Positions 1 to 64,000 of a stretch of DNA of 64,000 nt are shown here, one piece after another. A program made the translations under genes and the position numbers. The notes beneath the pieces are model-generated. The model saw only the letters and a list, made by a program, of their open reading frames with translations. It ran no database searches and had not been told where the DNA came from. Source of the DNA: Desulfamplus magnetovallimortis. GTDB taxonomy: Bacteria > Desulfobacterota > Desulfobacteria > Desulfobacterales > Desulfobacteraceae. The stretch lies in NCBI RefSeq assembly GCF_900170035.1, contig NZ_LT828552.1, forward strand, positions 23,642-87,641. The letters are read 5' to 3'. Positions within the stretch are counted from its first letter, which is position 1. Each line of letters begins with the position of its first letter.

Positions 1-36
1 TAAATCATCTTTAGTTTATTCAACAATGGAGGGAGT

Positions 37-1407
37 ATGAAGGTTATAAAGATAGGTGGAGGCTGTTTAAAGGGAGAATCCGTTGTATCAAGTATTGTCG
101 AGCTTGTTGCGGCAAGGGGGAAAGGCCATATTTTTGTTCTGTCGGCATTTTCCGGCATTACAGACAAGCTTGTCTCCGGCATAGAAATGGCACTGCATGA
201 CGAAGAGCATATTCCATCCATCATAAATGAAATCCGCCAGGAACACCTTTTCATGGCAAGGGTACTCATAAAATCGGAAATTGCTTTTAAAAGCCTGAAG
301 CAGGAGTTAGACAACCATTTTCTCAAACTTGAACGATACTACTACGGCATTAACTTTACAAGGGAAGCAACTCCAAGAATGCAGGATATTATTATGAGCT
401 ATGGAGAACGCCTTTCTGTAATACTCATGGCAAGGGTTATGGAAAGCCGTGGTGAAAATGCAGGTTTCATAATGCCCCAGGATGCAGGAGTAATAACAGA
501 TGGACGTTTCGCAGATGCAACAGCCAACATGCCCCTTACAACTTCCAACCTTGAGAATAAGATTCGACCTCTGATGACTTCCAAACCTGGGTTCATGCTC
601 TTTTTCCCTGGTTTTTTTGGTGTAAGCGAATCAGGGGAAATTACCACATTCGGCAGGGGTGGCAGTGACTACTCTGCGGCAGTTGTAGCTGCTGCATTAA
701 AGGCCGAAATTCTGGAGATATGGAAAGATACTGAAGGCTTCATGACAGCAGATCCATCTGTTGTTCCTGATGCACGCCTCATTTCTCTTCTGAGCTACGA
801 AGAGGCGTCGGAGCTTGCTTACTCCGGTGCATCCATTCTGCACCCCCGCACTGTTGAGCCTGTCAGAAAATCTGACATAAACATTGCCATAAAAAACACA
901 TTGAATCCTGACGGAGATGGAAGTCTTATAACTGAAAAATCTGTCACAGCAAAGAATATAATAAAAAGCATATCCCATACAAAAGACATTGGAATTTTAA
1001 AGGTATATGCTTCCGGTGTCGGACTTCGCCAGGGAATTCTTGCCAAAATTGCAGGCAGCCTCTCTGATGCCGGAATCAACATAAAGTCGGTTGTCACTTC
1101 CCAGACATGCATAAGCCTTCTGTTTTCTAAAATGGATGTGGAAAATGCCCACAATGTTATAGAATCCATAACACCAAGGCTCTACAGGGAGTCGGAAACA
1201 GTCACAAATTGTGCATTAATAAGTGTGGTGGGAGATGGTCTGCACAAGCACAGGGGAATTGCAGCCCGATGCTTTACAGCAGTTTCAGATGCAAATGTCA
1301 ATATTGAAATGATCTCTTTTGGGCCTTCAAAGGCTGCTCTCTATTTTCTGGTCAATCAGGGTGATCTTGAAAAGACACTGAATGCTCTCCATGGTTATTT
1401 CGTATAA
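37..1407 (+). CDS. lysC: Aspartate kinase (monofunctional, with C-terminal ACT domains)
   Basis: Phosphorylates L-aspartate in the first step of the aspartate pathway (Lys, Thr, Met). The N-terminus KVIKIGGGCL is the nucleotide-binding start of the amino-acid kinase fold. TTFGRGGSDYSA (about residues 204-215) is the aspartokinase signature, and WKDTEGFMTADP is also family-typical. Residues about 315-456 form two ACT-like regions (GILAKIAGSLSDAGINIKSV and a second near the end), which suggests allosteric feedback by an end-product amino acid. At 456 residues it is a normal monofunctional length. The start follows AATGGAGGGAGT, a strong ribosome site. It is the only metabolic gene here and is probably an unrelated neighbour of the flagellar cluster. 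Its stop codon lies next to the first R2 repeat unit. Confident in family; which amino acid regulates it cannot be told. Confidence 0.95.
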   Translation: MKVIKIGGGCLKGESVVSSIVELVAARGKGHIFVLSAFSGITDKLVSGIEMALHDEEHIPSIINEIRQEHLFMARVLIKSEIAFKSLKQELDNHFLKLERYYYGINFTREATPRMQDIIMSYGERLSVILMARVMESRGENAGFIMPQDAGVITDGRFADATANMPLTTSNLENKIRPLMTSKPGFMLFFPGFFGVSESGEITTFGRGGSDYSAAVVAAALKAEILEIWKDTEGFMTADPSVVPDARLISLLSYEEASELAYSGASILHPRTVEPVRKSDINIAIKNTLNPDGDGSLITEKSVTAKNIIKSISHTKDIGILKVYASGVGLRQGILAKIAGSLSDAGINIKSVVTSQTCISLLFSKMDVENAHNVIESITPRLYRESETVTNCALISVVGDGLHKHRGIAARCFTAVSDANVNIEMISFGPSKAALYFLVNQGDLEKTLNALHGYFV

Positions 1408-1566
1408 CGTACATGGCTGATGACCGCCACAATCGAAGGGATGAAAGTCTTTATGAAAACAGCCATTTGCGGGGACTTTCATATAACGTACATGGCTGAT
1501 GACCGCCACAATCGAAAAGATGAAAGTCTTTATGAAAACAGCCATTTGCGGGGACTTTCATATAAA
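1407..1566. repeat. R2 palindromic repeat, two tandem 79-bp units
   Basis: Two nearly identical units begin with ACGTACATGG at 1407 and 1486. Each contains ATGAAAGTC and, about 24 bases on, GACTTTCAT, so each unit can fold into a hairpin. The first unit abuts the lysC stop codon. Related units lie at 1727-1803 and 8772-9006, and a reversed one at about 40882-40963. No coding potential is seen. Confidence 0.85.
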
Positions 1567-1572
1567 ACGTAC

Positions 1573-1725
1573 TCAAAAAAGACACCTATTATTTTTTAAC
1601 CTTGTCAATAGTATCTGAATCAGGATGCCCAGGATAACCAGGATTTACAGGATAAAAATCCTGAACATCCTGATTCAGACAAATGCAATAAATGCCAGAA
1701 AAGCCAACAAGATCTCGGTTTTGAG
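1573..1725. mobile_element. R1 MITE-like element, copy 1
   Basis: Terminal inverted repeats (TCAAAA... / ...TTTTGAG) enclose an inner inverted pair based on TCTGAATCAGGAT / ATCCTGATTCAGACA. AACGTAC occurs immediately left (1566-1572) and right (1726-1732), as expected for a target-site duplication. The target is the start of a third R2 unit, so R1 arrived after R2. It has no ORF and would depend on a transposase elsewhere. Confidence 0.8.
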
Positions 1726-1726
1726 A

Positions 1727-1803
1727 ACGTACATGAGGGGATATCCGCCACAATCCAAGCGATGAAAGTCCTTTTAAAAAACAGGCTATTACCAAGATTT
1801 TCC
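1727..1803. repeat. R2 palindromic repeat, diverged third unit
   Basis: This is the continuation of the R2 tandem array after the R1 insertion. It starts ACGTACATGAGG and keeps GCCACAATC and GATGAAAGTCC, but its end has diverged. The rest of the gap up to the flagellin gene holds AT-rich DNA, the promoter and the leader. Confidence 0.65.
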
Positions 1804-1881
1804 AATATATGCACTCACCTGCTCAATGTGGGTTAAAGATAAAAAAATGCTGCATAACTTTAAAAAAATGAAATATTTTCT

Positions 1882-1909
1882 TAAAGTTTTTTGAAAACAA
1901 AGACGATAA
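1882..1909 (+). promoter_or_regulatory. Sigma-28 (FliA) promoter of fliC
   Basis: TAAAGTTT (1882-1889), a 12-base spacer, then GACGATAA (1902-1909), close to the enterobacterial FliA consensus TAAAGTTT-N11-GCCGATAA. It predicts a transcript start near 1916 and a leader of about 145 bases. fliA itself is in this window at 40966-41709. Confidence 0.7.
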
Positions 1910-1930
1910 AGAACACTAAAAGACCGGTAT

Positions 1931-2058
1931 AACAAGGAGCAAACGGGCTTAACAGAATCGATTCACAAACAAAAAAAATTTTTAGTTCTAAAATGCTTTC
2001 AATATTACTAACTGCAAAAGGGCAATGAGGCCCGCTAAAGCAATTCATGGAGGATAAC
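1931..2058 (+). promoter_or_regulatory. fliC leader with possible CsrA sites
   Basis: The leader contains AAGGAGC (1934-1940), a small hairpin (GGGC ... GCCC near 2021-2034) and the ribosome site ATGGAGGATAAC, which holds two GGA motifs (2049-2054). An upstream GGA plus GGA in the Shine-Dalgarno sequence resembles the layout CsrA uses to repress flagellin in Bacillus subtilis, where FliW antagonises it. csrA and fliW are both present here. This is inference from pattern and gene content. Confidence 0.4.
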
Positions 2059-2062
2059 TATT

Positions 2063-4594
2063 ATGGCACTTGCAATAAATACAAATGTTGCAGCACTCAA
2101 TGCGCACATGAACATGAAAAAAACGGATAACGCCCTTTCCAATTCATTGGCAAGACTTTCCACAGGAATGAGAATCAACAAAGCTGCCGACGATGCATCG
2201 GGCATGGCAATCGCAGACTCCCTTAAAGCCCAGGGGCTGGGGCTGGGTCAAGCTATACGGAACGCCAACGACGGTATTAATATTGTACAGACCGCCGATG
2301 GTGCTCTTGATGAAGCGATCAATATTGTAAACACCATCAAAACAAAAGCCATCCAGGCAGCACAGGATGGCCAGACATTTGAATCAAGAAAAATCATTCA
2401 GGAAGATATTAACAAACTTCTTGAAGAGGTTGATCTTCTTGCAGACAGTACATCTTTTAATGGTAAAAAGCTTCTTTCAGGTGAATTTACCAACAAAAGT
2501 TTCCAGGTAGGTGCAAGTTCCGGAGAAACTGCGAAAATCTCCATAGGTTCAGCACAAACCAATAAGATTGGTCACGTAACAACCGCAAACCTCACAATCA
2601 ACCATGAGGATAACAAGGGCCCGGGTGAGCTGACCCTCATGGTGCATAGTAATACAGAGAATAAGGATTACGAGCTTCAAACTGTAGATCTTCAGTTTAA
2701 CAACTCCTCTGAAAACGGTATTGGAGCTCTTGCTGATGTTATCAACAGACTCTCGGATAAACTGGGGATAACTGCCCAGACAGTTGTTGAAACATCTTCA
2801 AGGGGTGCTTTAAAAGCAGGAGAAATCGGAAACGATTTCAAAATAAATGGTGTTGAGATCGGTGCTGTTTCAGTAAAGGCCAACGATGGCGATGGTGCAC
2901 TGGCCAAGGCCATTAACGGTAAATCCGACCAGACCGGCGTCACTGCTTCTGTTGATTCAGGAGGTATTTTAACTCTCTCCAGTACTGATGGCAGAGCCAT
3001 AAAGCTTGAGGGTGATGTTTCCAAAGCAATGACAAAAACTGCCGCCGAGATGTCCACCTTTGGTGAACTTCGTCTTACCCAGATGGGTTCCAACTCCCTT
3101 TTGATCAAGGATGACGAGGCAGGAGATATTACAGAAAACAAAATTGACAAATTAGGCAAAACTTTGGATGTCAGCAATGACATGTTGCTGTCTGAGGGCT
3201 CAACAATTGGATCCGGTTCTCTCCTTGCTGCAGGTACCCAGATAGGTTTCAGGCTGGAAATAGGTACAACTACAACCAAATCTGGCACAGATACAGCAGA
3301 TAATGCGATCTTTACGGGTGACACCACCATGGATTTTGATTCCACAGTTACGGCTGGTTCAACCATTGGATCAGGAAGTGTAATTGCTGCTGGGACAACC
3401 GTTGGTGGTATTGGAGCAATAAAGGGTAATGGGACAACAGCTACTTTAGAACTTGATAAAGATGCTGTTATCGCAAAAGGAAGTACATTAGAATCTGGCT
3501 CAGTCCTTGCTGCTGGTACTGTACTTACTACAGATATCGTTAATTCAAGTGGTACTACTATAAGTGCAGGAACTACCTTAAGTGTTAAAACTACAATTAA
3601 GGGAGACACTTTACTTCAGGAAGATATGCTTATAAAAGGTAGTACTGTAAATAAAAGTGAGCTCGCGTCTGGCACAATCATTGCGGCAGGAACAACTATC
3701 AACAATGAATTCAAAGTTGTAGGTTCTGATGGAATGAAGGTTTCTGAAGATTTTACTTTAAAAGCTGACTCCAACATTAAATCAGGAACGACCCTTGCTG
3801 CTGGATCAACCCTTGGAGCAACAGTCAAAATGCATCTGGCGTCGGATGGTTACACTAATACAGGTATTGGGACCACTGACACAGACACTATCATTGCAGC
3901 CGGATCAAAGCTTGCTTCAAGTACCCAGCTGGAAGTTGGCTCCACAATCGGCGGTAAAATGGAGCTGGCCCTTGGTTCAACAGGCATGACCCTTGATGAA
4001 GACTTGATTGTAGGTGCAGGTTCTGTTATTGCAAGTGGTTCAACAATTGCGGCAGGAACTTACCTTACCACCGCAATTAATACCTCAAACGGACTTGTAG
4101 GACCTGGTGTAACCCTTGAGCAGGATGCTAAACTATCATCTGATCTATATCTTACAGAAGATATGACCCTTGCCAAAGACAGTGTTCTAATGAGCGGACA
4201 GGTAGATGGGACAGCCACAACCCTTATGGGTACAGGAGGTGGTGTAAACTCTACAATAAATCTTGAAGACACTGAAGTAACAAGACTCAGTGATATTGAC
4301 GTAACCAGTCAGGAGGGTGCCCAGATTGCCATTGCGGTGGCAGACTCGGCCCTGAAGGACTACGACAAGATCAGGGCAAACCTTGGTTCCGTACAGAACC
4401 AGCTTTCTTCAACAATCAACAACATAAGTGTAACCCAGGTTAATGTTCAGGCAGCAGAGTCCTCAATCAGAGACGTTGACTTTGCAGCAGAGTCACAGAC
4501 CTTCTCAAAACTGCAGATTCTTGCACAGTCCGGCTCCTATGCAATGAGCCAGGCAAATGCATCATCACAGAACGTAATGAGTCTGCTGCAGTAA
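2063..4594 (+). CDS. fliC: Flagellin with repeat-rich central insert
   Basis: Filament subunit, 843 residues against about 270-500 for ordinary flagellins. D0/D1 ends are canonical: N-terminal NTNVAALNAHMN and RLSTGMRINKAADDASGMAI, C-terminal NISVTQVNVQAAESSIRDVD and the closing NVMSLLQ. Residues about 175-330 resemble flagellin IN-type domains (for example NDFKINGVEIG). Residues about 375-730 hold roughly eight imperfect copies of a GSxIxSGSxIAAGT pattern. Small hydrophobic positions every six residues suggest a left-handed beta-helix (hexapeptide-like) outer domain; this is inference. It has its own sigma-28 promoter and a strong ribosome site (ATGGAGGATAAC). A hairpin at about 4617-4650 and a terminator at 4695-4732 end the transcript. 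Family certain; the fold of the insert is a guess. Confidence 0.95.
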   Translation: MALAINTNVAALNAHMNMKKTDNALSNSLARLSTGMRINKAADDASGMAIADSLKAQGLGLGQAIRNANDGINIVQTADGALDEAINIVNTIKTKAIQAAQDGQTFESRKIIQEDINKLLEEVDLLADSTSFNGKKLLSGEFTNKSFQVGASSGETAKISIGSAQTNKIGHVTTANLTINHEDNKGPGELTLMVHSNTENKDYELQTVDLQFNNSSENGIGALADVINRLSDKLGITAQTVVETSSRGALKAGEIGNDFKINGVEIGAVSVKANDGDGALAKAINGKSDQTGVTASVDSGGILTLSSTDGRAIKLEGDVSKAMTKTAAEMSTFGELRLTQMGSNSLLIKDDEAGDITENKIDKLGKTLDVSNDMLLSEGSTIGSGSLLAAGTQIGFRLEIGTTTTKSGTDTADNAIFTGDTTMDFDSTVTAGSTIGSGSVIAAGTTVGGIGAIKGNGTTATLELDKDAVIAKGSTLESGSVLAAGTVLTTDIVNSSGTTISAGTTLSVKTTIKGDTLLQEDMLIKGSTVNKSELASGTIIAAGTTINNEFKVVGSDGMKVSEDFTLKADSNIKSGTTLAAGSTLGATVKMHLASDGYTNTGIGTTDTDTIIAAGSKLASSTQLEVGSTIGGKMELALGSTGMTLDEDLIVGAGSVIASGSTIAAGTYLTTAINTSNGLVGPGVTLEQDAKLSSDLYLTEDMTLAKDSVLMSGQVDGTATTLMGTGGGVNSTINLEDTEVTRLSDIDVTSQEGAQIAIAVADSALKDYDKIRANLGSVQNQLSSTINNISVTQVNVQAAESSIRDVDFAAESQTFSKLQILAQSGSYAMSQANASSQNVMSLLQ

Positions 4595-4694
4595 ACCTTT
4601 AACCCATAACTAAATTCTCCCCTTTTATCTCAATATAAAAAGGGGAGATCAAACCAAATACTTTCTTTTATATTATTCATAAGCAATCATGTAT

Positions 4695-4732
4695 AAACGC
4701 CCTGAAATTTTTTTTCAGGGCGTTTTCTTTTT
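4695..4732 (+). terminator. Rho-independent terminator after fliC
   Basis: AAACGCCCTGAAA pairs with TTTCAGGGCGTTT across a T-rich loop and is followed by a T-rich tract. A second GC-richer hairpin without a T-run lies just before it (about 4617-4650). Confidence 0.85.
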
Positions 4733-4752
4733 CAACACCATTAGTGTAGAAT

Positions 4753-4780
4753 TAAAGATCTGTAAGCCTGATGCCGATGA
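4753..4780 (+). promoter_or_regulatory. Sigma-28 promoter of fliD
   Basis: TAAAGATC (4753-4760), a 12-base spacer, then GCCGATGA (4773-4780). The spacing is the same as in the fliC promoter. It lies between the fliC terminator and fliD, and the leader would be about 108 bases. Confidence 0.7.
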
Positions 4781-4893
4781 TATGGTTGTAGTGAAACTTT
4801 TTCACAGTAAATCTACAGCCGAACAAACAGTTTCGTCGTAAACATTGACGGCCTGTTTAAATCAAAAACCAACTTTACCCGGAGGATAGAAAA

Positions 4894-7017
4894 ATGGCCA
4901 CAGGAAGCATTTCAACACTTGGCCTTGGATCGGGTCTGGAACTCCAGAGTATGCTTGAACAGCTCAAGGAAGTTGATCAGCAGCCCATTGAGACCAAAAA
5001 AAACAAGGTTACAACTCTCCAGGAGAAACTTGAGGAGTTTGACTCCATCAAAGCAACTCTTCTATCCATTCGTACAAAGGCACTGGATCTCTCTCTTGGT
5101 TCAAACTTCCTTGAGACAAAAACAGGAGTTACCGGTACATCCATTGAAGCCACATCTGTTGCAGGCGCTAAAGATATGTCACACAGCGTCAATGTAACGG
5201 CACTTGCATCCTTTAGTTCATGGACATCTGAAGGTGTTGCCAGCAAAACAGGTGTTCTCACAACCGAAGATACAACATTTTCATATAGACTTGGAGAAAA
5301 CGGCAGTACCATAACTCTTGATGTGGATGCAGGTACATCTCTCCAAAAGCTTGCGAATCTTATCAATGATGATGATTCAAACCCTGGGGTTACAGCATCC
5401 ATTGCAGATACAGGTTTTGGGGATAACCCTTATAAACTTATTCTCAGAAGTGATGACCCCGGTGAAGAGAACCGAATATTTATAGAGACACAACTCGTTG
5501 ATTCTCCACCGGAAAGCGATAATGCTGTTGCTATAAGTGCCACAGAGCCCATTGATGTTCTGGATGCATCCGGTAACAACAAGATTGTTTTTCAGGAACG
5601 CCTTGCAGATGGTTCACTTGGAGCAGAAAGAACAGCCACAATTGCAGATGGAACTTACACAAGCGGCTCTGATCTTGCTGCTGCCATTGAGAGTGCCATG
5701 GAATCTGAATCGGAAAACGGCATTAATTATACTGTCTCTTATGACAGTGACACGCAAAAATTTTCCATCAAGGAGAATGGCTCACAGCTTCATGAACTGA
5801 ATATCTCCTGGGATGCAAGCAGTGCTGCCTCTGCTCTTGGATTTGACGCTCAAGAGGATGTCTATAAACCACACGCAGGTCTTAAGCTTACAGAATCCAC
5901 AGGTGCTGGTTTTTTTGCTCCGGAAAGCGATAACAAAGTGAACATAAGTGCATCCGAACCTGCTGCTATATCTGCTGCAAACTCAAACAACGAAATCGTA
6001 TTCAGGGAAAGATTGGCAGACGGCACTCTTGGAGCAGCAAAGACTGCCACAATAGCTGATGGCTCATACGAAAGCGGAGATGATCTTGCGGCAGCCATAA
6101 AGTCTGCAATGGAAACAGCATCAGAAAACAGTACCAAATTTTCTGTTCTTTTTAACAGCGAAACAAAAAAATTTACCATCAAGGAAGATGGCTCAAATCT
6201 GCATGAGCTGCAAATCGAATGGGCCAACAGTAACGCAGCATCAACACTTGGATTTGACTCGGAAACAGACACATATAAGCCCTACGACTCTTCTCTTAAT
6301 GCAAGATTTTCTGTTGACAATATAGCTTACCAGCGTCAATCAAACGATGGCATTACTGATGTCATTCAGGGAATCACATTAGATCTCAAAGAGACAGGAA
6401 TATCAACTATAGGAGTTGATTCCGACTTTGAAAAAGTTGAAACCATGCTCCAGGAGGTCATTGACTCAATCAACACCTTAAGAACCGATCTCACTGAAAA
6501 AAGCAGGTATGATGTTGACAAAGAGGAAAAAGGGATTTTGTTTGGAGAGATGGCCATAACAAGAATTGATGATGAACTTAAAAATTTCATGGAGCAGAAT
6601 CTGAATATTGATGGTGCAGTTACAAGCATGTATGATCTTGGGCTTACCATTGACTCTGATGGCATACTATCAATTGACAGCGACAAATTCAGGGACGTTC
6701 TTTCGTCAAATGCAGAAGATGTTATAAAGTTTTTCACAGGGGATTCTGAAAATGGAGTAGAAGGTTTTGGAGACATGCTTTACGACAAAATGAGGTCATA
6801 TACAGCGGCTGACGGCCTGTTAGTTGCAAAAAGAGACTCCACCCAGACACTTATAGGCAAACTTGAAGAGCAGATTGAAAAAGATACCGCATTGCTTAAC
6901 AAAAGATATGACACAATGACCACCCGTTTTGTTGAGCTGGACTCCTATATGAGGCAGATGCAGTCCGAGGCATCTTTTCTGGATCAGGTTTTCAATACAA
7001 ACAAAAAGGATGATTGA
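4894..7017 (+). CDS. fliD: Flagellar hook-associated protein 2 (filament cap)
   Basis: Forms the distal cap that folds exported flagellin. The N-terminal GLGSGLELQSMLEQLKEVDQ and the C-terminal region (about 490-707, ending with a coiled-coil heptad tail after YDTMTTRFVELDSYMRQMQ) are typical of FliD. At 707 residues it is longer than usual (about 450-550). The extra length comes from two copies of a module of about 137 residues (nt 5509-5919 and 5920-6290). Each starts with ESDN and contains xERLADGxLGA, TATIADG, FxIKExGS, LHEL and LGFD. The two copies also match at DNA level, so this is a recent internal duplication. A diverged copy occurs in FlgL. Preceded by CCCGGAGGAT, with its own sigma-28 promoter. 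The stop is adjacent to the downstream chaperone-like gene. Confidence 0.95.
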   Translation: MATGSISTLGLGSGLELQSMLEQLKEVDQQPIETKKNKVTTLQEKLEEFDSIKATLLSIRTKALDLSLGSNFLETKTGVTGTSIEATSVAGAKDMSHSVNVTALASFSSWTSEGVASKTGVLTTEDTTFSYRLGENGSTITLDVDAGTSLQKLANLINDDDSNPGVTASIADTGFGDNPYKLILRSDDPGEENRIFIETQLVDSPPESDNAVAISATEPIDVLDASGNNKIVFQERLADGSLGAERTATIADGTYTSGSDLAAAIESAMESESENGINYTVSYDSDTQKFSIKENGSQLHELNISWDASSAASALGFDAQEDVYKPHAGLKLTESTGAGFFAPESDNKVNISASEPAAISAANSNNEIVFRERLADGTLGAAKTATIADGSYESGDDLAAAIKSAMETASENSTKFSVLFNSETKKFTIKEDGSNLHELQIEWANSNAASTLGFDSETDTYKPYDSSLNARFSVDNIAYQRQSNDGITDVIQGITLDLKETGISTIGVDSDFEKVETMLQEVIDSINTLRTDLTEKSRYDVDKEEKGILFGEMAITRIDDELKNFMEQNLNIDGAVTSMYDLGLTIDSDGILSIDSDKFRDVLSSNAEDVIKFFTGDSENGVEGFGDMLYDKMRSYTAADGLLVAKRDSTQTLIGKLEEQIEKDTALLNKRYDTMTTRFVELDSYMRQMQSEASFLDQVFNTNKKDD

Positions 7018-7022
7018 TCATT

Positions 7023-7388
7023 ATGGCAAATTCAATGAAACAATACATTAAAGAGATGAAGGATATACAGGAGCGCCATATTGCCATTCTTGGTGACCCT
7101 GCATTAATCAATGTACCACTTGATATGAATACCATGCTTTTTGAAAGAAAACGTGCCTTTGAAAATCTCAGAAATTCAATTTCAATGACACCTGCTTCCT
7201 CCCGCAATCCTTTTAGAAATGATATAAATAATATACTTGAAAAAAATGAACAGCTCACACTTATAATTGACAAAAAAAAACAGGAACTCTCTGCAATGCT
7301 CAGTCGCAATGCAAAGGGGAAGAAGGTTCTCAATGGATACCGTCATGGCAACCCGAAAGCATCGCGTTTCATGAATACGTCAGGATGA
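7023..7388 (+). CDS. FliT-like flagellar chaperone
   Basis: A 121-residue, mostly helical protein starting six bases after fliD. The C-terminal pattern LxxIIDKKKQEL ... KGKKVLNGYR resembles the FliT/FlgN chaperone class. FliT binds FliD in enterobacteria, and the position between fliD and fliS is the usual place for it. The ATG at 7023 is preferred over an in-frame TTG at 7014, using AAAGGA upstream. Sequence similarity is weak, so the call rests on position, size and the terminal motif; no symbol is given. Confidence 0.6.
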   Translation: MANSMKQYIKEMKDIQERHIAILGDPALINVPLDMNTMLFERKRAFENLRNSISMTPASSRNPFRNDINNILEKNEQLTLIIDKKKQELSAMLSRNAKGKKVLNGYRHGNPKASRFMNTSG

Positions 7389-7537
7389 AGTATTTCCCGT
7401 TTTATAATATCTCCCACCAAAAAAAACTTAATAATAACCATGGATATGCCGACAAATATTATTACATCGGGAGAAAATATTGACAGGAAGTAATACACAA
7501 GAAAGAAAATTCAATCACAGTACTATGGAGGTTTAAA

Positions 7538-8041
7538 ATGAGACAACCTGCTGGAATGCAAAAATACATGAACAACCACTATGATGGGATGACTCCGGAA
7601 CAACTGATACTAATGCTTTACAAAGGTGCTCTGCAACGCCTTCAACTTGTAAAACAGGCTATTGAAGAAAAAAATATTCAGAAACGTGGAGAAAACTTGA
7701 GTAAAGTCATAGCAATAATATCAGAGTTAAACTCTTCATTGAATACCGACGGAAAGGATGACAGTATTAAATTTCTGGGTGGACTCTATATGGCAATGCT
7801 GGTTGAACTCCCAAAGGTATCCATTAACAACGATATTGAGACAATTGAGAGGACAGCCCGCTACATTGAAAAACTCAAAGAGATCTGGGAAACAAGTGTC
7901 ATGAGCAAGGCATCTGTTAATGCTGCCGCAAAATATCCTTCACAGGCAGCCTACCCGCGTCAGCAAAAAGCTGCATCAAAATCATTTACCAATAATTATG
8001 GAAACCAAACCCAGGCAAGATTAAACGCTTTTGCTGTATAA
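7538..8041 (+). CDS. fliS: Flagellin export chaperone FliS
   Basis: Binds the C-terminus of flagellin and prevents premature polymerisation in the cytoplasm. The family core is clear: MTPEQLILMLYKGALQRL near the N-terminus and LNTDGKDDSIKFLGGLYMAM in the middle. It is 167 residues, about 30-40 more than typical FliS, because of a low-complexity C-terminal tail rich in Ala, Gln and Asn (KYPSQAAYPRQQKAASK). The start follows TATGGAGGTTT. It lies in the fliD-fliT-like-fliS-flaG group; a weak sigma-28-like site upstream was not convincing. Confidence 0.93.
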   Translation: MRQPAGMQKYMNNHYDGMTPEQLILMLYKGALQRLQLVKQAIEEKNIQKRGENLSKVIAIISELNSSLNTDGKDDSIKFLGGLYMAMLVELPKVSINNDIETIERTARYIEKLKEIWETSVMSKASVNAAAKYPSQAAYPRQQKAASKSFTNNYGNQTQARLNAFAV

Positions 8042-8117
8042 AAATATTTCATTGAGTAGAAAATCTGTTGACAACTCACTTTAAAACAGATGATTATAGA
8101 ATCAATGTTATGACAGT

Positions 8118-8157
8118 TTTAACACATTACACTATCAAATTTAACACATTACACTAT
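8118..8157. repeat. 22-bp direct repeat upstream of flaG
   Basis: TTTAACACATTACACTAT occurs at 8118-8135 and again at 8140-8157, separated by four bases, in the AT-rich gap between fliS and flaG. No hairpin or sigma site is evident; it may be an operator or a slipped duplication. Confidence 0.5.
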
Positions 8158-8229
8158 GAAAATTTCACAAAAACTTATATATCAGCAAGATGAATAAGAT
8201 CAAAAGATGACAATCAAGGAGGATTAATC

Positions 8230-8655
8230 ATGAACATTAACACTATCAGGTCGTCTGACAGCATGGATGCACTGTCTCCCATGAGAACGACCTTAAAAAC
8301 TCAGGAAAACAAAAATGATAATGCTCATCTTAATGAGTCAGATCAGATGTCTGCCAATAAGAAAAAAAACCTTGATAATGAGACTCTCCTGAAAAAGGAA
8401 GATGAAAAAAAGGAAAAATCTACATCTTCCATGGAAGAGCTTAAAAATATGGTTACCGAGCTTAACGATTACATGGATAACCTTAAGACAAGCCTGGGCT
8501 TTTCTGTAAGCAAGGATCCTGATAACCAGGTCATTTTCCAGATAAGAAACAGGGAGACAAATGAAGTAATAAAGCAGATTCCTGCTGAAGAGATCCAGAC
8601 AATTAAAAAGAAAATGACTGAATTGACTGGAATGCTGTTGGATCAACGTGCATAA
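8230..8655 (+). CDS. flaG: FlaG family protein
   Basis: FlaG proteins influence filament length in polarly flagellated bacteria. The C-terminal half (residues about 75-141) carries the family pattern: LNDYMDNLKTSLGFSV, QVIFQIRNRETNEVIKQIPAEEI and a closing helix. The N-terminal 70 residues are charged and low-complexity (many Lys, Glu, Asn), as is common. The start is preceded by AAGGAGGATTAATC. It is the last gene of the filament group; no clear terminator follows. Confidence 0.9.
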   Translation: MNINTIRSSDSMDALSPMRTTLKTQENKNDNAHLNESDQMSANKKKNLDNETLLKKEDEKKEKSTSSMEELKNMVTELNDYMDNLKTSLGFSVSKDPDNQVIFQIRNRETNEVIKQIPAEEIQTIKKKMTELTGMLLDQRA

Positions 8656-8771
8656 AAATTTTTAATACAGTTTACATGCGGATGATTAACCTTGAGGATC
8701 TTATTTAGAATATTTCCATCTAAGGATCGAAAGTATTTTAAAACACAGTTATTTACACAGATATTCATATG

Positions 8772-9006
8772 TAATGTACATGACTGATGACCGCCACAAT
8801 CGAAAAGATGAAAGTCGTTTTAAAAACAGGATGTTACCGAGACTTTCATATAACGGCCACGGCAAACATATTTGCCACAACGAAGCATGAAAGCCCTGAA
8901 AAACCTTTAACCACGGGGACTTTCATATAACGGCCATGGCAGAACTCTCTGCCACAACGAAGCATGAAAGCCCTTAAAAAACCTTGAACTACGGGGACTT
9001 TCTTAT
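8772..9006. repeat. R2 palindromic repeat, three tandem units
   Basis: Three units of about 78-79 bp (starts near 8772, 8851 and 8929) share GCCACAA, GCATGAAAG/GATGAAAG and GGGGACTTTCATATAACGG. Units two and three also contain a second short palindrome around the GCC(A/C)(T/C)GGC...TGCCAC part. They fill most of the 405-base gap between flaG and the next gene; nothing else is seen there. Confidence 0.8.
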
Positions 9007-9059
9007 AAAAAGAAGATGTGAAAGGCCTAACCCTATATAGTGATGTGGAGAGATAGACC

Positions 9060-10085
9060 ATGGAAGCGGCTGTAGAAGAAAAATTTGGATACCTTGAATC
9101 ACTTCTGGGAAATTACATTGTATCATCTGATGTAAGATTGACCCGTATTGAAAAAGAGGTGTCCGAGCTTACCAGGGGTATGCAGGCATTTACATATAAA
9201 CTACAGGCAGATACAGAAAAATTCAAGCAGGAGATCCGTTCAGACACTCGTCTTCTTAAAGAAGAAATGAAAGACTTTAAAGATGAAATGAAAGACTTTA
9301 AAGATGAAATGAAAGACTTTAAAGATGAAATGAAAGACTTTAAAGATGAAATGAAAGACTTTAAAGACGAAATGAAAGACTTTAAAGACGAAATGAAAGA
9401 CTTTAAAGATGAAATGAAAGACTTTAAAGATGAGATGAAAGACTTTAAAGATGAGATGAAAGACTTTAAAGACGGAGTGGAAACCTTCAAGGATGAGATG
9501 ACACTCTTTAAAAGCGGAATGGAAACCTTTAAGGATGACATGACGGTATTTAAAGAGGGGATGGAAACTTTCAAGGTTGAAATAAAGGGGTTCGAAACAC
9601 GATCAGAAAAAGACCGGCAAGCCATGAACAAAAAATGGGGAGAGCTTGCCAACAAAATGGGCACCATTGTGGAAGATATTGTAGCACCCTCCATTCCTGA
9701 TATTGCACGGCAATATTTTGGCATAGATGAACTTGACTCCTTCAGCGTCCGCGCCATGAGAAAAAGCATGGATCGAAGCCAGAGGCGTGAATTTGATGTC
9801 CTTGCCGAAGGGGGACACTGTTTTTTTGTAATTGAAACAAAAGCCACCCCAAGAACAGAATATCTTCAGGACTTTGTTAAACTTGTACCTTCCCTCAACA
9901 CATGGTTTCCGGAGCTTCAAGAAAAAAAACTTATTCCTATTTTCGCCTCTCTCTATATTCCTGAAAACAGCATTGCATTTTTAACCAAAAATCGTATATT
10001 TGCATTGGCCATGAAAGGGGATACAATGGATATCCTCAATCCCCAGCTACTCCCCTGCTCCCCCTCCACATATGCAATTTCATAA
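9060..10085 (+). CDS. Coiled-coil protein with heptad tandem repeat and nuclease-like C-terminal domain
   Basis: A 341-residue protein of unknown role. Residues about 69-138 are ten identical heptads EMKDFKD, followed by about six diverged heptads (GVETFKD, EMTLFKS and so on), which would make one long coiled coil. The C-terminal domain (about 200-341) has EFDVLAEGGHCFFVIETKAT. This D...ExK arrangement on predicted beta strands fits the PD-(D/E)XK nuclease-like fold, as in DUF3782-type proteins of cyanobacteria and other bacteria. No signal peptide or membrane segment. The start follows GTGGAGAGATAGACC. It sits alone between the R2 array and the convergent fliW gene, with no sign of flagellar co-regulation. 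Catalytic activity is not established. Confidence 0.7.
   Translation: MEAAVEEKFGYLESLLGNYIVSSDVRLTRIEKEVSELTRGMQAFTYKLQADTEKFKQEIRSDTRLLKEEMKDFKDEMKDFKDEMKDFKDEMKDFKDEMKDFKDEMKDFKDEMKDFKDEMKDFKDEMKDFKDEMKDFKDGVETFKDEMTLFKSGMETFKDDMTVFKEGMETFKVEIKGFETRSEKDRQAMNKKWGELANKMGTIVEDIVAPSIPDIARQYFGIDELDSFSVRAMRKSMDRSQRREFDVLAEGGHCFFVIETKATPRTEYLQDFVKLVPSLNTWFPELQEKKLIPIFASLYIPENSIAFLTKNRIFALAMKGDTMDILNPQLLPCSPSTYAIS
9265..9476 (+). repeat. 21-bp in-frame tandem repeat (ten copies)
   Basis: The 21-bp unit that encodes EMKDFKD repeats ten times with its ATG at 9267, 9288 and so on to 9456. Copies differ only at a few third positions (GAT/GAC, GAA/GAG). The multiple-of-three unit keeps the frame open, so length variation by slippage would change coiled-coil length without breaking the protein. 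Confidence 0.95.
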
Positions 10086-10165
10086 AATTACCTGTTAGTT
10101 TAAGTACATAGAGCAATATTTCTTCAGGTGAAACATCCTATAAACCAGGAAGCAATCTATACCAC

Positions 10166-10624
10166 TTATCCCCGAGTGTATCTCTCCTCCATTGACTTTA
10201 ATATATTGTGCTGGTGAGAATAGCATGAGTTTGAAAGCACAAACTGAACAGCCTCGCCACTTTTTCGATTAATGACAATGGGCCCCATAAGATTAGCTGT
10301 TATTTTCTTCTCTTCTCCTTCCCCGAAAATATTGACCACCACATATATCTGAAAGTCATCCCTTTCAACCCCATGCCAGTTGCGAATTGTAATAATTGCA
10401 TCAAGATCAGGATCATAGTCGGGCATAAAATAGTAGGGATTCATCATAACAAGATTAAGATTAGGATCCTGAATGCACTGTAACCAGCAGAAAGGTGCTG
10501 TTTCAGGTCGTTCCAGCACAACAAAAAGATCAAATCCAGGAAAACCTGGCAAGCCCTCGGGCATGGTCAGAATCTGATCATCATCAATTTCAATGTCACC
10601 GAATTTTCTGGTCTTAATCTTCAC
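10166..10624 (-). CDS. fliW: Flagellar assembly factor FliW
   Basis: FliW binds flagellin and CsrA, linking free flagellin to relief of CsrA repression. Family features seen: [25 protein letters not shown] near the N-terminus and [18 protein letters not shown] in the centre. The GTG at 10624 is preferred: it gives the usual N-terminus [10 protein letters not shown], follows CAGGGAGTGGA, and overlaps the csrA 3' end by 11 bases, suggesting translational coupling. A longer open frame to 10678 lies inside csrA. Last gene of flgK-flgL-csrA-fliW. 152 residues, normal for the family. Confidence 0.93.
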
Positions 10625-10880
10625 GTCTATCCACTCCCTGTTTACTGATATATTTCTTTTTGATGAAATCAACGACATCCGCTATATCTGCGACATTTTT
10701 AGATGCAGATTCAATATTCTCCTTCTGCACCTGCTCCAAAACTTCCATTCTCAATATTGTAATCTCTCTTGGAGCATCAATCCCGATCTTTACACTGCTC
10801 CCATCAACTTCAAGAATCTTGATAACAATATTTTCTCCTATCTTGATTTTTTCTTCAACTTTACGAGTCAAAACAAGCAT
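10614..10880 (-). CDS. csrA: Carbon storage regulator CsrA
   Basis: RNA-binding translational regulator. The start [15 protein letters not shown] and the core [18 protein letters not shown], with [17 protein letters not shown] after it, match CsrA closely. At 88 residues it has a C-terminal extension of about 25 residues ([19 protein letters not shown]) beyond the 61-residue E. coli form; such extensions occur in the flagellar CsrA proteins that bind FliW. It starts 14 bases after flgL and overlaps fliW. The ribosome site is AAAGGA. Confidence 0.96.
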
Positions 10881-10893
10881 GGGAAACTATCCT

Positions 10894-13014
10894 TTACATA
10901 TAATCCATAAGACTTACGTTCATAATTTTGGAAGTGGAGCCCAAAGCTGCCTCATAGGCAGACTGGATGGACTGCAAATTCATGATTGCTTCCACAATAT
11001 CGGCATCTTCAATACTTGAGCGTCTCTCGGTGAGATTCAGGCCCATCTCTGATGTAATTGTCTTTCTCATCTCAAGGCGATTGTATTTCATGCCGGTGTC
11101 AGCCATTACAGAAGTTGTATGATCATAACTTGTGTCAAGGCGGCCAATTGTCCTCTGGATACCATCCACATCATCAGAAGCCAAATAGGTTTTAAGATCA
11201 ATCAAAGTGTTGAAGATACCCCACTCAGCAGGCCTGTTGCCGGTCATGGGGGATTTTAAATCATCTTCTGCATCAAACCCTAAAATAGAACCGATGCTCT
11301 CTCCTGTTCCCCCTTCGCTTGCAGGTGCATTATCCCCTGATTGCCACAAAAGATTGAACTCCTGAAGGGTTGTACCATTCTCCTTGATGGAAAATTTTTC
11401 CATCTCCGCATCCCATGAGACAGAGTAATCTATTCTGTTACCCCTTGCAAGGGATTCTGACTCCATTGCCTTTTCAACCTCCTTTGCAAGCTCCTCATTA
11501 CTGTTATAGTTTTTGGCCTTTACAGATGCTGTCAGGGTATATACAACCCTCTCGTCTCCTTCTCCGATAACTTCCTGAAAATCAAGTTTATTGTTAATTC
11601 CGGGAGCTGTGTCAATAATGAGAAGAGGCCCGGAGCCAACAGGAGCAGGAGAAAAATCATATGTCACAGGATTATCAGACAAATGGGGAGCGGAAATTAC
11701 ATTTTCATCCACAAACCCGATCTCATGGCCAAGGGATGTGTCACTAAGATTAGTTACAATCTCAGGATTTACTGTAAATTTTACATAATCATCTTCCTGA
11801 ACACTGCTGTCAAAAGTTATGGAAAGATCTGCAAAATCATTTCCATCAAAATATATATCAAATCCATCATTTGTTCCTACTATTTTTGATGGAATTGTGC
11901 CGCCGTTGTTCTCATAAGTAAATACCTGCTCTCCGGTAACAGGATCAGGTGCTCCAATTGAAGCAGGAAGAGCAACTCCGTCTCCATTTTCAAGTGCCCA
12001 GTAATTCTGGCTTGAAGCTTCATCCCATGCCCATGTAAGCTTGAACTCCTGTGGCTCATCTCCTGTATTTATGGCATCAGTGTCATGGACAATGGTATTG
12101 ATCTCATCCAGAATAATGGTTCCACCTGCGCTTATTTGGTCAACATATGCATCTTCTGTTATGGAGGCTTCGGTGTCCCACAGAAATTCAGTTGCCATAT
12201 AACCATCATAGGAACCATCTTCCATTATGGAAAACAGCTTTGTATCTTCATTATACTTTACCTCATAGGTGACTCCGTAACCATCTTCAGCAGAAGCCCT
12301 GTTTAATTCGTTACGTATGGCTGTCTGAAGGCTCTCCCTGTTATACTGCCCCTCAGGAATAACCGCTGTCACCATCTTCTCGTAATCAGGCCCATGACCT
12401 GGATCTTCCATAAAATATATGGTGTTGTTGGTGCTGTTAATGGCAACCTCATCCTGCCAGAAAACTTCCGAACCAACTCGGCCAACAGGAATCTCAGCAC
12501 TTTTGTCAGACCTTATTTTAAACGCTGTATCATCACCTTCGTAGGAAACCCTCTGTGGTGTCTCATCAGAATGAAACTCAAAAGGAGCCACATCAGTGCT
12601 GGTACCACTGAAAATATAATTGCCGTTAACCCTGGTATTGCCAAGAAGCAGAATCTGGTCAATCATGTTGTTGACATTTTCAATGGCATCTTTTCTGTCA
12701 TCCTTGTTAATTGATGCATTGGAAAGATACTGCACACTTGTCTTTACTTCGAGAATGAGATCGCTTACGCTGTCAAGTGAACTTTCAATGCCAGATAACC
12801 AGGTTCTCCCCATCTCAACATTGGTTTCTATCTGTTCAAGATGCTTTATGTTCTCATTGAGATCAAGCACCTGCGTCATGCCGATTGGATCATCAGCAAG
12901 TGAGTTGATAACCTTCTGGGTGCTCATAACCTCATTGGCATCCTTAAGATCCTCCGTAAGGGTACCAAGCCGATAAGTTGCTGTGGCATATGTTGAAATT
13001 GTAGGCACTCTCAT
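10894..13014 (-). CDS. flgL: Flagellar hook-filament junction protein FlgL (HAP3), enlarged
   Basis: Junction protein between hook and filament. Flagellin-like ends: N-terminal RVPTISTYATATYRLGTLTE and C-terminal ADIVEAIMNLQSIQSAYEAA with SLMDYM. It has 706 residues against about 300-400 in most species. The central insert includes two diverged modules (residues about 185-295 and 480-600) with the same layout as the FliD module: conversion of a carbonyl-rich strand, EKAMESES, then FSIKENGTTLQEFNLLW and LGFDAEDD. The ATG at 13014 is chosen because AGGAGG lies six bases before it; the open frame runs 21 bases further upstream. Second gene of the flgK operon. Confidence 0.93.
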   Translation of the reverse strand: MRVPTISTYATATYRLGTLTEDLKDANEVMSTQKVINSLADDPIGMTQVLDLNENIKHLEQIETNVEMGRTWLSGIESSLDSVSDLILEVKTSVQYLSNASINKDDRKDAIENVNNMIDQILLLGNTRVNGNYIFSGTSTDVAPFEFHSDETPQRVSYEGDDTAFKIRSDKSAEIPVGRVGSEVFWQDEVAINSTNNTIYFMEDPGHGPDYEKMVTAVIPEGQYNRESLQTAIRNELNRASAEDGYGVTYEVKYNEDTKLFSIMEDGSYDGYMATEFLWDTEASITEDAYVDQISAGGTIILDEINTIVHDTDAINTGDEPQEFKLTWAWDEASSQNYWALENGDGVALPASIGAPDPVTGEQVFTYENNGGTIPSKIVGTNDGFDIYFDGNDFADLSITFDSSVQEDDYVKFTVNPEIVTNLSDTSLGHEIGFVDENVISAPHLSDNPVTYDFSPAPVGSGPLLIIDTAPGINNKLDFQEVIGEGDERVVYTLTASVKAKNYNSNEELAKEVEKAMESESLARGNRIDYSVSWDAEMEKFSIKENGTTLQEFNLLWQSGDNAPASEGGTGESIGSILGFDAEDDLKSPMTGNRPAEWGIFNTLIDLKTYLASDDVDGIQRTIGRLDTSYDHTTSVMADTGMKYNRLEMRKTITSEMGLNLTERRSSIEDADIVEAIMNLQSIQSAYEAALGSTSKIMNVSLMDYM

Positions 13015-13126
13015 GGGAACCTCCTGGTTAAACATGGGAACATGTCTGTCATAATTTCATCAAACTAAACCATCTCTTCTCTCCATAACTGAAGAGGGGG
13101 GAGAATATTTCAAAAAAGTTACAATT

Positions 13127-16100
13127 TTACTTTAAAGCGATAATTGTGTTGAGCATCTCATCAGCAACAGATACAAGTTTTGACGCTGCTGCAAATGCAT
13201 TTTGATACTCCATCAATTTAATCATCTCCTCATCAAGGGAGACAGCAGAGACAGAGTCCCGCTCTTCTGTTATGTAGTTGACCATCAGATTTGAAAATTC
13301 CCTTGCACTCTGTATATTTCTGGAGTCAACACCAAGGGAGCCAAGCATTGTGCTGTAGTAGCCATCAAGGGTGGCTGTGGTCATGCTTGATTCCGGCTCT
13401 TCTCCCCTGGAAAATGCCCACTGTTTCATACTCAGGGATTGAAACTGAAGATTGGCCATTGCAAGGGTGTTGCTGTTATCCCCTTCATGGATTTCACCGG
13501 TGTCAGGATCAATGGTTGCAGCCGCAAGAAAATTGGTATCTCTTATTGTTTCATCAAGCTCCATTGTCCAGGCACTGTCGCCCTTATAAAACGTGTTTAT
13601 GCCAGCCGCAGCTATCATGCCTGAAGCATCTGAAAAGGCAAAACCTATATCATCGGCATCATGTTTTACAAGATCAAATGAAATATTTCCTGCACCTGAA
13701 GGTTTCTCTTCAAATATCAAGGATATGTCGGCAATGCCGTCACCTGAAAAATCAACACCAAATATATCATCATCTGCCCCTGCCGGAAGAAACTGTGCAT
13801 TGCCGCCTGTGGGATCATTTATAATATTCCAATCCCCTGATGCTGTACGGCTGAATTGAAGTCTTGTAGCCTCGAAATCCATGGAACTCCAGTCATTTAT
13901 CTTTATGGACAGATTATCCTTCTTGAATCCATTACTTTCAGAGTATGCAATATTATCTACAACATGGTATGAGTCAGATGCCCCTATAACAAGCTGATTA
14001 TCCCTGTTAACAGATGCTGTCATACCCTGACCCCTGCGGTTGAACTCATCAGCAAAGGAGTCAAGTGTCCAGTGCCAGTCAGATAAAAGCTCCCCTGTGG
14101 CCTTGCCGTTGCTATTGGTTGAGACAGGTTTGCCACCTTCATCTGTGGTCACGGTAAATACATCTCCTGCAAGAAGGGTACCGCTGCTGAACATCAATGT
14201 CATGCCATCCACTTCAACCTCAACAGGAACAGATGGAGTCAAAGGCGGGTCATGCTCTTCAATCTCAAAGGAACCTGAGTTAATGCCGTTGTCCCACTCA
14301 ATGGTAATAAAGGACTCATCCTTCCTGGGAAGAGTTCCGATTGTACCGCCTGAAGTTGCTTTGAAACGGTATATCTCATTCTGACTGTTGGCATTGCCCC
14401 TTATGGTAAAGTCAAGGGGATCAGGAACTCCAATATCATTTCCTGAAGAATCTGTAGTTTCGTTTACATTTATACTTAAGGTATTACCTGCTACAAGGGA
14501 GCCTGCTGAAATATCAAACTTGAGAAGCTCAAGGTTTCCACCATTAGTATCATCTATTATGGCAACTTCTTCCGCATCCTCAACAGTTATAAGACCTTTT
14601 TTGCCGGTGTAATTACCGTTGGTGTCATATTTTTCCCATAGGATAACTCCCTCATCTTCATAAAGCGATGATGTGGAAAAATTTCTCAAAGGATTGGCGG
14701 AATCCAGGATATCGTTTTCAGGGGAGTTTGTATCTTTTCCTGTTCCGGTTTTAACATTAAGAGTAGCAGAACTTGCCGGATTTCCTGCCAGATCATCGGT
14801 AAAAGCTGTAATTTCAATGGGTGTTTCAAGATCTTTATTTTTAATAATGGAAACGGAAAGTCCGTTCTGAATGATGGCATAATCATCACTGCTCACAGGT
14901 GGCGTGCTTGTAAGAGGTGGAACAGTCGTTGTTGTCAATCCTAAATAAAGTGCATCTGCAAAATCCTGATCTGTTACAGCAGCACCAGGAACGGCAACTG
15001 TTACAGCATGGGTTCCATCAATGGTAAATGTTATGGTGTCACCTGCATCAAACCCCTGAAAACCACCTTCTCCCCCAAGGGTCATTATGGAGCTTCCAAA
15101 GGTTGGGCGTCTTACTGCAAAAAGCCCGCCTGCTGCCCCGTCAACCGAAGAAGATATGGATATATCAGGATCTGTCTCTATGGTAAGGGTTCCTGTTACA
15201 ACTGCTGACATATTTGGAGCCCCTCCCTCATCTACCTGAACCGCAGTTGTACCGTTGCCTGAAAATGATATAAATGCACCAGGGGCAGGGACAGGAGAAG
15301 AGATATCAAAACCCTCAAGACCTATGGTTCTACCTGAACTGCTCACCATGCGAAACTCGGTGTTGGATGCATCGGAAGAGTCATACTCAAGCCGGAGATC
15401 ATCATCCCCATAAATATCATTGATAGCCTCAACTGCAGCAAGAAATGCATCTTCATACTGCTCTTGAAGACCCCCTGATGTTGAATCAACTTCAAATGTT
15501 TCATAATGGGTGATGCCATCCACATAAATCCCAAAACTCACAGTTTCACCATCAGCAGGTGGAGGTGGAGACAAAGGTGCAATACCTGTAGCTGCTGAAG
15601 CAACATCAAGAATGACACTTGTTTCTGAAGCATAGGCTGTTACTCCATCCACTTTGCTCAATGCCTCTGCAATTGATGCTGCGGACTGTTTTGCATCACC
15701 TCCTGCATACTTTATCTCCACAATCTCTTTTCCAGAGGGGCCACCTGCAATGATAATGTTCTGCTCTGCAATGGGGGCAAGAGAAGGATCCATCATAACG
15801 CTTCTTGCATCAACTGCATATCCGGAAGGAACAACACCAATTTTCTGACCGTCACTCTGGGAAACAAGGCTATTCCCAATGGTTGTGCCATCAAGGACAG
15901 TCAGTTTATAAACAGCCTCTTCAGCCAAAAGATCCGCCCCTGCCTGCCAATTGGATATTTTTGCTTCAGATATACCCATATCCATCTCAATTTTTGAGTA
16001 AACCGGATCGGCATCTGTTTTGTCCTCAATCCACATGGTAAGATTTTCAGAGTGATCAATCTTTTCTCCATAACTTAAACTTGTAAGCCATCCGCTCTCA

Positions 16101-17077
16101 TCCACAGCATAAGTTCCTGTAATGGAATCGGAAAAATATTCAAGGCCGGCTCCAATGGAGTGCTGGTAATTAATTGCCCAGACAACCTCATGGGAAAGTT
16201 CGTCAATTTCGGCCTGGTACTTTGGGATAACCTCTTCACGCACATCAAGCCATCCGCCTATCTGGCCGCCTGTGATCTTGTCGGAAATAATCTGAGAACC
16301 ACCTGCAGAGTTATGCCATGCTATCTGGTTATTCTTGACAGACAAGTCATAGGTGCTGTTTCCGTTAACAATGGGAAAACCATTTGCAACATTTACAACA
16401 ACAGCGCCTGATGGCTGTTCAAATGTATCGATAGCAATAAGTTTGCCCAGTTCATCTATAAGAGCATTTCTCTGATCACGCTTGTCATTGGAAGTTCTCT
16501 GGGTCTCCTGCCCCATTATATCCTCGTTAAGCTCAGCAATATCGGCTGTTATATCGTTGATTCTGTCAACAGCATTTATAAGTTTGTTTGAGATCTCCAC
16601 ACCAACCCGATCAAGATAGTCATAGGCCATGGAAAAACGCTCTGCAAGCTCCTGGCCGTTTTCAAGAACAATGAGCCGCTCGGAATCATCTGCCGGGTTG
16701 TTGGAAAGATCGTTCCATGAATTCCAGAAATCAGTCATGATATTACTTATGCTGTTCTCGGAACTCTCGTTAAAATGATCTGCAATGATTCTTACGTAGT
16801 AGTCTGCCTCTTCATATCCTGCAAGGCTTGCCTTTTCTCCTGTGAGGCGGTTCTCCAGCAACTGATTGACTGACTGGGTAATCTGACTTGAGTCAACACC
16901 GCTTCCAAATAGAAACCCTGCATAAGGAACAGGCCCCTTGTTTATCTGCTCAATGGTCTGCCTGCTGTAGTCCGGATTGTTAACATTGGCAATGTTGTTA
17001 CCGGTCACATTCAGGCCGTACTGATTGGCAGCCAGCGCATCCTTTGCAATATGAAGTGTTGATCCAAGTCCTGACAT
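13127..17077 (-). CDS. flgK: Flagellar hook-associated protein FlgK (HAP1), giant
   Basis: First junction protein on the hook. The N-terminus is canonical (LHIAKDALAANQYGLNVTGNNIANVNNPDYSRQ) and the C-terminus matches the family (SLDEEMIKLMEYQNAFAAASKLVSVADEMLNTII). It is 1316 residues, more than twice the usual 450-650. Residues about 330-1150 are acidic, beta-rich insert sequence with many Asp, Gly, Thr and Ser and no Cys, as expected for surface-exposed domains. The start follows GTACGGAGGTGCAATC. Transcription is probably from tandem sigma-54 and sigma-28 promoters upstream. It leads flgK-flgL-csrA-fliW. Confidence 0.95.
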   Translation of the reverse strand: MSGLGSTLHIAKDALAANQYGLNVTGNNIANVNNPDYSRQTIEQINKGPVPYAGFLFGSGVDSSQITQSVNQLLENRLTGEKASLAGYEEADYYVRIIADHFNESSENSISNIMTDFWNSWNDLSNNPADDSERLIVLENGQELAERFSMAYDYLDRVGVEISNKLINAVDRINDITADIAELNEDIMGQETQRTSNDKRDQRNALIDELGKLIAIDTFEQPSGAVVVNVANGFPIVNGNSTYDLSVKNNQIAWHNSAGGSQIISDKITGGQIGGWLDVREEVIPKYQAEIDELSHEVVWAINYQHSIGAGLEYFSDSITGTYAVDESGWLTSLSYGEKIDHSENLTMWIEDKTDADPVYSKIEMDMGISEAKISNWQAGADLLAEEAVYKLTVLDGTTIGNSLVSQSDGQKIGVVPSGYAVDARSVMMDPSLAPIAEQNIIIAGGPSGKEIVEIKYAGGDAKQSAASIAEALSKVDGVTAYASETSVILDVASAATGIAPLSPPPPADGETVSFGIYVDGITHYETFEVDSTSGGLQEQYEDAFLAAVEAINDIYGDDDLRLEYDSSDASNTEFRMVSSSGRTIGLEGFDISSPVPAPGAFISFSGNGTTAVQVDEGGAPNMSAVVTGTLTIETDPDISISSSVDGAAGGLFAVRRPTFGSSIMTLGGEGGFQGFDAGDTITFTIDGTHAVTVAVPGAAVTDQDFADALYLGLTTTTVPPLTSTPPVSSDDYAIIQNGLSVSIIKNKDLETPIEITAFTDDLAGNPASSATLNVKTGTGKDTNSPENDILDSANPLRNFSTSSLYEDEGVILWEKYDTNGNYTGKKGLITVEDAEEVAIIDDTNGGNLELLKFDISAGSLVAGNTLSINVNETTDSSGNDIGVPDPLDFTIRGNANSQNEIYRFKATSGGTIGTLPRKDESFITIEWDNGINSGSFEIEEHDPPLTPSVPVEVEVDGMTLMFSSGTLLAGDVFTVTTDEGGKPVSTNSNGKATGELLSDWHWTLDSFADEFNRRGQGMTASVNRDNQLVIGASDSYHVVDNIAYSESNGFKKDNLSIKINDWSSMDFEATRLQFSRTASGDWNIINDPTGGNAQFLPAGADDDIFGVDFSGDGIADISLIFEEKPSGAGNISFDLVKHDADDIGFAFSDASGMIAAAGINTFYKGDSAWTMELDETIRDTNFLAAATIDPDTGEIHEGDNSNTLAMANLQFQSLSMKQWAFSRGEEPESSMTTATLDGYYSTMLGSLGVDSRNIQSAREFSNLMVNYITEERDSVSAVSLDEEMIKLMEYQNAFAAASKLVSVADEMLNTIIALK

Positions 17078-17099
17078 GATTGCACCTCCGTACAGTTAT

Positions 17100-17126
17100 T
17101 ATCGGCATCTAAAGAAGAGGCTTTAT
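17100..17126 (-). promoter_or_regulatory. Sigma-28 promoter of flgK
   Basis: On the minus strand TAAAGCCT (17126-17119), an 11-base spacer, then GCCGATAA (17107-17100). The -10 is a perfect FliA consensus at standard spacing. It lies directly before the flgK ribosome site, so the leader is very short. Confidence 0.75.
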
Positions 17127-17234
17127 ATACCCAGGAAAAAAACGCCTTAAAATCAGTAACATGGCAAAAATTCCCAATGTCATCAGGAAGTTTTTTCCCT
17201 TTAAGGCATCTTTTTTTCCTTATTGATATATAAA

Positions 17235-17250
17235 TGCAATGGGTGTGCCA
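17235..17250 (-). promoter_or_regulatory. Sigma-54 promoter of flgK
   Basis: Minus-strand TGGCAC-N5-TTGCA, an exact -24/-12 match. It gives a second, upstream promoter about 160 bases before flgK. The same tandem arrangement, with shared flanking sequence, precedes flgN. Confidence 0.8.
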
Positions 17251-17378
17251 GTAATGGAAGTACTTTTTCAAATATTGGTGCGTAGAGAATGTGATTGGTG
17301 CAGAAGTGCAGCTCCTGCAAGAGAAGAGATGGTTTAATAATCCCGCGAACTAAGGACAGGGTATCGAAAAACCATGAA

Positions 17379-17804
17379 TTATTGAAGATAACTATCTTTA
17401 ATATTTAGTGCTGAACTTATTTTTTCAGCCATATCCCTGGTTAAACGTCTTTTTCCATGCTCATATTCACTTACCATGCTTTGACGGATACCAACAATGT
17501 CGGCGACCTGTTTTTGAGTTAAGCCTGCTTTTAACCTTGCAGCGACTAAAAGATTGCCTGTTCTGTTTGACTGCATTTCCTTCCAAAAATCAGTTTCTTC
17601 AACGGGAATAGAGTCTTCTGAAGAGCTTTCCGTTAAAATTTCCAAATCATATCTTTCACGTATCCAGGCAATTAACTCTTCTATTTGATCTCCCTGAATA
17701 GATAACTCAATATGGGGCTTTTTTCACGAGAGCCAACATAATATACCTCAATCAATATTTCGTCATTTTCATTAGACCAGCAAGCCACGTATCTAATATT
17801 TCAT
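17379..17804 (-). pseudogene. XRE-family HTH regulator, frameshifted
   Basis: The C-terminal part (17379-17645) encodes a clear Cro/C1-type helix-turn-helix: LLVAARLKAGLTQKQVADIVGIRQSMVSEYEHGKRRLTRDMAEKIS. The coding sense continues upstream beyond the only in-frame start (a TTG) as KKPHIELSIQGDQIEELIAWIRERYDLE, then switches frame near 17715-17725 (GTGAAAAAAGCCCC) into RYVACWSNENDEILIEVYYVGSRE. A second shift near 17795 would connect it to an ATG at 17804. The original protein was probably about 140 residues. Similar two-part regulators often act as antitoxins; no toxin partner is visible. It lies between flgN and flgK. A sequencing indel cannot be excluded. Confidence 0.55.
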
Positions 17805-17900
17805 ATGGTGATAATATCACTACAGAAAGTAATATACAAGTGGCTTCTCAAAAATGACACACAAGTTTTTTCCAAGCGAAAATCAAACATTGAAAAAACA

Positions 17901-18434
17901 CTACACCCTTGCAGAAAGAAGAGATGTTGAAGCCCCCCTGCCATAGCGAGTACCATAAAATGAGGGAGTGACACCGGAAACACCCTTGTGCCCGTAAGAT
18001 TTATGCGCTCTTGCACCTGTAATGGTTGACATAACCCCATCAATGACACCAAGATGCTCCTGAATGGAACGACGATTGGAAAGAGCCTGCTGCTTGAGTT
18101 CCTTCTTTTTTGCATCAAGGGCAATATTGAATTTTTCAAGTGAGGATTTGATTTTTCGATTTAACGGAAGATCACCTATAAGGCAGGAAAGACTGAAATT
18201 TCGGGCATCCATACCGTGAAAAATACCCTTTTCATCCAAATATTCAAGAAGGGATGTTCTGAGTTTCTGAATCTCAAGGGCAAGTTCTTTTTTCCGTGAT
18301 GATGCTGCCCAAAGGGCATTTACATCCATTTTAACTATGTAGCTGCTCTCCAGCTCAAGAATCTTTGTAAGCTCTGAGTAGAGTTCCAGCTTTTTATTCA
18401 AAAAATTTTCGATCTCAGCAGCAAGATTTTCCAT
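17901..18434 (-). CDS. flgN: FlgN-like flagellar chaperone
   Basis: FlgN chaperones FlgK and FlgL for export. This 177-residue protein has a FlgN-like helical layout: a long N-terminal helix (FLNKKLELYSELTKILELESSYIVKMDVNALWAASSRKKELALEIQKL), a C-terminal helix LDAKKKELKQQALSNRRSIQEHLGVIDGVMSTI and a flexible, Gly/Ser/Tyr-rich tail. It lies upstream of flgK, as in many species, and has the same leader sequence (GTACGGAGGTG) and the same tandem promoter pair as flgK, which supports the partnership. No flgM is recognisable next to it. Confidence 0.8.
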   Translation of the reverse strand: MENLAAEIENFLNKKLELYSELTKILELESSYIVKMDVNALWAASSRKKELALEIQKLRTSLLEYLDEKGIFHGMDARNFSLSCLIGDLPLNRKIKSSLEKFNIALDAKKKELKQQALSNRRSIQEHLGVIDGVMSTITGARAHKSYGHKGVSGVTPSFYGTRYGRGASTSLLSARV

Positions 18435-18470
18435 GGCAACACCTCCGTACAGTTATTATCGGCATCAATA

Positions 18471-18497
18471 TTATCGGCATCAAAAAGATAGGCTTTA
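18471..18497 (-). promoter_or_regulatory. Sigma-28 promoter of flgN
   Basis: Minus-strand TAAAGCCT (18497-18490), an 11-base spacer, then GCCGATAA (18478-18471). The -10 with its flank is duplicated 15 bases downstream (GCCGATAA again at 18463-18456). Only the upstream copy has correct spacing to the -35. Confidence 0.75.
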
Positions 18498-18606
18498 CAT
18501 CTTCGGGTAAAAAGTGCCTCTAAATCAACAAAACAAGAAAATTTTACCAAATAAACAGGAATTATTTTCCCTTTAAAGGCTTATCGTTCCTTTTGATTTA
18601 TATAAC

Positions 18607-18622
18607 AGCAATCGGTGTGCCA
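18607..18622 (-). promoter_or_regulatory. Sigma-54 promoter of flgN
   Basis: Minus-strand TGGCAC-N5-TTGCT, a full -24/-12 match. It sits at the same distance from the sigma-28 site as in the flgK leader, and the two regions share interspersed identical stretches, so they look like an old duplication. Confidence 0.78.
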
Positions 18623-18733
18623 TTGAGAATGGAAGTTTTTTGGGTATCTATCAGGAACCCTCAATTCTGGCAATTACCTGAACTAACTTGTCAATATCCA
18701 TTACATATTCTGGCGTAATTGAGCGTTATTCCA

Positions 18734-18774
18734 TAAAAGAAAAAGGGCAACACCATTATAGGTGTTACCCTTTT
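18734..18774 (-). terminator. Rho-independent terminator after the DUF1566/MopE gene
   Basis: A 14-base stem (AAAAGGGTAACACC / GGTGTTGCCCTTTT on the minus strand, one mismatch) with a six-base loop, followed by a T-rich run. It separates the secreted-protein gene from the flgN promoters. Confidence 0.8.
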
Positions 18775-18805
18775 CTTGTCACCTGAAAAAAATATCTACT
18801 ATAAA

Positions 18806-20110
18806 TCAGTCAAGAGCAGTTGGGAAACAATCCTCATCAATACCATTTCCAAGAATCTCTGTGGCGTCAGGATTTATCATGGGATCCTCATCATCACAAT
18901 CATATCCCTGACCAGTTCCATCCTTTGTAAAACCGTCACCATCAGCATCATTGCTGGTAGGAACAGCATTCAATACAAGCTCAAACAAAATTCTATTATC
19001 ACCTGGAATTGTCACAAGTTGCATTTCTATGTTAGATAATTCAACTTTTTGCTTGGGTGATGTTGCTGTGTCCTGAATATACAATGCAGGGAGCTTTAAG
19101 GTCACATCTTCGTTGATGAAATACGGAGATGCCTTTAATTCACATGTTTCATCATCACATGTTCCATCCTTGCAAATTATTACTGTAATTTTCTTCTTTG
19201 CATAATACTGGGGAAACGTGTCAGTCCAAATCTCAAGGGTTACATCATAGGTTCCTGTATGCACATCAAGGTCTGAAATTGTCATCTCGCTGGTTGCATT
19301 ACCTGCTATCGAAATAGGATCAGCTGAAGCAGTTTTCAGGGCCTCAACATCGGCATCCCAACTCCACTTATATACAAAATTGCCAGGATGTGGAGTACCT
19401 TCTACTGCCTTATTAATTGCGGTTGGATCAACATAGAAAAACAGATCCGTTCCGCTACCTGAACCAACCTTGGGAACAGTATAAGGATCTACTATCTGAG
19501 CACCACTACCACCGCTACCACCAGTTGCATCCCAAATTTCCACTGTAAAATCAAGTGCCTGGGTACCGGCACCTTCTGAAATCTTGCGAACGCATCTTAC
19601 ATACAGCTCGCTTGTCCTCGGTGATATACTGGTCACTCCGTCTGTCAAAGAGACAATCCATGCATTGGTATCATACAATTCAGGAATACTGGCAGACCAG
19701 TATAGACCTTCTTCACCGCTGAAATACTGTTCATTTATAGCTGGAGAATAGTCAGCATTTGATATTGACTCAAGCTCGGTAATTGTGGGCATTCTCCATG
19801 CGTGCGGCCCATTACCTCCTAAAATCAGATTATCACAATAAAAACAGGCAGAATCCCATGTATAGGCATAGGAAGGAGATGCAGCCTGCCACATCAAGCC
19901 TGTCCCTGTATCGGTGACGGTACCTGTCCCAGTGGTGTAGGGTCCATCAAGGCTACTTCCAAAATAACCGGACAATGGATGGTCTCCATCATCCACTACA
20001 TCTTCACAATCTAATGCAAAAGCATTACTGCATGCAATGGATACAATAAAAAGCAATGACACAAGCACACTGATTTTACTATTCCATAAACCTAACCATT
20101 CTTTTTTCAT
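18806..20110 (-). CDS. Secreted DUF1566 (Lcl-like) protein with MopE-type Ca-binding tail
   Basis: 434 residues. An N-terminal signal peptide (hydrophobic ISVLVSLLFIVSIACSNAFA) predicts export. Residues about 60-175 match DUF1566, the domain of the Legionella collagen-like adhesin: TDTGTGLMWQAA, AWRMPTITELESI and the closing LYVRCVRKI. A middle beta-rich region contains a Cys-rich patch (CKDGTCDDETCEL). The C-terminus DADGDGFTKDGTGQGYDCDDEDP followed by EILGNGIDEDC is the MopE-type metal-binding motif. It is probably a surface or secreted protein; its substrate is unknown. A sigma-28-like promoter upstream (20204-20231) suggests co-regulation with late flagellar genes. Own terminator downstream. 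Confidence 0.8.
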   Translation of the reverse strand: MKKEWLGLWNSKISVLVSLLFIVSIACSNAFALDCEDVVDDGDHPLSGYFGSSLDGPYTTGTGTVTDTGTGLMWQAASPSYAYTWDSACFYCDNLILGGNGPHAWRMPTITELESISNADYSPAINEQYFSGEEGLYWSASIPELYDTNAWIVSLTDGVTSISPRTSELYVRCVRKISEGAGTQALDFTVEIWDATGGSGGSGAQIVDPYTVPKVGSGSGTDLFFYVDPTAINKAVEGTPHPGNFVYKWSWDADVEALKTASADPISIAGNATSEMTISDLDVHTGTYDVTLEIWTDTFPQYYAKKKITVIICKDGTCDDETCELKASPYFINEDVTLKLPALYIQDTATSPKQKVELSNIEMQLVTIPGDNRILFELVLNAVPTSNDADGDGFTKDGTGQGYDCDDEDPMINPDATEILGNGIDEDCFPTALD

Positions 20111-20203
20111 AAGTCTCTCCCTTAAATTTAGCAGTTATTTGTTTATTATAAGAGTTATCTTAACTCTCGGTTTTTATTAATCAGAATCTTTTAATTTTAT
20201 ATA

Positions 20204-20231
20204 TTATCGGCATCAGCGACTTAAAACTAAA
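20204..20231 (-). promoter_or_regulatory. Sigma-28-like promoter of the DUF1566/MopE gene
   Basis: Minus-strand TTTAGTTT (20231-20224), a 12-base spacer, then a perfect GCCGATAA (20211-20204). The -35 has two mismatches to TAAAGTTT. The flank GATGCCGATAAT is identical to the flgK and flgN -10 regions. The rest of 20110-20492 is AT-rich and shows nothing else recognisable. Confidence 0.5.
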
Positions 20232-20492
20232 ACAGTTTTATTATTTTTTCATAGCATTGCAACAAACATTCCATTAAGACAGTCAATTTGTTAACATCAT
20301 GTTCTTGTTAGCTTTTTTTATTTTCATAATTCACAAAGGTCTGCAATGAATTATAATTTTTGTTATATGAAGACTTTTTTTCGCATGGGGAAAGCATATT
20401 GATATCAGCTATGTACCGCGGGAATAACCAAAGCACAATTGGTATAACTTTTATTATAAAAATCCACTTAACAGTATATTTATCCTTATTCG

Positions 20493-20734
20493 TCAGGCGT
20501 TTTCCTTTATTGAATCAATATAGAGCGTATCTGGACATATATACTGCTCATGCGGCCATACAACTGTACCATGAAATGCTTTAGTCAATTTGAAATAATT
20601 TTTATCCTGAAGTTCCCTGAAAACTCCGAAATCAAGCAAATGTGTGCAGTCGTAAACCCCTTTCTCTCCATTTGCAAAAAGAGCATCAATTTATAATCAT
20701 CGCCTGGTATGACTTGTTTAACTCTTGGGTTCAT
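20493..20734 (-). pseudogene. DUF2442 protein, frameshifted
   Basis: From the ATG at 20734 the frame reads MNPRVKQVIPGDDYKLMLF and then breaks. In the next frame it continues ANGEKGVYDCTHLLDFGVF, RELQDKNYFKLTKAFHGTVVWPHEQYICPDTLYIDS to a stop at 20493. Together this is a complete DUF2442 protein of about 80 residues. The break falls in a run of five T (minus strand; 20676-20680), where one more T would restore the frame. DUF2442 proteins are usually paired with DUF4160; no intact DUF4160 gene is present. The ATG at 20734 follows the antitoxin-like ORF by about 45 bases. It may be decayed or an indel error. Confidence 0.75.
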
Positions 20735-20778
20735 AGCTCTAAATATATTGGAATATCTATTCAGTTTTTTTCAGCCAA

Positions 20779-21006
20779 TCACAACTCAATTTCCCTTCTG
20801 CCCAAAAAAATCTCCCGCTTTATAGCTCTCTCATAAACGTCTGCTTCATCATTTGTCAAATCGCCAAGTATTCCTGCAGAAGATAAAATTTTTCCCTTAA
20901 CGTTCTTTTTACTTGAAGTCAAAACATCCTTTTTCATAAAATGAATCATTTTAATTATTTTCCTGATATCACCCTGATCAAGGTTTTCTAACTCATCCAA
21001 AAGCAT
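20779..21006 (-). CDS. Small antitoxin-like protein
   Basis: 75 residues, highly charged. The C-terminal half ILGDLTNDEADVYERAIKREIFLGRREIEL resembles the C-terminal, toxin-binding part of small VapB/Phd-type antitoxins, which end in an acidic segment and then an R-rich helix. The N-terminal MLLDELENLDQGDIRKIIKMIHFMKK is helical. No toxin gene is adjacent; a frameshifted DUF2442 gene follows. The family is not firmly recognised, and it may be an orphan remnant. Confidence 0.4.
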   Translation of the reverse strand: MLLDELENLDQGDIRKIIKMIHFMKKDVLTSSKKNVKGKILSSAGILGDLTNDEADVYERAIKREIFLGRREIEL

Positions 21007-21098
21007 TTGCTTATCTACACAATCGACTAACGTTATAATCTACTAACATTATTTTATTTTCAGGAAAACATTGAAGTTGAGTCAAAGCAGCTCTCATT

Positions 21099-21492
21099 TT
21101 AAGATTTTTGCAAAATGGATATTTTTTTCAAACGATTGCTCAAAGCAGGTTGAGAAATACCCAGCATTTTGGCAGCAACAGTCTGGTTTCCTGACGCACG
21201 TTTCATGGCTTCAAGCACAAGGTATTCTGTAGCCTTTTTTATTGTGGGCAACTCCCGTGCAAAGGGAAACGGTGCTATTTCGTCCATGTTGATATTTTCA
21301 AGGCAGGTATAAGCGCTCTGCTGCTTTTCAATGTAGTATTTAAAAACATCAAGGGAGAGTGTGCCGGACTGATAATTGCCCAGTGCATTATAGATCATTG
21401 CCCGAAGCTCCCTTATTCTGCTCAAACATTTTAAGCATTTTCTCATTGGCAGTAATTATTTCAGAAAAGGCAGGATCAACAGCAGGAGATTT
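21099..21492 (-). pseudogene. NtrC-family sigma-54 activator remnant, AAA+ core deleted
   Basis: Two fragments of one family are joined. From 21492 the frame reads VDPAFSEIITANEKMLKMFE, the segment that normally precedes the AAA+ Walker A region. It then runs, out of frame, into RELRAMIYNALGNYQSGTLSLDVF, the segment that follows the R-finger region (normally PGNVREL). After that comes a complete Fis-type HTH: KATEYLVLEAMKRASGNQTVAAKMLGISQPALSNRLKKI. About 300 residues of the ATPase core, and the N-terminal receiver, are missing. The surviving ORF (21099-21446) could in principle make a small Fis-like protein, but it lacks a good ribosome site. Confidence 0.8.
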
Positions 21493-21770
21493 TTATATTT
21501 AAACACACAACTGCCGGACATTTTTGTTTTTCCTTTATTTTTGTCTGTACATAAAAATTTAATAATAAAAGATAAAGCCTGTCAGGCTTGTAATTTACCA
21601 TGGCGTTATATATCATTAAGGGAAAATCCCGAACATTGCAATCGAAACCAAAGTCAAATATTAATAATTTCTCAACTTACATTGAATTAAAAATCAAAGC
21701 AATAAATAAACACTAATTACAGTAATTCATGTAACCTCTTATCATAACCTGGAAAAATAATGGAGGAGAT

Positions 21771-23363
21771 ATGAGAAAAAGGTTAACTACATCCTCATAT
21801 ACATTCAGAACAATCATTGAACAAAACGGTATGTATGTGGACAAGACACGTGAAATTTACCGAATGGTCAGCAAGCTTGAGGGACAATTTTTCCTCTCCA
21901 GGCCAAGGCGTTTTGGAAAGTCTCTCACACTTTCCACCCTGGAGTCTGTCTTTAAGGGAGAGAAAGTGCTTTTCAAGGGATTGTATATTTATGATCAACC
22001 ATTTGAATGGAAGCCTCACCCTATTATAAGGCTCTCCATGAATAATCTGACAGGCAACACATGTGAAGAGTTTCAGGAAAATATATGTATGGAACTCGAC
22101 TGGCTGGCAAGCAAATACGGCATTGAACTTGCTGCCAAAAGACCCGCTGCAAAATTCAAGGAACTGATTCAAAAAACCAGCGACACGGGAGGAAAGGTTG
22201 TAATTCTAATTGATGAGTATGACAAGCCTATTCTGGACAACATCATTAATAAAAACGAAGTTTTATCTATCCGTACACTTCTGAAACAGTTTTACGGCAT
22301 GATCAAGGCACTGGAGGAACACATCCGTTTTTCATTTATCACAGGTGTCAGTAAATTCACACATGTCTCTATATTTTCTGATCTTAACAACCTGGATGAC
22401 ATAACAATGATGGAGGATTACGCAACAATATGCGGTTTCACAGAAGAGGAGTGCAGGTACTATTTTGCGGAGTGGATTGACAAGTGTGCAGAAAAAAACT
22501 CCATGAGCCGAAGCCAGTATCTGGAAAAACTGCGCCTTGTCTATAATGGATTTCGATTCAGCAAAAAGCCTGTCACTGTCTATAATCCGGTATCTTTCAT
22601 AAAAGCCATGGAACAGGGAGATTTCGGACATTACTGGTTTGAGACAGGAACACCTTCCTTTCTGCTGGAGCTTTTAAAAAAGGCACATGAGGAAAATTCT
22701 CAACTGACACGTCCCAATTGGACAATTGTGGATATTGACGGAATGAAGCTTATATCCGATACATTTTCCAGCTATGAGGTAGATCACATTGAAGTAGAGC
22801 CTCTTATGTTTCAAACAGGTTATGTTACCATACGTGATTATGACCCTGATTCACGGCTATATACCCTGGGCTATCCAAACGATGAGGTACGATATGCCTT
22901 TATCAAAAAACTCTCGGGTTACTTCACTCCTGTGGCTGAAGCCCGTGTTCCGTCACTAATTGAGCAACTTCGTTCAGCACTTGTGAACAACAACCTGGAG
23001 TCCGTATTTGAGATACTTACTGTTTTCTATGCACGTGTGGAAAACAGCATAAAGCTTAAGCATGAGAAATATTACCAGACAATTTTTTACATTCTCTTCA
23101 CACTTCTTGGATACCGGATTCAGGTGGAGGAGAACACCAACAAGGGGCGAATGGATGCTGTGGTTAAAACCCCAAAAAGGATTTACATCTTTGAGTTCAA
23201 GCTGAATATGAGCGCCCAGGAGGCCTTACAGCAGATAAGGCAAAAGGAGTATTACCAGAAATATGCACTTGATGGCCGCCCCGTGACACTTATCGGGATT
23301 TCATTCAACAAGGATTCCGGTGAAATCAGGGAATGGAAAACAGAGGAGCTCTTTTTAAAGTGA
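21771..23363 (+). CDS. AAA-ATPase-like protein with DUF1703 PD-(D/E)XK domain
   Basis: 530 residues. The N-terminal AAA-ATPase-like domain (PF09820 type) has YVDKTREIYRMV and the atypical P-loop SRPRRFGKSLTLSTL at about residues 43-57, and a Walker B-like strand VVILIDEYDKPIL. The C-terminal DUF1703 region has GRMDAVVKTPKRIYIFEFKL, a D...ExK pattern of the PD-(D/E)XK superfamily. Such proteins are multicopy in many anaerobes; their function is not established, and mobile or defence roles have been proposed. The start follows GGAGGAG. It is on the strand opposite to its neighbours, and its last nine bases overlap the 3' end of flgJ tail-to-tail, so it probably inserted next to the flg operon. 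Confidence 0.85.
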   Translation: MRKRLTTSSYTFRTIIEQNGMYVDKTREIYRMVSKLEGQFFLSRPRRFGKSLTLSTLESVFKGEKVLFKGLYIYDQPFEWKPHPIIRLSMNNLTGNTCEEFQENICMELDWLASKYGIELAAKRPAAKFKELIQKTSDTGGKVVILIDEYDKPILDNIINKNEVLSIRTLLKQFYGMIKALEEHIRFSFITGVSKFTHVSIFSDLNNLDDITMMEDYATICGFTEEECRYYFAEWIDKCAEKNSMSRSQYLEKLRLVYNGFRFSKKPVTVYNPVSFIKAMEQGDFGHYWFETGTPSFLLELLKKAHEENSQLTRPNWTIVDIDGMKLISDTFSSYEVDHIEVEPLMFQTGYVTIRDYDPDSRLYTLGYPNDEVRYAFIKKLSGYFTPVAEARVPSLIEQLRSALVNNNLESVFEILTVFYARVENSIKLKHEKYYQTIFYILFTLLGYRIQVEENTNKGRMDAVVKTPKRIYIFEFKLNMSAQEALQQIRQKEYYQKYALDGRPVTLIGISFNKDSGEIREWKTEELFLK

Positions 23364-23720
23364 ATCCTGCAACTGCCTGTAGAGAAACTCGCCAATACCT
23401 GTTGCATTACCACTCTTTGACAGATTTTCCGTAAGATATTGATCATGAAGAGACGTATATATATCCATTCCCTGACTATCCGGAAAAAGTGAATTTCCAG
23501 GCAAGGTTGCACGCATTGACTTCATCATGCTCTGAAGAAAAATAGCCTCAAAACCCTGACACGCTTCTTTAAGCTCCTTTTTCTCTTTCTCTGTTGCAGA
23601 ATCTTCCGAAGCCTTGCCATTTTTTATCTCATCAGTGCGATTTCTTACCTTGTCAGCACTGTTATTAACCCTTTGAGAAAGGTTGTCCCCATAAATCTGT
23701 GATGTCGAGGATATATCCAT
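23355..23720 (-). CDS. flgJ: FlgJ-type rod-binding protein (no muramidase domain)
   Basis: 121 residues, equal to the N-terminal rod-binding domain of FlgJ: KKELKEACQGFEAIFLQSMMKSMRATLP and GMDIYTSLHDQYLTENLSKSGNATGIGEFLYRQL. The C-terminal glucosaminidase domain of enterobacterial FlgJ is absent, as in many Desulfobacterota, so peptidoglycan must be opened by another enzyme. Last gene of flgF-G-A-H-I-J. The start follows AAGGTGATAAA. Confidence 0.92.
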   Translation of the reverse strand: MDISSTSQIYGDNLSQRVNNSADKVRNRTDEIKNGKASEDSATEKEKKELKEACQGFEAIFLQSMMKSMRATLPGNSLFPDSQGMDIYTSLHDQYLTENLSKSGNATGIGEFLYRQLQDSL

Positions 23721-23744
23721 TTTATCACCTTGCTCCTTAAATTC

Positions 23745-23907
23745 TCAAAATCGACACCTATGAGCTTTTGAACTTTGTCAATACTGTCTGAATCAGGATG
23801 CCCAGGATGCTCAGGATTTACAGGATAAAAATCCTGAGCATCCTGTAAATCCTGGTTATCCTGATTCAGACAAATTCAATAAATGCCAAAAAGGTGTCGC
23901 TTTTGAG
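23745..23907. mobile_element. R1 MITE-like element, copy 2
   Basis: Ends TCAAAATCGACACC and GGTGTCGCTTTTGAG. The interior is a long near-palindrome on the TGTCTGAATCAGGAT / ATCCTGATTCAGACA pair. The flanks TAAATTC and TCAATTA are only a partial duplication (5 of 7). It lies between flgI and flgJ without breaking either. Confidence 0.75.
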
Positions 23908-23926
23908 TCAATTACCCTGTTTCTTT

Positions 23927-25060
23927 TTATATAATTTCAATTTCAGCCTGAAGTGCCCCTGCTGCCTTGATGCTTTGAAGAATAGTAATAAGATCCCTTG
24001 GGCTTACACCTATGGAGTTAAGTCCTCTTACAAGCTCTCCAATTGTGGAACTTCCCTCCATTGTCATCACATTGACCTTCTCCTCTTCAACCTGCACTTC
24101 TGTCTGAGGAGTTGCAACAGTTGTTCCGTCTGGTGCAAGCGGAAGTGGTTGAGAGACTTCCTGATCTTTCTTTATGGTGACTGTAAGATTTCCGTGGGCA
24201 ACTGCCACCGTTGATATTGTTACATTATCCCCTATCACCACAGTACCTGTCTTTTCATTGACAACAACCTTTGCCTTTGAATCGGGAATAACAACAAGGG
24301 ACTCAAGATCAGCTATGAACTCAGCTACACGGCTTTCTTGCATATCCTCGGGAACATTAAGCTGAAGGGCACTGGAATCAAGCGTCTCTGCAATCCCGTC
24401 TCCCATGGAACTGTTGATGGTATCGGCGACCCTTTTGGCTGTAGTAAAATCAGGATTATAAAGGGAAAGCGTCAATGTCTTCTTGCCATCAAGCTTTACC
24501 GGAATCTCCCGCTCCACTGTTGCGCCACTGACAATTCTTGCAACCTGGAGATGATTTTTCCAGGTTCCGCCACCTGCATCCCCTGCCCCTACTCCTCCAA
24601 GTGCAACAGGACCCTGGGCAATTGCATATACCTTACCATCAACACCTTTAAGAGGTGTTAAAAGCAGAGTTCCGCCGACAAGGCTTTTTGCATCGCCAAT
24701 TGAGGAGGCTATAACATCAAGCTTGTTACCAATCCTTGCAAAGGGAGGAATGTTGGCTGTCACCATAACAGCGGCAATATTTTTAACATTCAATGCATTT
24801 TTATCAACATTGATGCCCATTCGCTCCATCATGTTTGCAAGGGCCTGTGTTGTAAAATCAGAACCTGATTTATCACCAGTGCCATTAAGGCCAACAATAA
24901 GACCATAACCTGTAAGCTGATTGACCCTAATACCCTTGATGGCGGCAATGTCTTTTATCCTTGCGCCGTTTACATTGCCGGCAACAATACACAAAATTGC
25001 CAAAGTCAAAAAACATAAAGCAAAGAATCTATAAAATCTAAAAGTCATTTTAGGGCACAT
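23927..25060 (-). CDS. flgI: Flagellar P-ring protein FlgI
   Basis: Periplasmic P-ring subunit around the distal rod. A signal peptide (FYRFFALCFLTLAILCIVAGNVNGA) is followed by the strongly conserved ARIKDIAAIKGIRVNQLTGYGLIVGLNGTGDKSG. Further family blocks: KNIAAVMVTANIPPFARIG, GSSTIGELVRGLNSIGVSPRDLI and ILQSIKAAGALQAEI at the C-terminus. 377 residues, normal size. The ATG at 25060 fits AAAGGAGG seven bases upstream; a TTG six bases earlier is less likely. It follows flgH after 34 bases. Confidence 0.96.
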   Translation of the reverse strand: MCPKMTFRFYRFFALCFLTLAILCIVAGNVNGARIKDIAAIKGIRVNQLTGYGLIVGLNGTGDKSGSDFTTQALANMMERMGINVDKNALNVKNIAAVMVTANIPPFARIGNKLDVIASSIGDAKSLVGGTLLLTPLKGVDGKVYAIAQGPVALGGVGAGDAGGGTWKNHLQVARIVSGATVEREIPVKLDGKKTLTLSLYNPDFTTAKRVADTINSSMGDGIAETLDSSALQLNVPEDMQESRVAEFIADLESLVVIPDSKAKVVVNEKTGTVVIGDNVTISTVAVAHGNLTVTIKKDQEVSQPLPLAPDGTTVATPQTEVQVEEEKVNVMTMEGSSTIGELVRGLNSIGVSPRDLITILQSIKAAGALQAEIEII

Positions 25061-25094
25061 GGCCAATCCTCCTTTTCAAGATTCATAATTTTTT

Positions 25095-25838
25095 TTAAAA
25101 TGGCCACAGATTATCAAACAATCTTGTACCCCAACCCTGTTGCTGTTTGTCAGCAATAACTCCATGACCAAAATACTCAATCCTGGAATCAGCAAGATAT
25201 GTTGATTGCACCTTGTTGTTATCTCCAATATCCTCAGGACGAACAATACCTGAAACAACAATATACTGTACCTCCTGGTTCACCTTGATGGCACGCTTAC
25301 CATATATAACATAATTTCCATTGGGAAGAATTTCGGTGATTCTGGCGGCAATGGATGCAGTTATACTGCCGTTTCTGTTGCTTTTGCCTTCACCTGTATA
25401 TGCATTATCATATTTGGTGCCAACAATTTTATCTGCAAGCATTCCCTTGGTAACAGGGTTGGGAAGAGCTTCAAACTGACGCATGTAACCAAAAAAATTG
25501 GGCACACCAATGTCCATACTGGTGCTTCTTTTTGCCTCGGTACTGGCATCCATGCTTGAAGTTGCATTTTCAACAATATCAACAATTAATGTATCGCCGG
25601 GCTGCCTTGCCTTGGTATCTTCAAAAAATGGATCACTCTCCTCTGTCCATAAAGAACCTTCAGAAGGGGGAAGAGGCTCATAACGAACTTGGAGGGAAGG
25701 CTCCTCAGATATTCCTGGCGGGGTAACAGCCGATCCTGTCTCTTGCTGAACCGCTGCACAGCCGGAAAGAAAGAGAAACAACAGTACAATAGATGCAGCA
25801 GTAGAAAACTGTATGGTCTTTTTATCTGTATAATTCAT
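25095..25838 (-). CDS. flgH: Flagellar L-ring lipoprotein FlgH
   Basis: Outer-membrane L-ring subunit. A lipoprotein signal (IVLLFLFLSGCAAVQQ, Cys at residue 27) is followed by GSLWTEESDPFFEDTKARQPGDTLIVDIVENATSS, and NYVIYGKRAIKVNQEVQYIVVSGIVRPEDI with STYLADSRIEYFGHG, all typical. 247 residues from the ATG at 25838, which has TCAGGAGGTAC upstream; the open frame continues 13 codons further. Its presence shows a Gram-negative envelope. Upstream lies R1 copy 3. Confidence 0.96.
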   Translation of the reverse strand: MNYTDKKTIQFSTAASIVLLFLFLSGCAAVQQETGSAVTPPGISEEPSLQVRYEPLPPSEGSLWTEESDPFFEDTKARQPGDTLIVDIVENATSSMDASTEAKRSTSMDIGVPNFFGYMRQFEALPNPVTKGMLADKIVGTKYDNAYTGEGKSNRNGSITASIAARITEILPNGNYVIYGKRAIKVNQEVQYIVVSGIVRPEDIGDNNKVQSTYLADSRIEYFGHGVIADKQQQGWGTRLFDNLWPF

Positions 25839-25890
25839 TTGTACCTCCTGAATGGCAAAAAACATCAATAAAGGCATATTTCATTTATAT

Positions 25891-26063
25891 TCAAAATCGA
25901 CACCTATGATCTTGTAAGCCTTGTCAACACTGTCTGAATCAGGATTCCCAAGATTAACAAGATAAGGCAAGATTTTCTATCCTGAGCATCCTATCCATCC
26001 TGGTTATCCTGGTTCAGACAACTGCAATAACTTCGGAAAAAGCAATAAGATGTCGATTTTGAG
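25891..26063. mobile_element. R1 MITE-like element, copy 3
   Basis: Ends TCAAAATCGACACC and GATGTCGATTTTGAG, with inner TGTCTGAATCAGGAT and a diverged inner right arm. Flanked by TTTATAT (25884-25890) and TTTATAG (26064-26070), a six-base target duplication. It lies between flgH and flgA. Confidence 0.8.
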
Positions 26064-26092
26064 TTTATAGGTTTGCACTTTGACTTATTCTG

Positions 26093-26186
26093 TGTCTGAA
26101 TCACAGATTAAACGGATTAAATGATTGCACTGATTAATAGAATCTGTGCAATCCGAGTAATCTTGTGGTAATCCGTGATTCAGACA
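26093..26186. repeat. Related palindromic element between flgA and flgH
   Basis: Starts TGTCTGAATCACAGATTA and ends TAATCCGTGATTCAGACA. These ends match the inner inverted pair of R1 (TGTCTGAATCA / TGATTCAGACA) but without the TCAAAATCG outer ends. It looks like a second family sharing the same core arms. Together with R1 copy 3 it fills the 467-base gap. Confidence 0.65.
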
Positions 26187-26305
26187 ATTAATGAATGAGT
26201 ACGAAATAACATTCCCATTTGATAATTTAAACATACCGGCCTTCAAAGATAGGATCTTTTTAAATGTGTAAGTTATTGAAAACCGACTTCTAAAATCAAT
26301 AATGG

Positions 26306-27409
26306 CTAATAAAATACATTGACTTCATCCTTACTTGTTACAACCACATTTATCATTTTACCGGATGTCATGTTTTCAACCTGAATGGTGTCACTCTTTT
26401 TGCCATCTTCCCTTGCAATACCCATAGTTACAATGCGAAGATTTCCCCTTGATGCAACAACCTTTACCATATCTCCACGATTTACAAGCGGAGATTCTTC
26501 AACCATATCCATTGTAATAGCTCTGTTTCTGTAAGCATTTCTGACAAGTACTTTACCAACAACATCATCGGGATTGCTTAAATATTCCCCTCTTATATTT
26601 GACACATTCATCCGCTCAACATTAATATCAGATGAAGTCAGAAGAGTTTCACGCCTAAAGGATCGGGTGGCACACACCACATCATCAAAAATATCTATCC
26701 TGCCTGAAAGTGATAAACGTCCATAATCCTTTCCATCCACAGTAACATCAACATAAAGTGTTACCCTTCCCTTCAGGTCTTTTCCCTTGTTTAAAGGAGG
26801 TGAAAGCTCAATTTCGCCTCTGGGATATATATCAAGTCCCCTTACTGAAAAATCACGAATCTCGTAATCCATACCATCCATACTGGTTTCAACGTACTCT
26901 TCAAAGATAGCATTCAAATCCTCTTTGGAAAGCTCCTGACTTGCACGCTTTACATAGACCCTTTCAGGAACAACAATAGTCATCTCATCGGAAAAGAGTT
27001 TGCTTGACCGTATTTTTGATTCAATACGGCTTCCGCTGATATTTTTTATCCTGCCCGGAACAGGAGCAAAACCTGCCTGTATTGATGCGAGCTGCTCTCT
27101 GATCAAACCCGGAACTGAAATATCGGCAATTTCTCCAAGGGTGAACTTTCTGCTGTTGACAAAAGAGGACTCCCGCACCTCAATATTAACATTTAAACCA
27201 TCTTTAAAATCAACAGATGCGTCATAGTTAGAATATGCTGCATCAATTGCAGGTGATTTATCTTCTGCCGTTGAAGAATCAACAGACTCAACTTTTTTAA
27301 GATGTTCATGTCTCTGCGATGTTGCACTTTGAGCGGCAAAGGAAAAGGAAATAATGAGTAAAGAGATTGCAGCAGCAAAAAGTACAGTAAAAAATTGTCG
27401 TGAATTCAT
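26306..27409 (-). CDS. flgA: P-ring assembly chaperone FlgA
   Basis: Periplasmic chaperone for FlgI. A signal peptide (FFTVLFAAAISLLIISFSFAAQS) is followed by a region of about 60 residues found in longer FlgA proteins, then the FlgA/SAF domain: VCATRSFRRETLLTSSDINVERMN, VGKVLVRNAYRNRAITMDMV, GDMVKVVASRGNLRIVTMGIAREDG and NVVVTSKDEVNVFY at the end. 367 residues, longer than the 220-residue E. coli form. The ATG at 27409 is used (GGGGGAATCAGC before it). It follows flgG after 20 bases. Confidence 0.93.
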   Translation of the reverse strand: MNSRQFFTVLFAAAISLLIISFSFAAQSATSQRHEHLKKVESVDSSTAEDKSPAIDAAYSNYDASVDFKDGLNVNIEVRESSFVNSRKFTLGEIADISVPGLIREQLASIQAGFAPVPGRIKNISGSRIESKIRSSKLFSDEMTIVVPERVYVKRASQELSKEDLNAIFEEYVETSMDGMDYEIRDFSVRGLDIYPRGEIELSPPLNKGKDLKGRVTLYVDVTVDGKDYGRLSLSGRIDIFDDVVCATRSFRRETLLTSSDINVERMNVSNIRGEYLSNPDDVVGKVLVRNAYRNRAITMDMVEESPLVNRGDMVKVVASRGNLRIVTMGIAREDGKKSDTIQVENMTSGKMINVVVTSKDEVNVFY

Positions 27410-27429
27410 GCTGATTCCCCCTGGCAATC

Positions 27430-28212
27430 TTATCGTTTAAGTCCGTTGGCAATACCGAGCATGGCATCTGCTGTCGTAACCGACTTTGAATTTGCTTCAT
27501 ATGCTCTCTGTCCCGTGATCATACCCACCATCTCCTCAACAATACTTACGTTGGACATCTCAAGGGTATTGTTGGCAACAGTACCTGAGCCATTCTCACC
27601 TGGCACCTGTTCAGTACCGGCTCCGGAACCTTCTGTGGGGCGAAAAAGGTTATTTCCCACTGCAAAAAGCCCTGAAGGATTAATGAAAGTTGTGACATTG
27701 ATCTGCTCTGTGGCAAGAATCTCTTCATTGGCTCCATGAACTGTCAATGTGCCGTTATCCTGGAGGGTAATGACAGTTGCCTCGGCTGGAATGGCAATCT
27801 CGGGCTGGAGTCTGTCGCCACTTGTGGTGGTAATAAATCCTTCGCTGTCAAGGGTAAAATTACCAGCTCTTGTATAGAGATCCTCGTCACCGTGCAGAAC
27901 CCTGAAAAATCCGTCACCCTGTATAACCATATCAAGCTCATTGCCTGTCTGGACATAATCACCCTGGGTAAAAATTTTCTGTACACCCGCAGGTTTTACC
28001 CCCATACCCACCTGAATTCCTGTGGGTACCTGTCCGCCTCCAGGAGTTGTTGCCCCTGCTATCAACATGGTCTGGTACATTAAATCCTCAAAGTTTGCCC
28101 GTGATTTTTTAAATCCAGAAGTGCTTGAGTTGGCAAGGTTATTTGCCACTACATCTGTCTGCATCTGCTGGGAATTCATGCCGGTTGCGGCAGTCCACAA
28201 TGCTCTTATCAT
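27430..28212 (-). CDS. flgG: Flagellar distal rod protein FlgG
   Basis: Forms the distal rod. Canonical ends: MIRALWTAATGMNSQQMQTDVVANNLANSSTSGFKKSRANFEDLMYQ and VSIVEEMVGMITGQRAYEANSKSVTTADAMLGIANGLKR. 260 residues as usual, without the enlargement seen in the hook and junction proteins. The start follows GGGAGGTGAACC. Confidence 0.97.
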   Translation of the reverse strand: MIRALWTAATGMNSQQMQTDVVANNLANSSTSGFKKSRANFEDLMYQTMLIAGATTPGGGQVPTGIQVGMGVKPAGVQKIFTQGDYVQTGNELDMVIQGDGFFRVLHGDEDLYTRAGNFTLDSEGFITTTSGDRLQPEIAIPAEATVITLQDNGTLTVHGANEEILATEQINVTTFINPSGLFAVGNNLFRPTEGSGAGTEQVPGENGSGTVANNTLEMSNVSIVEEMVGMITGQRAYEANSKSVTTADAMLGIANGLKR

Positions 28213-28254
28213 GGTTCACCTCCCTTATATTTTTAACTTAAAATATTTCCTGTA

Positions 28255-28383
28255 AAGTGTATAGAAAACATATTGTTACTTATCGCTGTCTGTCCACAAG
28301 TGTATAGAAAACACATTGTTACTTATTGCTGTCTGCCTACAAGTGTATAGAAAACATATTGTTACTTACTGCGGTCTGCCCAC
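28255..28383. repeat. 43-bp direct repeat, three copies, at the flgF 3' end
   Basis: AAGTGTATAGAAAACATATTG begins copies at 28255, 28298 and 28341. The third copy contains the flgF stop codon and its last codons; the first two are downstream duplicates of that end (TGTCTGYCYAC in place of the coding TCTGCCCAC). This is a tandem amplification of the flgF tail in the flgF-flgG gap. Confidence 0.85.
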
Positions 28384-29049
28384 CTCGGTTATTGCCTTGC
28401 CATCAACTTCATCAAAGGTGAGCATCATTTTCTGAAATGTTTCATACATTCTGTGGTGATCAATCATTGTGACCATCTCATCAACAACCTGCACATTTGA
28501 CCCTTCCAGAGCACCTTGTTTCACAGAAATTCTGGCAGGCTCCTGCTCATCTTCATCAGGATCTCCTTTATAGACAAACAGGTCAGCTCCCTGCTTATCA
28601 AGCTTCTGGACATCCTCAAAAGTCACAATATCAAGAACATCCACTGCAACACCATCAACTGTTATATTTCCGGCCTTGTTGATCTGAATATTTTCCCCGT
28701 TTATTGTGATATCACCATTATCCCCCTGCACAGGAAAGCCCTCCTGATTTATGAGAATACCCTCTGAACTGAGGGTAAAATTACCATCCCTTGTATATCT
28801 TATGCCATCCGGGGTATTGACCTTAAAAAAACCCTCATCTCCCAAAGCAAGATCCAGTTTATTATCGGTTCTGCGCATATGCCCCTGACTGAAATCGGTG
28901 TTAAGTTGAGCCTTGAACATCCTGTCAAAACTTACGACATCCTTTTTGAATCCTGCGGTCTCGGAATTGGAAAGATGATTGGAAGTTGCCTCAAGTTTTC
29001 TCTCCTGCCTCAAGCCACCCTGTACCGGTCGTGTCATTTGAAGAATCAT
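28366..29049 (-). CDS. flgF: Flagellar basal-body rod protein FlgF
   Basis: Proximal rod subunit of the FlgF/FlgG family: SNHLSNSETAGFKKDVVSFDRMF, then YTRDGNFTLSSEGILINQEGFPVQGDNGDI, ending VVDEMVTMIDHHRMYETFQKMMLTFDEVDGKAI. It is shorter than FlgG, and lacks its TGMNSQQ start, which favours FlgF. The ATG at 29049 is chosen for the GCGGGGGCAGC before it; the open frame extends 29 codons upstream. First gene of flgF-G-A-H-I-J; the sigma-54 site lies 100 bases upstream. Confidence 0.92.
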   Translation of the reverse strand: MILQMTRPVQGGLRQERKLEATSNHLSNSETAGFKKDVVSFDRMFKAQLNTDFSQGHMRRTDNKLDLALGDEGFFKVNTPDGIRYTRDGNFTLSSEGILINQEGFPVQGDNGDITINGENIQINKAGNITVDGVAVDVLDIVTFEDVQKLDKQGADLFVYKGDPDEDEQEPARISVKQGALEGSNVQVVDEMVTMIDHHRMYETFQKMMLTFDEVDGKAITEVGRPQ

Positions 29050-29151
29050 ATATGCTGCCCCCGCATTTTTTTTTGCACATCTGCCTGACATCTTAAGCAT
29101 CAACATATAGACGTCAGATTTCTTTTTTAAAATCAATATACAGGATGTTAA

Positions 29152-29167
29152 TGCAATATAAGTGCCA
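29152..29167 (-). promoter_or_regulatory. Sigma-54 promoter of the flgF-G-A-H-I-J operon
   Basis: Minus-strand TGGCAC-N5-TTGCA, an exact -24/-12 match at a normal distance from flgF. It fits middle-class flagellar control by sigma-54, as in other polarly flagellated bacteria. The activator gene (FlrC-type) is not in the window. Confidence 0.8.
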
Positions 29168-29215
29168 GTTAAAGGAGCACACCATTAAATAAAAGAGGGA
29201 AAAAGAAGAGAGATG

Positions 29216-29488
29216 CTATTTTTTTCTTTTGGAATTAAGGGAATAGACAAAGGCAAGAAGTTCGGCAACTGCAACATAAAGGGATGGGGGAATCTCTTCA
29301 TCAATGTTAAGGGTGGATAGAACCTCAACAAGATCAGGGTCGTTTTTTACTGGAATTCCATGCTCTTCTGCAAGGGCAATAATATTTTCAGCAACACTGC
29401 CAGTTCCCTTTGCAGTGACTTTTGGCACCTGCTCGCGATTTTTATCATAGCGAAGGGCCACAGCTTTTTTCTGTTTTTTTCTCGGCAT
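29216..29488 (-). CDS. Stand-alone FlhB C-terminal domain homologue (FlhX/YlqH-like)
   Basis: 90 residues matching the cytoplasmic C-terminal part of FlhB after its autocleavage site: AVALRYDKNREQVPKVTAKGTGSVAENIIALAEEHGIPVKND, then LVEVLSTLNIDEEIPPSLYVAVAELLAFVYSLN. The equivalent FlhB segment in this window is AVAVKYDGKVMDAPTVVAKG ... VPEELFQAVAELLAYVYKLK. It has no membrane part and no NPTH motif. Such proteins (FlhX in Helicobacter) can replace the cleaved FlhB tail in export specificity. It stands alone between the Ig-like genes and flgF, 51 bases from the flgF sigma-54 site. Confidence 0.88.
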   Translation of the reverse strand: MPRKKQKKAVALRYDKNREQVPKVTAKGTGSVAENIIALAEEHGIPVKNDPDLVEVLSTLNIDEEIPPSLYVAVAELLAFVYSLNSKRKK

Positions 29489-29603
29489 GGCAGGTTCTTA
29501 TAATATTTTTTTAATGGGGAAACTTTTAATCAGCTCCCCTATCTTTAAATGTTGGTATCTTTCATGTTTCTTTTTGCACTTTTTCTGAAACCATGATTTT
29601 CAT

Positions 29604-29648
29604 GATTAAGGGATTATCCTGTTTTTTCAACACGTTAATCCCTTAATC
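29604..29648. repeat. Perfect 13-bp inverted repeat
   Basis: GATTAAGGGATTA (29604-29616) and TAATCCCTTAATC (29636-29648) form a 13-bp stem with a 19-base loop, just beyond the stop of the large Ig-like gene. No T-run follows on either strand, so a classical terminator is doubtful; it may still act as a transcript end. Confidence 0.6.
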
Positions 29649-29659
29649 CTTTACCGTGC

Positions 29660-32600
29660 TCAATTAAAAATTGTTGAAATAAAACAACCTCCACCGCCGC
29701 CATCTCCTCCCTCATCTTCTGGAGGAGTTACGGGTTCTTCCGGTTCAGGGTCGGGATCAGACGAAATTTCAGGGGTTGTGCCAAAGGCAATGGGGTCGGA
29801 AATAATGCCGTCAAGAGCAGCATCGTCATCACCTGAACCACCATCCGTCAAAATAACATACAGTCTGGTTCTATCAGAAGAGAAGGTTACATTATCAGAA
29901 TATTCGTACCACCCTGTTGAGTAACTGTATTTGTAAACACCGTAATCTTCCGGCATGGGTTCTGGAAAATAGACAAGCATAAAGGCATTTTCACCTGGTT
30001 CAACCTTGATCTTCAAATCAACAAGGCCATAGGTCATATTTTCAGGTCTTCCTGCATCTTCCTTGATAAACTGCGGATATAGCGGGTCGATGGCAACATA
30101 ATCCCCATCTCCGGCAAGGGCAACACCAAGGGAATTTGCTGAATCAGCAGTTTCAAATGCTATAACACCCGAAGGATACTCATCAATGCCATTCGTCAAA
30201 ACATTGACTGTGACATCATCATCACTGACGCTGCCATTTGTGTCTGTAACAGTTAATCTGAATGTCAACACAGAAATTTCATCTGCCGGAGGAGCCACAA
30301 AAGTCACTTTTTTAACTGCACTGTCTGAAAGAACCACAAGATTGTTTTTATCATCATCTATCTGCTGCCACTTCCATGAGGCTATGCCATATACCCCAGG
30401 AAGAGATGCACTTCCATCAAGGGTCACAGTTGTCCCTTCCACAACGGTTTGATCAGCTCCGGCATCTGCAAAGGGAATGTTGTCAGCACTGTCAGTCACT
30501 GTAAGATGGAGAACCCTTGTTGTGTTATAGTGATCCATAACCTGGAATGTGGTCTCTCCCATCTCTTCAGCAAGCACACGAAGTCTGTATCCATTGCCAT
30601 CTGTTTGAGCAACTATATCCATCGTGGCAATATGGGGGTAATCCCTGTAGTAGCGGTATGGAGGATGCCCGCCTGAGATTGAAAAATATGCCACCTGATC
30701 AAGGGGAACCGATACATACTGCTCCCCAAGCTGCATAGGGTCACTCTGTTCGGTGTGATTAATTGTCAGGTTAATGGTTGTTTTTACTTCGTCACCATGA
30801 CTGTCTTTTGCAATAAGAGATATTGTATGTTCACCTTCTGAAAGGGATGTGGAGAAATTAACACCACTTCCAATAAAACCATCAACATCAGATACCCAGG
30901 AAAGAGATGTCCCGGTAAGATTGCCGTCTTCATCATCTGTTGCATAACCGGCAAAGCGAATTACCTCTCCATCATCAAATTCAGACTGATTATCCGGCGA
31001 TGTGATGACAGGTTCAGGCGGAGTGTTTGCAACAGTTACAAGAATAAAATCAATTCCCTTGGTGCCATCACTGTCTGTTGCTGTAAGGGTTATCAGATGT
31101 TTTCCTGCAGAAAGTGTATTTATCTTGAAAATCTCACCTGTTCCAATGGATGTTTTCTCAAGATTTGATGTCCAGACAAGGCTCTCTCCTGTCAATACTC
31201 CATCTTCATTGTCTGTGGCACTTCCCACAAATTCAATATATTCATTTAGATAAAAGGAAGTTCCGTCAGATGGAGCTGTAATCTCAACTTCCGGAGGAAG
31301 CGCTCCTTCTATGACAATGCTTACAAAAGCGCGGGCAACATTTCCGCTGCTGTCAGTTGCTGTCAGAGTAATGAGATGTGTTCCCATGGCAAGGGTGGAA
31401 ACAGAGATGCGATTTCCAGTTCCAATGGAGGTTGAGAGCTGATTTGATGCCCAGACAAGGCTTGAGCCAGTAAGTTCCCCATCTTCGCTGTCTGTTGCAG
31501 TACCTTCAAATTCAATGGGTTCACTGAAATTAAAGTGATCTCCATCGGCAGGTTTTACAATTTCAACGGTTACAGGGGAGCTGTCTTTTATGGTTACTGT
31601 TATTGTGGCAGTGGTAACAAGATCGGTGCTGTCAGTTGCAGTGACAGTAATAACATGGGTTCCCACCGAAAGATTGTTTATAGTTAAAGAGGTATCGTAA
31701 CCAAAAAAGCCATCCCTGTCAGATTCCCATATTATAGATTTTCCAGTTATATCCCCATCTTCAGCATCTGTAACTGCTGCCAAAAAAGTAATGGTTTCTC
31801 CATAATCAATACTGCTGTTATCTGCAGGAGATCTTATCAATATAACCGGAGATGCATTACCAACTGTAATAGTTATTGACTCTGTACTGACAAGTGCGGT
31901 TTTATCAGTTGCCGTTACTGTAATAACATGAGTACCAACAGACAAAGTGGATTTTGTTAATGCTGTCCCTTCTCCAAGAAAGCCATCCCTGTCAGATTTC
32001 CATTGAACATTTTTGCCGGTTATGACCCCATCCTCAATATCCGTAACACTCGCCATAAAAGTAATAACTGAGCCATGGGAAAAGCTGCTGTTATCAGCAG
32101 GAGACATAATTAAAATTGAGGGTGAAGTATTAGTAATATTTACTGTTATGAATGCCTCGCCTTCTAAACCTGAACTATCGGTTCCAGTTGCAGTAATTAT
32201 ATGTGTCCCAGCAGATAACCCTGATTTTGTCAGAGCTGTTCCCTCACCAACAAAACCATCCCTGTCCGAAGTCCAGACAACTGACTTTCCGGTTAATACA
32301 CCATCTTCAGCATCCGTTACGTTAGCTGTAAAAGTTACCACTGAACCGTAAGAAATGCTGACATTATTTGAAGGAGTCCTTATCACAACAACCGGTGAAG
32401 CATTGCCCACAATTATTGTTATGAAAACCTCTGTTGATGCATCGGAACTGTCGGTTGCAGTTACTGTAACTGTATGAGTTCCCACAGACAGATCATCCTT
32501 TGTGATGGAAGGTCCATATCCCATAAACCCGTCTATATTTGAACTCCAGACAACACTATTTCCTGTTAACGGGCCATCTTCTTCATCAGTAATGGCGGCC

Positions 32601-33334
32601 GTAAAAAAAATCGTTGAACCGTAGGAGTGGCTTCCCCCGTCGGCAGGAGAAGTTATCAAAACATCCGGCATGGCATTTCCAATGGTGACAGTTACTTTTG
32701 CGGTGTTTGAAAAACCATAATCATCCGTTGCTGTCACTGTTATCTCATGGGTATTAACCGACAAATCATTAAGAGGAATGGATGTACCATAGCCAAGATA
32801 ACCATCCTTGTTTGATTCCCATATAAGATTTCTGTTTGGTACCGGAGTATTAGCTGATGTTGTTGCAGTCACAGAGAAAGTAATGTACGCTCCATACGAA
32901 TAACTGCTATCATTAGCAGGGGAGGTTATATGTACCACTGGTGGTGTTCCCACAACAAGCTCAATAGTGGTAATGTTTGAAACATCATCATTACTGTCCA
33001 CAACATAAAACTGTATTGTATGGGTTCCCATGGATGTAATAACAGAGGTATTTAGTATTGACTGCTGCCCTGTGGGGTTAAGTTCACCATCAATACTGGA
33101 AATCCAATGGTAGCCATCACTTGGAACAGTTGCCCCCTCATCAAGCTCAACCTCACCGTAAAAAAGAATGTTGTCACCAAGCTCCACCTGATAGCTGTCA
33201 GCAGGGGGAAGCTCTGAAGTGATATCTACGACTGGAGCTGCAATAAGAAAACTTACCTTACAGAAAGATAGGGCAGCGCAGAATATCAGGCTTGTGATAA
33301 AAGGCTTTAACATTTTAAAATTATATTTTTTCAT
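29660..33334 (-). CDS. Large surface protein with Ig-like/PKD repeats, choice-of-anchor U domain and CFI-box C-terminus
   Basis: 1224 residues with a signal peptide (LKPFITSLIFCAALSFCKVSFLIAA). About eight repeats of roughly 95 residues follow, each with a SPADNSS, ITFxAxVTDxEDG, W(E/T)SDxDGF, GTHxITVTATD scheme (about residues 130-890). A PKD-like domain comes near 960-1050 (ADAGADQTVVEGTTVTLDGSAS). Then a choice-of-anchor U region (YGLVDLKIKVEPGENAFMLVYFPEP, ending DGGSGDDDAALDGIISDP), a Pro/Glu linker and the end GGGGGCFISTIFN, matching the CFI-box C-terminus of exported proteins whose Cys is thought to be processed. An extended adhesin or stalk-like protein is likely. Adjacent to a related 559-residue gene on the same strand. 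Ligand unknown. Confidence 0.8.
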   Translation of the reverse strand: MKKYNFKMLKPFITSLIFCAALSFCKVSFLIAAPVVDITSELPPADSYQVELGDNILFYGEVELDEGATVPSDGYHWISSIDGELNPTGQQSILNTSVITSMGTHTIQFYVVDSNDDVSNITTIELVVGTPPVVHITSPANDSSYSYGAYITFSVTATTSANTPVPNRNLIWESNKDGYLGYGTSIPLNDLSVNTHEITVTATDDYGFSNTAKVTVTIGNAMPDVLITSPADGGSHSYGSTIFFTAAITDEEDGPLTGNSVVWSSNIDGFMGYGPSITKDDLSVGTHTVTVTATDSSDASTEVFITIIVGNASPVVVIRTPSNNVSISYGSVVTFTANVTDAEDGVLTGKSVVWTSDRDGFVGEGTALTKSGLSAGTHIITATGTDSSGLEGEAFITVNITNTSPSILIMSPADNSSFSHGSVITFMASVTDIEDGVITGKNVQWKSDRDGFLGEGTALTKSTLSVGTHVITVTATDKTALVSTESITITVGNASPVILIRSPADNSSIDYGETITFLAAVTDAEDGDITGKSIIWESDRDGFFGYDTSLTINNLSVGTHVITVTATDSTDLVTTATITVTIKDSSPVTVEIVKPADGDHFNFSEPIEFEGTATDSEDGELTGSSLVWASNQLSTSIGTGNRISVSTLAMGTHLITLTATDSSGNVARAFVSIVIEGALPPEVEITAPSDGTSFYLNEYIEFVGSATDNEDGVLTGESLVWTSNLEKTSIGTGEIFKINTLSAGKHLITLTATDSDGTKGIDFILVTVANTPPEPVITSPDNQSEFDDGEVIRFAGYATDDEDGNLTGTSLSWVSDVDGFIGSGVNFSTSLSEGEHTISLIAKDSHGDEVKTTINLTINHTEQSDPMQLGEQYVSVPLDQVAYFSISGGHPPYRYYRDYPHIATMDIVAQTDGNGYRLRVLAEEMGETTFQVMDHYNTTRVLHLTVTDSADNIPFADAGADQTVVEGTTVTLDGSASLPGVYGIASWKWQQIDDDKNNLVVLSDSAVKKVTFVAPPADEISVLTFRLTVTDTNGSVSDDDVTVNVLTNGIDEYPSGVIAFETADSANSLGVALAGDGDYVAIDPLYPQFIKEDAGRPENMTYGLVDLKIKVEPGENAFMLVYFPEPMPEDYGVYKYSYSTGWYEYSDNVTFSSDRTRLYVILTDGGSGDDDAALDGIISDPIAFGTTPEISSDPDPEPEEPVTPPEDEGGDGGGGGCFISTIFN

Positions 33335-33388
33335 AGAAACTTCCTTGCTTTTGAGCTACAAAATCATCGCTGTTGAGCTGCAAAATCA

Positions 33389-35068
33389 TCAGGGAACAGT
33401 AATATTTCTCGAAACGACTCCCTTACTTCCCATGCTATCCGTTGCCACAAGAGTTATTGTATGGGTTCCTGTTTCAAAAGTTGAAATATCAAGACGAACA
33501 GATGATGTCAAAAGCCCTGCGCCTGATGCCTCTTCTGCAGGAATTTTTCCTTCCTGATCGCTTCTGTACCACTCCATGTCATCGCTGTTCAGGGAACCAT
33601 CTTCAGCGTCATCTGCCTGGCCATAAAATGTGACAAAACCAGTTGATGAAGCGCTTGTATAATCCGAAGATGGATAGATTATTGAAGGTACCGGAGAAGT
33701 ATTGGTTCCGATATTGATGACCACAGAATCAATTCCCGAAGCACCCCACTCATCCTTTGCTTCAAGGGTGATTATATGTTCGCCATCTGTCATGGGAAGA
33801 TTGCCAAGAGCATCCACATTATCGGTTTTTATATTAAGGCTTTCTCCTGTCCCAAGAAGACCGTCAATGTGGGAAGTCCACTCAAGATTTCTGCCTGAAA
33901 GGTTTCCGTCTTCAGTGTCTGTTGCTGTCCCCTGAAAGTTTATCCACTCCCCGGGAGCAAATGTCTGACAAAGGGTGTTGCTGTCAGGGCACTCTTCAGG
34001 CGGATTTGAAATCACTGCCACAGGATTGCTGTTAACAATATTTATGGTTATGCTTGCCTGGGCTGTGCCTGATGCTCCTACAGCTCTTAGATATATGGTA
34101 TGCTCCCCCTCTTTTAATGGTTCATAATCAAGAGCCTCAACACTTCTTGTATGAAGTTCATATGTGCCTCCTGTAAAAAGAGCACCATCCTTAGAAGATA
34201 TCCACTGAAGATTATCGCCAGTAATGGGGGTTCCATCATAATCTGTGGCGCTTCCCACAAAATTGATGGTATCTCCGGCACTTACATCATATGTTGCTGT
34301 TGCGGAACTGCTGTCGGCTGGGCTTGTAATCTGAACTGTGGGGGTAGATGTATCCCCTCCCACTGTAATAATAATAAAAGCACTTGTGGCGCTTCCTGCT
34401 GTGTCAGTAACAGTCAGGGTAATGGTATGTTCACCGGCAGAGAGTGTATTTGTGGATATTGTGCCACCAGTACCCATAGCCCCATCAATGCTTGATGTCC
34501 ATACAAGAGATGAGTCCGTCAGGGTTGTATCCTCTGCATCTGTTCCTGTCCCCTGGAAAGTTATTGTTTCTCCCACATTGAATGAAACATCTGTTGTTGG
34601 TGAAGTAATTGCCGCAACAGGAGCTGTATTTGAAGATGTTGAGTCAGACTCGCCTACTGTAATGGTTACAGAATCAGAATCAACAGTGTTTCCAGCACTA
34701 TCAAGAAGAGTCAGGGTAATGGTGTGGTTCCCGGCAGTAAGGGTATTAAGATTCAGATTTGCTGTGGTTCCAAGAACACCATCAAGACTTGAATCCCACG
34801 AATAGGTATATGTTTCAGTGGCGCTTGCATCGGAAATCTGACTGACAAAGGAGACATATTCCCCACCTGCATAGACCTGATTATTAGAAGGAACCACAAT
34901 GGCAATGGTTGCAGGAACTGTTTCAGGCTCAACCGTCTGTGTTGTATCACCGGAATCTCCGCTTGTTGCAATAATGGAGGCAAGACCGAATATAATAGAT
35001 ATAAAAAGCCCAAGAGTGTTTATTAGTCTGTCCATTTTTTTTAATTGAAATTTAAATTGTCTTTTCAT
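33389..35068 (-). CDS. Secreted Ig-like repeat protein, five repeats
   Basis: 559 residues. A hydrophobic N-terminus (INTLGLFISIIFGLASIIA) predicts export. Five repeats follow of the same scheme as the downstream gene (for example ITSPTTDVSFNVGETITFQGTGTDAEDT, then GEHTITLTVTD); the last ends in SRNITVP. It has no CFI-box or other obvious sorting signal. The two genes are 55 bases apart on one strand, and the shared repeat scheme shows they arose from a common module, probably as a pair that acts together at the surface. The start at 35068 is supported by TATGGAAAA; an internal ATG at 35035 is possible. Confidence 0.7.
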   Translation of the reverse strand: MKRQFKFQLKKMDRLINTLGLFISIIFGLASIIATSGDSGDTTQTVEPETVPATIAIVVPSNNQVYAGGEYVSFVSQISDASATETYTYSWDSSLDGVLGTTANLNLNTLTAGNHTITLTLLDSAGNTVDSDSVTITVGESDSTSSNTAPVAAITSPTTDVSFNVGETITFQGTGTDAEDTTLTDSSLVWTSSIDGAMGTGGTISTNTLSAGEHTITLTVTDTAGSATSAFIIITVGGDTSTPTVQITSPADSSSATATYDVSAGDTINFVGSATDYDGTPITGDNLQWISSKDGALFTGGTYELHTRSVEALDYEPLKEGEHTIYLRAVGASGTAQASITINIVNSNPVAVISNPPEECPDSNTLCQTFAPGEWINFQGTATDTEDGNLSGRNLEWTSHIDGLLGTGESLNIKTDNVDALGNLPMTDGEHIITLEAKDEWGASGIDSVVINIGTNTSPVPSIIYPSSDYTSASSTGFVTFYGQADDAEDGSLNSDDMEWYRSDQEGKIPAEEASGAGLLTSSVRLDISTFETGTHTITLVATDSMGSKGVVSRNITVP

Positions 35069-35149
35069 TTTTCCATATGGCTTTTAGAAAGCCACTCCCC
35101 CTTCAATAAAATATCTATTCCAAACCAATTTTAAATGTTTCCATTGATT

Positions 35150-35680
35150 TCAATTTCTATTTTTCCCAGTGTCTGTTTTTTCTGTGGTAACAACTCCTGT
35201 CCAATAGCCTGTAGAAGAACCGGCAAAAATTGCCGCAAGGTCATAAGGATCAAATGTTCCTGAAACAAAAAAATCATCAACTGTTTCCAGAAATGGCAGC
35301 CGTTCAAAACAATTGGGTATCCATTTAACAATAAAAGAATCAAAAAGCTGTCCTATTTCAAAAAGGCCGTTAACAGAACCCCATAAAACAGCCGCCATAA
35401 GGCACCATTTTTTTGACTGTACCATAAAAGAGAAACTTATCATGGTAAAGGAAAATGTATGCAGATATGATGCCAGACTCCCATCAAGGGAACCGAACAA
35501 ATCCGGCAGCATCTCATGAAATGATGCTCCGCCCAATAATACATGGACAAGCCAGCTTGATTCCGGTGAACGGTCAAAAAGATATATAAGGGTTCCGACA
35601 GATAATCCGGCAATACCAATAAAAAACTGCTTTATATTTATAGAAAGCCCCCGTCTTTTAAAGTTCTTTAGGATTTTCAT
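35150..35680 (-). CDS. Hypothetical membrane protein
   Basis: 176 residues with about four hydrophobic segments: FFIGIAGLSVGTLIYLF, then LHTFSFTMISFSFMV, CLMAAVLWGSVNGLFEIGQL and a C-terminal DPYDLAAIFAGSSTGYWTGV. The pattern ...FEIGQ...GTFDPYDLAA...GSSTGYW is reminiscent of VanZ-like/teicoplanin-resistance type membrane proteins (GxxDxxDLxAxxxG), which is only a weak likeness. It lies between the FliK-like gene and the Ig-like proteins; no flagellar link is visible. Confidence 0.5.
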   Translation of the reverse strand: MKILKNFKRRGLSINIKQFFIGIAGLSVGTLIYLFDRSPESSWLVHVLLGGASFHEMLPDLFGSLDGSLASYLHTFSFTMISFSFMVQSKKWCLMAAVLWGSVNGLFEIGQLFDSFIVKWIPNCFERLPFLETVDDFFVSGTFDPYDLAAIFAGSSTGYWTGVVTTEKTDTGKNRN

Positions 35681-35713
35681 ATTTCTTTGTGGCAGATTTG
35701 TCTGGCATGTACG

Positions 35714-37669
35714 TTAGATAACCGCTCTGAACCCTTCAGGTTCCTGCTGCAATATCTCATTGATAAGTGATTTTTCACTTAACATCTCATGTTCTACCAC
35801 ACGGCAGGTGACATTACGTACAAAATAATCATGCTTCTGGAGATTTTTTGTAAGTTCCGGCAGCATCTGATTGAAAAAATTAGCAGTGTCAGGATCAGAA
35901 ACCTGAAAAACACCTGAGATGTTGTTTTTAAGCATGGAAAAATCAGCCCGCACAGGGCCTAACTGCGTCATACTCAAAAAAAGGGAAACCTTCAAAAGAT
36001 TGTCCGCTCTTGAAGCTTTTTCGGAATCCTTATCTCCAATATCAATAAACATCTGGCCAAATGAAAACTGACCATTTAGTAATATCGGAAACGGAATAAG
36101 GTATTTACCTGATTCGGAAAGATGTGTATTGACAAGCTGAACTTTTTCCAGATTCTGTGCAAATGATTTAATTGCTTCAATGTCAACATTCTCCAGCCTA
36201 TCGGATGATTCAGTTAACTGCAATGCCATTGATTTGAGATCTTCTGTCAAATTATTGCCGGATATCCTGCCTGGCAGTAGAACATCAGGATTAGGCATCG
36301 TTTTATCAAAGGCAGGAGCAAATCTGGCTGCTGCCTCATGGGTAAAAGAATGTCTCGCCCCAGAGGTCTCTGGATTATTTGCAAAACGATTTTGTTCAAA
36401 CAAATCCTGCCTCAACATTTTTTCTGCTCCACGGCTTTCTTTGATATCAGATGGATTGTTCGGGTTAAAGCCCAAATCCTTCTTTTCAAGTAGTGAATTA
36501 TTATGTCTATAATTCTCCATCTGCTTTTCCGACCGTGTGTTACTCTGAATATAGTCAATCGTCTTCTGTTCCGGATTTGAATTACTTTGAATATAATTCA
36601 CCATTTTTTTTTCCAGAAGCAAACCGCTTTTTTCCAGTAATCGGGGAATCAGAAGAAAATCCGCACTACCGGATTTCAAAGAAATATTTAAAAGCAATGA
36701 TGTCATGGACATAAGACCAGAGCCTTTAGGTCTGATGTTTAACTGGGCAGAAGAATCAGAAACCTCTTTATTCAGCAGCTCACCCCTTGTTAAAACATCA
36801 TCAGGTTTTACAGAAAAATTAAGGGAATCCGGTTTGTTTTGCACAACAGATCTGGCGGCCGGTTCTGGTTTACTCTCCACATCAGATCTTACAGTGACAT
36901 CTGATTTAATATCCTGATTTACTCTAACAGGGGCATCTGGTTTAACCACCCCATCTGTTCTGACAGGGGTATCTGGCTTAATATCCCGACCTGCTCGGAC
37001 AGATGCATCTGATTTAACATCCCGAATTTCCCTGACAGAGCTATCTGGTTTACTTTCCAGATTAAGTTTATCGGAAACATCAGTAGGGGATTTTTCAGGC
37101 GTCATTGAGGGTTTTAGATGCGAAAATTTATCTGGAACAGATGGCGCTACTGAAGAGGATGGAGTCTCTGACCTGACTGCTCCCTTAAATGAAGGTAATT
37201 CTGGTTGCTGTCCAGATTTTAGAACTTTAACATGACTTTCAAAACCTTTTTTCAGAGCAGACGACAATTTTTCTGCAAGACGGTCAAAACCATCAAAAGG
37301 GGAAGATTGTTTTAACAGAAGGCTTAAAGGGGTCTGCTCAAAACGACTGTTTTGTACAGAAACTTTCTGTTCCGTAATAGTATTGGCAGGTTTTGTTCCG
37401 GAAAGAGAGATTTTTTCCTTAAGAACACTCAACTCTCCCTGATCGTTAAGCTTCAACCGAATCATATCTCCGGTCTTGAAGTCAACTCCAGAAGGGAAAT
37501 CAACTGCAAGCTTTCTCCCCTGAATCAAAAGCTCAAATTTTGAAGATGCAAGATGTTTCAATACCTTTGCATCAATCATACGCTCCTTGCCTGACAAGGG
37601 AATGGCAGATTTTTTCTGCAATCTGTCTGCTTTGAAAAGTTCTGATAAAATAACACCAAGCCCGCTCAT
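35714..37669 (-). CDS. Second FliK-like protein (hook-length-control-like)
   Basis: 651 residues. The C-terminal part (about 520-640) has the layout of the FliK C-terminal domain family: LIPFPILLNGQFSFGQMFIDIGD, then a strand-rich stretch LGPVRADFSMLKNNISGVFQVSDP and FFNQMLPELTKNLQKHDYFV. The N-terminal part (VLKHLASSKFELLIQGRKLAV, DFPSGVDFKTGDMIRLKLND) is a small beta domain. The middle is disordered, with about nine degenerate repeats around KPDxxVRxxxDVK. The ATG overlaps the stop of the preceding gene (ATGA). It differs from the true fliK at 56888-59737. It may regulate or measure another structure; inference only. Confidence 0.55.
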   Translation of the reverse strand: MSGLGVILSELFKADRLQKKSAIPLSGKERMIDAKVLKHLASSKFELLIQGRKLAVDFPSGVDFKTGDMIRLKLNDQGELSVLKEKISLSGTKPANTITEQKVSVQNSRFEQTPLSLLLKQSSPFDGFDRLAEKLSSALKKGFESHVKVLKSGQQPELPSFKGAVRSETPSSSVAPSVPDKFSHLKPSMTPEKSPTDVSDKLNLESKPDSSVREIRDVKSDASVRAGRDIKPDTPVRTDGVVKPDAPVRVNQDIKSDVTVRSDVESKPEPAARSVVQNKPDSLNFSVKPDDVLTRGELLNKEVSDSSAQLNIRPKGSGLMSMTSLLLNISLKSGSADFLLIPRLLEKSGLLLEKKMVNYIQSNSNPEQKTIDYIQSNTRSEKQMENYRHNNSLLEKKDLGFNPNNPSDIKESRGAEKMLRQDLFEQNRFANNPETSGARHSFTHEAAARFAPAFDKTMPNPDVLLPGRISGNNLTEDLKSMALQLTESSDRLENVDIEAIKSFAQNLEKVQLVNTHLSESGKYLIPFPILLNGQFSFGQMFIDIGDKDSEKASRADNLLKVSLFLSMTQLGPVRADFSMLKNNISGVFQVSDPDTANFFNQMLPELTKNLQKHDYFVRNVTCRVVEHEMLSEKSLINEILQQEPEGFRAVI

Positions 37670-38394
37670 CAGAACTGCTTCTCCATCTGGATAAATTTTT
37701 CTTTCAGGTTAATAACCAGTTGCACTTCTCCCTGGGGCATCGAGAGTCTTGACGCAATGGTTTCAACATCCATACCCTCCTGATAAAGCTCTACAATTTT
37801 CTGCTGCTGATCAAACACATCATCTTCCGAATGCCTTTCTCTAATTGCATCTTCGCGCAATGCAACATCCCTCTCCCTAAAATCAGACATTTCAGAAAGC
37901 CCTGAAAAACCCATATTGCCACCACCTCGCCTGGATTGACGTGATGAATTATAACTGTTGCTGAATTGTCCCTGATTGTTTAAAAGCACCTCAGCCCTTG
38001 AGAGAAGAAGATTAATACTGATTATTCTTGAATCAAGAGCATCATTCAACTCACGAATCAAACGCTTTTTCTCTTTTATCTGTGAGTCAAACGTGTCTGC
38101 TGCGGCTTCTGCCCCCTTTACAAGTGGATCCAGAAGATCAATAATATCCTGGGTGGCCCTGTCAATCATCTGAACTGCTGCCTTATCAGCCAAAGTATCA
38201 GTACTGTACTCAAGCTTTTCCAATGTTTCACGGTAAACTGATTCTGCCATTGTATTAAAATAATCTTTTTTCATGGCAGGATCAGAATAAAGTTTTCCCA
38301 GTTTTCTGACAACGCCCCAAACAAGCAGCACAATAAGAAACTGAAAACACAGTTGTAGTACTATCCAGAATTCAATGGAAAATAGTCTCATCAT
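37669..38394 (-). CDS. Membrane-anchored DUF2802/DUF6115-like protein
   Basis: 241 residues. One N-terminal membrane segment (FWIVLQLCFQFLIVLLVWGVV), a coiled coil (about 70-130), and a C-terminal HTH-like segment VELYQEGMDVETIASRLSMPQGEVQLVINLKEKF. This combination matches the DUF2802/DUF6115 proteins encoded in flagellar/chemotaxis operons of Pseudomonas, Vibrio and Bacillus. Its function is unknown. It overlaps the flanking genes at both ends (4 bases with the 105-residue gene upstream and a shared ATGA with FliK-like downstream), so it is in one operon with them. Confidence 0.65.
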   Translation of the reverse strand: MMRLFSIEFWIVLQLCFQFLIVLLVWGVVRKLGKLYSDPAMKKDYFNTMAESVYRETLEKLEYSTDTLADKAAVQMIDRATQDIIDLLDPLVKGAEAAADTFDSQIKEKKRLIRELNDALDSRIISINLLLSRAEVLLNNQGQFSNSYNSSRQSRRGGGNMGFSGLSEMSDFRERDVALREDAIRERHSEDDVFDQQQKIVELYQEGMDVETIASRLSMPQGEVQLVINLKEKFIQMEKQF

Positions 38395-38708
38395 GCAACA
38401 GTATTAAGAAGGTTACCTGGCAAATCAGGATATTGTCCCTTTGTGGACTCGGGATTCTTTTTCTTTTTTTTTCTCTTCAATAACCTTCTCTTCTTGTTCT
38501 CCTTCCTCTTTTCATCAGCATTGACATCATTATTGAGAGCACTTTCGTTTTCCGAGGATTGCACAGTTGTCTGCTCAACAACTTCCCTTGTTACCTGCTG
38601 ATTCTGAAGATGTTCGGGATCCGGCTGAACCGGTTTCAGGTGATGGGTAGCATCATGAGCTCTTCCTGACTGCTGAATAACAATATTATGACCTGGTATT
38701 GTTGTCAT
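38391..38708 (-). CDS. Small hypothetical protein with a basic tract
   Basis: 105 residues with no recognised domain. An N-terminal Gln/His-rich part (GHNIVIQQSGRAHDATHHL), an acidic/Asn-rich centre, and a very basic stretch RKENKKRRLLKRKKKKKNPE (residues about 65-85), ending DLPGNLLNTVA. The ATG at 38708 follows GGGGAGGTGATACC; the open frame extends 12 codons further. It overlaps the DUF2802-like gene by 4 bases. Small disordered basic proteins at this position occur in flagellar operons, but no function can be assigned. Confidence 0.55.
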   Translation of the reverse strand: MTTIPGHNIVIQQSGRAHDATHHLKPVQPDPEHLQNQQVTREVVEQTTVQSSENESALNNDVNADEKRKENKKRRLLKRKKKKKNPESTKGQYPDLPGNLLNTVA

Positions 38709-38737
38709 GGTATCACCTCCCCTATCCTGCTGATTTG

Positions 38738-38868
38738 TCAGCAACTAATATTAATGATTTATCAGCACTTAATGTTACTGTTTTGTCAGCACTTAATGTT
38801 ACTGCTTTGTCAGCACTTAATGTTACTGCTTTGTCAACACTTAATGTTACTGCTTTGTCAGCACCTTA
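38738..38868. repeat. 24-bp tandem repeat upstream of the small basic-protein gene
   Basis: TCAGCACTTAATGTTACTGC begins units at 38762, 38786, 38810 and 38834 (period 24), with diverged units at 38738 and 38858. It fills the gap between the FliL-like stop and the next gene's ribosome site. The unit is not coding on the minus strand here; it may set spacing or be a slippage product. Confidence 0.9.
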
Positions 38869-38876
38869 TTTAAGGC

Positions 38877-40835
38877 CTATCCTGTTTCAAATTGAGAAAA
38901 AGTCACCTTATCAATTTTTTTACCTGGCAAAGCCTGATTCAACGCATCTATTATGATATCAAGAAGATCTTTTTCAGTCAATCGTGACCCTTTATCTGAT
39001 CTCAACGCCTTCATAACAGCATCATAAACAGTATGCCTGTAATATGGTATTCTATCCATAATCTCGTCAAATGTTGTCATGTATGAATAATCAATAACAA
39101 TATCAAACGACATATATGTTGTAAGTTCATCCTGGTCAGGGGTAATAACGACAAAACCTTCCATATTTATAGTTCCGGGACTGAAGATCTCTTCCTCTGC
39201 CGGTGGGGTCTCGTCACTGTTCATATCAATATCCATTACGTTTTCTGCAGGTTGCTCAAGAACAGGTGGCAGATCAGGTTTTTCTGAGACAAGTTTATCA
39301 CGCAGGTAGAAAAAATATACAGCAGCAACGCAACCGCCTATAACAATAATGACAACAAGAATCATCAAAATAATCTTGACAAGAAATCCTTTTTTGCCAG
39401 AAACTTCTTGCCCACTCTCCTGATCACCAAGCTGCTCAATTTCATCAGTAGCAGCGGCGTCCTCTTCTTCAAGCAGAACAGATTCAGATTCATCTTCCTT
39501 ATCAAGGTCTCCAATATTATCCTCAAAATCAGAAGATATATCCAGATCCTCATCCTGTTCCATGTCAGCCAGCAGATCCTCATCTTCCTCATCCGAACCA
39601 GCCAGCAAAGCATCAATATCATCCTGGGAGATAATATTGCGGCTCTCTTCATTATCGTCATCAGAATCAGGAGGTAATTCCGGAGAGTCCTCGGAATTTA
39701 GAAAACCGTCAATATCATCCTGGGAAATACTTTCAAGTTCATCTTCGGTTTCAGAATCAGCATCACTTAAAAGTGCATCCAAATCCTCGGCAGAGATGTC
39801 ACTGTCATCACCTATGGAAAAATCATCATCTTCTTCCATATCGGACAGGTTAACCTGAAAATCATCTTCTTTCTCTTGCCTCATGCTCTCATCAGATGGA
39901 GCATCAGGCTCAGATAAAATTGAATCCTCAACCTCATCTTCCAGAAGATCTGAATCCTCAATAAGTTTATCAAGATCATCCTGGGTTATCAGGCAATCCT
40001 GTACATTCCATCCATCAGAGTCAGAAATAAGCTCCTCAACCGCTTCATCAGAATCAACCGTAAGCTCCTGAGCAGCACCTGAAGATATTGGTTCATCCTC
40101 TGCAATTTCATCAAGATCATCCAGAATGGCGGCATCTTCAACAGATTCCGACGACATGAGCTTATCAATATCATCCTGGGAAACAAGATCCAGATCTTTA
40201 TCATCGGTGTTATCAAGATCATCATCTTCTTCTGAAAGAGTGGAACCATTCAAAAGGCTGTCTATATCATCCTGGGACAACTCTCCAAGGTCGTCATCAC
40301 CAGAATCGTCAAGGTCATCTTCAGGTAGAACATCAGGCTCTTCTGACGGGTCAGAAGCGTTTAAAAGGCTGTCTATGTCATCCTGGGACAACTCTCCAAG
40401 ATCGTCATCGCCAAGGTCGTTTTCCGATAGGGATTCTTCAAAGAGGTCATCTGACTCTTCTGATGGTGCAGATGCGTTTAAAAGGCTGTCTATGTCATCC
40501 TGGGACAACTCTCCAAGATCGTCATCGCCAAGGTCGTTTTCCGATAGGGGGTCTTCAGAGAGATCATCTGTCTCTTCTGATGGTGCAGATGCGTTTAAAA
40601 GGCTATCTATATCATCCTGGGACAATTCTCCAAGGTCATCGACAGGAAGGTCATCAACTTCGTCAGCAGGAGATGCAGCGTTCAAAAGATTATCTATGTC
40701 ATCCTGGGATAATTCTCCAAGGTCATCTTCACTTTTCACAATGCTCTCTTCGGCCTCTTCAATGGAGCCTGCACTTAATAGTTTGTCAATATCATCCTGG
40801 GAGATCAGAGTATCGTCATTGGTAGCGTCAGGCAT
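38877..40835 (-). CDS. FliL-like protein with eleven FliM-type SQDDIDxLL motifs
   Basis: 652 residues. The C-terminus (about 545-652) is a FliL-type periplasmic domain (TYMSFDIVIDYSYMTTFDEIMDRIPYYRHTVYDAV, LTEKDLLDIIIDALNQALPGKKIDKVTF). It follows one membrane segment (about 482-510: LVKIILMILVVIIVIGGCVAAVYFF). The N-terminal cytoplasmic part (1-470) is strongly acidic and carries eleven copies of a motif with consensus (I/L)SQDDIDxLL. The first is LISQDDIDKLLSAG and the last IISQDDIDALLAGS; four central copies are near-identical (LGELSQDDIDSLLN). The same motif begins FliM in this window (ILSQDEVDSLLAG) and is the known CheY-P binding element of FliM. It follows fliA. A true FliL (51413-52036) is also present, so this is a paralogue with a gained array. 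Function inferred: a multivalent CheY- or switch-binding protein at the inner membrane. Confidence 0.8.
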   Translation of the reverse strand: MPDATNDDTLISQDDIDKLLSAGSIEEAEESIVKSEDDLGELSQDDIDNLLNAASPADEVDDLPVDDLGELSQDDIDSLLNASAPSEETDDLSEDPLSENDLGDDDLGELSQDDIDSLLNASAPSEESDDLFEESLSENDLGDDDLGELSQDDIDSLLNASDPSEEPDVLPEDDLDDSGDDDLGELSQDDIDSLLNGSTLSEEDDDLDNTDDKDLDLVSQDDIDKLMSSESVEDAAILDDLDEIAEDEPISSGAAQELTVDSDEAVEELISDSDGWNVQDCLITQDDLDKLIEDSDLLEDEVEDSILSEPDAPSDESMRQEKEDDFQVNLSDMEEDDDFSIGDDSDISAEDLDALLSDADSETEDELESISQDDIDGFLNSEDSPELPPDSDDDNEESRNIISQDDIDALLAGSDEEDEDLLADMEQDEDLDISSDFEDNIGDLDKEDESESVLLEEEDAAATDEIEQLGDQESGQEVSGKKGFLVKIILMILVVIIVIGGCVAAVYFFYLRDKLVSEKPDLPPVLEQPAENVMDIDMNSDETPPAEEEIFSPGTINMEGFVVITPDQDELTTYMSFDIVIDYSYMTTFDEIMDRIPYYRHTVYDAVMKALRSDKGSRLTEKDLLDIIIDALNQALPGKKIDKVTFSQFETG

Positions 40836-40881
40836 CTATAACCTCTTTTCCGGTGGTGTCCCAAAATTTTTCAGGTACTTT

Positions 40882-40963
40882 TTTTATGAAAGTCTCTGCA
40901 AGAGGCTGTTTTTAAAAAGACTTTCAACACTTCGATTGTGGCAAAAATCTGCCATGGCCGCTA
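40882..40963. repeat. R2 palindromic repeat, reversed single unit
   Basis: This is a reverse-orientation unit of the R2 family (ATGAAAGTC ... GACTTTCA, then GATTGTGGC and GCCATGG). It lies between fliA and the FliL-like gene, in the probable leader of the latter. Confidence 0.65.
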
Positions 40964-40965
40964 CT

Positions 40966-41709
40966 TCAGCCATTGTAATAACTCTTTAGGCGACTCTTAA
41001 GTTTAGTCAATATTGTAGCATGAATCTGACATATTCTTGATTCAGTTAACTCAAGTACCTCGCCAATCTCTTTCAAGGTTAACTCTTCGTAGTAGTAAAG
41101 AGAAACAACAAGCTGTTCCTTTTCACTTAAATCCCCAATGGACTGAGCAATCACAGATTTAAGCTCTTCCCTGTCAAACTGGTCAGAAGGTGTCTCTTCC
41201 CCCTTCAGTGTTGCCATAAAGCGTGTCTGGGAAGAGTTGTCGTTTGACTGGGTCTTTAAATAGGCATCCAGACTTAAAACTGCTGAGCCGTGGATCTGGG
41301 TCACCATCTCATTGTAGGTGTCAAGCCCAACCCCAAGAGCATCTGCAATTTCGCTGTCAGATGCAGGAGCACCTTTGGAATCCTCAATTGATTTCTGGGC
41401 AGCGGCAATCTCCTGAATTTTTTTGCGCAGTGATCGGGAGTATTTATCCATACTCCTCAACTCATCAAGTATTGCACCCCTTATTCTATACTGAGCATAG
41501 GTTTTCAACGTGACATGTTTTTCAGGATCAAACTTGTCAACAGCATCAATAAGACCCATTGAACCAGCACTGACAAGTTCATCAAAAAAGACACTTGAGG
41601 GAAGCCTTCTTGCAAAGCTTGCTGCAATATGCTTGACCAGATAGGCATACTCAACAATCGTGGCCTCCCGCCACGCTTCTCTACTTTTCATGTCACTCTG
41701 TTTTTTCAA
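40966..41709 (-). CDS. fliA: Flagellar sigma factor FliA (sigma-28)
   Basis: Directs late flagellar promoters. Region 2 is clear (YLVKHIAASFARRLPSSVFFDELVSAGSMGLIDAVDKFDPEKHVTLKTYAQYRIRGAILDELRSMD). Region 4 is also clear (LSEKEQLVVSLYYYEELTLKEIGEVLELTESRICQIHATILTKL). 247 residues. Candidate targets in this window: fliC, fliD, flgK, flgN and the DUF1566/MopE gene. Start uncertain: TTG at 41709 or ATG at 41691. It follows flhG after 76 bases. Confidence 0.95.
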   Translation of the reverse strand: MKKQSDMKSREAWREATIVEYAYLVKHIAASFARRLPSSVFFDELVSAGSMGLIDAVDKFDPEKHVTLKTYAQYRIRGAILDELRSMDKYSRSLRKKIQEIAAAQKSIEDSKGAPASDSEIADALGVGLDTYNEMVTQIHGSAVLSLDAYLKTQSNDNSSQTRFMATLKGEETPSDQFDREELKSVIAQSIGDLSEKEQLVVSLYYYEELTLKEIGEVLELTESRICQIHATILTKLKSRLKSYYNG

Positions 41710-41785
41710 GTTTCATTCTCTATCTTTGACGGTCTCGTAAAAATCCGGCAGATATTGGCATCCTTTCATATCGCCTCAAATATTG

Positions 41786-42700
41786 TCAATTAATTGTATC
41801 AAGAAGCCTTTTCATGAAGAATTTGAGATTTCCATCATTAGAAATCCTTGCAGGAGAATCCACAAGCTTGCGTGCAATACCTGTAATGGCTGACGCGGAA
41901 GGAGATTCTGGTGCATAATCACACACAGGACTTCGATTGAGAACTGCCTTCTGCAACATATTGTCATGGGGAACATACCCGAGATACTCAAGGACAATAT
42001 TTTTCAAAAATCTGCCAATGGCTCCATCCAGCGATGCATAAACCGATTTAGCTTCCTTCTGGGAACTTACCACATTAACAAGAAGTTTAAAATACCTTGT
42101 TCCGTATTCTCTGGCCATAACCTTCATTAATGCATATGAATCTGTTATTGATGTTGGCTCTCTTGTGGCAATTACAATACACTCATCAGCCGCAGAGTTA
42201 AAATAGAGTACATTGGATGATATTCCAGCACCAGTGTCGAGGAGAACAATATCTGCAACATTCTCAAGTGCCTCAAATTCCGTAAGCAGGTTAAGTTTTT
42301 CACCATCCGTAAGCTGGGTCAAATGGGAAAATCCCGAACCTCCAGGAAGAATTTTTACACCGTGAGAAGTTGTGACAAGAACTTCTTCAAGGGTTTTCTC
42401 CCCCTCTATTATATGTCTGATATTGTATTTGGGACGCATATTAAAAATAATATCAATATTTGCAAGCCCGACATCTGTATCCACGATCACAACCCTCTTT
42501 CCAAGAGAGGTAAGTGCAATGGCAAGATTTCCAACCATGTTGGTTTTACCAACCCCACCTTTCCCACTTGTAACAGCAATTACCCTTGGAGGTGTCTTAT
42601 GTGGTTTACCATCAAGTCTCCGTGGCACTGAAGAAGATAAATTTCTTCTCGCTACAGAGCCGTTTTTGACAATATTTCTCAAACCGCTTGCCTGATCCAC
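41786..42700 (-). CDS. flhG: MinD-like ATPase FlhG (FleN)
   Basis: Controls flagellar number and position with FlhF. The N-terminus is DQASGLRNIV, typical of the family, followed by the deviant Walker A VTSGKGGVGKTNMVGNLA, then VVIVDTDVGLANIDIIFNM and VLLDTGAGISSNVL. 304 residues. The GTG at 42700 is preferred (GGGGAG before it; the family N-terminus is DQA...); an upstream GTG at 42718 lies inside flhF. It starts two bases after the flhF stop. Confidence 0.94.
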   Translation of the reverse strand: MDQASGLRNIVKNGSVARRNLSSSVPRRLDGKPHKTPPRVIAVTSGKGGVGKTNMVGNLAIALTSLGKRVVIVDTDVGLANIDIIFNMRPKYNIRHIIEGEKTLEEVLVTTSHGVKILPGGSGFSHLTQLTDGEKLNLLTEFEALENVADIVLLDTGAGISSNVLYFNSAADECIVIATREPTSITDSYALMKVMAREYGTRYFKLLVNVVSSQKEAKSVYASLDGAIGRFLKNIVLEYLGYVPHDNMLQKAVLNRSPVCDYAPESPSASAITGIARKLVDSPARISNDGNLKFFMKRLLDTIN

Positions 42701-42701
42701 T

Positions 42702-44147
42702 TTATTGTTTCTCCCCACCCTGCTGCGCTCCCAACATTATACCGAGAAGATCACGCGTATCAGGAATAATTAAATCTTCCGGCACTCTCTGCCCGTTGGT
42801 GACGATGGAAACCGGCAGTTGCAAATCACTTATCTGATCAAAAATTTTGCCACATCTTTTGGTTTCATCCACTTTTGTAAAGACATATGTTTCTGGATTG
42901 AGTTTTGCAAAGGCATTGGCTGCTTCCCGCATGTCAAGAAAACCTGTGGTAAGACTCAAAACCAGATGAATTGATATATTATAATCCCCTCGGATAACTT
43001 CAGAGACCTCTTTCATGCGCATATGATCAGAATGGCTGTGCCCTGCCGTATCTATAAGCACAATATCCAGGAACTCCATTTTTTTTAATGCCCTTGTAAA
43101 ATCATCCCTTGTAAATGCAGCAATGCATAGCAACCCCATTATTGCAGCATAGGACTTTAACTGCTCAAACGCTCCTATACGATAGCTATCAATTGATATA
43201 AGTCCAACTCTTTTTTTGCGTTTTATACTCAATTCGGCAGCAAGTTTTGCAATGGTTGTTGTTTTTCCTACACCTGTTGGCCCCACAAAAGCTGCTACAT
43301 GGGGCATTCCAGACTCTGTAGGCCTTGTAAAAAGCTCCCTTGTACGAATCAACCCGAGGCACTCCCTGATTACATATTTTTTAAGAGGGTATATAAGGCC
43401 TGTACGTTCTGCCTGGTCGCTCTCCATTGCAAATGTGGCTCTTTGCAATATAAGATGCGCTCTTTTTTCCGAAATACCGGCTCTTAAAAGAGATGCATAT
43501 ATTCCTGCTGATTCCGTATAACTTCCAAGTATGGATGCCATACCACTTCCAAATCCAACAAGGGATATTAAATCCTTTATACTTGCAAGCTCATCAAAGA
43601 TCGCACCATCGGATATGGATGGGCCTGAAGCATTGCTGTTGGAGAATCCACTGTTTTTGCCTGCATATTCACGGTTTTTGCCTGCATATTCACTATTTTT
43701 GCCTGCATATTCACTATTTTTACCTGCATATTCACTGTTTTTACCTGCATATTCACTGTTTTTACCTGCATATTCACTATTTTTACCTGAATAGAAAGCT
43801 GCCTCGCCATAAGCATCACTGCCTTTACCGGAATTCCCAGTATTAACATGGTCTGATACAGAATCTCTTACAGATTGTTTTCCTCCTTCAGATGTAGAAC
43901 CAGTGCGAGCTCCTTTAATGGAGAGATTTTGTTGATCTTTAATCGATTTTTGATCATCTCTTCCCCTGTCGCTCCTGTCAGGTTCGCAAGGTGCTGCCTC
44001 AACTTCAAACATCTCCTTTGCATATGGATCCCTTGGACTTTTGGGTATTCGCCTGGTGGATAGGATCATGGCATCCGGTCCCAGCTCTTCCTTTATAATG
44101 GAGAGTGCCTTCTGAATACTGCGAGCTTTATAGACTTTGCCTTCCAT
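42702..44147 (-). CDS. flhF: SRP-type GTPase FlhF, with 7-residue repeats
   Basis: Recruits flagellar components to the cell pole. The N-terminus VYKARSIQKALSIIKEELGPDAMILSTRRI and the NG domain (about 240-470: AAFVGPTGVGKTTTIAKLAAEL, VGLISIDSYRIGAFEQLKSYA, DIVLIDTAGHS, TYVFTKVDETKRCG) are all family. 481 residues. Residues about 122-163 contain six near-identical heptapeptide units (NSEYAGK or NREYAGK) in the variable linker, encoded by a 21-bp tandem repeat. Three bases separate it from the flhA stop. FlhF plus FlhG indicates polar or otherwise controlled flagellar placement. Confidence 0.96.
   Translation of the reverse strand: MEGKVYKARSIQKALSIIKEELGPDAMILSTRRIPKSPRDPYAKEMFEVEAAPCEPDRSDRGRDDQKSIKDQQNLSIKGARTGSTSEGGKQSVRDSVSDHVNTGNSGKGSDAYGEAAFYSGKNSEYAGKNSEYAGKNSEYAGKNSEYAGKNSEYAGKNREYAGKNSGFSNSNASGPSISDGAIFDELASIKDLISLVGFGSGMASILGSYTESAGIYASLLRAGISEKRAHLILQRATFAMESDQAERTGLIYPLKKYVIRECLGLIRTRELFTRPTESGMPHVAAFVGPTGVGKTTTIAKLAAELSIKRKKRVGLISIDSYRIGAFEQLKSYAAIMGLLCIAAFTRDDFTRALKKMEFLDIVLIDTAGHSHSDHMRMKEVSEVIRGDYNISIHLVLSLTTGFLDMREAANAFAKLNPETYVFTKVDETKRCGKIFDQISDLQLPVSIVTNGQRVPEDLIIPDTRDLLGIMLGAQQGGEKQ
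43659..43784. repeat. 21-bp tandem repeat inside flhF (six copies)
   Basis: Units start at 43659, 43680, 43701, 43722, 43743 and 43764 and read GCCTGCATATTCACTATTTTT with few changes. The unit length keeps the flhF frame and encodes NSEYAGK. It is a likely site of length polymorphism. Confidence 0.92.
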
Positions 44148-44150
44148 TTT

Positions 44151-46247
44151 TTAGATTTTCACCTTTCCACCTGCCTGAAGATTAACATCATCGACAATTT
44201 CAGCATGGGATACCACAAATACCGATGGCAGGGCATGTTCAATTATTTTTCTGAAATGACGTCGTAATACCGGAGAACACATAACCACCGGCTGTATATC
44301 CATGGAGATCTGTTTTTCTACCTCACGGCTGGTTGCCTGGACGATCTTTTCAACTACCTGGGGATCAATTGCAAGATATGAGCCATGCTCGGTATGCTTT
44401 ATGTTTTTTGTCAAAAGCTCCTCAAGAGCCCTGTCAAGTGTAATCACCTGCAATATTCTGTTGGGGAGGATATAAGGTGCAAGCATACCCTTGGCAATCT
44501 TCTGTCTGACATACTCTGTCAAAAGATCAGGATCCTTTCCCATGGGGGCATAATCTGCAAGGGTCTCCACAATTGTAAGCAGATCCCTTATGGATATCCT
44601 CTCCCTGAGCAGATTCTGAAGGACTTTCTGGACAGTACCAAGTGAAAGCATATTGGGAACAAGCTCCTCAACAGCCTTAGGGGTTGATTTTGCAAGATTG
44701 TCCAAAAGATGCTGCACCTCCTGGCGCCCCAGAAGATCATATGCATTCTTGCGAATAATTTCAGTTAAATGCGTTGCCACAACAGTTGAGTTATCCACCA
44801 CTGTAAAGCCTGCAAATTTGGCTTCATCTTCCTTTTCCACAGGAATCCAGAGTGCAGGAAGTTTGAATGCAGGTTCAGTTGTGGGAATTCCGTCAAAATC
44901 CCCTGCTGTGCCACCGGGATCCATTGCCAGAAGGTGATTTACCATAAGCTCTGCACCAGCTGCCTCAACGCCTTTTATAAGCACACGATACTGGGCAGGA
45001 GTAAGCTGAAGATTGTCCCTGATATGAATAGGAGGTATTATTATACCCATCTCGGTTGCAAACTGACGCCTGATTGCCCTGATCCTTCCAAGAAGCATTC
45101 CATCCTGCTGCTTGTCAACAAGTGGTATCAATCCATAACCCACTTCAAGCTCAACTGTATCTACATTAAGAAGGTGATCGACCTCCTCCGGCGCTCCTGA
45201 TCCTTCTGAGTCTTCGGATGCACCTTCACCTGATTCAGCATCTTCATCCTCTTCAGAAGCAGGCTTTCTTAAAAAATACCATGCGCCAGTTGCCAAAATC
45301 ACACCAAGCCCCATAAAAGGGATTGAAGGAAGGCCGGGCACAAGGCCCAAGATAAAAATTACACCGGCTCCAATATAGATAGGAGTTGTACTTGAAAGCA
45401 GGTGAGATGCAAATTCCTGTCCCATTCGGTTTTCAGAACCGGAGCGTGAAACAAGAATACCGGCTGCCGTTGAAATAATCAATGCCGGAATCTGGGATAC
45501 AAGGCCGTCTCCAACAGTTAACAGTGTATAATTCGACAATGCTTCAGCCATAGGCATTCCCTGCTGTACAACCCCTATGATAAAGCCGCCGCCAATATTA
45601 ATTAAGGTAATGATAATACCAGCAACAGCATCTCCCTTTACAAACTTGCTTGCACCATCCATTGCACCATGAAATTCTGCCTCCTGGGCAATGGACTTTC
45701 TTCTCTCTTTGGCTTCATCTTCATCAATCATGCCGGCATTGAGATCAGCATCAATTGCCATCTGCTTTCCAGGCATTGCATCAAGTGTAAAACGGGCTGC
45801 AACCTCTGCAATACGACCGGAACCCTTGGTGATAACCATGAAGTTAATCAGTACCAAAATGATAAAGATAACCATTCCAACAACATAGTTTCCTCCAACA
45901 ACAAAATTTCCAAACGACATGATAATTGAACCGGCAGCAAGGGGACCTTCACTGCCGTGGAGCAAGATTAAACGGGTTGAACCAACATTAAGGGCCAGAC
46001 GAAACAGTGTAAGCACAAGAAGCATGGAAGGAAAAATAAAAAAATCAAGGGGACTCCTTGTGTACATGGTTGTTATAAGGACAATAACAGCCAGTGTAAT
46101 ATTAAGCGCCAGAAAAAAATCAAGCAGGATAGGATGCAAAGGCAAAATCATGGCCATCAGAATACCGATCATGGCCACGATCATTCCAATATCTGAAGCC
46201 TCTTTTTTCAGGCCGGCTAATATACCTGTATTCTCTTCTGCAGCCAT
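44151..46247 (-). CDS. flhA: Flagellar export gate protein FlhA
   Basis: Largest export-gate component. The eight N-terminal membrane segments (about 20-330) include the FHIPEP-family blocks MYTRSPLDFFIFPSMLLVLTLFRLALNVGSTRLIL and RFTLDAMPGKQMAIDADLNAG (residues about 165-185). An acidic linker (DEDAESGEGASEDSEGSG, about 335-360) leads into the cytoplasmic nonamer-forming domain (360-698). 698 residues, normal. Followed directly by flhF. Confidence 0.97.
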   Translation of the reverse strand: MAAEENTGILAGLKKEASDIGMIVAMIGILMAMILPLHPILLDFFLALNITLAVIVLITTMYTRSPLDFFIFPSMLLVLTLFRLALNVGSTRLILLHGSEGPLAAGSIIMSFGNFVVGGNYVVGMVIFIILVLINFMVITKGSGRIAEVAARFTLDAMPGKQMAIDADLNAGMIDEDEAKERRKSIAQEAEFHGAMDGASKFVKGDAVAGIIITLINIGGGFIIGVVQQGMPMAEALSNYTLLTVGDGLVSQIPALIISTAAGILVSRSGSENRMGQEFASHLLSSTTPIYIGAGVIFILGLVPGLPSIPFMGLGVILATGAWYFLRKPASEEDEDAESGEGASEDSEGSGAPEEVDHLLNVDTVELEVGYGLIPLVDKQQDGMLLGRIRAIRRQFATEMGIIIPPIHIRDNLQLTPAQYRVLIKGVEAAGAELMVNHLLAMDPGGTAGDFDGIPTTEPAFKLPALWIPVEKEDEAKFAGFTVVDNSTVVATHLTEIIRKNAYDLLGRQEVQHLLDNLAKSTPKAVEELVPNMLSLGTVQKVLQNLLRERISIRDLLTIVETLADYAPMGKDPDLLTEYVRQKIAKGMLAPYILPNRILQVITLDRALEELLTKNIKHTEHGSYLAIDPQVVEKIVQATSREVEKQISMDIQPVVMCSPVLRRHFRKIIEHALPSVFVVSHAEIVDDVNLQAGGKVKI

Positions 46248-46322
46248 TTCACACCATATTCCTGATATTGTTTGTTATTTAGGAATAAGCTTTAAATAAC
46301 TTGCCCATTTACCCCAGCCCCC

Positions 46323-46423
46323 CAATGCTGTTGCCTTAAGTATTAAAAGGCAAGAGAGATACTGAAATCATTGAAGATTCCAATCTCATCTGAGTTCGGT
46401 AGTGGCTTAAGTCAACAGCATTG
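46323..46423. repeat. Palindromic element upstream of flhA
   Basis: CAATGCTGTTGCCTTAAG (46323-46340) and CTTAAGTCAACAGCATTG (46406-46423) are an 18-bp inverted repeat with one mismatch around 65 bases of AT-rich DNA. A separate hairpin, CCCCTCTCC / GGAGAGGGG (46431-46454), follows. They fill part of the 503-base gap between flhB and flhA together with R1 copy 4. Confidence 0.7.
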
Positions 46424-46474
46424 CCCCAGCCCCCTCTCCATGGCTGGAGAGGGGAGATAGGGAAAGTTATTTCC

Positions 46475-46647
46475 TCAAAATCGACACCTTATTGCTTTTT
46501 GAGCAGTTATTGAATTTGTCTGAATCAGGATAACCAGGATGAAAAGGATGCTCAGGATAAATAATCCTGCCTTATCTTGTTAATCTTGGACATCCTGATT
46601 CAGACAATGTTGACAAGGCTCAAAAGATCATAGGTGTCGGCTTTGAG
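46475..46647. mobile_element. R1 MITE-like element, copy 4
   Basis: Ends TCAAAATCGACACC and GGTGTCGGCTTTGAG. Flanks TATTTCC (46468-46474) and TATTTCG (46648-46654) form a six-base target duplication. Inner arms TGTCTGAATCAGGAT / ATCCTGATTCAGACA are intact. It lies between flhB and flhA and may act as a transcription barrier or hairpin between them. Confidence 0.8.
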
Positions 46648-46749
46648 TATTTCGGACTCGTTCCTTAGCAATTTCAAAAAGTTACATTTAAATAATAAAA
46701 TTTCTCAACATCATTTGACACCAGTGTCAAACATTTGACGATAATAAAA

Positions 46750-47820
46750 CTACATCTTTTTACCCTTTAATTTGTAAACATAAGCCAGAAGTTCTGCAAC
46801 TGCCTGAAAGAGCTCTTCAGGAACACTTTGCCCCACATCCACCATACTATACAAATTTCGGGCCAGTTCTTTATCCTCAACCAGAGGTACCCCTGACTCA
46901 TCTGCAATTCGCCGGATATTGGCAGCAACAGCACCGGAGCCCTTTGCAACCACAGTTGGAGCATCCATAACTTTTCCATCATATTTAACAGCAACTGCCA
47001 GGCGAGTCGGGTTTGTTACAACCACATCTGCCTCCGGAACCTCCGCCATCATTCTCTGTCGTGCCGCCTCCATCTGAATCTGACGAATTCTTGACTTTAC
47101 CTTGGGATCTCCTTCTGTCTGCTTATGTTCATCTTTGACCTCCTGTTTAGTCATTTTCTGATCTTCTGCAAACTTCCACTTCTGATATGCATAATCAAGA
47201 ATTGCAAGAAGAGCCATAACGAGAAGAACTCTTATGGCTATTTTATAAGCTATTTTCATGATATACAAAAGAATAAATGCAACATCATGATCATAGAGAA
47301 GCAGTATATTGACAATCTCTCCCCTGATTACAAAATAGGAAACAGAAAAAATAATGACAAGCTTAAAAACACTCTTTAAAAGCTCCATAACAGATGAAAG
47401 GGAGAATTTCCCCATCAATCCGGAAACCGGATTTAGTTTTGAAAACTTAAATTGAAGCACTGACCATGAAATATGAAAACCAACTTGAGCCACAGATGAA
47501 AGAAATGCAGCGAGAAAGACAAAAGCAAAAACAGGGAAAAGTATTAAAAAAAGCATTTCAGCATAATGAAACAGAAGATGAATAACCTCTGTGTCTGTAA
47601 AAACAGGAACCTTGTCAAATCTAAAACTGTCATCGAGAATTGCAAGTGATTTTTTATATATTCCAGGAGCAAAAAAATAAAGAGCCACAACTCCTGCAAG
47701 AAGAACAGACACAGAAATAGCTTCCATGCTCTTTGCCACCTGTCCTTGATCCCGGGCCTTTGAAAGTTTTTTCCCCGACGCATCTTCGGTTTTCTCGCCA
47801 CCAGACGGATCTTCAGCCAT
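46750..47820 (-). CDS. flhB: Flagellar export protein FlhB, with NPTR instead of NPTH
   Basis: Export-switch protein. The N-terminus EKTEDASGKKLSKARDQGQVAKSMEAISVSVLL and four membrane segments (about 35-215) are canonical. The cytoplasmic tail holds ADVVVTNPTRLAVAVKYDG, so the autocleavage motif is NPTR rather than NPTH. The N-P cleavage residues remain; the conserved His is Arg. 356 residues. A separate FlhB-tail homologue is encoded at 29216-29488. FlhB starts one base after the fliR stop region. Confidence 0.95.
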   Translation of the reverse strand: MAEDPSGGEKTEDASGKKLSKARDQGQVAKSMEAISVSVLLAGVVALYFFAPGIYKKSLAILDDSFRFDKVPVFTDTEVIHLLFHYAEMLFLILFPVFAFVFLAAFLSSVAQVGFHISWSVLQFKFSKLNPVSGLMGKFSLSSVMELLKSVFKLVIIFSVSYFVIRGEIVNILLLYDHDVAFILLYIMKIAYKIAIRVLLVMALLAILDYAYQKWKFAEDQKMTKQEVKDEHKQTEGDPKVKSRIRQIQMEAARQRMMAEVPEADVVVTNPTRLAVAVKYDGKVMDAPTVVAKGSGAVAANIRRIADESGVPLVEDKELARNLYSMVDVGQSVPEELFQAVAELLAYVYKLKGKKM

Positions 47821-47821
47821 A

Positions 47822-48610
47822 TTATCCTCCTCCTGCCCAGAAAAGAAGTGAAAGAAGCAGTGATTTCAGACCGTATATATATTCCCGAGTAATAATTTTA
47901 ATTGTTTCAAGGGCTAAACCAAAAAGAAGAAGACCCACAAAAATTTTCATGGGGAACGCCACGATCATTATATTCATCTGTGGGGCAAACTTACCTATCA
48001 AACCAAAAGAAACACTTGTAAAAAACAAAGAGGCAATAATGGGAGCTCCAATTTTAATTCCAAGTATAAAAACCTGGCTGCCTTGATTTAAAAGAGTATC
48101 AAGAAGTGGCCTTTGCAACATAAATGTCCCGGGTGGCACCAGTTCAAAACTCTCTATAACTGAAATAAGCAGAATATAATGTCCGTTAAAAAGCAGAAAG
48201 ACAAGAAGGCAGACCCAATATGCAATCTGCTCCATAATAGAGACATTGGCACCTGATTGGGGATCAACAACATTTATCATTGAAAAACCCATCTGAAAAC
48301 CTATAACCTGCCCTGAAAGCTGTACTGCGGCCAGAAATAGCCTGATACAGGTACCGAGCATCAAGCCAATCATTATTTCAAAGAAAATAAGAATACCGGT
48401 TTCAATAACAGTGTCCGGAAATATGGAAGGCTCAACTGGAACAACCGAATATAACAGAAGGGAAAGTACCATGGCAAGTGCTGCCTTTACCATGTTGGGT
48501 AGTGTTCGGGCACCAAATATTGGCAGCATAAAAAGAACCACACTGAATCTTGCAAGAACAAGCAGAAAAACCTTAAATTCCTCGACATTATACAGGTTCA
48601 GTATGGGCAT
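47822..48610 (-). CDS. fliR: Flagellar export gate protein FliR
   Basis: Membrane export-gate subunit with about six hydrophobic segments: LARFSVVLFMLPIFGARTLPNMVKAALAMVLSLLLYS, FFEIMIGLMLGTCIRLFLAAVQLSGQVIGFQMGFS and VDPQSGANVSIMEQIAYW are family blocks. 262 residues. It lies 4 bases after fliQ and just before flhB. Confidence 0.96.
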   Translation of the reverse strand: MPILNLYNVEEFKVFLLVLARFSVVLFMLPIFGARTLPNMVKAALAMVLSLLLYSVVPVEPSIFPDTVIETGILIFFEIMIGLMLGTCIRLFLAAVQLSGQVIGFQMGFSMINVVDPQSGANVSIMEQIAYWVCLLVFLLFNGHYILLISVIESFELVPPGTFMLQRPLLDTLLNQGSQVFILGIKIGAPIIASLFFTSVSFGLIGKFAPQMNIMIVAFPMKIFVGLLLFGLALETIKIITREYIYGLKSLLLSLLFWAGGG

Positions 48611-48614
48611 TTAA

Positions 48615-48884
48615 CTATCTGATATATAGGGGAAGATTTTCTATTGTCTGTCTTGTGAAGGATATAAGCTGATCCATCATCCATGGCGCAAAAAAGAGAA
48701 GCCCCAGAAAAACAGCTATAATTTTGGGTACAAATGATAACGTCATCTCCTGAATGGAGGTAACAGCCTGAAAAATACTTACTGCAAGGCCAACAACAAG
48801 CCCCAGACCCAGCATGGGCATTGATACTGAAATTGTCATAACAACAGCCTGTTTTACAAATTCTATAACAAATTCAGGTGTCAT
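48615..48884 (-). CDS. fliQ: Flagellar export gate protein FliQ
   Basis: 89 residues, two membrane helices. MTPEFVIEFVKQAVVMTISVSMPMLGLGLVVGLAVSIFQAVTSIQEMTLSFVPKI is the conserved family segment. Ten bases after fliP and four before fliR. Confidence 0.96.
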   Translation of the reverse strand: MTPEFVIEFVKQAVVMTISVSMPMLGLGLVVGLAVSIFQAVTSIQEMTLSFVPKIIAVFLGLLFFAPWMMDQLISFTRQTIENLPLYIR

Positions 48885-48894
48885 TTATCTCCTC

Positions 48895-49680
48895 TTATAT
48901 CCCAAAGGTTTTCATCATGGAGCTTGTAATGAGGTGCCAGCCATCCACAAGGACAAAAAGCATCAATTTGAATGGAAGCGATATCATAACAGGTGGCAGC
49001 ATCATCATTCCCATGGCAAGAAGCACAGAAGCAACAACCATATCCAGAACAATAAAGGGGACATATATCAAAAAACCTATGATAAAAGCAGTTTTAAGCT
49101 CGCTTATCACATAGGCGGGAATAAGAATAAGCAAAGAGACATCATCCCTTGAATTTGGCTTTGCAACAGAAGCACCTTTTACAAAAAGTGCAATATCAGC
49201 CTCTCTTGTATTTAAAAGAAGATAATTGCGTATGGGAATTTCAGTTGCGGCAAAAGCCTCCTGGTATGTAATTCTATTTTCAAGATATGGGTTAAGGGCA
49301 TTATCGTAAATCTCCTGTCCCACAGGTTTCATTATATAAAATGTCATGAAAAGGGCAAGGCCAACCACAACCTGGTTGGGCGGTGTGGATTGTGTGCCAA
49401 TGGCTTGTCTCAAAAAACCAAAAACAACAACAAGCCTTGTAAATGGAGTCATCAGAATCAAAATTGATGGAGCCAGTGCAAGAATTGTCAAAAGCGCTAT
49501 AATTTCAAGAACAACCGCAACATCCTGGGGTGTGGTGGCAGGTTCAATGCCAAGCTTCAGGGAGGGAATCGGGAATGTGACAGCTTCTGCGACATCAGGA
49601 GAAAAAACAAAGATGGTAAGGGAGATAATAAAAAACGATAAAACACAAAAAAAAATTACTGAAAAATGTCTATTCCTCAT
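48895..49680 (-). CDS. fliP: Flagellar export gate protein FliP
   Basis: 261 residues with a signal peptide (FFCVLSFFIISLTIFVFSPDVAEA). Core: VLEIIALLTILALAPSILILMTPFTRLVVVFGFLRQAIGTQSTPPNQVVVGLALFMTFYIM, then SELKTAFIIGFLIYVPFIVLDMVVASVLLAMGMMMLPP. Its start overlaps the end of fliO by 11 bases. Confidence 0.97.
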   Translation of the reverse strand: MRNRHFSVIFFCVLSFFIISLTIFVFSPDVAEAVTFPIPSLKLGIEPATTPQDVAVVLEIIALLTILALAPSILILMTPFTRLVVVFGFLRQAIGTQSTPPNQVVVGLALFMTFYIMKPVGQEIYDNALNPYLENRITYQEAFAATEIPIRNYLLLNTREADIALFVKGASVAKPNSRDDVSLLILIPAYVISELKTAFIIGFLIYVPFIVLDMVVASVLLAMGMMMLPPVMISLPFKLMLFVLVDGWHLITSSMMKTFGI

Positions 49681-50056
49681 GGTATTTTTCTCCAGATGCA
49701 GAGTCTTTCAAAAGACTGAATTTTCCGGATAAAGAAGGTTCTGTGGAAGAGTGAGGCTCAGAATTCCGGCAGATATTATTGCCATCGCCACTTTCAATTA
49801 CCCCAAGGGAATTAATGCTCTGGGCAGTCACTCCTATCAGCATCTTCTTATCCATCACATCAACAAGCACAATCTTTTCCTTTGGTGAAAAATGATGCAC
49901 CGCCAAAACTTTAATCATCTCATATTCTGACTTTACTGTTGCAAAAGAAGAGAATCGCTTTAAGAGATACAAAAAAAGAAGCAGCAGAGCAATAACAAAT
50001 ATCAGTACACTTGCTGTTCTTAAAAATGCCCCCCAAATATCTGTTGTGTTTTCCAT
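49670..50056 (-). CDS. fliO: Flagellar protein FliO
   Basis: 128 residues, one N-terminal membrane segment (FLRTASVLIFVIALLLLFLYLLKRFS), followed by EMIKVLAVHHFSPKEKIVLVDVMDKKMLIGVTAQSINSLGVIE, a typical FliO beta region. FliO assists FliP assembly. The start overlaps the fliN stop by one base, and the end overlaps fliP. The C-terminal 45 residues are disordered. Confidence 0.93.
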   Translation of the reverse strand: MENTTDIWGAFLRTASVLIFVIALLLLFLYLLKRFSSFATVKSEYEMIKVLAVHHFSPKEKIVLVDVMDKKMLIGVTAQSINSLGVIESGDGNNICRNSEPHSSTEPSLSGKFSLLKDSASGEKYHEE

Positions 50057-50394
50057 CAGTTGGTTAAACTTTTTACCCTGTCCATTGGTGTAATGATATC
50101 TGTAAGACGAACACCGAATTTTTCATTAACCACAACAACCTCACCCCTGGCAATCAGCTTCCGGTTTATGTAAACTTCCAGAGGCTCACCAGCCAGCTTG
50201 TTCAACTCCACAATGGATCCCTGGCTTAACTGCAGCAGGTCATTGACAAGCATTCTTGTCTTTCCAAGCTCCACAGAGAGTTCAAGAGGGATATCAAGAA
50301 TAAAAGATAGCTCCCGCTCACCTGACTCCTCTCCATGCTCAGTTGCCTGAGCATCCATGGTACCACCATTTTGTTTATTGTTGTTATCGCTCAT
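50056..50394 (-). CDS. fliN: C-ring protein FliN
   Basis: 112 residues. The SpoA domain is clear: LDIPLELSVELGKTRMLVNDLLQLSQGSIVELNKLAGEPLEVYINRKLIARGEVVVVNEKFGVRLTDII. The N-terminal 25 residues are Asn/Gln/Glu-rich. It lacks the SQDDID motif present in FliM. Between fliM and fliO. Confidence 0.97.
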   Translation of the reverse strand: MSDNNNKQNGGTMDAQATEHGEESGERELSFILDIPLELSVELGKTRMLVNDLLQLSQGSIVELNKLAGEPLEVYINRKLIARGEVVVVNEKFGVRLTDIITPMDRVKSLTN

Positions 50395-50421
50395 GTTTTA
50401 TCCTTAACCATCAACATTAAT

Positions 50422-51402
50422 CTACTTAAGAGCAAGTTTTTCTTCAACTCTGAATGCCTGAAACCCTCGTCTTACACCGGCATATCCTTTTACTTTAGGA
50501 AGATCTCCCACAAATCCTGTAAGCATGTCTGTTGCATCATGATCAAGCTGAATTATATCTCCTTTTTGCATAAGCCAGAGGCGCTCACCGGTAATTTCTG
50601 TTATCCCAAGCTGAATTCTCAACTCTATTGTCGAGTCCAGAATAACAGACTCCAGCATCCTTCGCCAGGCAATATCAGTTTCCTCAATTTCAGCCTGAAA
50701 TCCCGATGCCAGCTTGTAACGTAAAGGTTCTATCATGGAATAGGGAAGACAGACAATCAGATTTCCTGCATCCTGCTCAAGCTCTATTTCAAAACGTGTC
50801 ACAATTACAAGGTCTGTTGGTAGAACAATGGCTGCAAACTGCGGGTTCATTTCCGAACGAACAAGGGCTGTTTTCACAGCCTCAATGGGTCCCCATGCAG
50901 TTTCAATATTTTTAAGGCATGCCACCACAACCTTTTTGGTGACAACCTCTTCAATGGCAGTAAATTCCCTGCCTTCAACTCTTGCCCGTCCTGTACCTTC
51001 ACCACCAAAAAAAGTGTCTATCAGATTATAGACAAGCTGGCTTTCAAGGATAACAAGACTTAAGCCTCTTAATGGCTCCATCCTGAAAACATGAAGACTT
51101 GTGGGAACAGGAAGACTTCTTACAAACTCTGAAAATTTCAGTGTATCAAGGGGATTGGCACTTACATCTACATTGGTCTGAAGAAGGGTTGACATACTGG
51201 TTCTAAGTTCCCTTGCAAGCCTTTCATTAATTACATCAAAGGTGGGCATCCTTGCCCTTACAACTTTATCCTGGCTGGTGAAGTCATAGGTTGCAACACC
51301 CTCTGGTTCAACATCCTCAACATCTTTTTCTGTTTCAACTTCGCCGGCATCAAGGCCAGCGAGCAGACTGTCAACTTCATCCTGGGAAAGAATTTCGCTC
51401 AT
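50422..51402 (-). CDS. fliM: C-ring switch protein FliM
   Basis: 326 residues. The N-terminal motif EILSQDEVDSLLAG (residues 3-16) is the CheY-P binding element. The middle domain starts MPTFDVINERLARELRTSMS and includes SLHVFRMEPLRGLSLVILESQLVYNLIDTFFGG, and the SpoA domain ends in VKGYAGVRRGFQAFRVEEKL. Normal size and content. The N-terminal motif is the one multiplied in the protein at 38877-40835. Confidence 0.97.
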   Translation of the reverse strand: MSEILSQDEVDSLLAGLDAGEVETEKDVEDVEPEGVATYDFTSQDKVVRARMPTFDVINERLARELRTSMSTLLQTNVDVSANPLDTLKFSEFVRSLPVPTSLHVFRMEPLRGLSLVILESQLVYNLIDTFFGGEGTGRARVEGREFTAIEEVVTKKVVVACLKNIETAWGPIEAVKTALVRSEMNPQFAAIVLPTDLVIVTRFEIELEQDAGNLIVCLPYSMIEPLRYKLASGFQAEIEETDIAWRRMLESVILDSTIELRIQLGITEITGERLWLMQKGDIIQLDHDATDMLTGFVGDLPKVKGYAGVRRGFQAFRVEEKLALK

Positions 51403-51412
51403 AGCTTAAGTC

Positions 51413-52036
51413 TCAATGCAATATTAATTCCGTAAAAAAAACATTTTTAACCATTTTACCTGGCAATGCACCATTCAGTGCTTTAATAATGTTATATTTC
51501 AAACGGATTTTTCCATCTGGATTTCTAAGTACAAACCATGTCATCTTCTCAACTTCAGATTGAACTGTCGTTTGAATAAGCTCCATATTTGATTCAAAAG
51601 AGTCTCTCAACTCCGGTTTGGCAAGCTCAACAGAAATTTTAAAGGTAATATGATTCATATTACCACTCTCCTGTATAGCAATCTCCTCAAAAGCAGGAAG
51701 ATCAACAACATCCGGGAAATCAGGTTCCGGTGGAGGCAATGCTTCTCCATCCTGATTTTCAGGAGCTTCTGCTTCAGCAGACTGGCTGGCTATATCTCCA
51801 TCCTCGGGTGGAGATTTTTTCAGAAAGAAGAACCATCCAGCAAAAGCGCCACCGCCAACAACCAGTATTATAACCAGCATAATAATTATGAATTTAAGGC
51901 TCAAAATCTTTTTTAAAAAGGGCTTTTTTTCAACTTCCGAGCCTTCACCTGAAGAGGATTCCTCCCCTGCAGAAGGGGGAGTTTTCTTCTCTTCTTTATT
52001 ATCAGAATCTTTTTTCTTGTCCTTTTTTTTAAACAC
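51413..52036 (-). CDS. fliL: Flagellar basal-body protein FliL
   Basis: 207 residues. A Lys/Glu-rich cytoplasmic N-terminus, one membrane segment (LKFIIIMLVIILVVGGGAFAGWFFFL), an acidic linker, then the FliL domain (NMNHITFKISVELAKPELRDSFESNMELIQTTVQSEVEKMTWFVLRNPDGKIRLKYNIIKALN). FliL binds the stator ring. The GTG at 52036 is preferred (TTTGGAGATTTTT before it) over a TTG at 52048. First gene of the fliL-M-N-O-P-Q-R-flhB operon. Confidence 0.92.
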   Translation of the reverse strand: MFKKKDKKKDSDNKEEKKTPPSAGEESSSGEGSEVEKKPFLKKILSLKFIIIMLVIILVVGGGAFAGWFFFLKKSPPEDGDIASQSAEAEAPENQDGEALPPPEPDFPDVVDLPAFEEIAIQESGNMNHITFKISVELAKPELRDSFESNMELIQTTVQSEVEKMTWFVLRNPDGKIRLKYNIIKALNGALPGKMVKNVFFTELILH

Positions 52037-52123
52037 AAAAATCTCCAAACTACCTGTAGTTGTCCATAAGTGTCGATTTTTAGTATATCAAAAAAAATGG
52101 CTCAGTGTAAAATAAATTCAACA

Positions 52124-52166
52124 AACAAAAAGAGCCTTCTGCACCTGCAAGGGTGAACAGAAGGCT
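52124..52166 (-). terminator. Rho-independent terminator between flgE and fliL
   Basis: Minus-strand AGCCTTCTG and CAGAAGGCT with a 16-base loop, followed by CTTTTTGTTTGT. It ends the flgD-flgE transcript before the fliL operon. Confidence 0.85.
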
Positions 52167-52219
52167 AAAAACACTGTACTGTATTGCTAAAACTTAAGTA
52201 ATGGGGTTTAATTAACTTC

Positions 52220-52383
52220 TCAAAATCCACATATTATTGTTTTTTCAGAAGTTCTTGCATTTGTCTGAATCAGGATAACCAGGATGGATAGGATGTTCAG
52301 GATATATAATCCTGCCCTATCCTGGGAATCCTGATTCAGACAGTGTTGATAAGGCTCAAAAGGTCATATGTGTCGATTTTGAG
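52220..52383. mobile_element. R1 MITE-like element, copy 5
   Basis: Ends TCAAAATCCACA and TGTGTCGATTTTGAG, inner pair TGTCTGAATCAGGAT / ATCCTGATTCAGACA. Flanks TAACTTC (52213-52219) and TAACTTA (52384-52390): a six-base target duplication. It lies in the 485-base gap between flgE and fliL. A GC-rich, imperfect hairpin (CTCCCCCTC ... GAGGGGGCTC near 52398-52430) follows. Confidence 0.8.
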
Positions 52384-52521
52384 TAACTTACCCAAACTCC
52401 CCCTCACCATTCATGGAGAGGGGGCTCTGGAGAGTGAGGTAAGCGGGTCAGTTATTTAATACCAGTTCCTTAACTTTTCCAAGAAAGGAGACAGCACCAG
52501 AATAATCTGAAAATATTAAGA

Positions 52522-55500
52522 TTATCTCTTCATACCTATAACTGTATTCATCATATCATCAACAGTTGTAACTGTTTTTGAGTTTGCCTGGAATCCCCTC
52601 TGGGTGGTGATCATCTTTACAAATTCTTCTGAGATATCCACATTTGACATCTCAAGTGAACTTGGAGAGAGGGTTCCAAGGCCATTCTGACCCGGACGGT
52701 TTGTAATGGCATCTCCGCTGTCCCGTGTCTCCCTGAAAAGGTTGCCGCCAGCATTGTACAAGCCATTGTTATTCAGAAACTTTGCAAGACCGACCCTGAA
52801 GAGCGGTATAAGCTCTCCATTGGAGTAGATACCTGTAATTGTCCCGTCTGTTGCAATATCAACGCCCTCAAGATCCCCTGCAGCATAACCATCTGCGGTC
52901 TGAAATACTGTTGTCGAAGCCTTGGCATACTGTGTTGTTGACATGGAATCATTCTGAAAATTGGCACCGTCAAACTTTGCTCCGATATCAAATTTTATAT
53001 TGTTTTCCGTTGAACCATTATCCCCTCCAAGAAAATCAGCTGTAAAGCTGAAATAACCTGTATCCCTTATATCATCTTTGGCAATAGGCTTCCATGCAGT
53101 TGATCCGCTTATATCAAACTCAATCAGACTGACATCCTTAAAGCCGGTAATATCCAGAGGCTTGGTAAATGAGAATATGATATCATCTGTATCATCTTCA
53201 TTGCCGGAACCATCAAGATCAATCATGGCTTTTTTTTGATCACCTGTCAAAGTAGCCTCCTGGTACTCTTCTGGAGGAGAGTCAGGATCAACAGTTAAAA
53301 TCAATGTTGAACCAGCTCCTGGAGCAGCAGCAGCACCTGACAGGTCAATGGTGAGATCATCTCCACCATTACCGTCAAAGTTAATATTCACATTGGTTCC
53401 TGCTGTTATGGCGGCATCAGGATATACTGTTGGAGGAGATGGATCAACTGTAAATGTTATCGAATCATTGTGCGATACAGAAGAATCAAAATCATACCTA
53501 ATAACTGTACCACTGACAAGAGTGATCTCAAGTACGTCTGCATTATTTGCAGCAGCATTGATTGTTGTACCCGCAGGTGCAGCAGTCAAGCCCCAGTTTG
53601 TTCCACCACCAGCAGGAGCAGGACCATCAAATGTAATCACATAATCACCCGCATCCTGAAAGACGCCATTTGTTGCATCGGGAGTAATTGTCCGTTGTGC
53701 ATCCACAACACCTAAGTTTAAATCCTCATCCACAATATCCTCACCGGTTGATTTGAAGGGCATATTCCAATCCCATGTACCATTGACATTGTCATAGGCA
53801 AGCTGAAGATCCTTTACATACTTGGTCATGGCAGATGGATCACCAGGATTAGCGGGTGATGGAGTTATGACAAATGGAGATGGCGAAAAGGCAGCATCTC
53901 CGGAATAGGTGATTTCAGGAATAAGATTACCTTCCTGGGCAGCAACGTCGGGATTTCCCCATCTCCACAACTTTTCCTCGGGGTACCACACAATATTTAT
54001 ACCTTCATCATCAATAGTCATTACACTGGGGTCATTGACCTCTATTGTTGTATTGCCATTTTTTGTCTCACCAACAAAATTGGATCCGTCAATTCCCTGT
54101 ACATGAATATCCTTTTCAGCATTGATATCAAAAAGAACAACATCCCCTGTATCTGAAGGTTTGTCCAGTGCTATTTTAACATCATCTTCCTGATCATCGT
54201 TATTCAGTCGAATATATATATTTTCACCATCAGAATAGGAAATGGTTGCATCAGGATAATTTTTTACTGCAGTTGGAGCATCCAGGGTAAATGAGAGCGC
54301 ATCATTGGCTACAGCTCCGGCAGCATCAAAATCATATCTGATGACCGTTCCGCTTGCAAGTTCAAACTCAAGGACATTGGCCGTGTTTGTAATTATACCA
54401 CTTGGCCCCAAGGCTGGTGTAGATGCACCTGCACTCCAGGGAGCTGCACCTCCTGCAGATATGAAGCTATAATCACCCAGATCATTATAAATACCATCAG
54501 TGCCGGGGGTTATGGTACGTCTTGTGGTTGTGGAGATATCAAGTACCTGATTCTCAATATTTCCACCGTTTTCGTCAAAAAGAAGATGGGAAAGTGACCA
54601 TTCAGTGCCATCAAATTTCAATTCAAATCCATATCCATCCTCTTTCATGGTTTCCGTATCTTCAATTGTAAAGTGGATATCTTCATCATCATTAACACCA
54701 GATGAAGAGAGGTTTCCGATTCTTCCTGTAAGTTCATTCATGGTAATATCAATTATATCCCCACTGCTTTCACTGAAGGTGATCGTGCCCTTTGCCAAAA
54801 GGCCCTTGGCAGAGGTGCTTTGAAGCAGCTCTCTTTTGTCATCCCCTGGTTCACATGCAATCATGTACTCCCACTCTGTTCCCGATTTTTTATCATAGTA
54901 TATTGAGACATCATGGGCACTGCCAAGGGAATCATATACTTTTATAACTGTCTGATATTCATAACGTTCTCCACCAACATAAGCATCTTCATTTGTAGCA
55001 TCCCAATAATTTGCCATTACATCGGATTTGCTTATGGCATCTGCATCAAGGTTTGTAATAGCAGTAATTTCAGTGCTCTGTTGGGGCGGTGATGTAAAGG
55101 TATCCATTATAATATTGCCAATTGCTCCCACATCATCACCGGTTTCACTGTCAAGTTCCCATCCCTGAACAACATATCCATTTGGGTTGACAAGCTTACC
55201 TGCTTCATCAAAATGAAAATTTCCTGCCCTTGTATAAAAACTTGCTTCAGCATCCATATCAGAAACTATGAAAAAACCATCACCGCCAATGGAGAGATCT
55301 GTTACATTACCTGTTGATTCAAAGGAACCCTGACCAAAACTCTGGGCAACCTCTCCAATTGACATTCCACGTCCTATCTGATCAACGCCTGATTGAGTGG
55401 AAACTGTCTGATTGAGGGTATCGGCAAAAGAAGAGACACCTTTTTTGAACCCTACAGTATTGGAGTTGGCAATATTGTTGCTGACAACCTGCATTACATT

Positions 55501-55554
55501 GCCCATATTGATCAATCCACTTGTACCTGTAAAAAGTGAACTTGAAAGTGCCAT
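52522..55554 (-). CDS. flgE: Flagellar hook protein FlgE, enlarged
   Basis: 1010 residues against about 400-550 usually. The ends are canonical: LFTGTSGLINMGNVMQVVSNNIANSNTVGFKKGVSSFADTLNQT and LSPSSLEMSNVDISEEFVKMITTQRGFQANSKTVTTVDDMMNTVIGMKR. The central insert contains a duplicated module (about residues 345-470 and 620-745), each opening with RTITPxxxxGxxxDxGDY and containing ASGTVIRYDFD or VSGTVIRYDFD and YPDAxI. The hook is therefore probably thick or decorated at the surface. The start lies 99 bases after flgD. A terminator follows. Confidence 0.95.
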   Translation of the reverse strand: MALSSSLFTGTSGLINMGNVMQVVSNNIANSNTVGFKKGVSSFADTLNQTVSTQSGVDQIGRGMSIGEVAQSFGQGSFESTGNVTDLSIGGDGFFIVSDMDAEASFYTRAGNFHFDEAGKLVNPNGYVVQGWELDSETGDDVGAIGNIIMDTFTSPPQQSTEITAITNLDADAISKSDVMANYWDATNEDAYVGGERYEYQTVIKVYDSLGSAHDVSIYYDKKSGTEWEYMIACEPGDDKRELLQSTSAKGLLAKGTITFSESSGDIIDITMNELTGRIGNLSSSGVNDDEDIHFTIEDTETMKEDGYGFELKFDGTEWSLSHLLFDENGGNIENQVLDISTTTRRTITPGTDGIYNDLGDYSFISAGGAAPWSAGASTPALGPSGIITNTANVLEFELASGTVIRYDFDAAGAVANDALSFTLDAPTAVKNYPDATISYSDGENIYIRLNNDDQEDDVKIALDKPSDTGDVVLFDINAEKDIHVQGIDGSNFVGETKNGNTTIEVNDPSVMTIDDEGINIVWYPEEKLWRWGNPDVAAQEGNLIPEITYSGDAAFSPSPFVITPSPANPGDPSAMTKYVKDLQLAYDNVNGTWDWNMPFKSTGEDIVDEDLNLGVVDAQRTITPDATNGVFQDAGDYVITFDGPAPAGGGTNWGLTAAPAGTTINAAANNADVLEITLVSGTVIRYDFDSSVSHNDSITFTVDPSPPTVYPDAAITAGTNVNINFDGNGGDDLTIDLSGAAAAPGAGSTLILTVDPDSPPEEYQEATLTGDQKKAMIDLDGSGNEDDTDDIIFSFTKPLDITGFKDVSLIEFDISGSTAWKPIAKDDIRDTGYFSFTADFLGGDNGSTENNIKFDIGAKFDGANFQNDSMSTTQYAKASTTVFQTADGYAAGDLEGVDIATDGTITGIYSNGELIPLFRVGLAKFLNNNGLYNAGGNLFRETRDSGDAITNRPGQNGLGTLSPSSLEMSNVDISEEFVKMITTQRGFQANSKTVTTVDDMMNTVIGMKR

Positions 55555-55652
55555 GATTATACCCCCTGTACTTTACTTCAAAATTATTTTACGAAAATTC
55601 AAATATATAGAGTCAGAAAATCTGTTTAAAAAGCAATAGAGCCTAAAAAGTA

Positions 55653-56759
55653 TCATTTTACTTCGGTGACCGAAGACAAAGTAACAATATCATCATGATC
55701 ACCAACAACAAGGTATTGCGCCCCTTTAAAACTCTTTATTCCTGTGACTTCTCCTGAATTTGTCGTCTCCACACTACCGGAAGCTGAAGTCACTGAACAG
55801 GAGTAAATACCATCTGAAACTTTACTGCTTGCATTATCCATACCATCCCACTGAAAAACATTCTCACCCTCGACAGTATCTTCGGCCAAAATCTCAAACC
55901 TGTTGATTTCATTACCATTTGAGTCAAGTATCTGAATCGCGACATCTTCCTGTGCATTTAGATTAAAGCGAATACCATCACCGGAAATTTTTTCCCCGTC
56001 AACTGCCATAATATGATCTGAATAGGATATATTTTTCCCAAGATAATCCATCATGGACATTGATGCAGAATCTCCCGTGTCTGAAGAGGGTTCAGATACA
56101 CTGACAAGGGAAGAAGGGTTTACAGGAAACCCGTCAACCATAAGATATGCCTTCCCGCCTTGATAGGCAATTCCTTCCACCACACCGGAAATTGTAGTGG
56201 AAAGAGTGGCAAACCCATTTCCACTGTCTGCCACAACTTCATAAGAATAGGAACCATCCTCAACAGAATCCCCCTGATAATTGGTTCCATCCCAATCTAC
56301 ATCGTATTGACCTGGCCCCAACTGACCAGGATAAAGAGTTTTTACAATATTTCCCTCTGAGTTATATATAGTTACCATAACTTCGGAAGTTTTGGAAAGC
56401 TCGTAGTAACCTTTGGAAGGTGTGCCAGATTCAACTTCAATGGAATTGACCTCACCTGTCACCTCTTTGCCAACAAACCCTGTTACATCCACTTCAGAGC
56501 TGTTCTCAAATGCTGTAACCATTGATTTCATGGATTCATTGAGATTTAAAAGCTGTTCAAGTGAAGAGAACTGGGCAAGTTGCGCGGAAAAATCGCTACC
56601 TTCCATGGGATTCAAGGGATCCTGATTCTGGAGCTGTGCTACCAGCATGGTAAGAAAATCCTCCCTTCCAAGATAATCTTCTTTCTCTTCCGTATCCCTT
56701 GCCTGATAAGCACCTGAAAGTTTCTGAAGGCTGCTGCTGCCTGTTGCATCAATTGTCAT
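55653..56759 (-). CDS. flgD: Hook scaffolding (cap) protein FlgD
   Basis: 368 residues. The N-terminus EDYLGREDFLTMLVAQLQNQDPLNPMEGSDFSAQLAQFSSLEQLLNLNESM is diagnostic. The FlgD Ig-like/tudor region (EVMVTIYNSEGNIVKTLYPGQLGPGQYDVDWDGTNYQGDSVEDGSYSYEV) follows. A second FlgD-like Ig unit near the C-terminus (VAIQILDSNGNEINRFEILAEDTVEGENVFQWDG) is a duplication, accounting for the greater length (E. coli 231). The ATG at 56759 follows AAAAGGAG. Confidence 0.95.
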   Translation of the reverse strand: MTIDATGSSSLQKLSGAYQARDTEEKEDYLGREDFLTMLVAQLQNQDPLNPMEGSDFSAQLAQFSSLEQLLNLNESMKSMVTAFENSSEVDVTGFVGKEVTGEVNSIEVESGTPSKGYYELSKTSEVMVTIYNSEGNIVKTLYPGQLGPGQYDVDWDGTNYQGDSVEDGSYSYEVVADSGNGFATLSTTISGVVEGIAYQGGKAYLMVDGFPVNPSSLVSVSEPSSDTGDSASMSMMDYLGKNISYSDHIMAVDGEKISGDGIRFNLNAQEDVAIQILDSNGNEINRFEILAEDTVEGENVFQWDGMDNASSKVSDGIYSCSVTSASGSVETTNSGEVTGIKSFKGAQYLVVGDHDDIVTLSSVTEVK

Positions 56760-56887
56760 TTCAAATCTCCTTTTACAGGTGATGGTCTCGTAAAAAGTCC
56801 AAAACACCAAAATCACTATAACAATTTCAGTTCGTTACTGCTGAAACAATCTCGAAACATAACTTTTTACAGGTTCATCACAGGTGT

Positions 56888-59737
56888 TCAGGCCACAAAA
56901 TGAAGCGCTCCATTACCATAATTATGCAAATCGGCAATATCAATCTCATCCACAGAAGAAATATCACCGTTATTTCCACCCTTACCGCGGCCTCTTCCTG
57001 AACCGGAAGAATTTGAGTCATTATACTGTTCTCTTGAATCAGCCATGGACTGGCTGAAATCACTTCCCATCTCCACATCAAATCTCTCAAGATTTATACC
57101 GGTTCCTGCAAGGGTAGCCTTGAGATCATTTGCACTGCCTGCAAGAAGCTCCTTTGCTGCCCTGTTTTCCGTAACAATACTGACTTTTAAGGTATCTCCG
57201 TGTGTATCTATGGTCATGAATATTCTGCCAAGCTCAGCAGGTTTCAACTGAAGTCTGATTTCACTTTCACCTCTGTTAAACGCTCTGAGAATACTTTTCC
57301 CCACTTGATTAGTAACATATGATGGAAGTACCGAAGTTCCACTTTTTTCCCGAGCCACCCCAAGCTGTGCCTCTCTGGATTGTTCTCCTCCTGAAAATGC
57401 TCCGCCTGAATGCCCTGAATCCATGGAGGATGAATTTTCCCCTTTCTCTATCCTTGAAAACAATAGACTGGAATCATTGAGAGCTCTATTAAGTCTGGAC
57501 TCCGAATTATTCTGCCCTGGAGAGGTTGCATTTTTATCCATTCCGACATCCATTGCATCAAGAAAATTAGTGATATCCTGACTGTCAAAGATCGAAGAGG
57601 AAAGCGGTGTTGCCCCAGCAGTAGTGGCTGTTCCCTGATTATCCTGGTAATTTGCTACATTCAAAAGTGCCTTTTGAAAAAAAACAGGCAGCCCTGCAAA
57701 TGAATTTTTAACATTGTTTCCATTATTGCCAGCAATAGTGACATTGCCAACAAGATCGCCTGAATCATCAGAATCAGCCCCCAAACGCTCCATAAGTGAA
57801 TTTAAAAAAGATTTGAGGTCATTTGTTTTCTCTCCATCTATCTTTTCAGAATCAGAAATGACACTTAATCCACCAGTATCACTTTTCAAGCTATCAAAGC
57901 TCAAATCATCAGAGAATGAATTGGCATCACCTTTAACTTTAAGCATCGCTGCCAAGGTATTAAAAAGGTCGTCTCTCTTTTCATTGCTTCGCAAGTATGA
58001 ATCAAAGTTTTTCACAGCAGACTCAGCATCAACAACATCATCGGATTGAGATGATAAATTATCTGATAGATTGTCTGACGAATTAAGAATAGAAAAGATT
58101 TCAGATGACTGCCCACTTTCGATCAATTCTTCCATCAATAAATTAAATACATTAGAATCACTTATTGTGTTTGAATCGTTAACTTCAGAGGGAACTTCTC
58201 CTGAAATAAAGGTAAAATCATCTGCTATTTCTTCCAGGGGGTCTGAAATTTCATCATTTTCATCCTGTGAGTTGAGCTCTCCCTGAGTCAACTGGTTTAT
58301 CATATCAATTACATGCTTAAGGGGATCATCATCGGAAAGAACTTCCTCATCTGAACCTGACGCCACATCGTCAGAATCGTCATTAACGTTGCTTGATGCT
58401 AAAGCCTTGATCATCTCTATTATTCGTTTCATGGGGTCATCATCGGAAAGAATCTCTTCCTCTGAAACAGGCGTCACATCTTCTGAAGCGTCATTAACGT
58501 TGCTTGATGCTAAAGCCTTGATCATCTCTATTATTAGCTTCATGGGATCATCATCGGGTAATACCGGAAAGCCTTCTTCATCTAAAGATACGCCTGAAAA
58601 ATCTGAACCCCGAGCGGCAAAGAATTCTCTGAGTCTTGAAAGCAAATAGCTTGATTTTAAAGACTCATCATCGCCGGAAACAGACTCCTGTGATAATAAA
58701 TAACTGTTATCAGATTCAATATTTAATGATGACTCATCTGAAACATCTTTTTTTCTCAAACTTTCAAGTGCAGAAACAAAATCTCCAAGAGTCATGGCAG
58801 AAGGATCTGAAACAAGATTTGAGGTATCATTATCAGCAGATGAATCAGACACAGTTATATCAGCAAGCAAACCCATTTGGGTTAACATGTTTTTTATTGA
58901 ATCATCATCTCCGGATACCTGAAAATGAGTACCCTCTAAAAAAGCTTTATTCTGAAATGCCTGAAGCTGCTTTATGAGGATATCCATGTCAATACCTTGA
59001 TTCTTAATCTCAGCAGAATCAAGAATAGAGGCTGCTGTTTCATCTGGAATACCAAGGGATTTAAAAATTGATGAGAGAAAAGGAACAAAAGATGTATCAA
59101 AAAAAGGTGTCTCTTGCGTGCCTGATTCAGCATTTACGAGATCTTCTGAAAAAGTTGATTCCGCATCTTCACTTATGTTTGCCATAATCTCCAGAAAATC
59201 AGAATCACCGCTTCCATCAACAGAAATTACAGCATCGGAATCAAGGGAAAAAAGTCCATTCACTAAATCAGATAGCAGAACAGTCTCACCGTCTCCATTC
59301 TCTTTGAGAGAATTCACAAGCTCTTCAATTTCCGCACCTTTGAATCCGGCCTTCATCAGAACATGTTTCAATTTTTCAAGGCCATTTTCTCCAACCGATA
59401 TTTTTCCAAGATCCTCACCAGAAGCCATAAGGTACTGTTTCAGTTTGGATAAAAAATCAAATCCGGTTGCGCCTTTAAGATCGCTTAAAAGGGAATCCTC
59501 AGATAGCTCAGAATTTGAGAGTCTGGAGCTTAAAACTGTATCCGCAGAAGTATCCCTATTTATCATTCCCTTAAGTTTCAATGAATTCGAGTCAGGCAAA
59601 AACCTGCTTAGCTGCTCTGCAAAAGAAGAGAGTCCAGAAACTTTTTCTGTTGATGATTGGCCAAATGATTTTCCAAGACTGGAAGAAGAGGTGGTTCCGG
59701 TCATTGCCATCTGGGCCAAAAAAATATTATTATTCAT
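56888..59737 (-). CDS. fliK: Flagellar hook-length control protein FliK, long form
   Basis: 949 residues against about 400-700. The C-terminal domain is canonical: SEIRLQLKPAELGRIFMTIDTHGDTLKVSIVTENRAAKELLAGSANDLKATLAGTGINLERFDVEM (about 810-875). The long N-terminal ruler part is acidic, Ser/Asp-rich, and includes a unit of about 35 residues repeated three times (DDDPMKLIIEMIKALASSNVND and relatives, nt about 58300-58560). A longer ruler is consistent with the enlarged hook protein FlgE; inference. Upstream AGGTGCTGCA at the start. Confidence 0.94.
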   Translation of the reverse strand: MNNNIFLAQMAMTGTTSSSSLGKSFGQSSTEKVSGLSSFAEQLSRFLPDSNSLKLKGMINRDTSADTVLSSRLSNSELSEDSLLSDLKGATGFDFLSKLKQYLMASGEDLGKISVGENGLEKLKHVLMKAGFKGAEIEELVNSLKENGDGETVLLSDLVNGLFSLDSDAVISVDGSGDSDFLEIMANISEDAESTFSEDLVNAESGTQETPFFDTSFVPFLSSIFKSLGIPDETAASILDSAEIKNQGIDMDILIKQLQAFQNKAFLEGTHFQVSGDDDSIKNMLTQMGLLADITVSDSSADNDTSNLVSDPSAMTLGDFVSALESLRKKDVSDESSLNIESDNSYLLSQESVSGDDESLKSSYLLSRLREFFAARGSDFSGVSLDEEGFPVLPDDDPMKLIIEMIKALASSNVNDASEDVTPVSEEEILSDDDPMKRIIEMIKALASSNVNDDSDDVASGSDEEVLSDDDPLKHVIDMINQLTQGELNSQDENDEISDPLEEIADDFTFISGEVPSEVNDSNTISDSNVFNLLMEELIESGQSSEIFSILNSSDNLSDNLSSQSDDVVDAESAVKNFDSYLRSNEKRDDLFNTLAAMLKVKGDANSFSDDLSFDSLKSDTGGLSVISDSEKIDGEKTNDLKSFLNSLMERLGADSDDSGDLVGNVTIAGNNGNNVKNSFAGLPVFFQKALLNVANYQDNQGTATTAGATPLSSSIFDSQDITNFLDAMDVGMDKNATSPGQNNSESRLNRALNDSSLLFSRIEKGENSSSMDSGHSGGAFSGGEQSREAQLGVAREKSGTSVLPSYVTNQVGKSILRAFNRGESEIRLQLKPAELGRIFMTIDTHGDTLKVSIVTENRAAKELLAGSANDLKATLAGTGINLERFDVEMGSDFSQSMADSREQYNDSNSSGSGRGRGKGGNNGDISSVDEIDIADLHNYGNGALHFVA

Positions 59738-59775
59738 TGCAGCACCTGTAATTCAATATATGGGTTAACGACCTT

Positions 59776-59817
59776 TATAGCCTGTTTTCTATCAAATATA
59801 GCCTGTTTTCTATCAAA
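59776..59817. repeat. 21-bp direct repeat upstream of fliK
   Basis: TATAGCCTGTTTTCTATCAAA occurs twice in tandem (59776-59796 and 59797-59817). The remaining gap to motE (59818-60074) is AT-rich and contains an isolated R1-like end (ATGTCGATTTTGAG at 60024-60037). No sigma site was found. Confidence 0.8.
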
Positions 59818-60074
59818 AAGAGTGTCAACAAAGAATAATGCAAATAACGCGCCACAACCGCACACATCTTTATTTTTTTATAATATCAAGCTATTACATT
59901 CCAAAGAGGCAAAATCATTATATACTTCGACACAGCATTCAAAGGCTAAAAATTCCTGTTTACAAGAATATACAGGAAAAAATTACCTCCTGGAAAACTT
60001 TGGAATGAGCACCAAATAACATTATGTCGATTTTGAGTATTTAAAACAGACTCCTTAATATTCAATATACCGCA

Positions 60075-60898
60075 TCACTCTTTACGGTGTGCAAGCCTTT
60101 CGCTTATTTTTGCTGCCTGTTCCTTGTCAACATGTTCAAGAATTTTTGACGCTTTTCTTTCCGCTATCCTGGATATTATCTCGCTTGCAACTTTGATATC
60201 CATTTGACTTAAAACAGCCCCTGCGCTTTCCGGTGCCATCTTTGCGTAAACAGAAGCCATATGGGTCATCTTTTTTTCAAATTCAGCTTCCTTTGCTCTC
60301 TCCTGGGCAAGTTCTTCGTCACTTTTGACCTTCTGGATCATTGCCAGATCGTCCTGAATCTGTTTTTTAAGAGCTTCAAGTCTTTCAAGGTTTTCGTCTA
60401 TCTCTTCCTTGAACTTTTCAAGGGCTTTTCTCTCCTCTTTCAATGCCTCTTCTTCTGCCAGCAAAGCCTTTTTTTTATCCTCAAGACCTATAAGTACAAC
60501 CTTTGCAGGATCAGGGCACTCAGGACATGGAGGCGGAGCATTAGGATCAACATCGCCACCCTCTTCGCCCTCCTTGGGAGCTTCATCACTTTTTGTATCC
60601 TGTCCGGTTTGAACCTCATCTCCTGCATTTTCCTGGTCACCATCTGCTGCAAATGAAAAAGTGGAGATCAAATTCGGAGAAAATGAAAACAAAAATCCAA
60701 TAAAAAAATGAAGAGAATAAAGATTGCCTTGTATTTAGGATATGACACATATTTTTTTCCATTTTCGTCAAGAGTCGCCCTGATTCTTTTTTCTTCGTGA
60801 ATAAGAAAAGCTTCTTCTTCATGCACACAGAAATTATCTACATCACAGAAATCAAACTTTTCCTGGCCACAAATATGACCGGTTCTACGATAATTCAT
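60075..60898 (-). CDS. motE: MotE-like flagellar protein, read through an apparent -1 frameshift
   Basis: The C-terminal part (60075-60692) has a coiled coil and the MotE/MgtE-N-like end (MASVYAKMAPESAGAVLSQMDIKVASEIISRIAERKASKILEHVDKEQAAKI). Its N-terminus lacks a good start, but an ATG at 60898 with AAGGGAGGCATCCC overlaps the fliJ end and reads into a hydrophobic stretch that stops at 60668 in a different frame. The two frames join at ATT TTT TTA (minus strand, 60709-60701), a T TTT TTA heptamer. A -1 shift there gives a plausible membrane anchor (about FIFLIGFLFSFSPNLISTF). The composite is about 274 residues. It is either programmed frameshifting, a phase-variable T7 run, or an indel. 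Position between fliJ and fliK is typical for motE. Confidence 0.6.
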
Positions 60899-61343
60899 GG
60901 GATGCCTCCCTTGCTTTCTTTAAAGAGGAGATATCATCTGCTATTTTTTGCTCTTCTGCCACCATCTCCTCAATATATTCACTCCTTTTTTTCTCTCTCA
61001 AACGCTCTATCACCTTTCGATCCACGCTCTTTTTTGTAAGCTGTTGCTGTTTTGTCTCAAGCTGTTTCTGCAGATGAACATATTCCTGCTCTTTAAAGGC
61101 TATGTCATTTTCAATGGAATCCATATAATCGTTATATTGCCGAAAAAGCAAAGCAGGAATACCCCTTGCTGTCTCCCTGTCGATATGTTCTGCAAGTGTC
61201 TGACGTTCTTTATGCATCTGCTCAATCATCTGACGGCATTCATTCACATCCATCAGCGCCTTCATGGCTTCCTGACGTGCAAGATTTTCAAGATGCTTCC
61301 GATATTTCAGAACTGCCTGAAGTTTAAAACTGAATTTTTTCAA
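60885..61343 (-). CDS. fliJ: Flagellar export protein FliJ
   Basis: Coiled-coil stalk of the export ATPase complex. FSFKLQAVLKYRKHLENLARQEAMKAL is the family N-terminus; the rest is continuous helix. A TTG at 61343 is preferred, giving KKFSFKLQ; the open frame to 61385 adds only unusual residues. 152 residues. Its 3' end overlaps the motE start by 14 bases. Confidence 0.9.
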   Translation of the reverse strand: MKKFSFKLQAVLKYRKHLENLARQEAMKALMDVNECRQMIEQMHKERQTLAEHIDRETARGIPALLFRQYNDYMDSIENDIAFKEQEYVHLQKQLETKQQQLTKKSVDRKVIERLREKKRSEYIEEMVAEEQKIADDISSLKKAREASHELS

Positions 61344-61502
61344 CTCAAAAACCTTTTTAAACGGGCATGATTGATTTCGTATCAATCACCCCCAAGTATA
61401 AAAATGATAGTCATTTTCACGGTAAAAGGATATCTTTCATTGGAATCTTTACATTTTTCTGAAAAGCACACCTAATTATTTGAGAATCTGATTTTATGCC
61501 GT

Positions 61503-62855
61503 CTATCTTCTTTTTCCCTTTGGAGCCTGGGCAGGAGTTCCCTGCTGAAGTACCTGGGTCAGCTCCTTTACACCCATCTCAAACGGAATTCTTCGGCTCA
61601 TATCCTGCCTTAAAAAACCGTTTATTCCCGGCATCAATCTTTTTGCCTGATCAATTCTGGGATTTGAGCCATCAACATAGGCTCCAATGGCAATCATATC
61701 CTCAGCCTCCTTATATGCTGCCATGATATCAATGGCCTGCTGACGAAGCTTTATATGTTCAGGCTTTGCCACATCCCTGAAAACCCTGGATGCACTTGCA
61801 AGCACATCAATTGCCGGATAGTGCCCCCTGTTGGCAAGGTCCCTTGAAAGGACAATATGGCCGTCAACAATTGAACGCACAGTATCACCCACAGGATCAT
61901 TTAGATCATCGCCTTCCACAAGAACAGTGTATATACCGGTAATTGATCCGCTTCCCTCAACATAGCCTGCGCGCTCCAGAAGTATCGGGATCTGAACAAA
62001 AAAGGAAGGAGTATATCCCCTTGATGTTGGTGGTTCTCCGGCAGCAAGCCCCACATCCCTTGAGGACATGGCAAAACGGGTGATGGAATCCACAATCAGA
62101 AGAACATGTTTCCCTTGATCCCTGAAATATTCGGCAATGGTTGTTGCAAGATATGCCCCGCGCATCCTTATAAGGGGCGGCATGTCCGATGTGGCAGCAA
62201 CAACAACAGCGGTTTTCATTCCCTCTTCTCCAAGGGTATGGTTTACAAAATCCTTAACCTCCCTTCCGCGTTCACCAATAAGGCCGATAACTGTAACCTC
62301 TGCTGTGGTGTGTTTTGTCATCATGCCCATCAAAACACTTTTTCCAACACCGGAACCTGCCATGATTGCCACACGTTGACCCCTTCCAAGTGTAATCATG
62401 ATATTTATGGCTGAAATTCCCACATCAATTGGTTCATCAATGGATTTCCTCTCCATGGGGTTAAGCGGCTTACCATAAAGAGAATATTTAGCTGTGGGAT
62501 TGAATGATCCCTTGCCGTCAATGGGATTGCCCATGCCATCAACAACACGGCCAAGCAGCCCGTCCCCCACATCAGCCATTGGCAGATCAGCCAAAGGAAC
62601 AATACGGCTTCCAGGCCCTATGCCCCTTATATCTCCATAAGGCATCAGAAGCACCCTCTCCTCCCTGAAACCTATAACTTCTGCTTTTATCTCGCTGCCA
62701 TGATCATTTTTAATAAGACATAGACTGCCTACTCCAAGCCCCAGCCCATCACCTTCTGCAATAAGTCCTATGACCTTGGTTACCCGCCCCTCGGGTTTTA
62801 CTGTAATACATGTGTCAATTGCGCTGTTGAATTTATCCCAGTCCATATCCATCAT
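61503..62855 (-). CDS. fliI: Flagellum-specific ATP synthase FliI
   Basis: Export ATPase, 450 residues. Walker A VAIMAGSGVGKSVLMGMM, Walker B KHVLLIVDSITRFAM, and the F1-beta-like blocks MERKSIDEPIDVGI, LERAGYVEGSGSITGIYTVLVEGDDLNDPVGDTVRSIVDGHIVLSRDLANRGHYPAIDVLASASRV. Start ambiguous among adjacent ATGs near 62855 (ATGATGGATATGG). It lies 136 bases downstream of fliH, with an isolated R1-like end between. Confidence 0.97.
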   Translation of the reverse strand: MMDMDWDKFNSAIDTCITVKPEGRVTKVIGLIAEGDGLGLGVGSLCLIKNDHGSEIKAEVIGFREERVLLMPYGDIRGIGPGSRIVPLADLPMADVGDGLLGRVVDGMGNPIDGKGSFNPTAKYSLYGKPLNPMERKSIDEPIDVGISAINIMITLGRGQRVAIMAGSGVGKSVLMGMMTKHTTAEVTVIGLIGERGREVKDFVNHTLGEEGMKTAVVVAATSDMPPLIRMRGAYLATTIAEYFRDQGKHVLLIVDSITRFAMSSRDVGLAAGEPPTSRGYTPSFFVQIPILLERAGYVEGSGSITGIYTVLVEGDDLNDPVGDTVRSIVDGHIVLSRDLANRGHYPAIDVLASASRVFRDVAKPEHIKLRQQAIDIMAAYKEAEDMIAIGAYVDGSNPRIDQAKRLMPGINGFLRQDMSRRIPFEMGVKELTQVLQQGTPAQAPKGKRR

Positions 62856-62991
62856 CTTTAAATTAGAAAGTGTCGATTTTGAGTATATAATCTATTGAAT
62901 TTATTGACAGACAAAATATAATTAGTTAAAATTTAACATCTAACTTGTCTTAAATTTGAATATATTACAAAAATTAACGAGAAGTGGAATA

Positions 62992-64000
62992 TCATACACC
63001 TGCTGACATAATACTTGAAACCACAGCTTCAAGACGGGATGCAATATCAGTTTCAACCTTTGCCTTTGATGATTCAATTTTACACCCCCCCCTCATGACA
63101 GAAGGGTTGGAAACCACGGATACCTGTTTAAGCGTTTTAAACTTTTCAAAAAAATCATCCTTAACCATCTCAATATACTCATAATCTTCAGGAGAAATGT
63201 TCAGGGTTATCTCCTCTGGTTCCGGCATCACAGCAAGTGCATTAAGTATTGAGTCTCTGACAACCCCTTCAGTGATATCTACCTTTGCAAAGGTAACTTT
63301 TTCAGCTATTTTACAGATCAAAGATAGAATCTGCTCTTCCTGATTCTTAACCAATGTCTGCCATGAGTTCTCAATTTTTCCACAAATATCTTCAATAATA
63401 GCTATCTGCTCCAAAGCCTTTGCATCACTTAACACCTTTCCATCGTTTTCTCCCTTTTCAAGACCAGCATCATAGCCTGCCTGTTCTCCTTTTTCCAGAC
63501 CTTCCTGATAGCCCTGCTCCCTTCCACCTGAAAGCCCTTCCTCATAGCCCTGTTTTTTGCCCTGCTCAAAACCTGTATTAAAACCCTCCTGAAAAGCAAG
63601 CTCCATTTCAGCAGAGTTAACAGTTGTTCCCCCCTCCTTAACTGGTGACTGAACTCCATCATCATGGGAGGCCCCCTGTGATAAAGGCTCTCCGGAATCA
63701 AGTTTTCCTCCTTTTGCAGCACCATCAGATTGGACGTCAGGCTCCAGGTGGCTATCATGTTTTGGTGATCCCCTTTCAGAAACCTTTTCTTTGCCGTCAC
63801 CAACTCCCTGGACAGATTGAGATGCATTGTAATCACCTTGAGAGGAATTGCCTGAATGCTTAGCACTGGAAGCCAAAGAAGTGCTATTATAGTCAACTCC
63901 TCCATCTGGCGGCATGGTGTTGCCACCATTTATTTCAACAGAAGCACGATGAACAGAAAAAGGCTTGAACTCATTTTCTGGGTGGTGTCCATCAGAAGAG
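62992..64000 (-). CDS. fliH: Flagellar assembly protein FliH (5' end outside the window)
   Basis: Regulates FliI. The open frame runs to the window end beyond its first internal ATG (63915), and the upstream residues (FKPFSVHRASVEINGGN) are coding-like, so the gene continues outside. The visible 307 residues have a disordered, Ser/Gln/Gly-rich N-terminal part, then a run of GxxxG repeats (FNTGFEQGKKQGYEEGLSGG to GEQAGYDAGLEKGE), which is typical of FliH, and a C-terminal domain (ENSWQTLVKNQEEQILSLICKIAEKV to the end). Confidence 0.93.
   Translation of the reverse strand, partial: SSDGHHPENEFKPFSVHRASVEINGGNTMPPDGGVDYNSTSLASSAKHSGNSSQGDYNASQSVQGVGDGKEKVSERGSPKHDSHLEPDVQSDGAAKGGKLDSGEPLSQGASHDDGVQSPVKEGGTTVNSAEMELAFQEGFNTGFEQGKKQGYEEGLSGGREQGYQEGLEKGEQAGYDAGLEKGENDGKVLSDAKALEQIAIIEDICGKIENSWQTLVKNQEEQILSLICKIAEKVTFAKVDITEGVVRDSILNALAVMPEPEEITLNISPEDYEYIEMVKDDFFEKFKTLKQVSVVSNPSVMRGGCKIESSKAKVETDIASRLEAVVSSIMSAGV

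Follow-up and report, generated by a model that had tools for sequence, protein, structure and literature searches.

An EIDALL-type motif binds CheY-P in FliM and FliY (PMC9126983; for the N-terminal FliM peptide, FliM_N, also PMC7355467), with 27 µM reported for the FliM_N peptide and 39 nM for a longer piece of FliM (PMC9126983). CheY held by FliM_N is described as having candidate secondary sites on FliM and FliN (PMC7355467), and an EIDAL motif is reported to occur sporadically in FliN and FliY (PMC6946799). The ring formed by FliL encircles the stator in Borrelia, where a decamer was modelled, and FliL in Vibrio crystals forms a ring of ten members; an interaction of FliL with MotB is described as well (PMC9195833).

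Here, a window of 64,000 nucleotides from Desulfamplus magnetovallimortis, which contains a flagellar gene cluster, was analyzed. One of its genes encodes a protein in which a stator-side module (FliL) is combined with a switch module (FliM_N) in a single chain. The protein is real, conserved and linked to the flagellum, its architecture is a new combination of known parts, and its function we infer. No such array protein was found described in the open-access literature, subscription papers being outside the scope of the search.

A FliL paralogue carries an array of FliM_N-type motifs

The array gene and its parts are the following.

38877..40835, minus strand: FliL paralogue with motif array, 652 aa (ORF translation, AlphaFold2, Foldseek, tree, profile comparison)
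39396..40835, minus strand: acidic array region, aa 1-480, mostly low pLDDT, putatively cytoplasmic by FliL topology
40776..40805, minus strand: motif 1, ISQDDIDKLL, aa 11-20 (AlphaFold2 helix 13-21)
40683..40712, minus strand: motif 2, LSQDDIDNLL, aa 42-51 (AlphaFold2 helix 44-52)
40596..40625, minus strand: motif 3, LSQDDIDSLL, aa 71-80 (AlphaFold2 helix 73-80)
40479..40508, minus strand: motif 4, LSQDDIDSLL, aa 110-119 (AlphaFold2 helix 112-119)
40362..40391, minus strand: motif 5, LSQDDIDSLL, aa 149-158 (AlphaFold2 helix 151-158)
40251..40280, minus strand: motif 6, LSQDDIDSLL, aa 186-195 (AlphaFold2 helix 188-196)
40155..40184, minus strand: motif 7, VSQDDIDKLM, aa 218-227, close variant (AlphaFold2 helix 220-227)
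39960..39989, minus strand: motif 8, ITQDDLDKLI, aa 283-292, close variant (AlphaFold2 helix 285-295)
39768..39797, minus strand: motif 9, ISAEDLDALL, aa 347-356, degenerate, without Q (AlphaFold2 helix 349-357)
39699..39728, minus strand: motif 10, ISQDDIDGFL, aa 370-379, close variant (AlphaFold2 helix 372-379)
39603..39632, minus strand: motif 11, ISQDDIDALL, aa 402-411, after which comes a conserved EDED block (AlphaFold2 helix 404-412)
39285..39392, minus strand: transmembrane helix, aa 482-517 (AlphaFold2, ten-residue blocks at 64-90 pLDDT)
38880..39185, minus strand: periplasmic FliL/SPFH domain, aa 551-652 (AlphaFold2, Foldseek, profile comparison)

The motif (I/L)SQDDIDxLL occurs seven times exactly in the 652-aa ORF, starting at aa 11, 42, 71, 110, 149, 186 and 402. 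The original prediction of eleven copies holds only if the three close variants and the degenerate copy at aa 347 are counted as well; compared with the FliM_N-type sequence [IL]SQ-x-[DE]-[IV]-D-x-L-L, the array likewise comprises seven exact, three variant and one degenerate copies. The expression [ILVMF][ST]Q[DEAGNS][DE][ILVM][DEN]x[LIFM][LIMFV] is matched by ten copies of the array ORF. When the 480-aa cytoplasmic part was shuffled 20,000 times, 19,988 shuffles contained no motif, 12 contained one and none contained more, compared with ten observed, so that the array is not due to chance. Copy count and shuffles thus bear out that a FliM-type motif has been multiplied in the cytoplasmic part, as had been proposed. 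At the DNA level, CARGAYGAYATHGAY with up to two mismatches was found 25 times in the window (4.15 expected), and all nine perfect matches in the window lie inside the array ORF. Genome-wide, the pattern scan yielded 33 matches, ten in the array ORF, one in FliM and 22 elsewhere, and none of these other 22 (19 translated, three judged from the letters) fits [IL]SQ[DE][DE][IV]DxLL. The 480-aa tail consists of 39% D+E and 2% K+R, with a net charge of -180.

Pairwise comparison of the ten window copies gave 87 synonymous versus 27 non-synonymous changes in the seven motif codons and 71 synonymous versus 395 non-synonymous changes in the twelve codons after each copy; the motif is retained and the linkers drift between copies. 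Of 308 motifs drawn from 46 named array proteins (48 minus L107 and L111), 297 have D at position 5 and 301 have I at position 6, the Q of these motifs and D/E at position 5 being fixed by the search expression. The FliM peptide was LSQDEVDSLL in 30 of 30 proteins examined, the best 30 of the 61 genomes with FliM; outside these, the start of FliM can vary (LSQEEVDSLL in G001, LSQEEVDALL in G041). The array motif had been regarded as the same as that opening FliM at 51402, which is accurate as to the FliM_N type and not as to positions 5-6, where the array has D-I and FliM has E-V.

The membrane anchor and periplasmic domain are of the FliL type

To characterize the C-terminal part, an AlphaFold2 model was built from an alignment of 33 rows. 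The domain spanning aa 551-652 was modelled confidently, with 8 of 11 ten-residue blocks at a pLDDT of at least 90; the low-confidence tail contains a short helix at all eleven copies and one extra helix at 25-33, and is the reason why the mean pLDDT of the whole protein is only 57. A Foldseek search against the PDB returned FliL at the top, with 6ahq at E 6.9e-4 as the sole match at or below 0.001, followed by 7sgn, whose chains gave TM scores of 0.73-0.79 by target length, and 6ahp; stomatin starts at rank 5. No Pfam match to PF03748 was obtained for the 652-aa protein, and NCBIfam FliL matched at E 0.044 only. The assignment to FliL therefore rests on the fold, on a match to the ordinary FliL of the same genome (29% identity, E 3.9e-9), on the relative L177, which clears the Pfam FliL gathering score (29.6 bits versus 24.6), and on a profile comparison of array FliL domains with ordinary FliL (probability 97.2, E 3.3e-11). 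By AlphaFold2, Foldseek and profile comparison the protein has the single transmembrane helix and periplasmic SPFH-like domain of FliL, in line with the anchor and periplasmic domain originally proposed. A sequence search of solved structures with the array gave no match at E up to 10.

The window contains a separate set of ordinary motor genes

The genes needed for comparison are listed below.

50422..51402, minus strand: FliM with a single N-terminal peptide LSQDEVDSLL (family scans, translation)
51413..52048, minus strand: ordinary FliL (Pfam PF03748, E 7.3e-9), adjoining fliM
41786..42718, minus strand: FlhG, so named because its sequence is MinD-like by eye and flhF and fliA lie on either side of it
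40966..41709, minus strand: FliA, directly upstream of the array gene (family scans)

FliM of the window cluster opens with MSEILSQDEVDSLL, and the motif was absent from FliN (50056-50394). A normal fliL and fliM are hence present in addition to the array gene, as had been noted before. The CheA dimer domains found in the window's own genome derive from six CheA genes.

Several further observations were made in this cluster. FlhF (42702-44147, identified by eye and from its place) has a series of YAGKNSE heptads that are nearly identical. A small protein encoded at 38391-38744 has a lysine-rich C-terminal part, and in several named loci a similar ORF separates the array gene from DUF2802. Two FliK-type hook-length proteins are encoded (35714-37669 and 56888-59737), and the FlgE-type hook protein is long (1010 aa, 52522-55554). 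Extra FliL-family proteins, with open frames of 211-356 aa, were found apart from the best FliL match in several genomes (L204-L210).

Array proteins form a separate lineage with conserved gene order

To analyze how widely the array protein is distributed, the genomes of the family were searched, and a match was obtained in 61 of 86. At least two motif copies, and up to 13, were present in all 59 homologues examined (59 of the 61, G034 and G044 being left out), which answers the earlier suggestion to look for arrays joined to FliL domains in other genomes. Tests of length and copy number were based on 51 intact proteins, namely the 59 minus seven at stretch ends and the frame-broken G020. The named scan yielded 53 loci, including Desulfamplus, Desulfobacter, Desulfobacula, Desulfotignum, Desulfospira and Desulfosudis. 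Across the phylum, a single-protein array search, which is insensitive, matched 2 of 395 genomes, and a profile search of the order matched 71 of 291, ordinary FliL matches among them. Twelve of 18 stretches from the order-wide search contain an ORF with at least two strict motifs and a C-terminus that is FliL-like by eye; of the rest, three (L183-L185) do not reach two strict copies and three (L186-L188) are other proteins. The maximum strict motif count was 16 (L097, identical to L178).

In a tree of 91 FliL domains, a branch with support 95/99 separates 56 array domains from 33 ordinary FliL and two others, the ordinary group having support 80/64; the tree is based on few columns, has some long branches and places L107 and L113 among the array domains on a very long branch. 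The window array domain groups with Desulfamplus, and array FliL domains did not group with the ordinary FliL of the same family. The separation at the 95/99 branch indicates that the array protein is a FliL paralogue and not an orthologue.

The array gene was found in all 43 named loci L062-L104 by best BLAST match to the window ORFs. Upstream of it, homologues of FlhG and FliA are present in 39 of the 43, FlhF in 38 and FlhA in 35; downstream, DUF2802 was found in 37 and a FliK-like gene in 35, some contigs ending too early to tell.

A reduced cluster is found in G048 (L249, L272, G048:C124; same record as L104). It encodes FliF, FliG, FliH, FliL, FliM and FliN and also keeps FlhF, FlhG, the array protein, DUF2802 and a MotE-like homologue of window ORF 60075-60692. 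Export genes, fliA, fliI, fliJ and hook genes of the window had no match in 50 kb of the 66.5-kb contig. The rotor of G048 possibly lacks a filament.

The array follows the flagellum

Presence of the array was compared with that of FliM and CheA; all association tests treat related genomes as independent and ignore shared ancestry. Array and FliM agree in 74 of the 86 family genomes (55 both, 19 neither, six array only, six FliM only; Fisher p 3e-9), in support of a link to the flagellum. Among 42 good genomes, which include G016 with neither array nor FliM, 31 have both, nine have neither, and one each has a single one (p 2e-7); the discordant genomes are G041 (FliM with a different start, no array) and G043 (array, FliM not found). 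Array and CheA are also associated over all 86 genomes (59/2/13/12 for both, array only, CheA only and neither, p 2e-6). With CheA present, the association with FliM holds in 72 genomes (53/6/5/8 in the corresponding order, Fisher p 2e-4) and in the 37 good ones among them (30/1/1/5, p 8e-5), and the array thus follows the flagellum even in CheA-positive genomes. Array against CheA in the 61 FliM-positive genomes gave 53/2/5/1 (p 0.27), a test without power. In array-bearing genomes tested, an FlhG-like match (possibly including MinD-type paralogues) and CheA were each found in 10 of 10, so that presence of these two cannot separate the ligands.

G001 and G048 are the only family genomes with array and FliM in which CheA was not found. 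The array protein of G001 (1.9 Mb, 80% complete; L248, 6605-7738) has 378 aa and two motifs. That of G048 (97% complete) has 413 aa; its count of four motifs includes one that is admitted only by an expression widened on seeing it. They are the two shortest of the 51 intact proteins, the next having 484 aa (length p 0.0016, copies p 0.03), in a comparison with n=2 where the lengths were visible before the test and where absence of CheA from a draft genome weighs little. A CheY-P ligand would predict such short arrays. At most four copies are also found in 6 of 49 intact CheA-positive proteins, so that few copies do not by themselves mark loss of CheA. Since G001 and G048 both keep motifs, a CheA-independent role of the array is possible, and a purely CheA-dependent role is disfavoured.

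Motif arrays occur on other proteins and in other phyla

In the planctomycete FliN L112 (Phycisphaerae, 5058-5882), four motif-like copies precede the FliMN_C domain (E 1.6e-23); a FliL gene lies before this gene and a FliO-like ORF, named by eye, after it. In the class of L112, 230 of 298 genomes matched. At least two motif-like copies were counted in FliN at 26 of the best 30 loci, a set that is biased toward likeness to the query and counted with a loose expression that admits a few doubtful copies. Many of the planctomycete FliN proteins L218-L246 likewise carry several FliM_N-type copies ahead of the FliN domain. L111 (Hydrogenedentota, 245-3934) combines motif copies with a membrane helix and TPR; genes for a sensor kinase and an NtrC-type regulator lie downstream of it, as do ORFs that by eye resemble flgB and flgC. 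L109 (Lentisphaerales, 7209-8375) carries five LD(Q/H)SEIDALL copies and one LSQDDIDALL, has no Pfam domain, and is flanked by an MptE-like protein and a REC-HD protein; homologues of FlhA, FlhB, FliR and FliP are encoded beside it.

Further arrays were found on membrane proteins. L107 (3-1454) and L113 (3-1406) from Nitrospirota/Nitrospinota consist of an array, a transmembrane segment and an unrecognised periplasmic domain; a gene downstream of each resembles gatB by eye. L186 (1300-4170) is a DUF3999 protein with an LNQDDLDALL-type array behind a membrane helix, and L187 (1117-3177) combines an LNQADLDALF array with a membrane helix. In the examined stretches of L107, L113 and L186 no neighbour matched the window's flagellar ORFs, and such arrays may therefore not always be flagellar.

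L107 and L113 were also considered as FliL fusions. This was rejected, given profile probabilities of 0.6 and 0.2 and a poor model (mean pLDDT 43.5); their position in the FliL tree reflects a long-branch join.

Proposed function of the array protein

Taken together, the motif's role in CheY-P binding, the rings formed by FliL and the genome's own CheA genes make a CheY-P antenna or buffer, in which a FliL paralogue presents many FliM_N-type peptides at the membrane, the best reading; we favor it tentatively, with confidence just short of even. An ancient FliL paralogue with a long, acidic, flexible cytoplasmic tail bearing many FliM_N peptides would oligomerize by its FliL domain at the inner membrane, beside stators or the nascent basal body, and the C-ring would be densely surrounded by the weak docking sites of the tails. 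On capturing the ligand of FliM_N, most likely CheY-P, each copy would become a short helix, and as antenna or buffer the array would raise and smooth CheY-P next to FliM. If this is true and the protein forms a decamer like FliL, about 100 FliM_N-type sites per ring would surround the C-ring, and the array sites would set gain and noise of the switch. The multiplication of the motif on the C-ring protein FliN in planctomycetes counts for CheY-P, as do the retention of the motif codons, the association of array with FliM even among CheA-positive genomes, the short arrays of G001 and G048 and the profile match to ordinary FliL. The consistent sequence difference between array and FliM peptides counts against it, as do the motif copies kept in G001 and G048 and the arrays of L107, L113 and L186, which have no flagellar neighbours in the stretches examined. 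That a stator-associated FliL ring was turned into such a CheY-P antenna, that planctomycetes reached the same end via FliN, and that this is a general way of tuning motor signalling, we consider somewhat doubtful.

Copies that bind FlhG, and not mainly CheY-P, would recruit or titrate FlhG at the membrane beside the FliL ring, and would control C-ring completion and flagellar number. This would agree with the position of flhG two genes upstream of the array gene, with the FlhG and FliA homologues upstream in 39 of 43 named loci, and with the reduced cluster of G048, which keeps FlhG and array and in which export genes and fliA were not seen (50 kb) and CheA was not found; FlhG has also been reported to meet FliM at the N-terminus of FliM. 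We regard it as the chief alternative, if a rather unlikely one: arrays are shortest in G001 and G048, where CheA was not found although flhG is present, and up to 16 copies would have no evident need. Moreover, FlhG of B. subtilis is described as binding FliY, not FliM (PMC12826062), and no stable interaction of FlhG with the C-ring was detected in the Campylobacter work reported in PMC6946799.

The copies might also bind FliM/FliN or each other and gather rotor subunits, as a scaffold for C-ring assembly or a sticker-and-spacer condensate. We know of no direct C-ring partner of the bare FliM_N peptide, which counts against this idea, and we consider it distinctly improbable. Consistent with it are the variable copy number (2-16), the strongly acidic tail (net -180 over 480 aa) and the candidate secondary sites on FliM and FliN for FliM_N-held CheY (PMC7355467). 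That the tail is a conserved acidic low-complexity region, like FliM_N by descent or convergence, whose specific partner was lost or never existed, would fit the similar arrays on the unrelated membrane proteins L107, L113 and L186 without flagellar neighbours in the stretches examined, and is very improbable, given that the motif is kept while linkers drift and that named relatives share both motif and gene order.

How CheY-P reaches FliM, and which feature of the FliM N-terminus FlhG recognises, are questions in switching and in the control of flagellar number, and the natural display of many peptides at the membrane, with 2-16 strict copies between relatives, would offer a direct dose test. 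The array protein suggests an unrecognised signal-concentrating or assembly-control part in the motor of sulphate-reducing bacteria, and the comparable multiplication on FliN points to a more general principle that has gone unnoticed.

Comparison with known systems

Polar landmarks of the HubP/FimV type are membrane-anchored proteins with acidic cytoplasmic repeats, whose hallmarks are LysM and C-terminal TPR/FimV domains. The array protein is similarly membrane-anchored, but its repeats are of the FliM_N type, and the domain scan gave no LysM, TPR or FimV match. With FliY and FliN proteins that carry an N-terminal EIDAL it shares a motif outside FliM; those are C-ring proteins, whereas the array protein is a membrane FliL paralogue. 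The domain scan found neither the middle nor the FliMN_C domain of FliM in it. The ten-residue motif and the predicted helix are common to the array and FliM_N, and the array differs in its many copies and, across the family, in D-I instead of E-V at positions 5-6. With FliL (PF03748), the array protein shares the single transmembrane helix and the C-terminal SPFH-like periplasmic domain; it differs by its 480-aa cytoplasmic tail with 11 copies, by its separate lineage and by the place of its gene after fliA, whereas the ordinary fliL lies beside fliM.
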